A stretch of 64,000 nucleotides of DNA from Desmodesmus armatus (Eukaryota; Chlorophyta; Chlorophyceae; Sphaeropleales; Scenedesmaceae): the NCBI GenBank assembly GCA_007449985.2, contig VIIQ02000327.1, forward strand, positions 17,360 to 81,359, in the 5' to 3' direction. The position numbers were made by a program, and so were the translations under genes. How positions within the stretch are numbered: position 1 is the first letter of the stretch; every line of letters begins with the position of its first letter. Under the pieces are notes generated by a model. The model did not search any database and was not told the DNA's origin. It saw nothing but the letters and a program-made list of their open reading frames with translations. Positions 1 through 64,000 of this stretch are shown here, one piece after another.

Positions 1-119
1 ATAACCCCCATCAACTCCGCGTCCGTCTCACCCGAAGTTGCGGATGACCACAGACTGTCATCAAAGCAGCGATTAGTCTAATACCTCCCAACTATCGCTT
101 GAATCACCTTTGAACATAC

Positions 120-447
120 CTTGGTTGCTTCTTCCGCCTGCTCCGGGCGTTCGAGCAACGATGAAGCACCCGTTATCACCGTGAATGCCACAACGATCAT
201 GAGGTGCTTTTTGTTCATCTTTGCCATCACAAAAGAAGTATGCTGCCTTGTTCGCTAAGATGGCCCGGAAACCGTGATTGCTTGCTACCAAACGGAAGAT
301 GCTCAGTTGCTGCTTTAGTTGATAAGCAATGTTGTTTTTATCAGCTTTGATTGCAAACATGAGATGGAGGGGAAGGTTGAGCAAGCATCTCTGCTGCCAT
401 GATTTCACACCCATGTTGTCATCACGCATGCGCAACCGGGCCGGCAA
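120..447 (-). CDS. Possible exon of an unrecognised gene running off the left edge
   Basis: An open frame of about 109 codons from an ATG at 447 ends at a plausible splice donor: the codons for SNQ are followed by a GTATGT-type donor reading leftwards from 119. The composition (mixed hydrophobic and charged, with FAIKADKNNIAYQLKQQL and CGIHGDNGCFIVARTPGAGG stretches) looks more like protein than the low-complexity frames nearby. No family was recognised. The rest of the gene would lie left of the window. It could equally be a chance frame. Confidence 0.3.
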
Positions 448-2671
<2,224 letters not shown>

Positions 2672-2823
2672 CCATACAAGCAAAGGCAAAAGCATGCCGG
2701 CAAGCAGCACATGCAACCTGCTGCCAACACGCATACACACAAACTTTCACACACCGCAACACAGCCCAGCCGCTGGCAGGGGAAACACGCCCCCCCCCTT
2801 CTGCCACAAGCAGCACAGGCAAA

Positions 2824-2841
2824 GGGGTTTAGGGTTTAGGG
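2824..2841 (+). repeat. Short interstitial telomere-like repeat
   Basis: GGGG followed by two perfect TTTAGGG units. This is the plant-type telomere repeat, which also occurs in a number of green algae. Only two units are present, so it is an interstitial relic or chance. Degenerate relatives occur near 62,054-62,080 and 62,928-62,980. Confidence 0.6.
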
Positions 2842-4480
2842 CCCTGCCAAACCCTGATCTGCTGCTGCCTTGTGAAAGGTGCGCAGCCCCCAACCCTGCA
2901 CCTGCTTGCTGCTGCTGCCGTTGCCGTGGCAAGTGTGCAGGCCCCACAGCTGCAGCTGCTGCTGGATGTGCATGCCCCTCGAAAGCATGCTACTGCTGCT
3001 TTTGTGAGGTGGGAAACCCCAACCCTGCAGTAGCTGCTGCTGCAACTGCTTGGTAATCCCTGCCTGATAGCCCCTAACAACCTGCTGCTGCTGCTGCTGC
3101 CTTGGCACAGCCCCTAAGACTGCAAGCTGCTGCTGTTCTTGCTTGATAGCCTCTAGACACCTGCAGCAGCAGCTGCTGCTGCTCAGCCCTCTGCAAGCAT
3201 ACTTTGCTGCTGCCACTGCTGCTGCTGCCCTCGTCTTTTGCAGCAAGTCTGTCCCCACTTCTCCCATGTGACCACAAGTACCCCTGCATCCCACCACCCG
3301 CTGTCGCCGCCACTGCTGCTGCTGCTGCTGTCTGCCACTCATTGCTGCTGCTGCTGCCACCTACAACAATCGCTGCTGCTGCTGCCACCCGCAACAAGTG
3401 CTGCTGCTGTCTGCCACAACTGCTGTTGCAATGGCATTTCAGCACGCGCAAGCAGCTGCGCACGGCAGCTGGTGTCCCTCCTCAAAACCTTCCCAAAAGT
3501 GCCCACACGCACAATCAGCAGGAGCAGCCCCCAAGGGCCTGTGCTGCTGCTGCCGCTGGTTGTGCTGCTGCTGCTGTTGCGTGTTGTGCCACACCCCTGT
3601 TGAAGTGGCATGTCACACTGACAAACTGTCTGTCATTTGTGATTAGCTGGGACAGCTGCAGCAAACAGGAACTCGAACAGCATGCAGCTGCTGATGCCAC
3701 AGCCACCGTCCTGGTGCTGCAGCTGCTGCCTAACCCCAAACCCTTACATATCAAAACATCAAGACTGCCAGCAGAGCTGCTGCTGCTGCTGCTACAGCTC
3801 CTGCTGTGTACAGGCCTGGCCCTCACATCCACCTGCCATTGGCCTTGGCTGCTAGCAGCAGTGGCAGCAGCACCACACAACTTTTCTGCGGCTGCCCCAC
3901 ATGCCACCCCCGCAGCGGCTGTGGCTGCCGCTGCGCCACAAGAATGGCACGAGCACCCCTCCCTGTTGAAAGCAGGCCCTTTCTGCACATTGATCCTCCC
4001 TGCCCCTGCAGCCCCTGGTGCGGCAGCTACTGTTGCTGCTGCCGCTCTCAAGGTGCTGTAGGGAGAGCAAAGGGCATCCCTCCCCGGCAAGGGCACTGCT
4101 GCCTGCACCCTCCCTTTCCCTTATGCCTTCTGCTGCTGCAGCTAGTTGTACTGCCGCTGCTGCTGCTGTCAAGATGCTGCTAGGAGGGGAAGGCATGGGC
4201 CTTGCCTCAGCAAAGGCACTGCTGCCTGCACCCTCCCTGCCCCTGCCATGTGCAGCCCCTTTTCACTGATGACAACCCTGCAGGATCCTGCTGCTGCTGT
4301 TGTTGCTGCTGCAACATCAAATACAAGGCCTTGCGGGGTTCTGCAGCCCATTACTGCTGCATGCAGTCCTCCTTCTCTCCTTGCTGCTCCAGATGCTGCC
4401 GCATGATTGAAGAGGCAAGGGCACCTCTCAAGCAAAGGCACCGCTGCAAACCCTTACGGCTGCCATGTTCAGCTGCAGCT
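2842..4480. repeat. CTG/CAG-rich low-complexity DNA
   Basis: Dense CTG (CAG on the other strand) triplets give long frames of poly-Leu, poly-Cys, poly-Ala, poly-Gln or poly-Ser in nearly every frame. A motif reading AAGGCACTGCTGCCTGCACC, with variants, recurs near 4,090, 4,215 and 4,435, suggesting a decayed minisatellite. It lies just past the 3' end of the minus-strand Q-rich gene and might contain its 3' UTR or further decayed exons, but no exon can be defended. Confidence 0.5.
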
Positions 4481-4482
4481 CT

Positions 4483-5853
4483 CTACTGCTGCCTGCAGCC
4501 TCCCTTCCCTCCCTGCTGCTCCTTCTTCCCCTCCCCTCCCGAAGCAGCAGCAGCACCACTGCTGCTGCTGCTGCCGCCAGTAGCTCCCAGCGTCACCCGG
4601 CACCCCTTCACCACCTTGCCAGCCCCACTGCTGCCAGCAGCAGCAGCAGCAGCAGCGGCGGCTGCGCCGCCGGCCCGGCGGCCGCTGAAGCTGCGGCGGC
4701 CGCCGCCGCTGCTGGTGCTGCTGCGCCGGCGGCCGCCGCTTCCGCCTTCTTCTGCGAGCACCGCATTGACCACGCGTTCGAATGCTGTCGCGACCGCCTC
4801 GGTGACGGCGGGGTTTATCTCCTCCCGGTAAACCCTGGGGAAGATGACCAGCGGGCGGCGGCTGTGCGGCGGCTGCGCGGGCGAGCCGCCGACGGCTGTG
4901 ATGGCGGCTGCGACGACGGCACGCACCTCGGGGAGGACGCCGTCTGCTGCTGCTGCGCGAGCAGCTGCGGCACGGGACAGGCCGCTGCTGCTGCCACTGC
5001 TGCTGAGCCGGCGGGTGAGTGCTGTTGCTGCTGCTGCTGCTGGTGGCAGTACCTTGGTGATAGCGTTTGCGACCAACTGCTGCACCTGCGGCTCGATGCC
5101 TGCCCTAGGAATGTAATGTGCGTTGCCTGCTGCTCCTGCTGCGGGCGCTGCTGCACGTGGTCCCTTCTGCTGCTGCACTTGGGTGTTGAGGGGGAGGGGC
5201 TCACGCTTACGTCCCTTTGCTGGTTCCTTCTTCTGCTGCTGCTTTGCCGCATCAGCAGCAGCGGCAGCAGCGGAACCTGCCGCAGCAGCTGCGGCGGCTG
5301 GCTGCTGCTTCTGCTTGTCATGCTTGCCAGCTGCTGCTGCTGCCGCCACCGGCTGCTGCTTGGCCCCCTTACCCTTCTCTGGAGCAGCCTTGTCTAGCTG
5401 CTTCTGCTGCTGCTGTGCAGGCTGCTGCTGCTTCTGGCCTTTCTGCTGCTGCTTCCTATCGTCCGCAGCACCCTTGCCAGCAGCTGCACCAGCAGCAACA
5501 GCAGTACCGGCATGGCCCGGCTGCTGCTGCTGTTGCTGCTTGCGCCCAGTTGCAGGGCCGGCAGCAGCAGGCTCCGCTCGCTTAGTGGCAGCAGTGGCCG
5601 CCGCCGCTGCAGCAGCAGCAGCGGCAGCGGCAGCAGCTGCCCTGCTAGTGCTCCCATCTCCTGCCCTGTCCTTCTGAACCCCCGCCAGAGCACCCTTGAA
5701 TGCGGCCAACCCACCCCACCCAGTGCAGGCCGGCTGGGTGTTGTCTCCTTCTCTTTCTTCCCTGAAGGCCTGTCCCCCCTGCCCCCGGCCCCACCCGGCC
5801 CACCTGCCCCACGGCCACCAGCTGTCCCTGAACCTGGCCCACCCCTGCCGCCC
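4483..5853 (-). CDS. C-terminal exon of the Q-rich gene, Ala-rich with three related helical segments
   Basis: The end nearest 5853 reads GGRGGPGSGTAGGRGAGG. After a frame change near 5,710 the long frame continues through poly-Ala and Lys/Gln-rich sequence to a stop at 4483. Three segments share a P-x-V-x-x-x-V-A-x-A pattern: EPQVQQLVANAITKVL, LPEVRAVVAAAITAVGG and NPAVTEAVATAFERVVNAV. They may be a weak internal repeat forming amphipathic helices. No known family was recognised. Confidence 0.5.
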   Translation of the reverse strand, partial: GRQGWARFRDSWWPWGRWAGWGRGQGGQAFREEREGDNTQPACTGWGGLAAFKGALAGVQKDRAGDGSTSRAAAAAAAAAAAAAAATAATKRAEPAAAGPATGRKQQQQQQPGHAGTAVAAGAAAGKGAADDRKQQQKGQKQQQPAQQQQKQLDKAAPEKGKGAKQQPVAAAAAAGKHDKQKQQPAAAAAAAGSAAAAAADAAKQQQKKEPAKGRKREPLPLNTQVQQQKGPRAAAPAAGAAGNAHYIPRAGIEPQVQQLVANAITKVLPPAAAAATALTRRLSSSGSSSGLSRAAAARAAAADGVLPEVRAVVAAAITAVGGSPAQPPHSRRPLVIFPRVYREEINPAVTEAVATAFERVVNAVLAEEGGSGGRRRSSTSSGGGRRSFSGRRAGGAAAAAAAAAAGSSGAGKVVKGCRVTLGATGGSSSSSGAAAASGGEGKKEQQGGKGGCRQQ

Positions 5854-8800
5854 TGCAATTGGGACTGGCGGTTACCTGGCCCAGCAGCTGGTCCACCGGT
5901 ACGTGGGCCGTGCTGCTGGTGTGAGGGGCAAACTCGAAGCCAAAGCTGTCTGGGTTGTTGCGCCCGTCGTCCCGGGCACCACCTTGCTCAGGCTGCCAGC
6001 CACTGCCGCCACGCTGCTGCTGCTGCTGCTGCTGTGGCGGCGGCTGTGCTGGGCCGCCGGCCAGGTCGTGCTGCTGCCAAGTGGGGCCTGGGCCGGCCGG
6101 CCCCGCTCACGGCCCTGGACCACCCCCTGCAGCTGCTGCTGTGTTTGCTGCTGTTGCTGCTGTGGCCGCCGCTGCTCTGTGGCAACACTGCGGGCAGCAG
6201 CAGCGGCGGCTGCGGCAACACCGGCAGCAGCGACACCTGCGGGACCGCGGGTGCCACCCTGCGAGGGTGACAGTGGGCCTGTTGCTGGCCCCCTGTTGTT
6301 GCTGTTGCTGGTCCCCGCCCCTGGTCCCATCTTGCGGGCGAAGCCAGGAGGAGCTGCAGCAGCGGGTGGGGACACCGGGGTTGGGCCGGTCGCCCAGCTG
6401 CCCCCTCCTGCTGCATTGGCACTCCCGCTCCCTTGCTGGAATCCACCTGGCCCACCCCTACCACCCGGCCCCTGCTGCTGCTGGCCTGGCGCACCAAACC
6501 CACCCGGCCCACCCCTGGGACCCTGCCCACCTTGCCCGCCAAAGCCCTGCTGCTGCTGGCCCATGAAGGACCCCATACCTGGCCCGCCACCCTGCTGCTG
6601 TTGTGGTCCACCTGGCCCAGGCCTTGAGCCCTTGAACCCTGGAGGGGCACCATCTGATGACTCAGACCGGCCCCGCTCCCTGTCAAGTCCCTGAACAATT
6701 GGCAGTTGCTGTGGCCGAGGGGGTCCCCCAACCGGCCCGGCCCCGTACCCCCCTGAACCCCCAAACCCTCCTTGCTGCTGGGACCCCTGGTAACCCCCAC
6801 CTGGCCCAATGGGGGTGACCCCCTTACCTGGCCCGCCAAACCCTTTGGGACCGTCGTCATCTTCATGTCCCATGACGCCCCGGCCCCTGGGTGACACCAC
6901 CCCGGTGCCCCCACGTGCCTGCTGCTGCATCTGCTGCTGCTGCCACGTCTGCTGCTGGTGCTGCTGCGGCTGCTGGGGAGCCACCGCAGCCGCCGGCGGC
7001 TGCCGCTGCTGCTGCTGCTGGGCGGCAGGGGGCATCTGCAGGTTCATTCCTGCTGCTCGTGCTGCTGCCACCATTTGTGGCTGTGCCTCGGGTGGCATGG
7101 TGGTCAGCATTGTTTGCATGGTGGCCAGCATCTGTTGCAAGTGGGCCTCTTGTTGCTTCACCTGTATATGATAGCGTGAACACATGCATGTGTGTAAGTG
7201 GGTGCGTTAGCAGGCAGGTAGGCAGGTGGAAGGGGCAAGAGGGCGAGTGGGCAGCACTAGCAGGCGGGTGGGACGACAAAGGGCATAGCTGAGGGCGGTG
7301 TTGGGATTTCATGCATGTATGTCCCTTGAGTGGCATGGTGGTCAGCATTGCTGCATTGTGGCTAGCATCTGTTGCAAGTGGGCCTCCTGTTGCTTCACCT
7401 GCGTGAGCAAAGGTCTAAATGTACATGTATGCATGCATGAACTAGCACGTCACCGAGCAAGCAGGCAGGCGGGAAGGGGGGGGGGTACACAGCAGGTGGA
7501 AGCGCGCACGGGTATGGGAGTGGGTGTGGTGTACGCGGGTGGGCAAGAGGGCAAGCAAGCAGGAGACTGAGCTACACAGACAGCCAGTGAGCACGCACGC
7601 ACGCACGCCAGCCAGTACGTAAAAATGAGCCTGGTACATCCCCTTCCCAACAAGGACAAGGCAGCAAGCACGCAAGCAGAGGGCCATCATGATGCAATCA
7701 TCGCCAGCAAGTAGTATGCCAGCACAAGTGCAGCCCACCCCCCTGACCCCACAGGAGTCACCCATTCCTCTAAATCAGCTGCTGCGTTGCAACACGCGTG
7801 CTTATGCGTGTGAGGAACTTCTTGCAAGCATCCACATGGCACAACATACCCATAACGTGTACTGCAGAGTATGCTGCAGAGAAAAGTGCACATGATCGGT
7901 GACATAAACCAACAGTAACACGCGAAACACTTGTGCAGACACCACGTGACATTTTTGAAACAGCTATACCAGGGACGCCATGCACGAGTACTGTCACACA
8001 GAAGCAAATCACGCAAAACAACAGGGTAGCAAGACCGGAAGGTGATGTATTTGACCCACACGTAACCACAATACTTCACCCCGATATGGACAGGCCAGAC
8101 AAAGAATAAGAGAAATAAGAGAATAAGTAAATGAAAGAAAACCACTGTGTGCCCACCTGCTGCTCCTTGGCCAGCAGTTGTTGCTCCTTGGCCATCAGCT
8201 GCTGCTGCTGAACCATCTGCTGGAACTGCGGGTAAAACGACAGAGGCACCCCGGGGGGGGGGGGGGGGGCATTATGAACTGGAGGCGCAGCTTGTGTGCT
8301 CCTGAGTGTGCAGAAAGATAGGGCAAGGGGGAGGGGTGTCTGACATGCACAGCTAATGCTGCTGGTTGCTCCTTGGCCATCAGCTGCTGCTGAAAACACG
8401 CGGGCGCGGGGCGGGGGGGGGGGGGGGGAAGACCACATGCAGGGCACTCGTGTCATGTAGGTGATTGCAGCAGCAGGGTCTGTTGCCCCCCCCCCTCTCT
8501 CTGCTGGCATGCATGACACACATTAACCCTATGTATCAATACACACAACAATTACCCACCCAACCCCCCTCCCCCCCCCCCCCACCACCACCACACACAC
8601 ACAATTGAACCCTCCCCCCCCCCCCATGTCAAGTCCCCCCTTCCAAAAAAACTACCATCGCCGACAAGTACGCATACACGAACACCCCCTGCCTTAGGGC
8701 TCCTTACCTGAGCCATGTAGGCCATCGCAGCAGCAGGGTCTGTCGGCCAGCCCACCGCCCCTGCCCCCAGCCCTCAGATCCCTCCTACTCCCCAGCTTGC

Positions 8801-11800
8801 ATGCATGGCACACATACGCTCGGTGTCAGCAGACAACATTCCCCCCCACCCCCCACCCCCCACCCCCCACAGTGACCCCCACCCACCACCATACATGCAA
8901 CCCCTCCCTTCAGGGCTCCTTACCTGTGCCATGTAGGCCATTGCAGCAGCAGGGTCTGTCCGCCGGTCACCCGGCACACATATCCCCCCCCCCCTCCCGC
9001 TGCATGTGACACAAACATATACGCTATTTTGCAACACACAACACGACCTCCCCCCCCCCTCTCCCCTCCCCCCCCCCTCCCCTTCACAAACACACAAGTT
9101 GACCCCCCCCCCCCAAAAAAAGGGACCCCCACACACCTGTGCCATGTAGGCCATTGCAGCAACAGGGTCTGTCAACCAGCCCACCGCCCCAACACACTGC
9201 ACTGCCTGTGTCTACACACACCACTTGCACAACTGACAAACACATTCACCATGTTTTGACACCCCCCCCCCCAAAAAAACAGGACCCCCCCCCCCACCTG
9301 TGCCATGTAGGCCATTGCAGCAGCAGGGTCTGTCGGCCAGCACCCCCCCCCCCCACCCTGTCCCCACTTGCATGAATGACACACAGCCCTGTTGCAGGTC
9401 TGTCCTGTCTGTTGCACAACAAAGAACAAGACCTCCCCCTCCCCTTCCGCCCCCCCCCCCCTCCCCCGGCTGCAAAAAACAAGCAAACACAAAACAGAAC
9501 CCCCACCCACCTGTGCCATGTAGGCCATCGCAGCAGCAGGGTCTGTCGGCCAGCCCACAGTTCCTGTACTGTTAGTGCTGCTGGGCCCCTGGGGCTGCTG
9601 CTGCTGCTGCTGCTGGGGCGCAACCTGCTGCTGCTGCTGGGGAGCAATGTGCTGCTGCTGCTGCTGCGCTTGTTGCTGCTGCTGGGGCGGCGCCACCGGC
9701 TGCTGTGGAACTGCAACCGGCTGCTGCTGCTGCTGCGGCTGCTGCGGCTGCTGATACGGAGCCTGGTACTGCTGCTGGTGCGGCGGCTGCTGCTGCTGCT
9801 GCATCGGCTGCTGGTACTGCACCTGCTGCTGCTGGTACGGCTGCTGCACTACAGCAGCAGCAGGAGCTGGGCCAGGTGCTGCTACAGCAGCAGCACCGTA
9901 ACCCGGCCCAGGAGCAACAGCGTAACCCGGCCCGGTGATGGTTGGTGCCCCACCATACCGAGTCATCACTGCTGCATTGCTGCCAGCAGCAGCAGGAGCA
10001 GCAGCAGCAGCGGCGGCTGGCTGCTGCTGCTGCCGGAGAGCAGGCGGTGTGTAGGAGGCCGGTCCGCCCCTGGCAGCAATGGGAGCAGCCGCCGCCCCGG
10101 TGGCAGCAATGCCACTGCTGCCAGCAGCAGTGGCGGCTACCGGCGGCTGTGCCGGGTGCCTGTGCTGCTCAGCAGCAGCAACAGTAGCTCCTGGGATGGC
10201 TTGCTGCTGCTGCCAGGTGAACTGCTCTCTGTTGACGACAGCAGCAGCAGCAGCAGCGGCCGCAGCTGCAGCAGCAGGAGGCGCACCGCCAGGAGCAGCA
10301 ACAGGCATCAACCGCTGCTGCTGCTGCTGCTGCTGCTGACCGGCAGCAGTGGGAGTGCCTGTGGGAGCAGCAGCAGAAGCAGCAGTACCGCCGTACTGCA
10401 TTGGTGCGTACTGCTGAGCGTACTGGGCTTGTGCTGCTGCTGAAGCACCGTACTGCTGCTGCTGCTGAGGGACAGCAGCAGCAGCAGCAGCACCCGGTGC
10501 TGCTGCATACTTGGCAGTGGCAGCAGTGCCTGGGTACTGCTGCTGCTGGGTGTACTGCTGCTGCTGCTGCTGCTGCTGCTGCATGGCATACGGCTGCTGC
10601 TGCTGCTGCATCCTATATTGCTGCTGCTGCTGCTGCTGGGCAGGCACTGCACCAGCATGACCACCCATACCAGCATTTGCACCTGCTGCTGCAGCCTGCT
10701 GCTGCGCGTAAGCAGCATACTGCTGCTGCTGCTGCTGCTGCGGCGGCGGCTGGCCATACCCTCTTGCAGCAGCGGCAGCACTCTCAGCAGCAGCAGCAGC
10801 AGCGGCAGCAGCAGAGCCGCCGCCGGCAGCAGTGGCAGGAGTGCCAGCACCTTGGGGTGCCTGCCGCAGCCAGCCGTCCCTATCATAATCGTCCCGCCTG
10901 TAACTGCTACTGCTGCCACCGGTGTAACTACTGCTGCCGGCGCCACCAGTGTAACTCCCACTGCTGCCGCCCAACTGCTGACTGTAACCGGGGATCGCCT
11001 GGCGGGGGTTGTAGCCGCCGGCAGCAGTGGCAGCAGTGCTGCCGTCAGCCGCCGCCGGCCTGGCAGCAGTGGCAGCAGTGACGCCGTACTGCACAGGGGG
11101 GCTGCCGTACTGCCCAACAGCAGCAGCAGCAGCAGCGCCGTTGCCGTAGCTGCCGGGTGCCGAGTTACGCGGCTGCGCTGCTGCTGCTGTGGCAGCAGCG
11201 GCGGCTGGGGTGACGTGGCCGGTGGCAGCAGTGGCAGCAGTGGCAGCAGTGCCGGTGGAAGTGACTGTTGTTGCGCCGGCTGTAGTGACACCGCCGCTGC
11301 TGCTGGTGCCGTCTGCAGGGCCGCTGGTGCGGCGAACACCTCCTAGCACCTCCCAGCGCCCGTGGGTGCCTGCAATGTGTAAAAGGGGCAATGTGTGAGA
11401 AGGGGCAGGAAGGCAACACAAGTTGAGTCAGCACCACAGCAGAAGGCAAGCAAGACAGCGGAAGGTATTGGAAGCCGTGCATGCGGCCGCTGCAGAAGGG
11501 GGGGGGGGTACCACATCCAGCGGCCGTGGGTGGCTGTAGGATAGTTGGTGAGAGGGGGCGGTAGGGCAATAGAATTGCGTAAGCAACACAGTGGCAGACA
11601 ACATGCGCTGTGCATAAATACACACACACGCAGAGGGGGGGGGGGCTCCTCCCAACACCTCCAAGCGACCGTGGGTACCTGTAAGTGTGGGAAGGGGCAG
11701 AAGTGCAATATATCTGGAGTGAGCAACATAGCTCAAGGTACCACGAGCTGTGCACCCCGCGCGTGGGTGCCTGTAATGTGCGAGAAGAGGCCGAAGGCAA

Positions 11801-13556
11801 CACACACCTTGAGTCAGCAACACAGAAGAAGGGCAAGCAAGATAGCTGAAGGTATTGGAACCCGTGCATGCGGCCACTGCAGAAGAGGGAGAGGGGGGGG
11901 GGGGGGGGGGGGGTAACACGTCCAGCGAGCGTGGGTGGCTGTAGGTGGGAAGGGGCAGTAGGGAACATGCAATGAGTGAGCAAAAATTGAGTGAGCGTGA
12001 GGAAAAGCCAGGGTGGACAAGGAACCGTCCGAGCAAGAGCAGCCGTGGTTGCCTGCTCGTATGGGATGCCTAAGGCAACGCAAGCTGAGCGCAGAGCAAC
12101 AGCAGCAGCGGGGGCAAGGGGGTGCCGTCTGCGAGGCTGTTGCGCGCTGTTGCGGCGCACTCCCCCTAGCACCTCCCAGCGCCCGTGGGTGCCTGTAGGG
12201 GTTGCGGGAAGGGGCAGTTGTGCCGCGAAAGTGCGTGCAGCAACACAGCTGAAGGTACCACAATAAGTGCGCACGCACGGACGCATTTGGGGGGGGGGGC
12301 TCCTCCTAACACCTCCCAGCGACCGGGGGTGCCTGTAAAACACCCCCCCCCCTTTTCACCAAAGTAAAGGCACCCACCTGGTGTCCTGTCGGTCTCCCAA
12401 CGTCTCCTGTCAGTCCAAGCATTGCTGCCAGCACCCCCCGGATGCTGCTGCTGCTGCTGCCCCCCTCGCCTCCTCGCCCCCCCCCCCCCTCCTCCCCGGG
12501 TCAAACCCCGGGTCAAACCAAAACCAAACCCCGCCCCTCACCTACCTGCCAAACATCACGCTGGTACCTCCCCCCTTTTTCTACAGTCGATGTCCACACC
12601 TGGTGTCCTGTCACCTCCCCGCCTCCTGTCCGTCCAGGAATTGCTGCCAGCAACACCACCAGCTGGTGCAGCTGCCGGGTGCCCCCCCCCCCCTCGCCTC
12701 CTCGCGCCGTCCAATCTAAACCAGACAGAAGCGCAGCATATCAAGTCTCCCATGCGCACACCTAACCCACATAAACACATCCCCACACCCTTTCCATGCC
12801 AACACAAACACACCTGGCGTCCTGTCAGTCTCCCATCCTCGCCTGTCCGTCCAAGCATTGCTGCCAGCAACACCCCCCGGGTGCGGCTGCTGCTGCTGCT
12901 GGGCCCCATAGCCGTGCTGCTGTTGCTGCTGCTGCTGCTGCTGGCCGCTGCTGCCGGCGCTGCCGCCCTCGCCCCCACGCTGCAGCAACTTCACTTGGTC
13001 AGCAGCAGAGGCACCTGTGCCACAGTGAACACGGCAGTAACGGCAGAAGCAGAAGCCACACAGCAGTTACAGGCGATGCCAACCTACAAACCAAGGAGAG
13101 CGGGGTGTGTCTGTGTGTGTGTGGGGGGGGGGGGAGGGAGCAGGTTGCATGGCTTTGGACAGAATAGCTTCGCCCCCACGCTGCAGCAACTTCACTTGGT
13201 CACCAGCGGAAGCTCCTGTGTTACAGAACACATGGCAACCACGCCAGCAACACAGAAACCAAGGGTCGTGCACCATCATACAGGGAAAGCGAAGTGTCTT
13301 GTTGCAGGGTGTGTCGGGAGGAAGGGTGGGTTGCCCCGGTGGGTTATCAGCAAAGTTGCTTGAGCAGGCCGCATGAAGTCAGGAAGACAGCCTCGCCGCT
13401 ATGCTGCAGCAGCTTGGCGTGCTTGCATAACCTGTGTGACACCAAGCACGGCACCACACACACAGAGTTAACGTGGCGCCTTCCTTCCGCCTGTGAAAAG
13501 GAGGGGCCAAGAGATCACCCTCAATCAGGAAGGGAAGAGGGTGTCGACCACACTGC

Positions 13557-13602
<46 letters not shown>

Positions 13603-15262
13603 ACCTAATGACCCCTTCCCCAATCCTTGTATCCATGTCCCAGCCCTCCTCACACACAACCTGATTGGAACTATCACCCGTAGATTCTAACACACCTGCT
13701 GCTGCATCCAAAGCCGAGGGGGCTTGACTTGGATGCTGCCACCACTGGGGTTGGTTTCTTGGGGGGTGGGAGGGGGGGGGGTACTGGGAGCGCCAACCGC
13801 TCTGCCCTGCTGCTACCCTCTGCTGCCCAATGTAGCAGCCAAAAGCGCTCACACATCGCACCCAAAGCCCTTTTCAACCCACCTGCGGCTACTTGCCCTG
13901 GGGGGGGGGGGGGGAGTGGTGCTGGGCCACCCGCCGCACTATCCTGCTACTACCCTCTGCTATGCAACCGTTCCCTCGATACAATCATGGTGCCCAGTTG
14001 TCTTAACAAAGGCTTTCGAAGTACCTGCTGCTACACAAAAGCCTGAGGGGGGCTTGGCCTGGGTGCTGCCTCCTCCGCTGGGGTTTGCCTCCCACGCCAA
14101 CCGCACTGCACTGCTGCTGCCCTCAGCTATCCCATCACTATCTGTTATCAAACAGATCATGCTGCACCCATTTCCCTTACTAGGCCTCTCAACCCGCCTG
14201 CTGCTGCGCCAAGGCTGGAGGGTGCTTGCCCTGAGTGCCCCCTCCGGGGCGAGTGGGGTGTGTGTGTGTGGGGGGGGGGGGTCCAACCGCAAGGCTTGCT
14301 GCTGCTGCTGCCATCCCAATGACAACACCCCTCCGTCAGTCTCAGCCTTCCCCACACAACCCTGCTTGCAACTTTCACCCCTGAAACCCAAGCCCACCTG
14401 CTGCTGCCCCAAGGCTGGAAGGGGCCTGACCTGGGTGCTGCCTCCTCCACTGGGGTTTTGTTGTGTGGATGGGTGGCTGGCTGGGTGTGGGTGGGTGGGG
14501 TGGGTGTGTGTGTGTGTGGGGGGGGGGGGCAACAACACTGCCCTGCTACTATCCTCTGCTGTCCAACCACTCCTTTCATACAATTTTGCTGCATCACCTC
14601 TCAGCCCACCTGCTGCTGCGCCAAGGCTGGAGGGGGCTTGCCCCGGGTGCTGCCTCCTCCACTGGGACTGCAGTAACAGCGGCAGCAAAACGCAGAAGCG
14701 GCAGCAGAAACAGCAACAGAACGCACCCGTTTCGACATCACAATCCATCAAGTAAAAACAAGAGAGCGAATGGAAGATGCAGCGGATGCTGGCATCAAGT
14801 AGCTGCTCACACACGACTGCGCGCTGAGCGACAAGAGGGCTGCTGGGTATCTGTATCAAGCTGTCCCTGCAGGTTCAGAGCTGTGCAGCGCTGTGGAAAA
14901 CGTTAACTGCCCATCAGACACCAAACACAGGCTATGGAGGGACTGTAGGTGATGATCGCAGTGCCAGCACCCCTGTCAGTTGGTGCCCACACACCCAGCA
15001 TCCAACGTCACCACCCCCCTTCCCCCAGGATCCTTCACTGCCATGTACAGTACTTCCATGCACGTCCTTGTCGTAACGTAACACATTGAAATTCGGTACG
15101 TGCACAACTGCCGAGAGGGTCTGCTGACAACGGAAAGGGGATGAACAACACCAGCAGATCCCCTACACTCACCTCCTGTAGAACGCCAGACAACGTCCGC
15201 GACGTGCTGGTGACAGATCCGAGCTCGTCTTCAACTATATCACCCCATTTCTCGTGAGCCAT
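4483..15262 (-). CDS. Large Gln/Ala/Gly-rich disordered protein, at least seven exons
   Basis: Reading leftwards, the best-supported exons are 15262-15173, 14667-14610, 12979-12814, 11369-9511, 8225-8157, 7161-5877 and 5853-4483. Phases join cleanly for 12979-12814 into 11369-9511 (a Gly codon split after its first base), then into 8225-8157 and 7161-5877 in phase 0. The protein starts MAHEKWGDIVEDELG, passes through short conserved-looking pieces (SNAWTDRRGWETDRTPG, THGRWEVLGGVRR, PTDPAAAMAYMAQ) and is otherwise poly-Q, poly-A, GGPG and RGG-like. I recognise no catalytic domain. The composition suits an RNA-granule or scaffold protein, but that is inference. Nearly every exon is accompanied by partial copies (separate entries). 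There is a one-base frame break in exon 7161-5877. Confidence 0.6.
5877..7161 (-). CDS. Gly/Gln-rich exon of the Q-rich gene, with one frame break
   Basis: The acceptor CAG precedes a phase-0 start reading VKQQEAHLQQMLATMQ, then Q-rich and GGPGGFG/QQQGFGGQ-type low complexity with an EDDDGPKGFGGPGKG patch. The 5' frame runs on into Ser/His-rich nonsense, whereas the 3' part makes sense only in another frame (DDGRNNPDSFGFEFAPHTSS, then VPVDQLLGQ). The length, 1,285 nt, is one base over a multiple of three, so a single-base indel near 6,090-6,110 (a GGCCGGCC-rich spot) is the simplest explanation. Confidence 0.6.
7326..7398 (-). repeat. Acceptor-side copy of the VKQQEAHLQQMLATM exon start
   Basis: About 230 bp upstream (minus sense) of the intact exon, this copy has a CAG acceptor and the same coding start (VKQQEAHLQQMLAT), then loses the reading frame. 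There is no donor of its own. Confidence 0.75.
8157..8225 (-). CDS. Small Q-rich exon of the Q-rich gene
   Basis: Exactly 23 codons between a CCCGCAG acceptor and a GTGGGC donor, phase 0 on both sides, reading FQQMVQQQQLMAKEQQ then LLAKEQQ. An acceptor-side copy (QQLMAKEQ after TTTTCAG) lies upstream at about 8,360-8,395. It is a Gln-rich helical segment. Confidence 0.65.
8454..9345 (-). repeat. Array of five donor-side copies of the TDPAAAMAYMAQ exon end
   Basis: Copies near 9,345-9,297, 9,182-9,136, 8,970-8,925, 8,752-8,707 and 8,490-8,454. Each carries the last 12-16 codons of exon 11369-9511 followed by a GTG-type donor, and lies downstream of that exon in the sense direction. C-runs (G-runs in sense) of 8-16 nt separate them. 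The last copy has drifted to TDPAAAITYMTR. Confidence 0.85.
9511..11369 (-). CDS. Main 1.86-kb Gln/Ala-rich exon of the Q-rich gene
   Basis: It starts after a TTGCAG acceptor with THGRWEVLGGVRRTSGPADG and stays open for 619 codons to AYMAQ, then a GTGGGT donor. The content is poly-Q, poly-A, TAAT- and YGG-type low complexity with occasional structured-looking words (RDDYDRDGWLRQAPQG, ASYTPPALRQQQ). Such an uninterrupted frame in one strand argues for real coding use despite the triplet repeats. No domain was recognised. Confidence 0.65.
11500..12345 (-). repeat. Array of acceptor-side copies of the GTHGRWEVLGG exon start
   Basis: Related copies near 12,332-12,305, 12,200-12,150, 11,945-11,920, 11,780-11,755, 11,690-11,640 and 11,535-11,507. 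They preserve the sequence encoding THGRWEVLGG, or decayed forms of it (THARW, THGRLEVLGG), after a CAG-like acceptor. All lie upstream, in sense, of the intact exon starting at 11,369. Several end in G-runs on the plus strand. Confidence 0.8.
12378..12690 (-). repeat. Two donor-side copies of the SNAWTDRRGWETDRTPG exon end
   Basis: Copies at about 12,690-12,600 and 12,470-12,378 retain the HPGG...GSNxWTDRR...DRTPG end and a GTG donor. Both lie downstream, in sense, of the intact exon 12979-12814. Confidence 0.85.
12814..12979 (-). CDS. RGGE...DRTPG exon of the Q-rich gene
   Basis: A CTGCAG acceptor is followed by RGGEGGSAGSSGQQQQ, more poly-Q with a GYG, then PHPGGVAGSNAWTDRRGWET and DRTP, ending one base into a Gly codon at a GTGTGT donor. 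The next exon begins with GC, completing that Gly codon. The Trp- and Arg-containing segment is the most conserved-looking part of the gene because its copies preserve it. Confidence 0.7.
13145..13420 (-). repeat. Two acceptor-side copies of the RGGE exon start
   Basis: At about 13,420-13,385 (HSGEAV after CAG) and 13,190-13,145 (RGGEAILS after CAG). Both carry the preceding intron end (QVKLLQ in one frame) and lie upstream, in sense, of intact exon 12979-12814. A G-run sits between them at about 13,122. Confidence 0.7.
13560..13601. repeat. CTG trinucleotide microsatellite
   Basis: About 14 uninterrupted CTG units within an intron of the minus-strand Q-rich gene. Confidence 0.95.
13695..14456 (-). 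repeat. Array of extra copies of the PSGGGSTQ exon
   Basis: Copies at about 14,456-14,398, 14,256-14,198, 14,083-14,023, a truncated one near 13,910-13,881, and 13,752-13,696. The sequence encodes PSGGGSTQxxPxPALxQQQ followed by a GT donor. All lie downstream, in sense, of the first copy (14667-14610), separated by plus-strand G-runs of 9-12 nt. Because most copies are nearly full length, alternative use of more than one is possible here. Confidence 0.8.
14610..14667 (-). CDS. PSGGGST exon of the Q-rich gene
   Basis: A 58-nt exon between CAG and a GTGGGC donor. In the frame that matches exon 12979-12814 it reads PSGGGSTRGKPPPALAQQQ. The exact acceptor relative to exon 15262-15173 is uncertain by a base or two, so this join is tentative. 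Confidence 0.5.
15173..15262 (-). CDS. First coding exon of the Q-rich gene
   Basis: An ATG at 15262 opens 30 codons (MAHEKWGDIVEDELG, then SVTSTSRTLSGVLQE) ending at a good GTGAGT donor in phase 0. Position, strand, start codon and donor all fit the first exon of the gene to its left. The acidic, Trp-containing N-terminus is not assigned to a family. Confidence 0.55.
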
Positions 15263-15985
15263 GCTGCTTAACGGCCCCTGCTGCGTAGCTTGGCCTCTGG
15301 TATGTTGATCGAGTCAGGGAGGCTTCTCAACGCAAGGATCACAGCCCGCAAGCTCTGGAAGAGCCAAGTTGAGACGAGATGCAGGCGAAGGAACGTTCCA
15401 CGGCCTTGCTGACGGCTGTTTTGTGCCTTGAGGTTGCAGAACAGAAACTTGACCAGACACCGTCTCAGTCCTCCAAACTCATCTTCTCACGTGATGGACA
15501 TGGCTACCGGGTGTGGATCGAGCTGTCTTGCAGGGCTCGAGACCGTTGAGTTTAACGGTGGTGCAGACCAGAGTATGGCACTGTGTGCAAGACACTGATA
15601 TTTCACAGCTATGTTTGTTCAGGCTGTGATAGCAAGGACCTCACGCCAGCCCCCGTTGAAGGACACACTGGTGCCTGGTTGATCTCATGATCAGCAGCCT
15701 GGCAGTGTCCTACACTGAGGAGTAATTGTTTCCCATCAGCTTATGTGTTTAGCATGTATGTTGCTTTTACCTGCTGACCCCTCCCTCACCATCAGAACCG
15801 TCACTACGGTCGCTGCCAATGAGCCCTAGCAGGCCTACTGCAGATTCCCAGGCCATTTCACACTTCTGCTGCAACATCTGTCCTCACCACTGCATGCGCT
15901 ATGAGTCAGGGTTCCGAACGTCAGGGGGCAACAAAATCCGTTGTCTTCTGAAGTAACTATCCCTGCTCTCTGTAGCGTCCCCCCC
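15263..15985. other. Intergenic, no gene seen
   Basis: Presumably holds the promoter of the minus-strand Q-rich gene. No TATA box or other element can be defended. Confidence 0.4.
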
Positions 15986-16029
15986 CCCCCCCCCCACACA
16001 CACACACCCTCCTTGCCCAGACCCTCCTG

Positions 16030-16920
16030 ATGCTGCCAGCCCCCTTCCTCCACCCCCCCCCAAAATTCGGTGCTGCAGAAAGCCTTTCATTCCCCCCTCC
16101 CTCTGACGTCCCCAGGCTGAGATGCAGCAATGTGACACTGCACCCTGGTGGTGCCTCGTTCAATCATCAGGTCAGCAGACGAGCATGGCCTCTTGTGCCG
16201 TATGTGGCCACACAGCATTGCGGTGCGAAGTCCAAACCAGAAAATCCACATGTGCAGACTAACCCAAGCTGGCTTGTATGAACTAGCATGTGGCGAAAAC
16301 AGGCACAACACCCAGTTTGGGTCACAAAAACCCCGGGAGCTTCAGTGCGTCTCGCTATTCTGGGATCAACTGCTTCACATCCTATCAAAATGTTGAACAA
16401 GGCCATCGACTATCCTTCAGCCCTCAATCCACTATCGGAGAGTTATCCCTCACCGCGTACTGATCGTTCCGGGATGGCTGACCCGTGAGATTGCGCCCTA
16501 GCGGCGTCGCAAATTGGCACATACGAAAGACAACAGACGTGTTATCGTTTGCTGCCGTGGCAACGGGCTGGCTGTCCTGATTGGCAGTGCTGCTGCTGTA
16601 TGATGATGGGAGCACAAGTGTCACCCTCCGTCAGGTGAGCCTAACGTGCGATATCCGATATCCGCTACATCAAGTGTTTGCCATGTGCTGTTCTACCTAT
16701 GTGTGGCTTTGTGCAATGCCAATGGGCTGGCCTGGATCTTGGTGCTGGGCAACTGCTGTGCTCGATCCTGTACCCATGCCTGCTGTACATACATACATGT
16801 GGATGGTCTGATCCTGCATTGTTTGCTTTGGGCGAAGACATCACTCAGTACTGATGTCCGCACCTGCCTTCTGGTCAAGTTGCCCGTGTATGCACTGGCT
16901 TCGATGCATAGAGTTTGACA
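16030..16920 (+). repeat. Duplicated 5' flank of beta-helix gene copy A
   Basis: This stretch is recognisably the same sequence as 35,085-35,965. Both hold GCTGAGATGCAGCAATGT-type sequence, a GTCACAAAA...CCGGGAG block, TCAATCCACTATCGGAGAG, and GGGCTGGCCTGGATCTTGGT. Identity looks high but with scattered substitutions and indels. The 5' flank was therefore duplicated together with the gene. Confidence 0.85.
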
Positions 16921-16948
16921 TGGTCCCAATCCTCACAGTGCTGCTGCT

Positions 16949-17128
16949 GTGCGCTTTTCCACCTGCAGGCGCGCCCTGACTGTGCTCATTCTATCAGTGC
17001 TTTCAATATGGTCTGTCAGTGCGGCCCTGGTCACTGGCAGCCCACTGAATGGTGCTGATGTGCAACAGGCAGCAGCAGCAACAGGAGCAGCAGCAGCAAC
17101 ATCAGCAACAGGAGCAACACGAGCAGCA

Positions 17129-17164
<36 letters not shown>

Positions 17165-20100
17165 CAGTGCAGGCTGGTCATCGTGGGTAGGAAGGATGGC
17201 ACGCTGCACCAGGCTAGCATGAACTGCACTGGTGGCACACCACCCACTGTGGCCCTCGATCCAACATACGTGCAGGGTTTCGACGCTCGCTTTACTGGGG
17301 TGAAGCTGACTGATGGATGTCCATCAAGGGTGACTGAGGATGCCCCTTGCCTCATCACAATCTGCAGTGGAAGCCTTGTGCTGCGGAACAGCAGGGTATC
17401 ATGGGTGCGGAACAACACCTTGGCAACTCTGTTGTGTGTTGTGCACAACAGCAAGCTTATTGTGTACAACAGCAGGTTCACCAACAACCAGGTCAGGCCA
17501 CTGATGGTTGGCGACCAAGCAAGCACGGTGTTGCACGCCAGCAATGTATCCAACAATGTGTTTCATGGTGATGCCGCTGGCGGTGGGCTCTGGGTGGAGG
17601 GCAATGCCAATGTCACCATCACAAGTGGCAGCAGGGTTAAGGGGAACTTGGTGGGTGGGGATGGTGGGGGGCTGGCGATTTTTGGCAATGCCCACGTCAC
17701 CATCACAGGCGGCAGCATGGTGGATGGTAACACAGGTGGTATTGATGGTGGGGGGCTCACTGTGGGCAATAATGCATCTGTGGTGGTTGCTGGTGGCAGC
17801 ACTGTCAGTAACAACCGAGCTGTTGGGGCTTTGGTGGAGGGATTGATGCTTCGGGCCATGCGAGTATCACCCTCAGTGATGGTTGCAGGGTGCATTCCAA
17901 CATAGCCAACAGAAGTGGAGGGGGTGTGTGGGTTGGTGAGGGTGCCCAGGTGGCCATAACTGACAGCAGCGTGCACAGTAATGTTGCACGTGATGGTGGT
18001 GGTGGTGGTGTGTATGCTCAGGATGCCTCCAAGGTGGCCATCACCAACAGCACACTGTATAGCAACACTGCATTTGGTGTGGGTGGGGGAATATGTGCAA
18101 TTGAAAGTGCCCAGGTGGCCATTACTGACAGCATGGTGCATGACAATGTTGCACGTGATGGTGATGGTGGTGGTGTGTTTGCTCAGGAGGCCTCCAAGGT
18201 GGTCATCACCAACAGCAGCGTTGGCAACAACACATCAGCACTTGGTGGTGGAGGTTTGGCTGCATGGGGCACTGCAAGTGTCACCATCATTGGTGACAGC
18301 AGCATTCACGGCAACATGGCCTTGAATGGGAGTGGAGGGGGTGTGGCTGTTGGTGAGCGTGCCCAGGTGGCCATCACTGACAGCAGCGTGCATGACAATG
18401 TTGCACGTGATGGTGGTGGTGGTGGTGGTGTGCATGCTCAGGAGGCCTCCAAGGTGGTCATCACCAACAGCACACTGTATAGCAACACTGCATTTGGTGT
18501 GGGTGGGGGAATATGTGCAATTGAAAGTGCCCAGGTGGCCATCACTGACAGCAGCGTGCATGACAATGTTGCACGTGATGGTGGTGGTGGTGGTGTGTAT
18601 GCTCAGGAGGCCTCCAAGGTGGTCATCACCAACAGCAGCGTTGGCAACAACACATCAGCACTTGGTGGTGGAGGTTTGGCTGCATGGGGCACTGCAAGTG
18701 TCACCATCATTGGTGACAGCAGCATTCACGGCAACATGGCCTTGAATGGGAGTGGAGGGGGTGTGGCTGTTGGTGAGCGTGCCCAGGTGGCCATCACTGA
18801 CAGCAGCGTGCATGACAATGTTGCACGTGATGGTGGGGGTGGGTGTGGTGGTGGTGTGCAGGCTCAGGATGCCTCCAGGGTGACCATCAACAACAGCAGC
18901 GTTGGCAACAACACAGCTGCATGGAGTGGAGGGGGTTTGGTTGCAAGGGACACTGCTAGTGTCACCATCCTTGGTGGCAGCCGCATTCACAGCAACATGG
19001 CCTTGAATGGCTCCGGTGGGGGTTTGGATGTGTCTGGTGGGGCAGTGCTTACTATCAGTGGTGGTTGCAGCATTGTCAACAACACTTGCATTGGAGGTGT
19101 TGGTGGAGGTATCTCCGCCGGGCTTGATGCCGAGGGGCTCAGGTTTGTTGGCTTAGGGCGATTGGATGGTGATGCAGCAAGTGTTGGCAGGGAAGACTCT
19201 AACACTCGTGTTACCGTCAGCAACAGCATCATTGCCAACAACACCAGCTACCGAAGTGCTGGTGGAGGGCTAGCAGTGGCTTCACGGGCGGCTATCACAT
19301 TGATTCAAGACACCAAAGTTGTCGGCAACAAAGCCATCAATAGCTCAGGCGGGGCGGTGATGGTGATGGGTGCTGCATCGTTTGAGGCAGACATCACCGT
19401 GGTATTTGCCAACAACAGCGTGCCGCGTGGCTTTGTGGGCAGCACCATTGTTGCATTTGACAATTCCAACCTTTCCCTGCCCTCCCATGGGTTGCTGACC
19501 AAGTGCAGCAACAGCGTGTACCTTGGCAGGACCCCTTGTGGCGAAGGAGAGGTGTTGCAGCATGATGTCTGCATCTGTTGCCCTCCCCACACTTTCAGTT
19601 TTGGCAACAGCAGCTGCACACAGTGCCCACCCAATGCTGCATGTCCCGGGGCAAGCATTGTGGAGCCATTGCCCGGCTTCTGGACCTCTGCACCTACATC
19701 CATCCAGATGCACAGGTGCCCGTTGTTCAAAACCGCGTGTGACTATGTGAACCGGACTCACATGTGCAAGCCCGGCTACAAAGGGCCCTTGTGTGGTGAC
19801 TGCCAGCTGCCAGAGTATGGCATGTTGACTCCTATGCGGTGTGGCATGTGCATGCCAGCGTCCACACAGTTGGGGTTGTACTTGTTGTTCAGCTTCATGA
19901 CTGTGATGTTTGTGGATCTGACGGTGCTCTTCACGTGGCGGGACAATCTCAGGGGTGATCGTGCGGTGTTTGTCACAGACTACATCAAATTACTTGTTCT
20001 GTTCTTGCAGTATATGGTGATCATAGGCAGTGTGTCGGTGCCCTGGCCATTGTTTGACGTCCAGTTGTGGCTGCAGGCAATCGGCATCATGGTGACCATG

Positions 20101-21251
20101 GGCTCAGGACAGGCCATGTCACTGGATTGCTGGCTGTGGAGCTACAACCGCAAGAGCAAGCTCCCGATAGCGCTGCAGCGGCAGCTGGTGTACTTCTTGG
20201 CACCCCTGTGCACGCTGCTTGCTGTGCTGGCTGTGCAGAGCCTGGTGTGGGTGGTGCAGTGTTGGGTGGTGCCTCTGATCTGGAAGCCAAAGGAGGGTGC
20301 AGTTGTGCGGAAGCCCTTCCTGCTGTTGCGCAAGCTGCCAGTCACCGTGCTGGTGTTGATGTTCTATGCATTCCCCACCCTCGTGCGCGCATCACTCAGC
20401 TTCTTCGCTTGCCTTGTCATTGACAAGCCGCTGAGTTCCCTAAGTGATGTGCCAGTGGCGCCACTGCCCCCCTCAGCCACCGTTGGGGGTACTGGGTTAG
20501 CTCCATTGAGCAACAATGCTTTGCCGGCTACCACCTGGGCTGGTCTATGGGCTTGGGCCTGCCCTCAGTGCTGTTGTGGTGCCTCATTGTCCCCATTGCC
20601 ATGGGTGTGGGCTTGTACCTCTACAGGGGAAGGGCGGACACCGACAGCTTCAGGGAGCACTTTGGGTTCCTATATCGCACCTACAAGCCCGAGTGCATGT
20701 GGTGGGAGGCTGTGTGGGCTGCCCGCACCGTGGTGCTTACACTGATCTCAGTGTTTGCGTTCCCGATGCAGCGCTACTTCTCTGTGCTGAGCTTGCTGCT
20801 TATCTTCCTTGCCAGCGCTGCACTGCAGATCATGTATCAGCCCTACGAGTCCCCCATCCTGCATCGCATGCACCTGGTGGTCCACCTCATGCCTTGCAGC
20901 CACCACCCTGGGGGCTCTGGCAATGTTTGCCTATGACATTCAGGAGTCCACGCGCGTACTGCGCTGCGCATCGCGATCACGATGATGGTGTTTGTGGTCA
21001 ACCTGGCGTTTGTTGGCTGGTGCTGTGTGAAGCTGGTGCCCGCACTGAGGGAGGGGGTGGTGAAGCACTGGCCCATGGTCAAGGCATGGCTGATGGGTGC
21101 GGTGGCACGTGTGTTGGGCTGCATGGGCTCTCACCCGGGCGCAATGGCAGGCGTGGCGTCGCGGCACCTCTGGCGGCTGCTGGGCCGTGTAGAGATGATG
21201 GGACCATGCACCAGGGTCAATCTTCTGCCCTTGCCCTCATTGAGCTTGTAG
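16949..21251 (+). pseudogene. Beta-helix/multi-pass membrane protein, copy A, disrupted
   Basis: Same architecture as the gene at 35,994: hydrophobic signal segment, poly-Gln/Ala linker, many GGG-containing repeats of the right-handed beta-helix (pectin-lyase-like) type, a Cys-rich module, then several membrane spans. Against copy B it has lost the ATG (CACAGTG where B has CACATGG) and carries frame breaks near 17,825, 20,456 (GTGGCGCC for GTGGGCGCC), 20,872 (an extra G) and 21,124. The frame 17,890-20,745 stays open for 951 codons. Five lesions make a pseudogene more likely than sequencing error, but not certain. Confidence 0.8.
17985..18834 (+). repeat. In-frame 420-bp tandem duplication inside the beta-helix region of copy A
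   Basis: Blocks such as 18,045-18,180 and 18,465-18,600, or 18,194-18,404 and 18,614-18,824, are the same sequence shifted by 420 bp (140 codons). Because 420 is a multiple of three, the beta-helix is lengthened by several coils without a frame break. Copy B lacks this second unit. Confidence 0.85.
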
Positions 21252-21256
21252 GTGGT

Positions 21257-21287
<31 letters not shown>

Positions 21288-23050
21288 CGTGAAGAGCTCT
21301 CATGGCATCTGTGTGTTGGTATCTTGCCTTGGTGTTCGTGGGACTTTTTGCCTGGCCGAAGCTTGCTACAGAGCGCCCTGACGGGTGGTTGAGGTGTCCA
21401 TTGTTTTGCTCCGCTGCTTGCTGCGCATGCGGCTTGTGCTGCACGCATGTGAAGGCGCTTATGGGTTGTGAGGGGTTCCATCACCAGTGGTTGCAAAGCT
21501 AGCGAGGAGACAACCTTCCTAGGTGTGCATGTGCCATGCGCTTTGCCTGGCCAGACGCATGTGATATGTGGAGATTGCCAAGTTTGACCTGACACACTTT
21601 GTACAGTGAGTGCGGGCCCTTCAAACACTAGTGGAGTGCTGTTGGGGGTCCGGGAGTGTTGGTTGAATGCGCATACGGCTTGTGTCCAACTGAAGCCTCA
21701 CTGCCTGCCTTCGATGGGCTAGGCGGTCCGTTACATCATATTGTATGCCTCCAACCATGCCACGTTTTTGCACACCGCCCGCCAGTGTGGAGTCCTGTTT
21801 GTGATGCTCTTTGTGGCTTAAACTTTGTTGAATTCCCCAAGTGGACGCCTGCTCACGCCGCAAATGTTTCTGGCCCGGTGGGTATGATACCTCTGTTCGT
21901 AGACAACATCCATCCTTCAGTGTGAGCATCTGTCTCCACTCAAATTATGTACGCGTGTCACAATCAGGAGTCCTGAATGGTGCAGTTGGTACAAAGCACA
22001 TAGCATTGTGTGGGGCGTGTGGTGTTGGTCTGCGCACACCACAATGCAGGGTGCTCATGCAGCAGCCAAGCAGCCAAGCAGTTGTAGCCAATGACCAATT
22101 GGTTCTGCAAGACTGTGGTGGCAATCTGTACAACAATGTTCATGACCTCATGTATGTTGGTCAAACTGCATCTGCATCAACAATAAGAGGTCTTGGTAAC
22201 CATCAAGCACAGTTGTCTGTTGTGGATGATGGTATGTGCATCAGGCCCTACATGCAGATCCTTTGTTGTGATCACGAGTGAAATTGGGCTGCAGAGTAGC
22301 CGTTTGATTTTTGAGGGTGGTCAGGCTTTGCTGTGTTGGGGCCTCGATTGGTACAGTGAGTGGTACGTGTTGAAGCCGCACACTTGAGCACAACGTATAT
22401 GCACCACGTTGTGTTGGTCAGATGTAGCAGCTCTTGGGATCACGCCAACACTTTGCGTTGTGTTGCATGAACATGCTGGCCAGCTGCCAAGAGCACAATG
22501 TGGTTGATGGACATGTTTCTTGTATCAACAGCATCAGTTGGTCATGGCCAACATGAATTCAGTGCGATCCTCCATGAAACAGCTCAAACCCTGCTCCGAT
22601 TTGTTTGCTGTTTGGGTGGCATGTGTCATAACTGGGTCACCCCCTCCTCCCCCAGTCGACAGTCTGACGTCATGATGTAATGCTGGTGTTGCTGTACCTG
22701 GACGTTGCCATCAGTGATGACGGGTGTATTGGTGTGGCATCAAGGATGAACCCATAGCAGGCAGAAAGCAATGTGGCTCACAACTTGCCACAATTCATGC
22801 TTGAGACCTCCATTGCTGCTAGGGTTGGCCGATTTGAAAGCCAGTATTGCAAGCTACATGCCCATGTGGTCAAACTTGGTCAAACCGTAACCACGGTTTT
22901 GCTAAAGGGGTTAAAACACTACGGCGTTTTGCTCAAAGAGGCCTTGAAAACACGACTTGGACTTGGGTTGGGTTAAGGGGGGGGGTTACCCTAAACCCCA
23001 GCCCCAATCCATGAGTACGTCCAACTCCAACACCAACTGGTCTATTGCTT
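21252..23050. other. 3' flank of copy A, no gene seen
   Basis: It contains a GT/G-run at 21,254-21,287 and GCGCATGCGGCTTGTG-like words that recur after copy B (39,960, 40,180). No supportable gene. Confidence 0.45.
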
Positions 23051-23257
23051 AGTGTCACAACAACCAATAGAGGCCGACGGTTGGCCTCACAGCACTCCAC
23101 AGGATGCGCCTCAGCACCTTCGTTTGCCTCCCCCCCCCCCAAAGTACGATGCAGGTAGCAGTGACGGGCTGAGATTTACTGGCAAGGCCCCTCACCGTGA
23201 TGCGGCAGCTGCGTTGCAGCAGCAAGAACCTCGCAGGGCTGTCAGCAGCAGTAGGGT

Positions 23258-23713
23258 TTGATCCAGAAGGTATGTCTGTATGGTCAGGCTTTCTGGGGCA
23301 AAAGGGCTGAGTGGGCAGGCGGGCTGCAGGCAGTGATGAGGCGTTGCTTTCATCATGCGGCCTCAGCTGTAGCAACACCAGCAAAAGCAACAGCAGCAGC
23401 AGCCGCTGCGGCAGCAGCAGAAGCAGAAGAAACTGCAACAGCAACTGCAACAGCAGCTGCCAGCAGCGGCGGCGGCAGCAGCAGCAGCAGCAGCACAGCA
23501 GCAGCAGCAGCAGCAGCAGCAGGGATGTCGTACAGCTATCAAGAGAAGTTAGAGATTGCGGCAGCATTTCAGCACTACCTCCGTGGGAGGTGCTGGCAGC
23601 AACCCCCCCACCTTGAGTCGCATCAAGCTCCCCTCCCACCCTCCCGTCTCTCCCCCACCTTTGCCCCCTTGAAATCCCCCCCCCTGTGCTGCAAAGCCAC
23701 CTCTCCTGCTTGA
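23258..23713 (+). other. Ala-rich frame with MSYSYQEKLEIAAAFQHYLR, significance unclear
   Basis: A poly-Ala/Ser frame encoded by CAG/GCA repeats leads into an ATG at 23,524 and the sequence MSYSYQEKLEIAAAFQHYLR, which has a helix-like charge pattern. It then runs into CCCC-rich sequence containing short GTTGCAAAGCCC repeats (23,690-23,790). It could be a first exon or a chance frame. Confidence 0.2.
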
Positions 23714-23817
23714 AGTGCTGCACAGCGGGGGCCGCCCTCCCGAAATGTTGCAAAGCCCTCTCCCGTTGAGGTGTTGCAAAGCCCCCGTAGCTCCCCCAAC
23801 AGGCTGCAGACCCCCGA

Positions 23818-24178
23818 CCCCCCCCCCCCCCCACCCACCCCCACCACCCCATTACATGTTGCGACACCCCCCCCCCCCCCCCCGTTTGAGGTGACCCCCC
23901 CCCCCCTCCCCACCCCACCCCCCACTCCGCAGGGGTGGCACTGGTGATGGTGTCCCCGCTGTACTTTCCGAGCCCCCCCCCCCCCCCCCCCCCGGTGTTT
24001 GTGTAATACAAAGCACCCCGCCCCTCCCTTGGGCATGCTAGACATGCACACCCCTCTGAGCCAGTAGTTCACTATAGGCCTACGTGATCACCTACTTACT
24101 CACTCCCCTGCCCCCACGTCTAGCGCTAAGCCCACAGCTCACACGTCGTGGTGTCCCCCCCCCCCCCCCCCCCCCCCC
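23818..24178. repeat. Cluster of long C homopolymers
   Basis: C-runs of about 10-23 nt at 23,819-23,832, 23,867-23,883, 23,897-23,906, 23,975-23,993 and 24,156-24,178. There is no gene nearby. Run lengths in an assembly of this kind are unreliable. Confidence 0.9.
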
Positions 24179-24234
24179 GCCATCACCACCACCATGCCCT
24201 CACCCACAAGAAGCTGCAAAAAGCCCCGTCAACC

Positions 24235-24540
24235 CCCTCATCTCACCCTCCATCCAACATCCCCAGCCTGAGATCCAGCAATGTTAAACTGCATCCTGGT
24301 TACACCATGTGCGATCCTGTCACCAGACCAACCACTGGTGTGGGACTGAGGGTTTGGGGCACTTCTCGCACTGTCCTTTTACATGACTGTATGTGGCCCC
24401 ACAGCATGGAGATATCTCACTGCTGTATATTCATATTTGGAGATCGTAAAAGCTGACTTTTGCAAACAAGCATGTGGTCAAGCATGACCCTCCACCACCC
24501 TGCCACCCTGTTTGGTCACAAAACCCTGCACCGGGTTTAA
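24235..24540 (+). repeat. Third, decayed fragment of the beta-helix 5' flank
   Basis: CATCCCCAGCCTGAGATCCA, CAATGTTAAACTGCATCCTGG and TTTGGTCACAAAACCC match in order the blocks at 16,110-16,330 and 35,145-35,370. The coding part does not follow, so this is a truncated or partial copy. Confidence 0.65.
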
Positions 24541-24578
24541 TTCACTAGTATGGGGCGAACCGCGGGAAAGGGGGGTAT

Positions 24579-24657
24579 GGGGCGGCGAAGCCGCCCCGCA
24601 AATCGGGTGAATTGAAGTGAATTGAAGTCAATTCACGCGCGTCAGCGCGTGAATTGA
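24579..24657. repeat. Two GC-rich palindromes
   Basis: GGGGCGGCGAAGCCGCCCC (24,579-24,597) folds on a GAA loop. At 24,628-24,657 a perfect 13-bp inverted repeat, TCAATTCACGCGC and its complement, surrounds GTCA. Short palindromes of this style are common in algal organelle genomes, so an organelle-derived insertion is possible but unproven. Confidence 0.7.
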
Positions 24658-25059
24658 CAAGCGTGCGTGTGTCACGTGGTTTAGGCGCGCTAATGTGGTA
24701 GAGAGCCCTGGCTGCCATGAAGTGGCTTCTGCAACCCATTTGTTGACTGCATGTGATGTATAATATGTTCGGGACTAATCCAAAGTCCTCTGTCAAGTTG
24801 CTTGGCTGCTGTGCGTTTATTCATGCTTGTTGAGCTTTGACAAACTGCTGCCTGCACAGTCCAAAATCCATCCTGCAACCACTCCTTTGCTTGCACCACA
24901 CAAGTGCTGGCACCAGAGGCATGTCAACATGGCTGATCATCGTAAACAAGTATGCCAGGCCACATGTGGCACATATACAGCCCAATAGTCAGGTTATATC
25001 ACAGCGAGATAGAGACAAATCATGATAACAATCACTGTGGACAAAACATGCTAGTAGCA

Positions 25060-25116
25060 GGTGTCATAGCATGTGTCATAGCATGTGTCGTAGCATGTGT
25101 CATAGCATGTGTCACA
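25060..25116. repeat. 12-nt minisatellite, about 4-5 units
   Basis: Tandem units of AGCATGTGTCAT, one with a T-to-G change. Confidence 0.85.
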
Positions 25117-25220
25117 TAGGACCACTTCAACATCACCCAACCAAACTTTATGATAAACACAACCAAATCACAAGCACACAATTTGCCTTTCTGGCAGCCT
25201 GAGCACTTGCAGAGGTACAC

Positions 25221-27628
25221 TCATGCTTGTGTGCATGCGTTGCCTGCACACCCCCAGCGAATGCACTTGCTGCATCTACTGTCAGACGCTGATCTCACGG
25301 CAGCTGGCCAGCTGCTACCTGCTGCTGCATCCTCACCAGTGTGCGCCACACACTTCTTGTTGGCCCGAGCACCACCCTTCCCTGACCCCTTGGTTGGCTG
25401 CCTACTGCTGCCACTGCTTGCTGCTGCACTGGGCTTCCTAAACATACCCTGCTAAGCCATTTGCTGCTGACATTGCCCCTGCGTCCTGCAGCTGCTGCTT
25501 CTACAGCAGCAGCACCTTCCTCACTGCAGCCAGCTGCTGCTCCATCTGTTGCAGCAGCAGCTGCTGCTGCCCCCCCATTGCTGCCAGCAGCAGCAGCAGC
25601 TGCCCCTCCACTGCTGTTAGCAGCAGCAGCTGCTGCCATTGCTGCTCCATCCTGAACTTGCTGCGTGGCTAGTCACTCCCTGTGCTGTGTGCTGGCCTTG
25701 GTGAAGATGTTCCTGAGCTGCAAAACCTGCATGTGCAAGCCTTCCCAGCCCCGTGCAACAGAGGCACATGTGCACCCCAAGCATCTGCCGTGGCCCTGAA
25801 GCCAACAATGCTTGCTGGCAGCGTCAGAGGGTTGCTTTTGTTGGCTGGAACAAACTGGGGCAGCAGCTGCATGAACAGCTGCAGCTGCATGAACAGCTGC
25901 AGCTGCATGAACAGCTGCTGCTTCTCCTCCCCTTGCACCTCACCCACAACTGCACCAGCTGCAATTTCTGTTGCCCAGCTGGAGGTTTGCTGCTGCATCC
26001 CGCTGCTTGAAGGCTGGCTGCACATCTGACATATCTTCCATATCCTCATCTGCTCCCTCTTCACCAGCAGTGTAGCTGCTACTGTCAGCAGCCCTGCAAG
26101 GGCGCTCGGGGGCACGGTTTGATGCAAAGCCTGTGGCAAAAAGCAGTTGCAGGTACACAACGCGGGCAGCTTGTGAGTTTGAGCAGCCAAGTGCGAGATA
26201 CATCCACCTGTCACATGAAGTACATTGCTGGTATACATACACAACACATTCAGGCAGCAAGGTGCCGTTATCTGCACTGTGCAGACAACACCGTGTGCAA
26301 AACCCTTTTGCAGGGTCCCTTCTCCCCTCCAGCCACCTACAATACTGTGTTCAATCAGATCACGGCCCGTGGGTCCTCTGCTGCCCTCACCTGTTGCAGT
26401 GAACTGTGTCATCTTGGTTGTGGTGTGCAGGGTGCGCTCCATCACAAGGTTGGCTGCCTCGTCCTTGAGTTGCCACGTCCATTCTTGAAGCTGTCCACGT
26501 ACAAATTGACACACGAGGGGTCTGCAGACACAACAAGAAGACATCCCTGATGTTTTAGAACCTGACAGTACGGTTGTTGCTAGCATGTACGAAGCCTCAC
26601 CTGCCAACAGCCATTGTCAAACATGCTGGCCTGTCGGGCCATTGCCAATGGCAACCCAGCTGGCCAAGCCCAGCCCAGCCAAGCCTGATAGCCCTGCCCA
26701 ACACAGCTAGCCAGTTCAGCACTCACCACTTAGCATGCCCTTGTGCACCAGCTGCATCTGGTCAGGAACACCTCCACCCAAGGCAGTCCGTTGGAGGGCA
26801 GGCTTGGAAGTTGAGTTCCAGCCACGTTCCAAGGGCTGAAAGTGTGCTCTGCAGTCACAGAAGCAAGGGCAAGTAGATAAAACACGGCATGCAGCACCGT
26901 CCAGTCTCATGGAACCCACACTCAAAACAAGCAGCAGCGCAGTGAGCAGTAGAAGTAGCCCAGTGCAAGCAGCCCAGCCTCAATGGAAACAACAGCTGTT
27001 GAAGCAGTGTATCAACACACCACACTGATTTAAGCTCACCGTTGTGGCTGGGGTGTCCCTAGCGTGTCATGCCGTGGCTGAAGACCTCCTGCTGGCCATC
27101 CAGCAGCAGGATACAGCGGGTGCTCTGCCTCCACCCATTGCCCTGCAGTACGCCACACCCCCGGCACTTGGTGAACCTCAGCTGACCAGTCTTGCAGTAC
27201 CGAGGGTGAGTCACCTGCAGGGAACAAGAAATGACGGGTCAGGGGGTATTGCAACACCTGCTGTGTGCCAGTACTGCTGGGCCCTTGTAATCTGTGCCGT
27301 TGCTGGAAAGACTCTGCTGCTGAACTCTGATGCTCTGCTGCATGCCCTGGAGACCTCAGCACTCACGCAGGGGGTTGAAGAAGGCAAAGTCCTGGCCATA
27401 TGTGTAGCGCTCCTGCAGCGTGGCCTGCTGGGTGGTGCTGGGTGGTGTCGACAGCACCCGCCCCAGGCTGCAGTCATTCTGACGTGCCCTGAGCCACAGG
27501 CTAGGCAGCTCTGTGCCAGGCTTTGAGATATCCACTCGTGTAGTCGATAGGGGTATTGTCAGCTGCCAGACGTTGTCGCATGAGCTGCTCTGCTTGCTCA
27601 GCAGCAGTAGAGTGTCTGGCTGGATCAC
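25221..27628 (-). CDS. Unrecognised multi-exon gene, divergent to the recombinase gene
   Basis: Leftward exons that look coding and have plausible splice sites are about 27628-27367 (TTQQATLQERYTYGQDFAFF, donor GTGAGT), 27214-27041 (Cys-rich), 26848-26729 (AHFQPLERGWNSTSKPALQR), 26521-26391 (PLVCQFVRGQLQEWTWQLKD), about 26122-25680 (acidic GEEGADEDMEDMSD) and an end near 25445-25221 with SDSRCSKCIRWGC. Two Cys clusters, HPRYCKTGQLRFTKCRGCGV and the C-terminal CSKC...GCAGNAC, suggest zinc binding. The frame across 27214-27041 is ambiguous, so the model is provisional. About 630 bp separates its start from that of the recombinase gene, suggesting a shared divergent promoter or one mobile unit. 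Confidence 0.4.
25866..25920 (-). repeat. 18-nt in-frame triplication
   Basis: Three near-perfect copies of GCATGAACAGCTGCAGCT, encoding LQLFMQ repeats on the minus strand inside the unrecognised gene. Confidence 0.85.
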
Positions 27629-28254
27629 TGCCCACTGACTTCGCTTTGCAGCGCGACATGGGTACGGAACGTTGACTCTAGATCGATCGAGCTAGTATTG
27701 CTAGCGCACGTGGGCCAGCATGGCGCTTCGGGTCTGCTCGAGTGAATTGGATCGTGATCAGGCTGGTGCTGAGACAGCAGTAGCACTCTCAGGCTGGCTC
27801 CGCAAGGGCTCCAACTCGACTCTGCATATGCTCAAAGGTACCGTATCGACCGCGGACTGGCTGCTCGTGGACTTGGAGTGAATTGGACACCTTCTCTACT
27901 GTTCTCTACTGTGGGCGGACAGGGAGTGCTGGTGGGCGGACCCTGGACGGACAGTGCAGCCTGTCCGTCCACCTTAGGGAGGGGTTCTGGAGGGGTTCGC
28001 TGCGCCTGCAGCGCCTGGAAACGCGCGTGAGAGGTCTCTTATACGTATAGGAACAGAGTGCGCCCGTTATTTGCAGCAGCGCCGCTGTACTGGGGAGGTG
28101 ACAGCGGCTGACTCGGGTTTGGGCCCAGCTGTTCCCCCGTGGCTATTCAGTATGACAACGTCTATCTTAAGCATCCATGCAAACTTTTTGCTGGCTTTGG
28201 GCGCGTTACAGTGCATGCCTGGCTTACATGGATTCCTAATTCAAACGATCGAAC
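27629..28254. promoter_or_regulatory. Intergenic space between two divergent genes
   Basis: No frame of interest. It holds GAGTGAATTGGA twice (about 27,740 and 27,880) and the GTGGGCGGAC / CTGTCCGTCCACC region at 27,912-27,973, which includes short inverted repeats. A bidirectional promoter is an inference from gene orientation only. Confidence 0.35.
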
Positions 28255-28892
28255 ATGCCAGCAGCTGGCAAGCGCCAACGCCGACCTCCAATCAGATTTC
28301 AAACCTCTGAAGACACCACAGCACCTCCTCAAGCAGATCGGGACCAGCAACAACGCAGCAAGCCCGGCAGGAGGTCTGTTCCTGCCTGGGGTCAACAACC
28401 AGCAGCTGCAGCTGCAGAGGACAGTTCCGAGGAGTATTCTGCAGACGAGGAGGCATCAGACAGTGATGAGGATGTCAGTGAGCAAGGCAGCGAGGACGAC
28501 AGCGAGCATGAGGGTGATGACTGCTCCAGTGATGATTGGGACGCTGCTGCTGCTGTTGGCGGTGGCCTGTGCAGGTGAGCTGTGGATTGCAGCAGAAAGC
28601 AGACACTGCTGATTGTATGCCAATCACTGATGATCAGTAATTGAGCCTCGTATGTGGTGTTGCAGACCCCTGGAGTCCCATCAGCTTGGCCAACTGGCAG
28701 ACGAGGCAAGGGGCGTACTCGGAGCCCGAACACTCAAGGATTATGACACCATTATCAACGTGCTGGAGGTAATTGAGGCTTGCTACACTGACTGACGTTA
28801 CAGACATGCAAGACCCCAGGCACATCCAACATGACAGCAACTGCCAGGGACTTGTGCATGTGCCAACTGTGTGCTGCTGCTGACTGCTACTG

Positions 28893-28939
<47 letters not shown>

Positions 28940-31900
28940 GTGCTCGTTGCTGCTACAGCGTTGGTATGCCGCAGACGGCTACCAGGCTAGGCACAAGAAG
29001 CAGGTCAAGGCAGCAGCACTGGATCTTGGCCGCATGTCTGACATGCAGGTGGCCAACCTGTGCTCCCGCTTCTTCACGTGGTATGTGGTGGAGGGCAGGC
29101 CGAGGGACCCCCTCAAGGGCGGCAAGGAGGTGAGGAGTGAGAGCTGAGCTTCTGGTTGTCCAATGCCGCTGCCACTGCAGTTGCGACAGCTGTCAGCTGT
29201 CATGTTATGCAAACTACACACACTGTAGTTTGTGGGTCCCAGCACAACAGCTGCCTCCACACGGCTTGGTGACAGCATTGCAGTGCATCTTATGTTTCAC
29301 ACACTAACCTGCCTGTGGTGAGCAGTACAGGACAGTTTTCATTGGTGGTTGACAAAGCGGTGGTTGCCCAACTGCACACTTGCAGGTTCCAAAGGGCCAG
29401 TTGGGTCGGTCTGCTGCTATGAAGGTGCACTCAGCGCTTCAGTTGCACCTGACCACCATGCGCAGAAAGGCAGGTCGGCCGAGCTTCCAGCTTGCTGCGA
29501 CAGAGCCTTACAGCGCGCTGTACGTCGTGTGGTGCTCAAAGAAGCGTGACAGGGCCATGGGCGAGGCAGCAGACGAGCAGTGTGAGTACAGGGCAGCTGT
29601 GGTGCACACCAGCTTTGGACGTGACCCCTACGTGCAGGGTGCGCATGCCATGCTGGCCTCCAGTGACCCACAGCAGGCCAAGCTGCTCAGCATGTACACT
29701 GGGCAGGTGCAGATGGTGGCACGAGGTGACGACCTGCGGGGGCGCAAGCTCAAAGACCTGGGCACGCGCAACCTGGCTTGTGTGGGTGAGTGCTGCTGCT
29801 GAACTGCAGTGCTGGTATCACGTTGCACAGCTGTTGAAAGCAGGGCAACGAAGCAACCGCCTTCCTTCCACAGACATTTTGGAGAGTTGTGTTGTTGCTT
29901 TGTTAGGTCATGAGTTGTCTTTTCGGTTTGCGCCGACAGCCAACCTTACAGCCCTATACCATGTACTGGCCACTCCTGAAGCTCGTCGCCTTCCCTTGAC
30001 CCAGTAACTCTGATCCTGCTGAACCCACACCTTGTGCAGGGCACTCTACTGCTGTGGCACTGACCATCCTGCAGCCGCCAGCTACCGGCAAGGCCCTCAA
30101 GACGCGCCCCGGCTACAAAGGGATGCTCCGTGGCAAGCTCGCAGCGCTGTGTGGCATTGGTGCCCTGTTCCGGTGGCTGTCCGTGCGCCTCGCTGTGCTG
30201 GCTGAGAGCCTGCCCAGGCCCGGCACTGAGCAGTTCAAGCGCTTCTATCTCTGGCCAGGGCGCAAAGGTGGGTGTTACGCCGCTTGCACACCGTCCTTTG
30301 CAGCCCTCGAGGTGTGGTTGGTATCACGAAGTCACTGCATACTGATTTTGCCATTGCAGCTACTGTGATGGTATTGTGCCTTGGCCTTGTAAGTGTACAT
30401 TATTGTTGATGTGTTGGGCCTTGTAAGTGTACATGATTGTTGATGTGTTGCTGACTGTTGATTACATGTGTGCATGTGTAGGTGGTTTGATGTCCTACAC
30501 GACCCACGCCAGCCACATGAGGGAGCTGTTTGGCAAGCTGGGGGTTGACACTACGAAGCTGACGCATGAGCTGCGTATCTTCGCTGCTCAGCTCCTCTAC
30601 GAGATGGGTGTGCCCCTTGAGGTGAGGCCAGTTTGTCACATGCTGTCCCGCCAAAAGCTGTGCAGTAGCGCATGTTTCAACCCCCGCTGTGGCTGTGTTT
30701 GCTGTGTTGCAGCACATACCAGTTGTGGCGGTACACTATTTGAGCTGTGGCGCGCTTTGTTGACCCACACAGGAGGTGTTCACTCCAGCTTACGCCTTTT
30801 CCCCGCTGGCATACATTCATGTTCACACTACGATGCTGTTTGCTGCAAGCAAGGGCATATGCTTGCTCTACACCCAAATGGGTGGTGGCTGATTGTTCTG
30901 CACATGTGGTCCACCTCCGTGCAGGTGATTCAACGCATTGGTCACTGGCTGCTCGACGCCTTTGGCACAGCCTACATTGTGCCCGGCTTCACAGCAGAGG
31001 CCCTACTTGCCCTTGCTTTCTGGCCTGGGGCAGCACAGAAGGACTTCACCGGCTACTGGGCTGAGCGCTTCCATGTTGCAGTGCCAGAGCAGCTCATCCA
31101 GCTGGTCATGCCCGGCCTGGCCGCCCTGGAGGAGGAGAATAAGCAGGCAGCAGCAGCCGGCAAGCCCAACAAGGCAGCCACACACTTTGCCACAGTGGTG
31201 CGCATGGGTGGTACTGTGGTGGTGCAGGATGCCCTGGTGTTGGCAGACGAGTCCAGCAAAAATCCTGTGCACGCCATGCTGCTGAAGCAGCAATCCTTCC
31301 AGTGAGTGCCGACAGGGTCCGACAGCATGGGATCAACTGACACATGGCTGCATTTATTTGCTGCCTTCCTGCTTGTGACTCAGCAAGGCTGCGGGCCAGT
31401 CACGATGGCTGTGCATCAGTTGCAGCTCAGCTTGCTACATGGTGCTCACACAGATACTCATGTTTGCGTCGTGGGCGTCCAGCCTGTGCATTTAGAAAAA
31501 TCTGTGTTGAGAGGCCAAACATGCACAACAGCCACTGTGACAGGGCTCCTGAACCTTGGCACAGCTTCGTTGGTTGTGTGCAGCCAACGGCGCTGACAGC
31601 ATGATCGGTTACATGCAACGACTCTACAACCTGCCGGTCAACTTCACTGTGCTGCTGCTGCTGCTGCTGCTGCTGGTATGTTGTGCATTGCTCTTTTTGC
31701 AGGGAGCTCAAGTTGGACTTCCAGTCCTTCCAGAAGCTTGGGGGCTTCCAGTCACAGCAGCCTCGCTCGATGAAGGAATTGATCGCACAGCAAACCCAGC
31801 AGCTGCAGGATCACATTGTGCGTACCTTCACAGCAGCATTCAGTGGGCACGCGCCGCCCCTCAACATGACCCCGCAGCTGAACTGGTCAGCGATGCAGCA

Positions 31901-33992
31901 GCAAGTGCAGGAGGCTGAGGTGCTGCAGCAGCAGACCAGGGCTTTCCAGCCGGAGCCAGTGGATGCAGCAGCTGAACTGGCCAAGCTCAGCAGCATGGCA
32001 GCGGGCAAGGCAGACCTTTCGCAGCAGATCCTGCAGCAGTCGCAGCAGATCCTGCAGCAGGTGCAGCAGCAGCAAGACGTGCTGGCAGCACAGGACAGCA
32101 CTGAGTCCTCTGTATCCGAGCAGGACAGCGACACAGAGGATGAGGAGCAGACAGCAGCAGGAGGCCCACCAGCCAAGAGGACTCGAGGTGCAGCAGCAGC
32201 TGCGGCGGCGGCAGCAGCAGCATGCGCGCCTGCATCACCAGCAGATGCTGCTGCTGCAGTTGACATCCCTGCCGCAGCGGCAGCAGCAGGAGCAGCAGCA
32301 GACATTGCGGGCGCCTCTTTGGCAGCACGTGCTGCTCCAGGCACACTTCCCTCAGCAGCTGCGGCGGCAGCAGCAGCAGCTGGTGCTGCCGGTGCTGGTG
32401 CAACAGGTGGTCGTGCTGGTAGCGCTGAGGTACAGTGGCAGTATGAGGTACAGGAGCCTACAGGTGCAGGTCCATCAGCCTTCACCACGCCCAGCGGCAA
32501 GAAGCACACAGCAGAACAGCTGTACAGCAGGAGTGAGCACACCCTCACACCAGGGGGCGCACACCAGACGGCGTTCTTCACAAGTCGCCACCTGGAGCAC
32601 TTGCGGGAACAGCACCAGCAGCAGCAGCAGCAGCAGGGAGGGGGCAGCAGCAGTCAGCTGCCACTTGTACCCTTCATGCAGCAGCAGCAGCAGATGCTGG
32701 ACTTGCTGCGCCAGCTGGCAGGTCAACAGCAAGGTGCTGCCGTCCCAGCACAACAGCAGCAGCACCCTGCGGCTGCTGGTGCTGGCAGTCCGGGCGGTGG
32801 CACTGAGGTTGAGCAGCTGCGCCAACAGCTGCAAGCAGCGCAGCAACAAGTGCAGCAGCTCACACAGGCCCAGCAGCAAATCCAACAGGCTGCCGCAGCC
32901 CAGCAGGTAGGGGCCATGAGCAGTCAGTACGCCAGCAGGCTGGGGGCTGTGGACCCGCTGGGCAGCATCATGCAGCCCTGGATCGCTGCTCAGCCAGGCC
33001 TCAATGCAGTGCTGGGTGCGGCCAACAACAGCTCACTCCTGCCAGCTGGGCAGAACAGTGGCATTACTGCAGCGCAGCTGATGGCAGTGCTCGACCTGCG
33101 AGACGGCCGGCTGGAGCAGCGGCTGTCTGCTGCTGTGGTTGCAGCAGTGCAAGGCAGCAGCCTCGGGGCTGCTGCAGCAGCAGCGGGTGGCCTGAATGCA
33201 GTGCACGGCACAGCAGCAGCAGCTGGTGAAGCAGTGCCTGGTGCTGGCGCAGAGGCACAAGCAGCGGCTGCAGCAGCGGCCGTAGCTGGGCAGGCAGGGG
33301 CTGATGTGCAGCGTGTTGGGTTCCCAGAACTTAGCACTCACAGCACCATGGTTGAGCTGGCTGAGTGGTACTACTGCAAGCCGCTGGGCGACACGGGTCT
33401 TACTCCTCAGCAGCATGAGAGAGCTGGCAAGGCAGACAAGCAGCAGTGGAGGGGTGGCAGTCGGGGCCCACGCTTCCGACGTTGGGCAGAGTACGTTCAG
33501 CTGCTGCGTGCAATCGAGAGGAGCAGGGATGCCCTGCAGCAGCAGGCACGCAGCTCCTCTAGGCACCCCCACAGCGTGGAGGAGGTTGACAGCATCACAG
33601 CAGCAAGGGAGCTAGACAGGCAGCGGGAGCGGCTGGGCCTGTCAGTTTGTGAGTATAGGCAGTTCATCGTGGGCAGCAGCAGCAGCAAAGGGTACAAAAA
33701 GGGCAAGTCGGCTGAGGAGCGGCTGCAGCAGGAGGAGCAGCAGGAGGAGCAGCAGCAGGCAGCAGCAGAAGCAGCGACTGCTGCTGGTGCTGCTGGTGCT
33801 GGTGCTGCTGCAGCTGCTGCTGGTACCACCTCTCAAGGGCAGGGGACCCTGGATGCTGCACAGCAGGGAAGTGGTGCAGCTGGGCCGAGTCCACGGCAGC
33901 CGTCAGCCATGCAGCAGCTGCAACAGGTGCACAGGGAGCGGCAGCACCGGGGGCAGCAGAAGGGCAGGGGGGCCCAGTGTAAGAAGAGTTGA
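28255..33992 (+). CDS. Crypton-type tyrosine recombinase, eight exons, 1,342 residues, open
   Basis: Exons 28255-28574, 28666-28768, 28959-29129, 29386-29785, 30040-30267, 30482-30621, 30925-31301 and 31703-33992 all use GT...AG introns and sum to 4,029 nt, exactly 1,342 codons plus stop. Residues about 56-95 are acidic. Residues about 118-200 look like a helical core-binding domain. The catalytic residues of a tyrosine recombinase can be placed: R316 (GDDLRGRKLKDL), a Lys-containing TGKALKTRPGY stretch, H436 and R439 (THELRIFAAQLL), H461 or W462 (VIQRIGHW) and Y471 (AYI). A 763-residue Q-rich tail holds PAKRTRG (nuclear-signal-like) and, at about 1,121-1,229, a Trp/Arg-rich region resembling the GCR1_C DNA-binding domain of Cryptons. 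Fungal Ndc10 belongs to the same fold. No exon duplications are seen here. Confidence 0.8.
28868..28938. repeat. CTG microsatellite in recombinase intron 2
   Basis: Two or three CTG blocks, the last about 13 units (28,899-28,938), directly upstream of exon 3. In sense this is a pyrimidine-poor CTG tract before the acceptor, a feature also seen before exons of the hydrogenase gene. Confidence 0.9.
30925..31301 (+). CDS. Recombinase exon with the second half of the catalytic core
   Basis: This exon starts at VIQRIGHW, directly continuing GVPLE of the previous exon, so a 303-nt intron splits the catalytic core between R439 and H461. The Tyr at 471 follows ten residues after H461, the usual spacing in tyrosine recombinases. 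The rest (LIQLVMPGLAALEEENKQ, HFATVVRMGGTVVVQDALV) is predicted helical and strand-forming. Intact catalytic positions suggest recent activity. Confidence 0.8.
31703..33992 (+). CDS. Recombinase 3' exon: Q/A-rich tail and GCR1_C-like region
   Basis: One 2,290-nt exon open to TGA. It contains an acidic patch (SEQDSDTEDEE), a basic PAKRTRG, long poly-Gln and poly-Ala stretches, a likely coiled coil (EVEQLRQQLQAAQQQVQQL), then MVELAEWYYCKPLG and GPRFRRWAEYVQLLRAIERS. The last two match the W-x-E-W ... R-F-x-R-R rhythm of the GCR1_C domain. The tail ends Lys-rich (KGRGAQCKKS). Confidence 0.75.
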
Positions 33993-35080
33993 CATGGGCA
34001 CGCTGGTGGCTGGTGATCTGGGGGCTGGTAGCAACTTGTTGTGATGGGGTGGTATTGTTTTGGGCTGATGTATGGATACGTGGATCACGGTTGAGGTTCA
34101 ACCTTGAGGTTCAAGTTGTTTGTGAGGTTGATTGTCAGATTGAGTGTTGCTGTACAGATTGTGAGGTACGTACGCATCTGCACATCCATGTACCTATGTG
34201 CATAACTGTGGTAGGGTGCTATTGGGATGTGGTGTTGTGACGGTGGATTACATGATGGCCGACTGTTGAAATCAAGGTTGATTGCTGGGTGCTTTTTTAC
34301 TGAAACCGAGGTAGTTGTTACTTTTTGGTGAGGTACCGTCCGTGTATGCATACAAGCGTTGGACACCTACGCACATGGAGTGTGAGGGAGTGCCAGCTGC
34401 CCGTTGAGTTGTAAAGTTTGTCTGCACTACTGGGTTGGGGTGCTAGCTGCGTGTTGAGTTGTGATGGTTGGTTGTGATGGTTGGTTGCATGGCTGGGCTG
34501 GCTACATGAAGCAAGGCTGTTTGGCCAATTGGTACGTTGCTTTTGAGGTGGGGCGTTGTTGGTGTGGCACACACATACACATGTTGATTACCTAAGCACA
34601 TGAACTGTGATGGGCTTGAAAGTTGCACTTTGTGTTGTGAAGGTCGTTTGCATGGCTGAAGCAAAGTTGTTGGGTAAGAGGTTGATTGCTGAGAGCACAC
34701 TGGCGCCAAACTCCCAGCAACGCCAACGTGATCCTACTGTGAGCCTGCGATGCAACTGAAATAAGTGATATTTAATATCCAAAAACATTACATGGCTGTA
34801 GGGTGCACATCGGTAAGGAACATAGAACTCTACAGGAAAACGATCTCTCATCGATCGAATTGCAGGATGCCGAGGTGGAGACATACGTCAGGCTGGAGCA
34901 CGCACTATATCAGTGTGCCAGCATAGTGTGTTACCAACGCGGTTGCTACGCTTTGCGGAGTGTCCAGCTGCCGTCCGTCCGCCACAGCTGGCCGGTGTCC
35001 GGCCGGGTCCGTCCACAAGGGAGAACCCCATACCCCTCCCCCACCCCCTGCACCCCCCCCCCCCACCCCCTCCTCCTCGT
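33993..35080. other. Intergenic, no gene seen
   Basis: AT-richer sequence with repeated GTTGAG/GTTGTGATGG words (34,450-34,490) and no supportable gene. If the recombinase gene is part of a mobile element, its right end should lie here. I could not identify terminal repeats or a target-site duplication. Confidence 0.4.
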
Positions 35081-35084
35081 CCAG

Positions 35085-35965
35085 ACCCCCCTGATGCTGC
35101 CAGCCCTGCCCCCACTTCGGTAACCCATCATTCCCCCGTTCCTCTGACATCCCTGGTCTGAGATGCAGCAATGTTACACTGCATCCTGGTGGTGCCGTGT
35201 TCAACCATCAGGTCAGCAGACAAGCATGGCCTCTTGTGCCGTATGTGGCCACACATCATGGCTGTGCTAAGTCCAAACCATATAATCCACATGTACAGAC
35301 AAACCCAAGCTGACTTGTATGAACCAGCATGTGGCAAATTAGGCACAACACCCACTTTGGGTCACAAAACCCCGGGAGCCACAGTGCGTCTCCTCCAATT
35401 CTGGATCGCGTCTTCAAAACATATTGGGATGCTTAACAAGGACCATCGACCACCCTTCAGCCCTCAATCCACTATCGGAGAGTATCCCTCACCGCGTACT
35501 GATCTCTTTCGGGATGGCTGACCCGTGAGACTGGGCCCTAGCGGCGTCGCAAACTTGCACATACGAAGTACAACAGACGTGTCACCGTTTGCGGTTGTGG
35601 CAACGGGCTGGCTGTCCTGATCGGCAGTGCTGCTGCTGTGTGATGGTGGGAGCCCAAGTGTCACCCTCTGTCAGGTGAGCCTAACGTGCGAATGTCCAAT
35701 GTCCACTGCATCAAATATTTACAGTGTTATGTTGTACTTGTGTGTGTGGCTTTGTCAAATGCCAATGGGCTGGCCTGGATCTTGGTGCTGGGCAATTGCT
35801 GTGCTCGATCCTGTACCCATGCCTGCTGTACATACATACCTGTGGATGGTCTGATCCTGGGTCGTTTGCTTTGGGCCAGGACATCACTCAGGACCGATGT
35901 CTGAACGTGTTCAGCGGTCAAGTTGCCCGTGTATGCACTCGTTTTCATGTGTCACATTCGACATG
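35085..35965 (+). repeat. Duplicated 5' flank of beta-helix gene copy B
   Basis: Partner of 16,030-16,920; the shared blocks are listed there. Includes the likely promoter and 5' UTR of copy B, but no core element can be pinned down. Confidence 0.85.
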
Positions 35966-35993
35966 ATCTTGCTGCCCCAACCCTGATCCTCAC

Positions 35994-36162
35994 ATGGCTG
36001 CTGCTGCTGCTGCTGCTGCTGCTCCTGTGCGCTTTTCCAACTGCAGGCGTGCCCTGACTGTGCGCATTCTGACAGTACTGTCGATATGGTGCGTCAGTGC
36101 GGCTCTGGTCACTGCCAGCCCACTGAATGGTGCCGATGGGCAACAGGCAGCAGCAGCAGCAA

Positions 36163-36200
<38 letters not shown>

Positions 36201-39200
36201 GCAGCACAGTGCAGGCTGGTCATCGTGGGTAGGAAGGATGGCACGCTGCACCAGGCCAGCATGAACTGCACTGGCGGCACACCACCCACTGTGGTCCTCA
36301 ATGCAACACATCTGCGAGGTTATGAAGAGAACTTCATTGGGGTCAAGCTGGTTGGTATGTGCCCATCAGAACTGACCAAGGACACCTCCTGCTTGATGAT
36401 CATCTGCGGGGGGAGCATTGTGTTGCGGAACAGCAGGGTGTCATGGGTGCGGAACAATACCATGCGAAATGATACCGTGAAGAGCCTGGTGTGTGTGGCG
36501 CACAGCAGCAGGCTTGAGGTGTATAACAGCAGGTTTACCTACAACCAGGTCAGGCCACTGATGATTGGTGACCACGCAAGTGTGGTGCTGCACGCCAGCA
36601 ACGTATCCAACAACTCAATCCGCCGCGTTGCCAGCGGTGGTGGGTTCTGGGTGGAGGGCAATGCCAATGTCACCATCACGGATGACAGTAGGGTGCAGGG
36701 AAACACGGTGGCGGGTGAAGATGGTGGGGGGATGACTGTAGGTGGGCATGCCTCTATGGTGATTGCTGGTGGCAGCAGTGTCACTAACAACACAGCTGAG
36801 CCCATCGGTGGAGGGATTGATGCCTGGGGCAATGCCAGTGTCACCATCATTGGTGGCAGCAGCATTCACAACAACATGGTCACCAATGGGAGTGGAGGGG
36901 GTGTGGCTGTTGGTGGTGATGCACGAGTGGCCATTACTGACAGCAGCGTGCACAGTAATGTTGCACGCATGGGTGGTGGTGGTGGTGGTGTTTTTGCTCA
37001 GGAGGCCTCCAAGGTGACTCTCACCAACAGCAGCATTGGCAACAACACGGCTGCATTGGGCGGTGGAGGGCTGATGGCATGGGGCACTGTCAGTGTTACC
37101 ATCACTAGTGGCAGCAATATTCACAGCAACATGGCCTCCAATGGGAGTGGAGGGGGTGTGGCTGTTGGTGAGGGTGCCCAGGCGTCCATCACCAACAGCA
37201 GTGTGCATGCCAATGTTGCACAAGAGGGTGGTGGTGGTGGTGTGTTTGCTCAGGAGGCCTCCAAGGTGGCCATCACCAACAGCACACTGTATAGCAACAC
37301 TGCATTTGGTGTGGGTGGGGGAATATGTGCAATTGAAAGTGCCCAGGTGGCCATCACTGACAGCAGCGTGCATGACAATGTTGCACGTGATGGTGGGGGT
37401 GGGTGTGGTGGTGGTGTGCAGGCTCAGGATGCCTCCAGGGTGACCATCAACAACAGCAGCGTTGGCAACAACACAGCTGCATGGAGTGGAGGGGGTTTGG
37501 TTGCAAGGGTCACTGCTAGTGTCACCATCCTTGGTGGCAGCCGCATTCACAGCAACATGGCCTTGAATGGCTCCGGTGGGGGTTTGGATGTGTCTGGTGG
37601 GGCAGTGCTTACTATCAGTGGTGGTTGCAGCATTGTCAACAACACTTGCATTGGAGGTGTTGGTGGAGGTATCTCCGCCGGGCTTGATGCCGAGGGGCTC
37701 AGGTTTGTTGGCTTAGGGCGATTGGATGGTGATGCAGCAAGTGTTGGCAGGGAAGACTCTAACACTCGTGTTACCGTCAGCAACAGCATCATTGCCAACA
37801 ACACCAGCTACCGAAGTGCTGGTGGAGGGCTAGCAGTGGCTTCACGGGCGGCTATCACATTGATTCAAGACACCAAAGTTGTCGGCAACAAAGCCATCAA
37901 TAGCTCAGGCGGGGCGGTGATGGTGATGGGTGCTGCATCGTTTGAGGCAGACATCACCGTGGTATTTGCCAACAACAGCGTGCCGCGTGGCTTTGTGGGC
38001 AGCACCATTGTTGCATTTGACAATTCCAACCTTTCCCTGCCCTCCCATGGGTTGCTGACCAAGTGCAGCAACAGCGTGTACCTTGGCAGGACCCCTTGTG
38101 GCGAAGGAGAGGTGCTGCAGCATGATGTCTGCATCTGTTGCCCTCCCCACACTTTCAGTTTTGGCAACAGCAGCTGCACACAGTGCCCACCCAATGCTGC
38201 ATGTCCCGGGGCAAGCATTGTGGAGCCATTGCCCGGCTTCTGGACCTCTGCACCTACATCCATCCAGATGCACAGGTGCCCGTTGTTCAAAACCGTGTGT
38301 GACTATGTGAACCGGACTCACATGTGCAAGCCTGGCTACAAAGGGCCCTTGTGTGGTGACTGCCAGCTGCCAGAGTATGGCATGTTGACTCCTATGCGGT
38401 GTGGCAAGTGCATGCCAGCGTCCACACAGTTGGGGTTGTACTTGTTGTTCAGCTTCATGACTGTGATGTTTGTGGATCTGACGGTGCTCTTCACGTGGCG
38501 GGACAATCTCAGGGGTGATCGTGCGGTGTTTGTCACAGACTACATCAAAGTACTTGTTCTGTTCTTGCAGTATATGGTGATCATAGGCAGTGTGTCGGTG
38601 CCCTGGCCATTGTTTGACGTCCAGTTGTGGCTGCAGGCAATCGGCATCATGGTGACCATGGGCTCAGGACAGGCCATGTCACTGGATTGCTGGCTGTGGA
38701 GCTACAACCGCAAGAGCAAGCTCCCGATAGCGCTGCAGCGGCAGCTGGTGTACTTCTTGGCACCCCTGTGCACGCTGCTTGCTGTGCTGGCTGTGCAGAG
38801 CCTGGTGTGGGTGGTGCAGTGTTGGGTGGTGCCTCTGATCTGGAAGCCAAAGGAGGGTGCAGTTGTGCGGAAGCCCTTCCTGCTGTTGCGCAAGCTGCCA
38901 GTCACCGTGCTGGTGTTGATGTTCTATGCATTCCCCACCCTCGTGCGCGCATCACTCAGCTTCTTCGCTTGCCTTGTCATTGACAAGCCGCTGAGTTCCC
39001 TAAGTGATGTGCCAGTGGGCGCCACTGCCCCCCTCAGCCACCGTTGGGGGTACTGGGTTAGCTCCATTGAGCAACAATGCTTTGCCGGCTACCACCTGGG
39101 CTGGTCTATGGGCTTGGGCCTGCCCTCAGTGCTGTTGTGGTGCCTCATTGTCCCCATTGCCATGGGTGTGGGCTTGTACCTCTACAGGGGAAGGGCGGAC

Positions 39201-39751
39201 ACCGACAGCTTCAGGGAGCACTTTGGGTTCCTATATCGCACCTACAAGCCCGAGTGCATGTGGTGGGAGGCTGTGTGGGCTGCCCGCACCGTGGTGCTTA
39301 CACTGATCTCAGTGTTTGCGTTCCCGATGCAGCGGTACTTCTCTGTGCTGAGCTTGTTACTGATCTTCTTGGCCAGCGCTGCACTGCAGATCATGTTCCA
39401 GCCCTACGAGTCCCCATCCTGCACCGCATGCACCTGGTGTCCACCTCATGCCTTGCAGCCACCACCCTGGGGGCCCTGGTTATGTTTGCCTACGACATCC
39501 AGGAGTCCACCGCGTACGTGCTGCGCATTGCCATCACGGTGCTCGTGTTTGTGGTGAACCTGGCGTTTATTGGCTGGTGCTGTGTGAAGCTGGTGCCCGC
39601 ACTGCGGGAGGGGGTGGTGAAGCACTGGCCCAAGGCCAAGGCGTGGCTGATGGGCGCGGTGGCGCGTGTGTTGGGCTACATCGGGCTCTCACCCGGGCGC
39701 AAGGGCAGGCGTGGGCGTCGCGGCACCTCTGGCGGCTGTTGGGGTGTGTAG
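35994..39751 (+). CDS. Beta-helix (pectin-lyase-like) multi-pass membrane protein, copy B
   Basis: An ATG at 35,994 leads through poly-Ala into a signal-type hydrophobic segment (LTVRILTVLSIWCVSAALV), a Gln/Ala linker, and from about residue 85 to 690 a Gly/Asn/Ser-rich repeat of right-handed beta-helix type (SVTIIGGSSIHNNM, GGGVAVGG and similar), rich in N-x-S/T sites. At about 705-800 a Cys-rich module follows (CICCPPHTF, CTQCPPNAACPG, CKPGYKGPLCGDC), like the Cys repeats of protist surface proteins. From about 813 on there are some eight or nine membrane spans (GLYLLFSFMTVMFVDLTVLF is the first). A one-base loss near 39,412 (CCCC for CCCCC in copy A) breaks the frame before the last two spans; the frame resumes as VLRIAITVLVFVVNLAFIGW and ends at 39,751. 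Likely an extracellular matrix or surface protein; function unknown. Confidence 0.8.
37260..39350 (+). repeat. Near-identical block shared with copy A
   Basis: From about 37,373 (copy A 18,813) to about 39,350 (copy A about 20,790) I found fewer than a dozen differences by eye, for example GGTCACTG/GGACACTG, GTGCTGCAG/GTGTTGCAG and GGCAAGTGC/GGCATGTGC. Sequence on both sides is clearly more diverged. Confidence 0.8.
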
Positions 39752-41900
39752 AGATGCATGACAAGACCATGCACAAGTCACTTTTGTGCCCTGACCCCCC
39801 TCTCTCGGTGAGCTTGTGTTTGGGGAAGAGAGGAAAGTCATCAAGCATGTAGGTGTGCTTGTTCTTCTCGCTACTGTCTTTTTTCTGGTGGGAGCCTGCT
39901 ACTATAGGGCCTTGGGACTCTTGGTTGTTGTGTTGATCCGTCTTTGCAATGCCTCTGATTGCGCATGCGGCTTGTGTTGCACGCATGCGTAGGATGCGCT
40001 CATGGGCGATTAGGGACCCCATCAGGCTGTTCAGAAGTGGTTGCAGGGTTGGCACGGGTTGAAAACGCTGCCTAGTTTGCATGCGTCATGTGCTTTGCCT
40101 GAAGATACCCATGTGACATGCAGATTTTGTTGCAAATCGCAGCGCTTGCTGTGGTTGCTGGGCTCAAAACGGTGTTATATGCGCATGCGGCATGTGTCCA
40201 ATTCAACATCGGTTGAGTCAAGGTGCCAGCGGGTCTTGCATGCCTCCCACCATCTCCCATTCTGGCACACCGCCTGCATGTGTTGCGCGCTGTTTCTGCT
40301 TTTTTGTGTGGCCAAGACCCTGTGCCGACTGTCCCAAATTACCACTTGCCCAAGCAGCACATATATTGGCACGTTGTTGTGGTCACCCCCAATCAAAGAT
40401 ACCGGCGTCACCGCAGCCACCTTGTCGTTGTGAGCTGGTGGGTGGGAGCTCACATTGCCTGCATCTGATGTGTTGTTGTCTTCCAATTCTGTTCTCGTTT
40501 CCCTTGCACTTTGTCTGGCCGTGCTTTGCACCACTTCGATCGCTCATGTAGCTTGTCAAGCACGCATGTGCAGGACACAAACAGGGCTGTTATGGACCCT
40601 ATCGGCTGGTGGTTGCACGGCTACAAGGGTTGTACACACTGCTAGATGTGCAAGAGGACTGTTCCCTACCTCAACGGGCACACATGGCATGAGGAGATCC
40701 CTCAGCTTGTGACACGTGAAGGAGCTGGCTCTCATATGCTGCCGGACATGCGATGGCTTTCTGCTTGGGTGCATCCGGTGTGCTGGCCAGCCTGAGCGTA
40801 CACCCAACACATGTGTTGGCATGCCGCGTGCCTCATGTAGAGTGTGCATACGGCCGCCATGTGATTATAGCTGATGGCCGTGACAGTGGTGACAGATTAT
40901 ATCATACGGTGACTGAACTGCCGCTTGCGAGAATAGAGAAAAGTTGCTGATGCAACAACATTTGCAGCTAAGAGTGATCTTTGTGCGCATCTACATGTTG
41001 TAGCAGATTTGCGCACTGGACATGATGCATAGTGGTGAGTGGCTCAAGTTGGACTGCCAAGCAGGAGTCGTTCAGCTGTTGGAGTTCAGGTTGGTCTTAG
41101 CAGGGGGTTGGCCAGGTGGCCTAGCATATGTCGTGTTTGGCCCTCACTTGAGCACATGCAAGAGGCTTTTTGGCGCATGTGATCATGCCAAAGCCCCAAG
41201 GTGGTGGCGGTGTTGCTGTGCTGATGCATGTGCTGCTCCTGGTTCATTATGTTGGTACTGGGGTTGAGTGCTAGCTGCTCGAGCATTGTGGAGCATTGTG
41301 AAGCTTGTGCAGTGATGGCCATAATTGTGTCAACCAGCAGCAGAGTCTGATCAGGAGGACTGGCAACCGGATATGCATCATCATGACATCAGCTCAGGCC
41401 CGTTTTGACCAGCTGATGTGGTGTAACTTTGATTTGATGTGCTGTTGCGGTACTGCTGGCCAGCCATGGGTGGGTCCCGCTGCTGTTGCTAGGTTCGACT
41501 GAAATTGCATGCAATGGACCGAAGGCATGCTGATGTGACCATTGAAGATGATATACTATCATAGTATCCTGCTTATGGCTAAGAAGAGGTTTGCAAGTCA
41601 CATGTGACTGTACAGGATCAGCGGCCTGTACAGTACATGCTAGGTTTGCAGAACGATACTGATATTGTAAACGTTGAACGGCATCAACAAATCGATCGAG
41701 TATGTGAGTCCGGCCTGTGACGAATCTGAGGGTGACTCACTTGTTAGCTGACTCACCCTCACGCCCCGTTCCTCCCTCATGTGACAGACCATTCGGTTCC
41801 CCCGGGGAGTACTGTATCAACCTCAAAGCAATTGCCAGTATCCATCAAAGCAGTAGCTGCCCTGCACGTTTCTTCGTCTTTTGTCAGCGATCAGCAGCAG
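39752..41900. other. 3' flank of copy B, no gene seen
   Basis: GCGCATGCGGCTTGTG-like words at 39,960, 40,180 and 40,835 relate this flank to 21,430 and 21,668 after copy A. No supportable gene. The last 150 bp should hold the promoter of the 152-residue protein gene. Confidence 0.45.
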
Positions 41901-41902
41901 CG

Positions 41903-42775
41903 ATGGCTTCTGACATCCCCACCACCGAGGTGCCCGGTCTCCGTAAGCAGGCTGTTGATGCTGGAAGCTTCGTGGCACAGTACGTGACCACAACCGTGAA
42001 GGTGAGGGCACAGTTCCTTGAGTATATGAGGGTCTTGGGCATGTGCAGGCATCCGTGCAACCTGCTGGCCCGTTCAGTGCAGATTCATGCGCATTGAACG
42101 ACACCATATATGCTGTACGCACTCCGCGAGTTGTGGTTTGTGTAGCAGCCTGCTTGTACATGCATGCAGCAGTGTTGGCGCGATGATCGGTTCCGTCCTG
42201 ATTCCATTGCACAGTTTGCCGTACCCTTTTCGACTTCTGATCACATGCAGCTTCGTGTGTTTCCTTGATTACGTAATGCAGGACCCCGCAGCCCGCGAGG
42301 CTCTGCTGGCAGAGGTGAAGAAGTACTTTGATGAGGTGTCTGCAGTGACCAAGGAGCACATGACCGTGAGTGTGCTGCTGTTCAGCAGTAGTTCCGCCAT
42401 GCAGCTACATGAGTCGTGGTTGGCACGCATTTTGCAGTACATAGACAGGGGCAAGGCGTGCAGTAGCTTGGATGCAGTGTGCGATCCCGAAGTTGGTGAT
42501 GTGGGGGTTGGTGGGGGTGGTAGGGGTGGTGGGGGTGGTGGAGGAAGGGTTGGGGGCTGTAGCTGTCGGGTGAAGCTGCAGGGGTGCCGCTGCAGCCGCT
42601 GCAGCTGCATATGTGTCCTGCCTGCTATGTGGTGCATTACATGTTGCCTCGCCCACCAAGTTGTGACTGTGGCTGCTGCTGTTGCCGTGCTGCTTGTGCC
42701 ACCCCTTCCTATATTCCTCTCCCCTGTGCTGCTACTGCCACACACAACACGATATTACACAGCGTGCTGATCACA

Positions 42776-42807
<32 letters not shown>

Positions 42808-42969
42808 AGGATGCCGAGAAGCGTGCTAAGCTGCTCGAATATGCCAAGAGCTTTGCTATCCAGAGGCCGTGACTGCTGCTGCAGCTGCTGCCGGCGTCAC
42901 CCCTCTCCACCTCCTTATGCTGCTACTGCCACAAAGAACAGGATGTCGACGAGCATGCTGACAAACTGC

Positions 42970-43010
<41 letters not shown>

Positions 43011-44230
43011 TCACAGGATGCCGAGAAGCGTGCAAAGCTGCTGGAATATGCCAAGAGCTTTGCCAACCAGGCTGTCACAGCTGCCAAGGACCCCAACACC
43101 CGTGCCTCACTGCTCGACAAGCTGAAGGCCACAGTGGCCATTGCACAGGAGGCAATCAAGGTGTGTCAATAATAATGATGATTGATAATTATTATCAAAT
43201 ATTATAATGATAATAATCATCAAAAATGAATCAAACAGCAAAAAATGAGTGGTTGCTGCCAAGGACCCCAACACACGCGCCTCACTGCTTGACAAGCTGA
43301 AGGCCACAGTGGCCATTGCACAGGAGGCAATCAAGGTGTGTTTGTGTTACGTTTTGACTTTGTGTGTGATTTTTTTGCGGAGGGGGGGGGTGCATGGGAG
43401 GGAATGGGGGTCAACAGTGCGGGGGGGGGGGGGGGGGGGGAGCAAGGTGTGTTTTGGGGGTTCGTGTGGGTGGGTGGGTGGGTGGGTGGGTGGGTGGGGG
43501 GGGGGGGGGTGCATGGTTTTTTTGGGGGGGGGGGGGATGTCAGCTATCCGGGAAACCTAATATCGCTTTTTGCAGGCTAGTACAGTATCTGCAAACATAG
43601 AATCCAAGCTGTCACAGCTGCCAAGGACCCCAACACCCGTGCGTCACTGCTTGATAAGCTGAAGGCCACAGTCGCAATTGCACAGGAGGCAATCAAGGTG
43701 TGTGCTTGTGGTGTTTGGGTATTGGGAGAGGGGGGGGGGTGTCTAAGGACCCCCACACAACATATCGAGGCACGACTCTTTGCAGCAGAATCAAGCAGTT
43801 GCAAACAGAGAGAATGGTGGTGAATGCTGCTACAACACACAAGCTACCGCTGAACCCTACTGCCGCCGCTGCTGCTTTTGCAGGACCCCGCAAAACGTCA
43901 GGAGATCCACGACAACCTGGCTGCCACAACTCACAAGCTAACACTGAACCTGCTGCTGCTGCTGCTGTTGATGCTGTTGCTGCTGATCTTGCAGGACCCA
44001 GCAAAGCGCCAGGAGATTCATGACAACCTGGCTGCCACAACACACACTTGGCAAACCACCGCTGAGTTCTGCTGCTGCTGCTGCTGCTGAACCCTCAGGA
44101 CCCCGCAAAGCGTCAGGAGATCCACGACAACCTGGCTGCCACCACCCACAAGCTGCTGCAGGCGGCACAGGGTGCACAGCCCCCAGCGGGTGCTGCACCT
44201 GTTGCTGAGCTGCCAAAGCCAGTTGTGTGA
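41903..44230 (+). CDS. 152-residue helical D-P-x-x-R repeat protein, four exons
   Basis: Exons 41903-42001, 42282-42365, 43017-43160 and 44099-44230 (TGA) all join in phase 0 with GT...AG introns and give 33+28+48+43 residues. It starts MASDIPTTEVPGLRKQAV. Repeating units begin D-P/A-x-x-R: DPAAREALLAEVKKYFDEV, DAEKRAKLLEYAKSF, DPNTRASLLDKLKATVAIAQ and DPAKRQEIHDNLAATTHKLL, three of them at the first codon of an exon. The units look amphipathic and helical; the tail is Ala/Pro-rich and ends ELPKPVV. No signal peptide or transmembrane segment. I do not recognise the family; a LEA-like or lipid-surface helical protein is only an analogy. Exon fragments surround exons 3 and 4. Confidence 0.8.
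42809..42870 (+). repeat. Acceptor-side copy of exon 3 of the helical protein
   Basis: A CTGTAG acceptor followed by DAEKRAKLLEYAKSFA, then loss of homology and a stop. Lies upstream of intact exon 43017-43160, preceded by the same CTG tract as that exon. Confidence 0.85.
43250..43699 (+). repeat. Two donor-side copies of exon 3 of the helical protein
   Basis: At 43,250-43,336 and 43,608-43,699. Both encode AAKDPNTRASLLDKLKATVA and IAQEAIK and keep the GTGTGT donor, but lack an acceptor. G-runs of 8-18 nt lie between them (43,382-43,440, 43,497-43,536). Confidence 0.9.
43883..44050 (+). repeat. Two acceptor-side copies of exon 4 of the helical protein
   Basis: At 43,884-43,940 and 43,995-44,048: TTGCAG acceptor, DPAKRQEIHDNLAATTH, then divergence. 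No donor or stop in the right place. Upstream of intact exon 44099-44230. Confidence 0.9.
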
Positions 44231-44880
44231 ACAGGTGGGGTGGTGGTGGTGGTGGTGGTGGTGGGTGGGGGGGGGGTCATGTCTGGGGGGGGGGTGTGAG
44301 AGAGGGGGTCAAGTGGTTGGCAGCAGGCGTGCTTGGCGATAGTGGTGGTGGATCAGCAAGCAACTATAGTCAGCACATTGGGGCAGGGGGTTGGGGTGCA
44401 TCAGCTGCTGCAGGCGGCTCAGGGTGCACAGCCCCCAGCTGGTGCTGCTGCTGCTGCACCTGCTGCTGAGCTGCCAAAGCCAGTTGCATGAACAGGTGGG
44501 TTGGTGGTGGCGGTGGTGGTGGTGGTGGTGGGGGGGGGTGGGGTGGGGTGGGGTGGGGTGGGGTGGGGTGGGGTGGGGTGGGGTGGGGTGGGGTGGGGTG
44601 GGGTGGGGTGGGGTGGGGTGGGTGGGGTGTGGGGTGGGGTGGGGTGGGGTGGGGGGGGGTGGGGGTGGGGGTGGGGGGTGTTCAGAGAGGGGGTCAAGTG
44701 GTTGGCAGCAGGCGTGCTTGGCGATAGTGGTGGTGGATCAGCAAGCAACCATACTCAGCAGCAGTGGGGCAGGAGGGTGGTATGGTGCATCAAGCTGCTG
44801 CAGGCGGCCCAGGGTGCACAGCCTGCTGCTGGTGCTGCTGCTGCTCCTATTGCTGAGCTGCCCAAGCCAGTTGTGTGAAC
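44231..44880 (+). repeat. Two 3'-side copies of the terminal exon of the helical protein
   Basis: Copies at 44,400-44,491 (LLQAAQGAQPPAG...ELPKPVA) and 44,790-44,879 (LLQAAQGAQPAAG...ELPKPVV) repeat the last exon's end including, in the second, the stop codon. They also repeat downstream sequence (GTGGTTGGCAGCAGGCGTGC at 44,311 and 44,698). Confidence 0.85.
44527..44680 (+). repeat. GGGGT pentanucleotide array
   Basis: About 25 units of GGGGT with a few slips, on the same strand as the gene, between two copies of its terminal exon. It is strongly predicted to form G-quadruplexes. Confidence 0.95.
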
Positions 44881-45329
44881 AGTCGGGGAAAAAATGCATG
44901 CCTCACATGCATGGAGTGTGTAGGGAGGTCGGGTCGGGCCCCGGGGGGGGGGGGGGGGGCAGGCGCGCTTGCTGTACACTTGCACAATGGTGGTGGGTTA
45001 GCAAGTCACTACAGCAACTTCTTGAAGAATGGGGCATGAAGGGGGGGGGGTGCTCAGTTTACTGCTGCACCTGCTGAGCCGCCAAAGGCATTACAAAGTA
45101 AGTAGGTGGGAGGAGGGAGGAGGACAACTGCACCAACAGGTTGAGCATAGATTGCAGCGAACCTCAGGAAGTCCCACGTCTTCAATGCTGCCATGTCATG
45201 AGACTGATCGCTGCCTGACGGCTGCCTCTGCCTGACTGCGGCTGCTGCTGCTGCTGTTGCTGCAGGTTTGCTCCCTCTCAAATTGGGCCCTGAACAGCCA
45301 GCGTGACTTACGAAAGCAGGCGCTGCTGG

Positions 45330-45622
45330 TGGCGCAGTGCAGCTGCAGAATGCTGCCGATTTGCGAGTTGAAGTTGTGATATATTTATTAGGCAACTGCC
45401 TGTGAGTTGAACCATTGTGCCGTCGTTCTGGCAGCCTCAACAATCGGCAGCGGGAGCAGCAAATGCAGCTGGTGGTGGCACAGTGCAGCTGCAGCATGCT
45501 GTCGATTTGCGAGTTGAAGTTGTGATATATTTATTAGGCAATTGCCTTTGAGTTGGAACCATCGTGCCGCCGTTTTGGCAGCCCCAGTCACTCGCAGCCA
45601 GTCGCTTCTGCTGCAGGTGCTT
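45330..45622. repeat. Tandem duplication with 146-bp period
   Basis: GTGCAGCTGCAGAATGCTG, then TTGCGAGTTGAAGTTGTGAT and ATATTTATTAGGCAA, occur at about 45,337-45,395 and again 146 bp later with a few changes. No gene is assigned. Confidence 0.85.
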
Positions 45623-46329
45623 CTGACGAATGGGTTGCTTCGCCTGTTGGCTGGCTCTGTGGGCCTTTTTGAGTTGAACGAACGAGGAATGAATGACATC
45701 TTTCTTGCCGCATCAGCAGCATTTGACACACACATATATCTGTGTGGGATTGATACAGTGCTGCGATGGTGGCCTGGGATTTGTTGAGTTGTTATGTTGG
45801 CAGTTGACTTGGCCGGCCAGCACATGCACATGAACATGCGCATGTGGGTGGAAACGAGCCAGTGCGCATCGTTGTTACAGGGCTGTTGATCATCCTGCCT
45901 TGCTACTTGGCTTTGGCTGTGCAGCATATGGTTGGCACTCAGGTGGGTTTGGCAGTTGCCAACCCTTGAACCAGCCTGACCCAGCAGTCACCTTTGGGTT
46001 GGGAAATTCGCCAGCTTTCTGGAAGCAGTGCAACCTTTGAGCACGTAGCTTTAAATTTGAGGCAAATCCAAACCCGGATGCTTGTGGCTGGCTGGGTGCT
46101 GCTCCTTTTGTTGGACTTGTGCTGTCCTAGATTCATTCCCAAGCAGTTGACAGCTGGGGTTGTGGGTGACTAGGTTTTGGCCACAGAGCAAAGGGGCACA
46201 TCGTACTGTAACACCTTGATTACTACATACGAAGCTTTTCTATGCGATGGATCGTACGTTCGCTGACAAGACAACGTGAAACCAAACCGAATTCATTCCG
46301 ACACTCGATATCATCGATAGCAAGGCGCA

Positions 46330-48017
46330 GTGAGCACCCTTTGCGAAGTTAAACGTTTCGAAGCTACTTCATTAACATCTCTGACAAGTCTCAATAGCAG
46401 ACGATTGCGGCTGGGGCGTTTGCCAGACAGCAACAGCACCGCACATCATGCAGACAACAGCTGCGTCCGGAGCGCTCTGGTGCTTACCAGCAGCTACATA
46501 TGCTGTACAGCAACTAACAGGAAGCTGTCTAGCTGGTTTTGGTGCGCGATCGCGACTCCTGCAAGGCGGGCTCAGGTGATTGCTGCAACATCGGTTTCAA
46601 TTCCTTTCCGAGTTTTGCTGTCAGGGAACCCTGTCAACGCTGCTCAGGTTCAAAGTGTTATAATAACGTTATTCATTGTTTTTGACTGCAGCTACATACG
46701 TTCTGTGAGCAGTAGCAGCTCCCAGCACACAAGCAGCAGCACAGCAACCCCAGCAGCCCAAGCAGCAGAAGCCCCAAAGACCATCCACGTCACGGTCAAC
46801 GGCAGAGCAGCAGAGTTACCGGCGGGCTCGTCGCTGTATGATGCTGTTTCGAAGGTCGGGGCGTTTGTGCCGGTGCTGTGCAAGCACCCCAGGCTACCAA
46901 ACACACCAGGCTCCTGCAGGTGTGTGTGTGTGTGTGTGGGGGGGGGGGGTGTTCTGAGGACGGTGCATTCAATTCAAAACACCATTCATTGTGTGTTTGT
47001 GTGCGTGGTGTCCTGCATGCGTGAAAGGGGGGAGGATGGGGACAGCAGCAGGGAGGAGGGGGCGGGAGGGGGGGGGGCGCTGGTGCTGTGCAAGCACCCC
47101 AGGCTGCCCAACACACCAGGCTCCTGCAGGTGGGGTCCGTTGACCGGGGGGGGGGGTGCCTGCATGCATGGAGGGAGGGTGGGAAGGAGGGGAACATATC
47201 ATCCAAGGTGGGGATAAATTGGTTGGTTGTGGGGTGAATGGGTGCTATGCATGGAACAGGAGGGGGGGGGGGCTGTGCAAGCACCCCAGGCTGCCCAACA
47301 CACCAGGCTCATGCAGGTGGGGGTGGTTGAGGAGGGTGTGTGGGTGTGTGGGTGGGAAGGGGGGGGGGGGGGGCACATAACAGCATGGGAAGGTTGGCAG
47401 GTTGTGACAGGGGGGGGGGGGATGCATGGAAGGGGTTGGGGGTTGGCATGCAAGGGGGGGGGGGTGTCCGCTGGCATAAAAGAAGGGGGGTGGGGCATGG
47501 CGGGGAGGGGGGGGTGGGAGGAGGGACGAAAGAGGGGGGCGGCGGCGGACGAAAGAGGGGGGGGGGAGGGGGGGGGTGCTGGCATAAAAGAAGGGGGGGG
47601 GGGATGGCGGGGGAGGGGGGGGGGGGGGGGACGAAGGAGGAGGGGGGAGGGTGGAAGCGGGGGTTACATGCAGTGTTGAGAGGACTCAGCAGCAGCGGGT
47701 GCGGCAGCACTAACAGCCACGTTGGCAGCAGCAGCAGCAGCAACGGCAGCAGCAGCAGCAGCGCCATCATGACATCAACACCGGCAACAGCAGCAACAGC
47801 AGCAGCAGCAGCAGAAACAGCAACATCGCACATGAGGCTTGGGGCAAGAGCAGCAGCACAGCAGCCACAACAAAACCAGCGAGCACACAAAGCTCAAGCT
47901 CCAGTGTTATGCCATGCGATCCTCTCCCTGCCACACTTGCCACAGCAGTTGCTGGGTACGTCGCATGCTGCCACCACAACCAACAGTTCCACTCTGAGCT
48001 CCTGTTCTTGCTGCTGC

Positions 48018-48056
<39 letters not shown>

Positions 48057-51000
48057 GCTGCTGCTGCTGCTGCTGCTGCCGCAGGGTGTGCATGGTTGAG
48101 GTTGATGGCCGGCTGAAGCCTGCCTGCTGCACACCAGCATATGAGGGGGCGGTCATAAACACAGATACAGATGAGGTGGGTATGCGCGGCGGGGCGAAGG
48201 GGGGGGGGGGTGCTCAGTATCCTTCTGGGCAGGGGGGCGTGAGGGTATCTATAACCTATTTGGGGGGGGGGGGGGTGATATCAAATTGTTTGCAAGTCAT
48301 ATGCAGGTAAAGGTCAATGGTTACAGTTGGGGGGGCGAGGGGGGGGGGATGAAGCCTGCCTGCTGCACACCAGCGAGGGAGGGGGCCGTCATCAACATTG
48401 ACACAGACGGGGTGGGTGCATGAGGGAGCAGCAGGGGGGTTCCAAGGAGCTTCCGGGGGGGGGGGGGGGGAGGGGGGGGGGGGGGGGGCTGCAGCCTGCC
48501 CACTGTATGCCAGCGTGGGCAGGGACGGCATCACTAAACTGATACATACGAGGTTTTGATCCTCTTGCAGATCAGGAGGAAGGTGATGGGCACGCTAAAA
48601 CTGCTGCGTGCCGACAACCCCAACAGACTACTTTTTTGTCGCCACAATAACACTGCCATGCTGTGCTGCTGACGTCTGCAGGTCAAGACAACAGTCACCG
48701 GCACGCTGACACTGCTGCGTGCCAACCACCCAAACAGACTTCAATGGTCAACTGTTTCTATTCATCAAAACGCCACTATGCTGTGCTGTGCTGTGCCGTG
48801 CTGCTGACAATTGCAGGTCAAGACCACAGTGACCGGCACACTTACACTGCTGCGTGCCAACCACCCTGAGGACTGAATCATGTGTTGTGGGAGCTACTTG
48901 TGCCAAACCAACATGTGTTGTGTTGTGTTGTGCTGTGCCGTGCTGTGGTCTGACGAGCGCAGGTCAAGACGACGGTGACAGGAACGCTCACGCTGCTGCG
49001 TGCCAACCACCCTGAGGACTGCATGAGCTGTGATGTGAATGGAAAGTGCGAGTTCCAAGACCTGATCACACGATACAACGTGAGTAGTTCTTTGCGTAGG
49101 GATGGTGGGTGGGTGTAGCTTTGCGTGCGGACACTCCGGGTGATGTCCGGGTTTCAGCTTGACAATTTGCAGCAAAATCACTGGATTTGTATATGGTCTG
49201 TCTCAAAGGGGGGGGGGGGGAGGGGGCTGCCAACCACCCTGAGGACTGCATGAGCTGTGACGTCAACGGGAAGTGCGAATTTCAGGACTTGGTTGTGAGA
49301 TACAATGTGAGCAATGTCTTTGTGTGTGATTGTGTCTATATGTGGAAGGGGGCCTTTGTCTGTGGGGACACTGGGCGTCAAGGTGCACACCCAATCAGAT
49401 TTGCGGTCGATTCTGTTGTGAGAAGGGGGGGGGACACCCTGAGGACTGCATGAGATGTGATGTCAACGGAAAGTGTGAATTTCAAGATCTGATTACGAGA
49501 TACAATGTGAGGGGTGGGGTGGGGGTGGGGGGTGGGGGGCATGTGCGGGTGTCGCTGGGGTCAGTCCACGTCAGAAGGGGGGGGGTCGTTTCTTTTGGGG
49601 GTGGGGGGTGGGGTGGGGGGGGGGGGGGGGGGGGGGGGGTGGGGGGGGGGGGGCTGCCAACCACCCTGAGGACTGCATGAGCTGTGATGTCAACGGAAAG
49701 TGCGAGTTCCAAGACCTGATTACGAGATACAGTGTGAGCAGTGTCTTTGTGTGTGATTGTATCTATATGTGGAAGGGGGCCTTTGTCTGTGGGGACACTG
49801 GGCGTCAAGGTGCACACCCAAGCAGATTTGCAGTCAATTCTGTTGTGAGAAAGGGGGGGGGGCAACCACCCTGAGGACTGCATTGATGTGATGTCAATGG
49901 GAAGTGCGAATGTCAGGACCTCATCACACGATACAACGTGAGTGGTGGTGTGTGGGGGGGTGGGGGGGGGGGGGCATGCCATGCGTGTGGGTGTCGCTGG
50001 GGTCAGTCCATGTCAGAAGGGGGGGGGGGTGTGTATGGGGGGGGGGGGGGGGGGCAACCACCCTGAGGACTGCATTGATGTGATGTCAATGGGAAGTGCG
50101 AGTTTCAGGACTTGATCACACAATACAACGTGAGTTTAAGTTACATTGACGGGGGGGGGGGGGGGGGGGGGGTCGGTTTGGGGTGGGGTGGGGGATGCGT
50201 TGGTGTGTGAGGACACATGGTGATTTCCGTTTCAGGGCATGTAATCACTGGACTTGGTAGTCGGTTGGTGGTGGTGGTGGGGGGGGGGGGGAGGGGTGTC
50301 ACCATCCTGAGGACTGCATGAGCTGTGACGTGAATGGGAAGTGTGAAATCCTGGATTTGATTGAGATACAATGTGAGTGTTGGTTTGAGGTGGGGGTGGT
50401 ACGTGTGTGTAGCTGTGTGTGCGGCCCTCTGGATCAGTTGTTTTCAGCTTGTTTGGTTCAATGCGGACGCTTGTTTGCAGGCGGTATGTTGACAAAGAGG
50501 CGGGGTGCGGTGGGGCGGGGGTGGGTGGGGGGTGGGGTGGGGTGGGGTGGGGGTGGGGGGCAACATGCAACCACCCTGAGGACTGCATGAGTTGTGATGT
50601 TATTGGGAAGTGCACGTTTTGATCACACGGTACAACGTGAGTGCTGGTTTTGACTGGGATAGTTGTTTGGCACAGTGAGTAGGCTTGTGTGAGATGGCTT
50701 AGGGGTGGGGGAGGGGTGTATGCGTGTGTTAGGCTGGGTAGCAGTCCATCTCAGAAGAAAGGCAACAACCCCAGCTGCGAGAAGGGGAAGGGGGGGGGGG
50801 GTGCAACCACCCAGAGGACGGCATGTGCTGGGGCTTATTGTAAGTGTGTGTTTGAAGGCATGACTGCAGAATATAGCGTGAGTGTTTGGGGTGGAGGGAT
50901 GTGTGCATGCATGTGAAACCACTTGCGTCAGGTCATTTTTGAGAGGGCGTGCGGGGGCACATTGGTCAGGCCACATGGGTTTTGAGTGAGTGTCAGTGTT

Positions 51001-53703
51001 GCTTTCTCTTGGCCACCAAGTGATGGACATGCTGTTTGCGTCATTGTCACTTCTGCTGCCGCTGCCGCTGCTGCCGCTGCTCCTGCTGCTGCGCAGGTCC
51101 CCAAGTGGCCCAAGCTGAAGGAGGTGTCCGAGGACTACATTGAACATACAGCACACGCACATGTGTACGACCAGGTAAGGCTTTCAAACCAATACGTGGT
51201 GGTGGTACTTTGTGGTAGCTAGAATATGAGGAGGGGTGGCGGTCACAGTACTGTGCATCTTCAAAACGCTGTGTACCGCCTGTACTCTGATTGCCTGCAC
51301 ATGGTTGTTGTGATGTGGTTTAGAGGCTCAGAGGCTATGGTGAAAGACTCATGTGTTCACAAAGTTTCTTTGCCATCAAGTTGGACTTGGACAGTTGCTT
51401 CAAGTGCAGCCTCTCAACAAGTGCGCTCACACATGCTGACTTTCACAATGACCACCAAGAGATGCAAGTTGCCCAGCTCTCACCCCCCCCCCCTTCTTCC
51501 AGCCCCCCCTCCCCGCGGTACAAACACACATATCCTTTGCCATCAATTGGACTTGGACAACTGCATGTGTGACAACGTGCAGGCGTGCAGATGAGTGCGT
51601 GCTAATCAGTGCCGTGGCCCTATAGACTGCCCCCCCCCCCCGCCACCCCCAAATCGCCCCCCCCCCCCCCCCCGCAGAGTTACTTTACATCAAGCTTGAC
51701 CTTGACAAGTGCAGCCGCTGCGTGACCAACTGCGCACATCATATATATTGACTTTGGAACAAAAGTGTCAGCTCTTTGGCCTTAAAACACCCCCTCCCCC
51801 CCCCCCCTACAGAGTTCCTTTGCCATCAAACTCGACTTGGATAAGTGCATCAAGTGCAGCCGCTGTGTGACCAACTGCGCACATCATATACACTGACTTT
51901 GGAACAAAAATGTCAGCTCTTTGGACCTAACACACGCCCCCCCCCCCCCCGCTCCCCCCACCCCTGTCATACGGTATCAAAATAACAACACAGAGCTCAT
52001 TTGCCATCAAGTTGGACCTTGACAAGTGCATCAAGTGCAGCCGCTGTGTGACGACGTGTGAGGAGGTGCAAGGCATGAACGTGCTGGGCATGTTCAACAG
52101 AGGGCGTGATCGACACATCGGCTTTATCTACGGTAAGCATAAGTCCAGGCTTACAGTGTGTGTTACCATTGGATAAAACTGCTCCCTTGTCCCTGGTTCA
52201 AGCCACTTGCTAGTTGGTGGTTGGCTTTGTTGTGGGTATTAGTGCGGTGCATGTGTGATGGGTTGTGTGAGGAGGTGCAAGCATGAATTGCTGGGATTGT
52301 TCAACAGGGGCCGCGACAGGCACATCGGTTTCAGCTACGGTAAGCACAATTTGTAGCTACTGCTGGTGCCACTGCTGCTGCTCCCCTGTCCCTCTTGCAG
52401 AGACCGATCTTGACCTGTCAAAGTGCATCGAGTGTGGCCAGTGCGTGAGCGTGCGCCTAATTGGTGCACTGTATGAGCATCCAATCACACTTTTAAGCCT
52501 GTCGTCATGACATGCACTTGATGGTTGTAACTCATGTGTTTAACACACTGCACCCCTCCCCCTCTCCCCCCCGTCCCCCTGCCCCTGCCGCCCCGCCTCA
52601 ATGCCATACAGAGACTGATCTTGACCTGTCAAAGTGCATCGAGTCTGGTCAGTGCGTAAGCGTGTGTCCACTGGGTGCACTGTATGAGAACACACGTCGT
52701 GTAGTGCAACTCACTGCTTCTACTGCTGCTGTTGAATTTCTGTCTTTTGTGCAGAGACGGATCTTGACCTATCAAAGTGCATCGAGTGTGGTCAGTGTGT
52801 GAGTGTGTGCCCAGTGGGTGCGCTGTATGAGAACACAAGTTGGAGGGAGGTGCTTGGAGCGCTGCAGAACAAACGAAAGGTGGGTCGGCCACAAACGCTA
52901 GGAGGGCAATAGCCAGGGGCTCGTGCCTGTGACTATTCAGTTTCAAGCAAAGGAAGGGATGTGCTATCTTCCAACAGCAAGTGCAGGGAGGTGCTGGGGC
53001 AGCTGCAGAACGAACGCAAGGTGAGTCATCAGTGGGGAGTCTACAGTGTTAGGATGTGCTGGACATACTGCTGGCCAAATGCACGAGCGGTTGACTAGGC
53101 AAGGGGCTCGCACTTGTGGCTGATCATCATCAGGCCCTGAAGGAGTGTGCTGTTTGTGATGAGCTGGTGCTGGGCCTGCTGCAGAACAAACGAAACGTGG
53201 GCGTGTGGGGGGTGGGTGGGCAGTTGGGGGGGGGGGGGGGGAGTCAGAAGGGGTGGGTGGGTAGGTGGGAGGTTTCTTTTGGGGGGGGGGGCACTGTATG
53301 AAAACACCAGCTGGAGGGAGGTGCTGGGGCTGCTGCAGAACCCGCAAAATGTGGGTCCACCACGACCACAGGCGATGGCCGGGGGAGAGGGGCCCCTGCC
53401 CCAGTGCCTGGCCATGACAGCAAAATGCGCAGCAAGGAATGTTGGCTTAGGCAAAAAGGTTGCAGAAAGTTGGCTTAGGGGCACCATACGGCAGGGGTTG
53501 ATGGGGCTGCTGCTGAACAAACGGTGTGTTGATCCAGAAGGGGGGGTGGGGTGGGTGGCCAACAACACACCTAACGAACCAACTGGAACTGAACGTGGGC
53601 GCTAGGGAGGGGGATCAATCAGAAGGTAGGGTTGGCGGTGAGATTTGCTTTGGCTGTGACAGCCATCATGCTGCTGCTGTCGCCACCATGCCGATCTCGC
53701 TGC

Positions 53704-53747
<44 letters not shown>

Positions 53748-55664
53748 ATTTGCCTCAGATCATGGTCGCCCAGACAGCCCCTGCGGTGCGTGTGGCGATT
53801 GGTGAGGAGGCGGGGATGGCACCGGGATCCATCAGCACTGGGCAGATGGTGGCAGGTGCGGGGGGCTTGCAGGGAGGGGGGGGGGGTAGGGGGCGGTGCA
53901 TATGTGGCACGCAATGTTTGAGGCCTGTCATGTGAGTATGACGAACATCAAGCACTTTGCTTGGCATTTCGGAGGATTCATGTCTCTCTAATTGCACCTA
54001 TGGCACAGGTTAGTGCTGTGGCCAGAACAATCTGTGGCTGCTGCTGCTGCTGTAACTGTCTGCAGGTCTCAAGAAGCTAGGATTTGACTACGTTTTTGAC
54101 ACCAATTCTGCTGCTGACCTGACAGTCGTGTTGCTGCTGCCGCTGCTGCTACTCCCCCGCCCCACCCCACCAGGTCTCAAGAAGCTAGGGTTTGACTACG
54201 TCTTTGACACCGATTTTGCTGCTGATTCGACCACCATTCTGCATGTTGCTGCAACTGCTGCGACTGCTGCTGCTGCTATTTTCAGGTCTCAAGAAGCTAG
54301 GGTTTGACTACGTCTTCGACACTGATTTTGCTGCTGACCTGACTATCATGGAGGAAGGCACTGAGCTGCTGCACAGATTGAAGCTGGCATGGGGGCTGGA
54401 GAAAGGAGAAGGTGAGTGGGACCTCTGTTGATATTGTTTGTTGTTTGTTTGGGGGTAGGGGAGGGGGGGAGTGGGGGGTGGTTTGAGCACTTTGCTTCGG
54501 GGCCAGGTAGTCTAGGGCCAAAACTCCCAGTACTGTGAGTCAAAATGTTGTGGCAAGCCCTGGCTAGGCTTCGGTACAGGAACCGTGTATCTAAGTGCAT
54601 GTTGGACACACACATGTGCCTCCCTCCCCCCAAAAGACAAAACACACACGCAGGCCCCTCCCCCTCCCCTGCCATGTTCACTAGTTGCTGCCCCGATTTG
54701 GTCAACCTGGTGGAGACTGACTACCCTGAGCTCATCCCTCACCTGTCCACCCACACTTACACACATACAACCCGGCACAATGTGTTGTTCCATTGTGTTG
54801 TCCTCCCCCCCCCCCCCCACTACACACACAGGCCCTCCCCCTCCCTGCCCATGTTCACCAGCTGCTGTCCAGCGTGGGTCAACCTATCGAAACAGACTAC
54901 CCTGAACTGATCCCACACCTGTCAAGTTGCAAGAGCCCCCAACAAATGATGGGCGCAGCTGTCAAGGAGGTGTGGTGCAAACAAATGGGACTCAAGGTGT
55001 GTGGTGGTGTGTTACATTTCGTTCTTCTCTCACGGGGTTTTGTGTTGTGGGGAGAGGCTGCGTTGAAATGATCCCCACCTGTCAAGCTGCAAGAGCCCTT
55101 AGCAAATGATTGGGGCAGCTGTGGGGAGGTGTGGTGCAAACTTGTGGGGCTCAAGGTACATCAGTTGGGTTGGTGTTTGCTGTTGCTTGTACGTTCGTTG
55201 CAACCTGCTCGGTGAAAGGGGGCTCAGCCCCTGATGAACAGGAACGTGAGTTGTTATGGTTCTTTTTTAAAGCTGATCCCTGACCTATCCAGCTGCATGA
55301 GACCACAACAAATGATAGGGGTAGCAGTTAAGGAGTCTGGTGCAAGCAGATAGGACTCAAGGGTGTCGTGTTCAGAGGGTAACCCCGTGTGGTATACATC
55401 ATTTTACGCTTCCAAAGAGGGGTATTCTTGTAGTGTGGGAGAGGGGGTGCCAGTGGTGTGTTGCTTCATATGGTGTCTGATCCCCCACCTCTCCAGCTGC
55501 AAGAGCCCTCGGCAGATGATGGTGCAGCGTCAAAGAGGTCTGGTGCAAGCAGATGGGACTCAAGGTGCGTTTGGTGTATGCTGTGTCATGCTCTTTTCAC
55601 ATGCTCAAGTAAAACCATGTGGTTGTCCGTGGAGTTGTTTTTTGGCGTCCGCACACCCAATGGT

Positions 55665-55695
<31 letters not shown>

Positions 55696-58600
55696 TGCTG
55701 CTGTTGCAGCCCGAGGACGTGGTGATGGTCAGTGTCATGCCCTGCACAGCCAAGAAACACGAGGCACATCGGCCGAGATGGGACGCAAGGCTACAGGTAT
55801 ACCCTGGGTTCTGCAGTGCTGTTTTGCGCTTTTAGGTGTAGTTGAGCAGAGCATGGGCATGATGTGCCGCATAGCACAGCAGTACGGTGCAGCGGCTGAG
55901 CAGTCTGGTAAGCTTACATTATTTGAGTATTTTCTTCCATCACAGAGCAGCACAGCATTGTAGAAAGTGCCCCTGGCAGTGTCAATTGCAGTGCTGTCAT
56001 ACTCAAGTATGCATGCTCCTGCTTCGAGTGTGCGGGAAGCTGTTGGAAATGTCCCAGTGATAGGGCCCAATGCTGACGTAAATTGTGAATGCAGTGTTTA
56101 TGCAGGGATGTTGACTTTAAGTCGACGACGCGTGAGCTGGGCCGGCTGTAGCGCTCTGCCCAGCGAACACTACAAATAAGGATACATCAACCTAAATTGT
56201 GGTTATTATGGCTTAATTACAGGGACGTCGACTTTGTGTTGACGACGCGTGAGCTGGGTCGGCTGTTGCGCTCTGCCCAGCGAACAGTACGAATAAGGAT
56301 ACATCCACCTAATTAGTAATTTGATTTTGTTTATTTTTTGCTTATTTGCAGGGACGTCGACTTTGTGTTGACGCGCGTGAGCTGGGTCGTCTGTTCCGCT
56401 ACAACAAGATCACCATGGCATCTCTGCCCAGCGAACACTACGACAGCCCCATGGGAACGGGATCAGGTGCGAAGATCGTCCTGTCGTTGAAATGGAGCGA
56501 ATCAGGGCGACTTAGGGCGATTACCGGTCATTTTGTTTCACATTTCGAGAAAGTCATAAGACCCCCAGGAAATTTGACGGCTGCTGCACAGGATTGCACG
56601 GTTCCCTCATCTAACATTATCTAGGAGGACCTGACCAACTGAGAGAGACCTGCCGAAACATGCACGCAACGTATGTGTGTCCTAATATCATGTTGCAGGT
56701 GCGGGCGTGTGCGGTGTGCGGCATAACTAAGCTATCATTTGCATGTATGTCCGTGTATCTCTCTGCAGGTGCTGGAGTGCTGTTGGAAACTCTGGCGGCG
56801 TGATGGAGGCGGCGGTGCGCACAGTGTACGAGGTCGTCACGGGCAAGGTAGGCTTGCACCCGGTGAACTGCTTATGCCATACAGTGTACCCCCCCCCCCT
56901 TGTGTCTTGGGGAAGGGGGAGGGGTTGGTGGTGGTGTGATGGTGAGGCCGCGGTGCCCTGTGTATGAGGTCGTCACGGGCAAGGTGGGCTTGCAACCTGG
57001 TCCTCCATCATACACATGATGTCTAGGTGATGTTGTATGGTGCACCCCCCCCCCCCATACACATGATGTCTAGGTGATGTTGTATGGTGCACCCCCCCCC
57101 CCCAACCCCCGCATCTGCCCCAATGCACTGTGTCAATTACATTGTTTTTCTTGTGTGTGGGTGGAGGGGGGGGGGCGCTTTGGTGGTGTGATGGAGACGG
57201 AGGTGCGCACCGTGTACGAGGTCGTCACAGGCAAGTGGGCTTGCAAGTTCTGCCAAACCTTTTTTTGCCAATGTGCATAGTATGCTCTCCCCCCATCCTT
57301 TCCCCGCCCCCACACCCCTGGCCCCATCCGTCATCCGTCCCTACCTTGTGTGTTCAATAGTGGGTGAATTGGTTGGTGAAGAAGGGGGGGGTGATGGAGG
57401 CGGTGGTGCGCACCGTGTACGAGGTCGTCACGGGCAAGGTGGGCTTGCAAGTTCTGCCTCTCCTTTTTTTTGCAATGCCGCATAGCACCCCCCCCCCCTC
57501 CATTCCCCCCGCCCCCGTGCCCCTGGCCCATCCGTCCGTCCCACCTTGTGTGTTTAATAGTGGGTGGGTTGGTTGGTGAAGGAGGGGGGGGGGGTGAGGA
57601 GGCGGTGGTGTACATCGTGTACGAGGCCGTCACGGGCAAGGTATGTATGAGTGTGATCAACCCTATTCTTCACTGTAAAAGAAAAGGAAGAAAAGGGAGG
57701 GATGCGTGCAGTACCGAGATTCATGTGCGGTTTGTAGGTAAATCGTCGGGGACAGCGTGGTTGCCGGGCACCTAGGATCACCCCCCCCCCCAGCCCCCCC
57801 CTCCTGTTTTTGCCGGTGGCAGTGAATTTTATTTGGGAGGGGGTCTGTGGTGGTGTGATGGAGGCGGTGGTGCGCACTGTGTCGAGGTCGTCGCATGCAA
57901 GGTATGTATGAGTGTGATCAACCCTATTCCCTACTAGTAGAAGAAAATGCAGAAAAGGGAGGGATACGTGCAATGTCGAGATTCCTGTGCGCGGTTTGTG
58001 GGCAAATGGACGGCGTGGTTGCCAGCACCTAGGAACAACTGTGCGGCAGCAACTGGAGCAACTGAAGGAAGTTGCTAATGGAAGACAGGTACAGCGTGAC
58101 TGCACCAGGGGGCGTGTAGTAGATTTAACCAACAACACTGAGTGGACTTCACAAAGGAATTGGATTCCACAAATGCTGTACACAAGGAGAAACTGATACG
58201 TGGGGAGCAAATCATTCTTCAGGGCTTGCTGAAAAGTCCTGAAGAATGATTTGGTCCCCACTTATCATGTTTCTCCTTGTGTACAGCTCGACATATCAGC
58301 TTCCTCCACACCCCACCTCAACCCCCACGCACTGTATCCCCACAACCCCCCATCTTGATGCTTACTGCCCGTGAAGGGTTCTGCTAATGTGACCTAAGCA
58401 GCTGAATTCAGACTCAACAAAGGAATTGGACTCCACAAATGCAGCACACAAGGAGAAACATGAAAAGTGGGGACCAAATCGTTCTTCAGTACTTGTTGAA
58501 AAGTCCTGAAGAATGATTTGGTCCCCACTTATCATGTTTCTCCTTGTGTACAGCTCAGACATACCACCTTCCTCCCCACCCCACCAGAACGTCGAACACT

Positions 58601-61376
58601 CTATCCACCACCACACCCTCCTCAGGACATCATGCCATGATCAGTGATCATGTCGACTGCCCTCAAAAGGTGCTGCTGATGAGACTCGCATGTATGCTCA
58701 ATGCTGACACACACAGGAGCAGCCACAGCGCTGCGGCTGGCTGGTGCCGTGGCGCGGCTTGAAGCACATCAAGGAGGCCGCACTGGAGCTAGCCCTCCCG
58801 GACAACACTGTCAAACAGGTCAGCACTTGATCCCGGATCACCACGGTGATTACGTGGTGTGCGGGTGGCATCTGGGTGAACTTATCGAGGACATCAAGCC
58901 GGCAAGGCACAGTACGACTTCATTGAGGTCATGTTATGCCCCCCCCTCCCTTAAACGACCACCATCACCACCACTACCTCCACCACCACATCAGTACCAC
59001 CACCATCAAGTAGACTACCCCCCTCCCCCCCCCCACACACACACCCGCCTACCCCCACCCCCACCCACCCCGCCTCCTTCACCACTTCTTTTTTGCAGTC
59101 AAGGTGGCTGTTGCGAGCGGCATTGCCAATGCACGGGAACTTATCGAGGATATCAAGGCGGCAAGGCGCAGTAACGATTTTGTCGAGGTGATGTCATGCC
59201 CCGGCGGTTGCATCGGAGGGGTGGACAGCCCAAGACCCGGTTCACGACGTGCTGCAGAAACGCATGGACGCTGTGTACAACATCGATCAACATGCCAAGC
59301 TGGCAAGAGCCACCAAAACCCCGAGTTCAGGTGTTTTTGGGGGGGGAGTGGGGTTTTGTCTGTATTTTTGTGGTGTGTGTGTGTGGGGGGGGGGGGGGGG
59401 GATGATGTCATGCCCCGGCGGCTGCATTGGCGGGGGGGGCAGCCCAAGACCAGGGGTCACGACGTGCTTCAGAAACGCATGGACGCTGTGTACAACATTG
59501 ATCAGCACGCCAAGCTGTGCATGAGCCACCAAAACCCGAGGTCCAGGTGGGTTTTTTTGTTTTTGTCAGTACAGATTTTTTGGTTTTTTCCAGTATAGTT
59601 TTTATACTTTAGATATCTTACTTCACTTTGAATTAGTTTCGTCTTACAATTATTGGTTTTTATTTATTTTCCTCAAGGGGGGGGGTGTGGGGGTGATGGC
59701 ATGCCCCGGCGGCTGTATCGGAGGAAGGCAGCCCAAGACCAGGGGTCACGACGTACTGCAGAAGCGCATGGACGCTGTGTACAACATGATCAGCACGCCA
59801 AGCTGCGCAAGAGCCACCAAAACCCAGAGGTCCAGGTGGCCGGAGGGTCGTCACAAGGGGGGAACGGGGGGGGGGGGTGCACGGGGGTTTGATGCCCTGG
59901 TGGCGGTGTCGACCACCCTGTTACTAGACACTTTGATGAGCCCAACAGCCACTATGTACTCAATACCAACTGACGGTTTGTACTGCACTACACTGTACTG
60001 TGCGTCTCAAGGCGGTTCAGCAGTGATTTGGTGAGCCCAACAGCCAAGTCATGTCCCCATTACCTGACTGTGATGTACTGCTTTGTACTGTCTTTGTACT
60101 GCACTATGCTGTACTGCACTGTACTGCCCCCAGGCTGTGTACCAGCAGTACTTTGGTGAGCCAAACAGCCACAAGTCACACGAGCTGCTACACACACACT
60201 ACCAGGAGAGGAGCGGGGAGGTGAGAGATGCTTTGCTAGGGGGGGGGGGCATCTCTTAGGGGTTGGTGGTGCTTGGGAGGCTCATGTTATGCATCTTGTA
60301 TCAAAGTTGGTTTCCTAAAATAGGGAGCTAGTGCATGAAAGTAGGAGAGGGTTGCAAGGGCAGGGGGGGGTTACACACACTACCAGGAGAGGGGCGGGAG
60401 GTGAGGGACCCCGTTGTTGGGAGGGTGGATGGGGGTGGGGTTTGACAGAGCAGGAGGGGACTGCATGGGAGAGGGGGGGGGGGGGGGGGCACACCAGGCT
60501 GGGTGGGTGGGTGGGTGGGTGGGTGGGGACGACAGGGTGTGTGTGTGTGTGTTAGCACAGGGATTACTTGTGTAGCTAGCATACTATGAGCATGCAAAAC
60601 ACATGCAAGCAATTCAGGAGGGACACCAACATTTTCCTACAAGGATGGTCAAACTATGACGGCAATGTGTGTGTGTGGGGGGGGGGGACACTACCAGGAA
60701 AGGAGCGGGATGTGAGGAGGCTTGGGGGGGGGGGCGTAGATAGACGTGTGCGTGTGTGTACGAGGTGGGTCGGTGGAGGGGGGGGAGGAGAGGGGTGAGC
60801 GTGTCGACAGAGGGAGTATTTGGATACATGCAAGCTCACTGAGACTGTCCTGCTAAATAGGCAAGTGTGTGTGTGTGTGTGTGTTGTTTGGGGGTGGGGG
60901 TGGGGTGGCATGTGTGTGTAGGGGGTGGCGAAGAGGGCGGGGGACACAACACCAAGAGAGAAGCGGGGAGGTGAGCCTGCTTGCCACGCCCAAAAGGCCT
61001 CCGAGGCGTGGCCGTCAGGCCTACCTCCCCATTCCTCTCCTGGCTGGCTGGTTCAAGGTGTTAAACAAGGTCAAGAAGATATCCGGATTTGCATGTGAGG
61101 TCGAGAGGGTTTGCGGGACAGCAACAACACAAACATGCAGGTTGAGGATCAAGCAGCGAGGTTTTTGAGCAGGGGGAGTTGTTCCCCACCCACCACACAT
61201 TGCTGCCCCCCCCCCCCCACACCTTCCCCTTGTCTCTCATGTGTGCAGAAAACCCTGGGCTACAGTGACAGTGCCAAGGCTGATGACCAGCTACCCCCTG
61301 AGGTTGAAGCGGCCAAACATGCAGAGTCAACGATCCCTGGTCCTGAGGGCGGCTGGCAGTTCCAACCACTGTTCAG
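46330..61376 (+). CDS. HYDA: [FeFe]-hydrogenase, M3 type, at least 15 exons
   Basis: Reversible H2 formation and oxidation. Reading the exons in order gives the full M3 layout as in Clostridium pasteurianum CpI: [2Fe-2S] domain, His-ligated [4Fe-4S] (HPEDCMSC...C), two [4Fe-4S] clusters (KCIKCSRC...C and KCIECGQC...C), then the H-cluster domain with L1 TSCCP, L2 [10 protein letters not shown] and L3 SCPGGCIGG, ending SHELLHTHY. Algal hydrogenases such as Chlamydomonas HYDA1 lack the N-terminal cluster domains; some trebouxiophyte enzymes are reported to carry them. A Ser/Arg/Ala-rich leader from 46,330 could be an organelle transit peptide, but its exon structure is unresolved. The first half of the gene splices cleanly in frame. 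The H-domain exons contain single-base breaks. Maturases HydE, HydF and HydG are not in the window. Confidence 0.9.
46692..46919 (+). CDS. HYDA: Hydrogenase exon: N-terminal half of the [2Fe-2S] domain
   Basis: After a Ser/Thr/Ala-rich lead the exon reads [20 protein letters not shown], then [20 protein letters not shown] and NTPGSC, giving cluster ligands in VLC and GSC. It ends two bases into an Arg codon (AG|GTGTGT). The acceptor at 46,691 is the likely start, but joining it to the upstream frame from 46,330 with a donor at 46,576 would shift frame, so the leader is uncertain. Confidence 0.85.
47080..47316 (+). repeat. Two donor-side copies of the [2Fe-2S] exon end
   Basis: At 47,080-47,129 and 47,268-47,316, both encoding [14 protein letters not shown] and followed by GTGGGG donors. 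Both are downstream of the intact exon and preceded by a G-run; neither has an acceptor. Confidence 0.95.
47360..47665 (+). repeat. G-rich intron sequence with many G-runs
   Basis: About ten G-runs of 6-14 nt, with GGCATAAAAGAAGGGGGG and GACGAA(A/G)GAGG motifs repeated at 47,474, 47,522-47,560, 47,581 and 47,630. Part of the large intron between the two [2Fe-2S] exons. The following 47,690-48,080 is CAG/CTG-rich. Confidence 0.9.
48085..48175 (+). CDS. HYDA: Hydrogenase exon: C-terminal half of the [2Fe-2S] domain
   Basis: CCGCAG acceptor. The first base completes the split Arg codon, then [20 protein letters not shown] and [10 protein letters not shown], with the third (RVC) and fourth (PAC) ligands. 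The GTGGGT donor is in phase 0. Confidence 0.93.
48353..48536 (+). repeat. Two donor-side copies of the second [2Fe-2S] exon
   Basis: 48,350-48,411 ([26 protein letters not shown] donor) and a more decayed one at 48,489-48,540. Both follow the intact exon and both abut G-runs. Confidence 0.85.
48571..48880 (+). repeat. Three acceptor-side copies of the His-[4Fe-4S] exon
   Basis: At 48,571 ([18 protein letters not shown]), 48,682 ([19 protein letters not shown]) and 48,817 ([19 protein letters not shown] then stop). Each has a TGCAG acceptor but loses the exon before its donor. All precede the intact exon. Confidence 0.95.
48963..49079 (+). CDS. HYDA: Hydrogenase exon: His-ligated [4Fe-4S] cluster
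   Basis: A 39-codon phase-0 exon: [20 protein letters not shown] then [20 protein letters not shown]-x3-C-x2-C-x5-C is the NuoG/hydrogenase-type cluster motif. It is the only copy with both a CGCAG acceptor and a GTGAGT donor. Confidence 0.95.
49226..50882 (+). repeat. Eight donor-side copies of the His-[4Fe-4S] exon
   Basis: Copies start near 49,227, 49,434, 49,652, 49,862, 50,054, 50,296, 50,560 and 50,801. Most begin around the codons for ANHPEDCM directly after a G-run of 8-23 nt and run to the GTGAG donor plus 50-130 bp of intron. None has an acceptor. Decay increases rightwards: the last reads [12 protein letters not shown] then stop. The intron parts at 49,307 and 49,732 are also copies (TGTGGAAGGGGGCCTTTGTC). 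Confidence 0.95.
51097..51174 (+). CDS. HYDA: Hydrogenase exon: linker before the two-cluster ferredoxin domain
   Basis: 26 codons, GCGCAG to GTAAGG, phase 0: [20 protein letters not shown] then AHVYDQ. Corresponds to the linker between the His-cluster and the 2x[4Fe-4S] domain. No copies were seen. Confidence 0.85.
51363..51900 (+). repeat. Four acceptor-side copies of the first [4Fe-4S] exon
   Basis: At about 51,363, 51,533, 51,679 and 51,814. The two closest to the intact exon keep a (C/A)AG acceptor and LDLDK...CSRCVTNC, then share an unrelated tail (CACATCATATA, GACTTTGGAACAAAA). The farther two are badly decayed. C-runs lie between them. Confidence 0.85.
51994..52132 (+). CDS. HYDA: Hydrogenase exon: first [4Fe-4S] of the ferredoxin domain
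   Basis: 46 codons plus one base: [46 protein letters not shown], with C-x2-C-x2-C-x3-C. It ends G|GTAAGC; the next exon starts AG to give Glu. A donor-side copy (GTGAGGAGGTGCAAGCATGA to AGCTACGGTAAGC) follows at 52,262-52,338. Confidence 0.93.
52399..52700 (+). repeat. Two acceptor-side copies of the second [4Fe-4S] exon
   Basis: At 52,401 and 52,612, each after a [20 protein letters not shown] and [20 protein letters not shown], then divergence before a donor. Upstream of the intact exon. Confidence 0.92.
52755..52879 (+). CDS. HYDA: Hydrogenase exon: second [4Fe-4S] of the ferredoxin domain
   Basis: AG completes Glu, then [42 protein letters not shown]-x2-C-x2-C-x3-C-P. GTGGGT donor in phase 0. 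Confidence 0.95.
52974..53530 (+). repeat. Four donor-side copies of the second [4Fe-4S] exon
   Basis: Ends near 53,021 ([18 protein letters not shown]), 53,196 ([17 protein letters not shown]), 53,350 ([25 protein letters not shown]) and about 53,522 ([14 protein letters not shown]). All are downstream of the intact exon. Confidence 0.9.
53759..53855 (+). CDS. HYDA: Hydrogenase exon: start of the H-cluster domain
   Basis: [20 protein letters not shown] then [12 protein letters not shown], ending one base into Gly. It matches the conserved [13 protein letters not shown] motif that opens the [FeFe]-hydrogenase H-domain. Preceded by a CTG microsatellite (53,702-53,746) in place of a typical pyrimidine tract. 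Confidence 0.95.
54065..54245 (+). repeat. Two acceptor-side copies of the [13 protein letters not shown] exon
   Basis: At 54,066 and 54,174, each after a [22 protein letters not shown] and [19 protein letters not shown], then loss of homology. Both are upstream of the intact exon. Confidence 0.95.
54286..54411 (+). CDS. HYDA: Hydrogenase exon: [19 protein letters not shown]
   Basis: GT completes Gly, then [20 protein letters not shown] and [21 protein letters not shown], ending one base into Gly at GTGAGT. This is the conserved [13 protein letters not shown] segment of the H-domain. Confidence 0.95.
54654..54760 (+). repeat. Acceptor-side copy of the L1 exon, in frame but altered
   Basis: CGCAG acceptor, GC completing Gly, then [20 protein letters not shown] and [12 protein letters not shown] in frame, then no homology. 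The L1 motif reads TSCCPDL where the family has TSCCPAW. Confidence 0.9.
54832..54996 (+). CDS. HYDA: Hydrogenase exon: L1 motif, two single-base frame breaks
   Basis: Full-length copy with a CACAG acceptor and a GTGTGT donor. The DNA encodes [12 protein letters not shown], the canonical L1 H-cluster motif, and then [20 protein letters not shown] and [15 protein letters not shown]. It carries one base too few before the ATG of MFTSC and one too few after VNL compared with the partial copy at 54,654. Confidence 0.85.
55069..55564 (+). repeat. Three donor-side copies of the L1 exon end
   Basis: Ends at about 55,156 (GTACAT), 55,362 (GGTGTC) and 55,564 (GTGCGT). They encode decayed forms of [16 protein letters not shown]...WCKQMGLK and lie downstream of the full exon. 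Confidence 0.9.
55710..55796 (+). CDS. HYDA: Hydrogenase exon: L2 motif
   Basis: [21 protein letters not shown], containing the L2 motif M-P-C-x2-K-x2-E with the Cys and Glu expected around the H-cluster. After HRP the frame gives RWDARLQ; a one-base shift gives EMGRKATG, closer to the family's RPEM. So a single base is probably missing near 55,776. Preceded by a CTG microsatellite at 55,671-55,706. Confidence 0.88.
56104..56310 (+). repeat. Two acceptor-side copies of the [14 protein letters not shown] exon
   Basis: At about 56,106 (GATGTTGACTTT) and 56,222 (GACGTCGACTTTGTGTTGAC), each after a (C)AG. Both drop from GRL directly into GCTCTGCCCAGCGAACA, having lost the middle of the exon. Upstream of the full exon. 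Confidence 0.88.
56352..56466 (+). CDS. HYDA: Hydrogenase exon: [14 protein letters not shown] segment, with a frame break
   Basis: TTGCAG acceptor, then DVDFVLT, a one-base loss (TTGACGCGCGTGAG against TTGACGACGCGTGAG in the copy at 56,222), then [20 protein letters not shown] and [13 protein letters not shown]-x-V-L-T-T-R-E-L is a conserved H-domain motif. Confidence 0.88.
56769..56847 (+). CDS. HYDA: Hydrogenase exon: [21 protein letters not shown]
   Basis: GT completes Gly, then AGVL; one T appears missing so that the frame would hit TGA; the shifted frame gives [21 protein letters not shown] with a GTAGGC donor. G-x-x-G-G-V-M-E-A-A-x-R-T is highly conserved in [FeFe]-hydrogenases. Confidence 0.9.
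56939..57902 (+). repeat. Five donor-side copies of the [13 protein letters not shown] exon
   Basis: Ending near 56,984, 57,234, 57,438, 57,641 and 57,901. Each encodes part of [17 protein letters not shown] and is followed by a donor (GTGGGC or GTATGT; in one the G is missing). G-runs precede most of them; C-runs lie in the introns between. Confidence 0.92.
58176..58286. repeat. Long hairpin, copy 1
   Basis: The left arm CTGTACACAAGGAGAAAC...ATCATTCTTCAG pairs with the right arm CTGAAGAATGAT...GTTTCTCCTTGTGTACAG over about 48 bp with few mismatches, around a loop of about 15 nt. It lies inside a hydrogenase intron. Consistent with a foldback MITE or a small-RNA precursor. Confidence 0.9.
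58444..58553. repeat. Long hairpin, copy 2
   Basis: Same element about 265 bp to the right, with about 44 of 47 stem positions paired by eye. The flanks (GGAATTGGACTCCACAAATG on the left, CTTCCTCC...CACC on the right) are also repeated, so element and flank were duplicated in tandem. Confidence 0.9.
58717..58818 (+). CDS. HYDA: Hydrogenase exon: [13 protein letters not shown] segment
   Basis: ACACAG acceptor, then [20 protein letters not shown] and [14 protein letters not shown], 34 codons, GTCAGC donor. It fits the variable segment of the H-domain around V-R-G-L-x-G-x-K-E-A. A decayed copy of sequence resembling the start of the next exon (CTTATCGAGGACATCAAG) follows at 58,880. Confidence 0.8.
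59099..59330 (+). CDS. HYDA: Hydrogenase exon: L3 motif, with a frame break
   Basis: TTTGCAG acceptor, then [40 protein letters not shown], carrying both Cys ligands of L3. One G is missing in the run after GCIGG, so the expected GGQP reads VDSP. In the shifted frame it continues [20 protein letters not shown]. It ends at GTGTTT. Confidence 0.9.
59401..59835 (+). repeat. Two donor-side copies of the L3 exon
   Basis: About 59,405-59,546 and 59,693-59,835. Both keep SCPGGCIGG, then [19 protein letters not shown] in one frame or another, and GTGG donors. Copy 2 has eight Gs where nine are needed. Copy 3 reads [20 protein letters not shown] in frame but loses a T after YN. No copy is intact over its whole length. 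Confidence 0.92.
59915..60050 (+). repeat. Two upstream partial copies of the C-terminal hydrogenase exon
   Basis: TTTGATGAGCCCAACAGCCA (59,931) and TTTGGTGAGCCCAACAGCCA (60,029), related to the FGEPNSH region of the exon at 60,134. Confidence 0.75.
60134..60220 (+). CDS. HYDA: Hydrogenase exon: conserved C-terminal HELLHTHY
   Basis: 29 codons in phase 0: [20 protein letters not shown] then [15 protein letters not shown] donor. L-Y-x-x-Y-L-x-x-P-x-S-x-K-A-H-x-L-L-H-T-x-Y is the usual end of the H-domain. The donor implies at least one further exon. Confidence 0.93.
60367..60975 (+). repeat. Three donor-side copies of the [10 protein letters not shown] exon end
   Basis: At about 60,373-60,399, 60,685-60,711 and 60,945-60,970: sequence for (H)YQERSGE followed by GTGAG, all downstream of the intact exon and beside G-runs. 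Confidence 0.85.
61249..61376 (+). CDS. Probable C-terminal extension exon of the hydrogenase
   Basis: GTGCAG acceptor, phase 0 (matching the donor at 60,221): [42 protein letters not shown], ending in GTACGC. Not part of the standard H-domain and not recognised. It could instead begin a separate gene whose start I cannot see. Confidence 0.5.
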
Positions 61377-61557
61377 GTACGCTGCCGCTGCAGCTGCTGA
61401 TGTTGGGGGGTTGGGGTGGGTGTGGATAGTGGGGGCGGGGGGCAGGGGGGTACCACTCCAATGGAAGTTATGCACACAACTGTAATGATTACATGGTGGA
61501 ACTGTGTTTGGGTACAGGACGTGCAGCATGTCACATGCTTACTGGGGGGGGGGACAC

Positions 61558-61830
61558 GTGGAGTCGACCATTCTGGTCCCAAGGGCGGCTGGCAGTTCCA
61601 ACCACTGTTCAGGTACGCTGCTGCTGCAGCTGCTGCTGAGGTTTGGTTGTGATGGATGTGAATAGTCCGGGGGGGGGGGGTACCAGTCCAATGGAAGTTA
61701 TGCACACAACTGTAATGATTATGGTGGAACTGTGTTGGGGTACAGGACATGCAGCATGTCACATGCTTTACTGGGGGGGGGGCACGTGGAGTCGACCATT
61801 TCTGGTCCCGAGGGCAGCTGGCAGTTCAGG
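61558..61830 (+). repeat. Two donor-side copies of the [12 protein letters not shown] exon
   Basis: 61,558-61,615 ([18 protein letters not shown]) and 61,788-61,829 (decayed, GTGCGC), with the intervening intron (CCAATGGAAGTTATGCACAC) also copied. Both downstream of the intact exon. Confidence 0.9.
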
Positions 61831-62260
61831 TGCGCTGATCTGCTGATCTTGAAAATGAGAGTTGTGCTGGGGCACTAATGCTTTACTGGGGGGTGAGGGT
61901 GGTCAAGCAGTCAAAAATGAGCATCCCTGGTCCTGAGAGAGGCCAAACACACACGACTGCAACACTGGCAATGCACACCTGCAGGGCATTGATCTTGGCC
62001 ATCTCTGCATCATAATAAAGAAACAGGGGTTGAGCAAATCAAACACTATTTGGGGTTAGGGTTCAGGGTTTAGTGTTCAGGTGCTCTCCTTTTGGCAGAA
62101 AGGTAGTAAGTCATCCCCAGCACGCAAGCAGCTCTGTAGCGTGCTGCTGTTGTAGGGTGGGGTCTGGCTAGGCCAGTCCCCCCTCCCTTCCCGCTATCTG
62201 CAACCCAACAGTCATTCCTTGTGCCACACACATCTTCAGTATCATCTCGTGTGCCTCTAC
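61831..62260. other. Unassigned, no gene seen
   Basis: Holds degenerate telomere-like words (GGGTTAGGGTTCAGGGTTTA, 62,054-62,073). The next hydrogenase exon or 3' UTR may lie here, but nothing can be defended. Confidence 0.4.
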
Positions 62261-62302
<42 letters not shown>

Positions 62303-62850
62303 TTGTCCTTCAGGCCCCCTGGCTACACCACCGCAAGGAGCGACTGCGCAGGCAGCTGCCAGGATAAACCCCCAGCAGCAGCAGAAGCAGCAGCACCAGG
62401 CGACAGCATCTGCGCAGCATGATCTCCAAGCAGCACAAGCATGCAAGGAGCGCCTGCACAGGCAGCTCTAGGATGAACCCAGCAGCAGCAGCAGCAGCTG
62501 CCAGGATGGACCCCCAGCAGCAGCAGCAGCAACAGCATCTGCCGCAGGATCAGTTGTGTGTTGGCAGCAGCACAAGCAGGCAAGCTGCGGCCGCAGCAGC
62601 AGCAGCAGTCGTTTGCCGCATGAGCCAACCGCAGCAGCAACTGCGGCAGCAACTGCGGCAGCTGCCAGGCTGACCTCCCACCAGCATCAGCAACAGCATT
62701 TGTATCATTTGTTGGCAGCAGCACAAGCAGGCAAGCTCCGGCAGCAGCAGCAGCAGCAGCAGCAGCACATACAGGCATCAATTGTGTGTTGGCAGCACGA
62801 GCAGCACAAGCTGCAGCGGCAGCGGCAGCAGCCAACTGGTGTCTGAGCAT
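62261..62850. repeat. CTG tract and CAG-rich minisatellite
   Basis: A CTG run (62,262-62,300) is followed by repeated blocks of GTTGGCAGCAGCACAAGCAG and AGCAGCAG. Poly-Q and poly-A frames occur on both strands without support as a gene. Confidence 0.85.
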
Positions 62851-64000
62851 GTGTATGTGCTTGCGATGGGTGGGGGTGTTGGCAGGCGCTTTGTTAATGA
62901 AGTCATTTGGCAGCAGTGGCGGGGTTCGGGGTTTAGGGGGCGAGGGCTAGGGGGTGAGGTTTGGGGGCTAGGGTTTATCTCCCCCCCCCCCCTTCCCTCC
63001 CCTAACCCCGGGGGGGGGGGTCCTCTGGCAGCGGTGACATCATGTCGGTGTTGTGAGAGCAACCATGGAGTTTGATGAGGTGTCATGTTCTGTCAGAGAG
63101 AGTGGCTCTATGCGCTGTTGGGAATCAAGCCTTGTGCCTCAAATCAAGAACTGTCCACAACTTGGTGATACAGAGCAGCACAGAAGCAACAACTGAGGTT
63201 TGAGTGCGGTTGTATGGGGCAGGAAGTGTGCTTCTGGAAGGGGCTGGGGTGCTGCATGCCTGCAATGGGTTTTTTCCAGATGGTATGTATCGTGTATCAC
63301 TGGATGGTCTGGTTGCTGTGTGTGTGGTGTGCTGTGTTGGTGCATCTTGTTGGACAATGACGTGTGTGCGTGTGTGTGTGTGTGTGGTGTCACAGAGGGA
63401 GTACTTGAATACATGCTTGTGTGTGTGTTGTGGGGGGTGTACTTACTTGGGGGAGTTGTCATTGTTGTGCAGCACTCTCCACCTGCAAACTGGGGAGACA
63501 AACAAAGTTGGGTGTATTTGTCTTATGCGGTTTGTGGCTCGACCGGCAGACATGAACAGCGCCCAGAGTGTGCTGTCCAGCCTGAGTGTCAGCACTTTCT
63601 GGTCACCAGTCTGCCTAAGGGTATGTAGGTCACACATGACCGATGGTTGTTATAGGTGCGATGGTTGTCATCGGCAGTTTGCTGATGCATCTTTGGACAT
63701 GTGTGATGTACAGTGACATCGCTTTTGGCTTTTGTCAAAGGGTGTGCATGGTGACAGGGCATGAGGCTGTTGGGCCGTGAGGGGCAGTTGAGAAGGGTGT
63801 GCATGTGTGTGATGGCGCGAGAGGGTAAGGCCTCAATTCCGACAGGGTGTTTCCGCTGAAGGAATGCACTGAGAATTGCTTTGGTTGCAGGGGTGTGGTG
63901 AAGGCTGTGCAAGTCTGTCGGTAGGAGGACTATCACTTGAGTGAGCTCTTTTATTTGGACACTTGACTGTGATTATTGTGGAAACATCTCTGCATTTGAC
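62851..64000. other. Right edge, no gene assigned
   Basis: Contains telomere-like GGGTTTAGGG variants (62,928-62,980), C- and G-runs at 62,982-63,019, and a GT tract at 63,361-63,390. An interval at 63,550-63,621 between GGCAG and a GGTATG-type site could be an exon (DMNSAQSVLSSLSVSTFWSP), at very low confidence. Confidence 0.3.

Follow-up and report, generated by a model that had tools for sequence, protein, structure and literature searches.

Small tandem duplications are described (PMC8355091) as products of double-strand-break repair that combines CST-guided Pol alpha-primase fill-in with end joining (insertions under 100 bp, at nuclease-made breaks in mouse cells). Tandem exon duplication gives rise to mutually exclusive exons and can extend to partial copies of the flanking introns (PMC6071210); and a model of intron gain by tandem duplication is credited to Rogers (1989). 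The exon fragments that we report from the alga Desmodesmus armatus resemble the break-repair duplications in being short, direct, local copies that enlarge the gene, but their units are 0.1-0.4 kb long, lie in series, and have poly-G at many donor-side joins. As in the intron-gain model, exonic sequence and splice sites are tandemly duplicated within a gene; however, the algal introns pre-exist and grow, with the fragments inside them, and we claim no new intron. As in tandem exon duplication, the copies extend into neighbouring intron, but in that process the copied unit is an entire exon with its two splice sites, whereas none of the 47 copies in the algal gene is whole. Our literature search, whose coverage of subscription journals was thin, found no title on polarised exon fragments.

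The window analysed here is a 64,000-nt stretch of the D. armatus assembly (GCA_007449985.2, contig VIIQ02000327.1, 17,360-81,359, forward strand), containing an [FeFe]-hydrogenase gene (Table 1). Fragment position played no part in setting the exon limits, which follow from splice sites, open frames, and resemblance to a Monoraphidium minutum hydrogenase (P0001). Frame breaks occur in five of the 16 exons (I, J, K, L, and N) and represent either decay or assembly errors; a second copy of the gene was sought across the assembly and none was found. Each exon was compared by BLAST (E up to 0.05) with both strands of the window, the reversed window serving as control, which gave 77 plus-strand and 29 minus-strand matches, and one match in the control. 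All 29 minus-strand matches and 10 of the plus-strand ones came from the AGC-repeat part of exon A and were discarded, as were two weak distant matches of exon M (E 0.010 and 0.026); two more plus-strand matches were merged into exon K fragments, and 16 were the exons themselves.

The remaining 47 fragments are all on the sense strand (none inverted), and all sit in introns adjoining their own exon: 16 upstream and 31 downstream. Acceptor-side fragments lie upstream and donor-side fragments downstream in 47 of 47 cases, although these counts are not independent, as the fragments share 18 exon boundaries. The first-pass annotation had reported about 16 upstream and about 32 downstream fragments without exception, and the order it described is confirmed; the wrong-side fragments at comparable frequency that it named as contrary evidence number 0 of 47 in this gene. 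Its description of one full copy per exon, unlike whole-exon duplication, also holds, since no BLAST fragment in the window is a whole exon (0/47) and none carries both splice sites as duplicated, mutually exclusive exons do. No fragments of exons D, G, J, and M were kept from the BLAST comparison with both strands of the window. Identities range from 70 to 97%, so the fragments are not identical assembly doublings; the weakest (59930, 60688, and 60944; E 0.003-0.008) all belong to exon O.

Table 1. Hydrogenase exons, their fragments, and fragment families of other genes in the window (window coordinates).
Feature	Position	Strand	Description	Basis
[FeFe]-hydrogenase gene region	46692..61830	+	exons A-P (16 recognisable); 2Fe-2S and further Fe-S domains	
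Exon A	46692..46919	+		
A, donor-side	47068..47316	+	2 fragments (from 47068, 47269)	
Exon B	48085..48175	+		
B, donor-side	48347..48552	+	2 fragments (from 48347, 48487)	
C, acceptor-side	48572..48889	+	3 fragments (from 48572, 48682, 48817)	
Exon C	48963..49079	+		
C, donor-side	49228..50877	+	8 fragments (from 49228, 49435, 49655, 49863, 50055, 50301, 50568, 50804)	
Exon D	51097..51174	+	without fragments	
E, acceptor-side	51369..51871	+	3 fragments (from 51369, 51677, 51813)	
Exon E	51994..52132	+		
E, donor-side	52241..52339	+	1 fragment	
F, acceptor-side	52401..52697	+	2 fragments (from 52401, 52612)	
Exon F	52755..52879	+		
F, donor-side	52957..53350	+	3 fragments (from 52957, 53166, 53287)	
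Exon G	53759..53855	+	without fragments	
H, acceptor-side	54066..54261	+	2 fragments (from 54066, 54174)	
Exon H	54286..54411	+		
I, acceptor-side	54656..54747	+	1 fragment	
Exon I	54832..54996	+	one internal frame break	by eye vs P0001
I, donor-side	55055..55564	+	3 fragments (from 55055, 55273, 55477)	
Exon J	55710..55796	+	one frame break; without fragments	by eye
K, acceptor-side	56106..56292	+	2 fragments (from 56106, 56223), each without an inner exon stretch	
Exon K	56352..56466	+	one frame break	by eye
Exon L	56769..56847	+	one frame break	by eye
L, donor-side	56929..57901	+	5 fragments (from 56929, 57178, 57385, 57588, 57845)	
Exon M	58717..58818	+	without local fragments	
N, upstream	58878..58942	+	1 fragment (exon positions 39-104), no visible acceptor	
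Exon N	59099..59330	+	several frame breaks	by eye
N, donor-side	59403..59835	+	2 fragments (from 59403, 59686)	
O, upstream	59930..60051	+	2 fragments (59930-59952, 60018-60051), no acceptor assigned	
Exon O	60134..60220	+		
O, donor-side	60373..60970	+	3 fragments (from 60373, 60688, 60944)	
Exon P	61249..61376	+		
P, donor-side	61554..61830	+	2 fragments (from 61554, 61789)	
Family W1	8704..9660	-	exon end 9507-9660; 4 donor-side fragments downstream	by eye
Family W2	13695..14700	-	exon end 14605-14700; 4 donor-side fragments downstream	by eye
Family W3	12374..12900	-	exon end 12810-12900; 2 donor-side fragments downstream	by eye
Family W4	11230..12338	-	exon start 11230-11370; 3 counted acceptor-side fragments upstream	by eye
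Family W5	12880..13225	-	exon start 12880-13021; 1 acceptor-side fragment upstream	by eye
Family W6	7000..7402	-	exon start 7000-7162; 1 acceptor-side fragment upstream	by eye

Most fragments retain the splice site on their side. Among the 31 donor-side fragments, 30 have a GT at the exon end or no more than 1 nt from it (more than the 26 or so that a nonsynonymous divergence near 0.09 would predict, by our arithmetic); in the remaining one (59403) the GT, by reading, is 2 nt away. Fourteen upstream fragments have a match that begins at most 12 nt from the exon start, and 13 of these have an AG at or adjoining that start; the claim that upstream fragments keep an acceptor therefore stands for 13 of the 16 and fails for 60018, while 58878 and 59930, whose matches begin at exon positions 39 and 17, fall outside this check. 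Individual hydrogenase introns hold as many as eight additional donors or three additional acceptors.

The same order is seen in other genes: all 45 fragments (12 acceptor-side, 33 donor-side) obey it in 24 hand-picked families from nine contigs, chosen by eye from repeat pairs in which an exon and a splice motif were readable. The exons have a single open frame in 9 of the 24 families, two or three in 14, and none as cut in one (T1, L022). Additional fragments seen by eye (near 8450, 11492, 11770, 11925, and 13871 in the window; 3471 in L032) were not counted, and large arrays in L017, L020, L021, and L023 lie outside the count, so the figure of 45/45 is not exhaustive. The cross-gene test that the first-pass annotation had proposed thus came out in favour of the order within these families, which are a part of its full-genome scope. 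In L024, a nearly complete copy of the last exon without an acceptor is located downstream (4508-4626 versus 4759-4877); it is also uncounted.

We consider frequent small tandem duplications, with selection against the harmful ones and later decay, to be the best explanation (probability about 0.82). All 47 fragments are same-strand copies close to their exons, and the visible duplication units run head to tail; those in the hydrogenase gene have periods of 427 bp (49208-50027), 236 bp (61337-61827), 203 bp (57188-57642), and 117 bp (56103-56400), and contig L015 holds an array of roughly 170-bp units carrying a donor motif. When copying was simulated on the actual exon map, all 503 classified fragments from tandem duplication fell in the observed order, against 249 of 479 for dispersed copying. 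Direct tandem duplication can give no other order, so the polarity needs no special new process. The simulation agrees with the earlier proposal that boundary-spanning tandem duplication yields both the order and one full exon; but "boundary stuttering" as a process of its own goes too far, the order being a geometric consequence with no sign of boundary aiming on the present map. Nor does the mutation behind it lack a name: break repair that creates small tandem duplications is already described (PMC8355091). Five further features went unremarked in the first-pass annotation: poly-G at the joins of donor-side fragments, G-runs on the sense strand, more donor-side fragments than simulated, synonymous-rich divergence, and the broken frames of five exons.

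Under the tandem-duplication model, small direct duplications (visible units about 0.1-0.4 kb) would occur frequently in the genome. A unit running from intron into exon would place an acceptor and the first part of the exon ahead of the intact copy, and a unit running from exon into intron would place an exon end and donor downstream of it. Duplications of a whole exon, or within one, would alter the protein, and one intact exon would remain because selection presumably removes most of them. Later rounds could copy a fragment together with its intron as one unit, producing series, more of them on the donor side; and the fragments would decay after duplication.

Poly-G (at least five G, within 25 nt) is found 5′ of 23 of the 31 donor-side fragments, compared to 16% of intron positions, and at none of the 16 acceptor-side joins; G-runs favour the sense strand in plus- and minus-strand genes alike. 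The simulation leans toward the acceptor side (283 versus 220 donor-side fragments), whereas the data lean toward the donor side, both in the hydrogenase gene (16 versus 31) and in the other genes (12 versus 33). These three features (poly-G joins, sense-strand G-runs, and donor-side excess) do not follow automatically from tandem geometry; the donor-side events may be triggered where sense-strand G-runs cause breaks or stall synthesis. Rearrangement at G-rich tracts is reported for C. elegans dog-1/FANCJ mutants (PMC4369104 among others), where G-tracts likewise mark the ends; but those rearrangements are deletions, whereas the alga has duplications, by a mechanism that we infer.

Insertion of the fragments by dispersed or RNA-mediated copying would allow either order and either strand, and is vanishingly improbable: we found no support for it in this analysis, its simulated order is right in only about half of the cases, and the actual fragments are uniformly sense-strand, confined to the adjoining introns, and continuous with donor or acceptor intron sequence. 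A boundary-directed process, tied to splicing or transcription and starting duplications at exon-intron junctions, is unlikely. The sense-strand preference of the G-runs hints at a link to transcription, and only 2 of 81 intragenic BLAST pairs are free of exons and fragments; but old intron-only duplications fade from view, which inflates the share at edges, and 9 of 10-11 young units touch an exon or fragment against 75% expected (p 0.25 and 0.46; the expectation places surviving units at random and counts contact with any exon or present-day fragment, and young units are few). Enrichment of young duplications at exon edges is not seen on the present map with this small sample, so a boundary-directed process is not needed. 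An intron-only tandem of 47 bp is located at 57009-57104, and is absent from the tally of 81 pairs. That the copies are assembly artefacts, for instance where two diverged haplotypes or strains were joined into a chimera, perhaps with the help of poly-G read tails, would agree with the poly-G at the joins, the broken frames of five exons out of 16, the position of the window at a contig end, and the synonymous-rich differences (see below) that two diverged alleles would show. Yet the G-runs track the sense strand of genes on both strands, as read tails would not; head-to-tail units and arrays are visible, the order is identical in 24 of 24 families examined on nine contigs, and the hydrogenase gene lacks a second copy in the assembly, which makes this reading very unlikely.

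The divergence between fragments and exons is rich in synonymous differences. The pS/pN ratio is 3.58 in the hydrogenase gene (bootstrap 2.51-4.75; exons K and N and the acceptor-side fragment of I omitted) and 5.39 in the other genes (bootstrap 4.00-8.10; 17 of 24 families, with the frame picked by eye in 8 of the 17); both are higher than the value of about 2 that neutral fragments allow, with a transition bias taken from 11 repeat pairs assumed non-exonic (gene content of window 17832, L013, and L017 unchecked). When only families with one open frame are considered, third positions account for 44 of the 69 differences (p 0.015 versus one half). The intron is clearly alignable in 11 of 66 fragment-exon pairs, in which pS is 0.254 and the intron divergence (0.112, biased downward by the use of local alignments) is about twice the nonsynonymous divergence (0.057), which is what neutral fragments should show. 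In the other 55 pairs the intron sequence past the splice site could not be clearly aligned, though nonsynonymous divergence there is just 0.075. Simple decay does not explain the synonymous-rich divergence of fragments that lack a splice site. The synonymous excess, these 55 pairs, the donor-side surplus over the simulation, and the GT retention speak against the preferred explanation.

Coding constraint, with the fragments functioning as decoy or alternative splice sites or as alternative exons, is suggested by the mostly synonymous differences and by the splice dinucleotides kept in 30/31 and 13/14 testable fragments. It is weakened by the intron comparison, since constraint alone predicts near-equality of pS and intron divergence, and in the 11 alignable pairs pS is the higher and intron divergence is twice pN (the intron value being biased downward). 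In addition, many fragments have frame-breaking indels and each lacks one splice site; we regard a functional role as quite improbable and rejected this candidate. A more elaborate and doubtful proposal is that transcription-linked, G-run-dependent duplication adds exon edges genome-wide, and that these edges exchange sequence with the functional exon through short tracts of gene conversion; introns would then store synonymous variants and speed silent turnover of the coding sequence. Conversion would show as exon parts and flanks whose nearest copies differ, and the one case in its favour is 49435/49863/50055 (mismatches 7/151 versus 12/70, p 0.004); for 49228/49655 the exon has 10/79 mismatches and the intron 5/114 (p 0.053), and a PHI-type test for conversion in exons C and L was negative.

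Correct splicing of the hydrogenase transcript would need the outermost donor-acceptor pair to be used despite the extra donors and acceptors. If the pattern is general, exon fragments would record where past intragenic tandem duplications took place, how large they were, and how they were joined, and the alga would provide a natural record of a class of mutation that is hard to see elsewhere.

Every exon of the hydrogenase gene was blasted against the window on both strands, which yielded 77 plus and 29 minus matches, compared with 1 in the reversed window that served as the control. We removed 39 matches of exon A (within its AGC repeat) and 2 weak matches of exon M, merged 2 matches into exon K pieces, and set aside the 16 exons themselves; 47 fragments remained, 16 upstream and 31 downstream of their exon, with none inverted and none comprising a whole exon. 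The polarised order described in the first-pass annotation, acceptor-side pieces (acceptor plus exon start) 5′ and donor-side pieces (exon end plus donor) 3′ of the full exon, is thus borne out for all 47 pieces; its 48 cases, however, are not independent, since the pieces share 18 boundaries. A GT is found at the exon end or at most 1 nt away in 30 of 31 donor-side pieces, and an AG at or adjoining the exon start in 13 of the 14 testable upstream pieces (2 further ones fall outside the test). In the three introns containing both kinds, donor-side pieces precede acceptor-side ones.

The same order extends beyond this gene. Local repeats were listed for the remainder of the window and for loci fetched from the assembly; after reading part of them by eye, we hand-picked 24 families of exon edges, comprising 45 pieces on nine contigs (C321, C730, C10, C50, C555, C290, C410, C450, and C85), representing 22 exons, two of which have a family on either side. 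All 45 pieces of these hand-picked families fit (donor-side downstream, 33/33; acceptor-side upstream, 12/12); the full-exon copy was assigned by reading, with a single open frame in only 9 of the 24 families. Unclassified repeat pairs, including large arrays, could harbor exceptions. A duplication trace was present in every gene checked by eye for it, and the process looks recent, given a perfect 141-bp duplication within an intron of another hydrogenase gene, located on contig C85 (see table); that gene also has one acceptor-side piece, upstream of its exon.

Is this order surprising? We simulated duplication on the real exon map, using unit lengths as observed and discarding duplications of whole exons or inside exons. 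Under tandem duplication, 503 of 503 classified pieces took the order seen in the gene (besides 35 internal pieces from later rounds), whereas under copying to random places 249 of 479 did (besides 88 internal pieces); the order is therefore forced once copies are direct and tandem. The tandem duplication across exon–intron boundaries proposed earlier explains the order, but the order does not imply the special process also suggested; it reveals how the copies arose. Of the 10 or 11 young units whose intron can be aligned, 9 touch an exon or a fragment; random placement on today’s map predicts 75%.

The simulation does not reproduce the numbers of the two kinds: donor-side and upstream pieces number 31 versus 16 in the hydrogenase gene and 33 versus 12 elsewhere, versus 220 and 283 in the simulation. 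Counted by boundary, the figures are 10 versus 8 and 15 versus 9 families, which means that donor-side edges copied over and over account for much of the surplus. One candidate reason is a G-run within the unit, and harm by extra acceptors ahead of the true acceptor may be another. A G-run of at least 5 lies within 25 nt 5′ of 23 of the 31 donor-side hydrogenase pieces, compared with 16% of intron positions (p ∼2e-12 under an assumption of independence that the pieces violate); 3′ of the 16 acceptor-side joins, neither a G-run of that length nor six C occurs within 25 nt, although the upstream piece 58878-58942 has a C-run across its end. In five stretches that were chosen rather than randomly sampled, with gene strands assigned by reading, long runs (at least 8) prefer G on the sense strand: 46 G versus 15 C in the hydrogenase introns and 14 versus 4 in L032 (plus-strand gene), and, on the plus strand of minus-strand genes, 5 G versus 32 C in L030, 1 versus 54 in L015 (mostly one array), and 2 versus 11 in window 8000-9700. 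The G-runs may relate either to transcription or to how the G-rich strand is structured.

Differences between pieces and exons are mostly synonymous: pS is 0.344 and pN 0.096 in 14 hydrogenase families (ratio 3.58, bootstrap 2.51-4.75), and 0.197 and 0.036 in 17 of the 24 other families (5.39, 4.00-8.10; reading frame picked by eye in 8 of the 17). Next to a conserved exon, neutral pieces permit a ratio of ∼2. Where the intron past the splice site is clearly alignable (11 of 66 pairs), its divergence (0.112) is twice pN (0.057; pS 0.254), as for neutral pieces; in the remaining 55 pairs the intron is not clearly alignable, yet pN is 0.075. Higher third-position mutability, exchange with diverged alleles, and gene conversion may each add to the synonymous excess. 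Units 49435 and 49863 look like a case of conversion, differing at 7/151 flank but 12/70 exon-part positions (p 0.004), with the exon part of 49863 closest to 50055 (5/71 mismatches); the pair 49228/49655 points in the same direction without significance (10/79 versus 5/114, p 0.053), and a PHI-type test for conversion gave no signal for exons C and L.

The window forms the end of contig C321. The product of the hydrogenase gene is an [FeFe]-hydrogenase whose N-terminus carries a 2Fe-2S domain, accompanied by further iron-sulphur domains; the first half shares 66% identity with a Monoraphidium minutum protein. When the assembly (115.8 Mb, 831 contigs) was searched with the latter, no other gene with the same N-terminal domains came up. 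Judged by eye against the M. minutum protein (P0001), 11 of 16 exons read through and five need a frame change, reflecting either a decaying gene (pseudogene) or base-level assembly errors. The C85 hydrogenase shares 93% identity with the Scenedesmus sp. SE-MC3 enzyme and 82% with its Tetradesmus obliquus counterpart, so that the source is most likely a scenedesmacean green alga. No frame break was seen in the exons of the C85 gene, joined by eye.

Features of the hydrogenase gene, the window, and fetched loci (L-numbers)
Feature	Position	Strand	Observation
Exons A-P (n = 16)	46692-61376	+	Set from open frames, splice sites, M. minutum protein
Frame-broken exons I, J, K, L, N	54832-54996, 55710-55796, 56352-56466, 56769-56847, 59099-59330	+	All within 3′ half of gene
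Tandem duplication	57009-57104		47 bp, perfect; intron 3′ of exon L
Intron element	58145-58618		Occurs twice in direct orientation (87%), both copies containing inverted repeats (58175-58287, 58446-58549); candidate small mobile element
Short direct repeats	43067-44150		Differences confined to one codon phase; perhaps a repeat within coding sequence and not a set of exon fragments
Tandem duplication	L011 6361-6641		141 bp; C85 hydrogenase intron
Third [FeFe]-hydrogenase domain match	L014 (C555:44500-54400)		Within 793-codon open frame
Two arrays	L015 3834-6057, 8075-9763	−	∼170-bp unit, each with donor motif and G-runs; second extends to contig end
Exon and its donor-side piece	L022 60-464		Look like glucose-6-phosphate dehydrogenase by eye
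Acceptor-side piece, ∼160 nt	L032 5802-5970		14 counted coding differences (10 synonymous, 4 not); own-frame stop shortly past join (by reading)

Published work describes small tandem duplication through break repair (PMC8355091), intron gain via tandem duplication (PMC4974935), and, at mutually exclusive exons, surrounding duplications that include part of the intron (PMC6071210); a partial, title-level search, which cannot establish unpublished status, found no publication titled for polarised exon edges. The exon pieces genuinely record small tandem duplications that were frequent, and they raise the questions of why donor-side pieces are in excess, why so many of their joins carry G-runs, why divergence is rich in synonymous changes, and how the outermost sites are selected in splicing.
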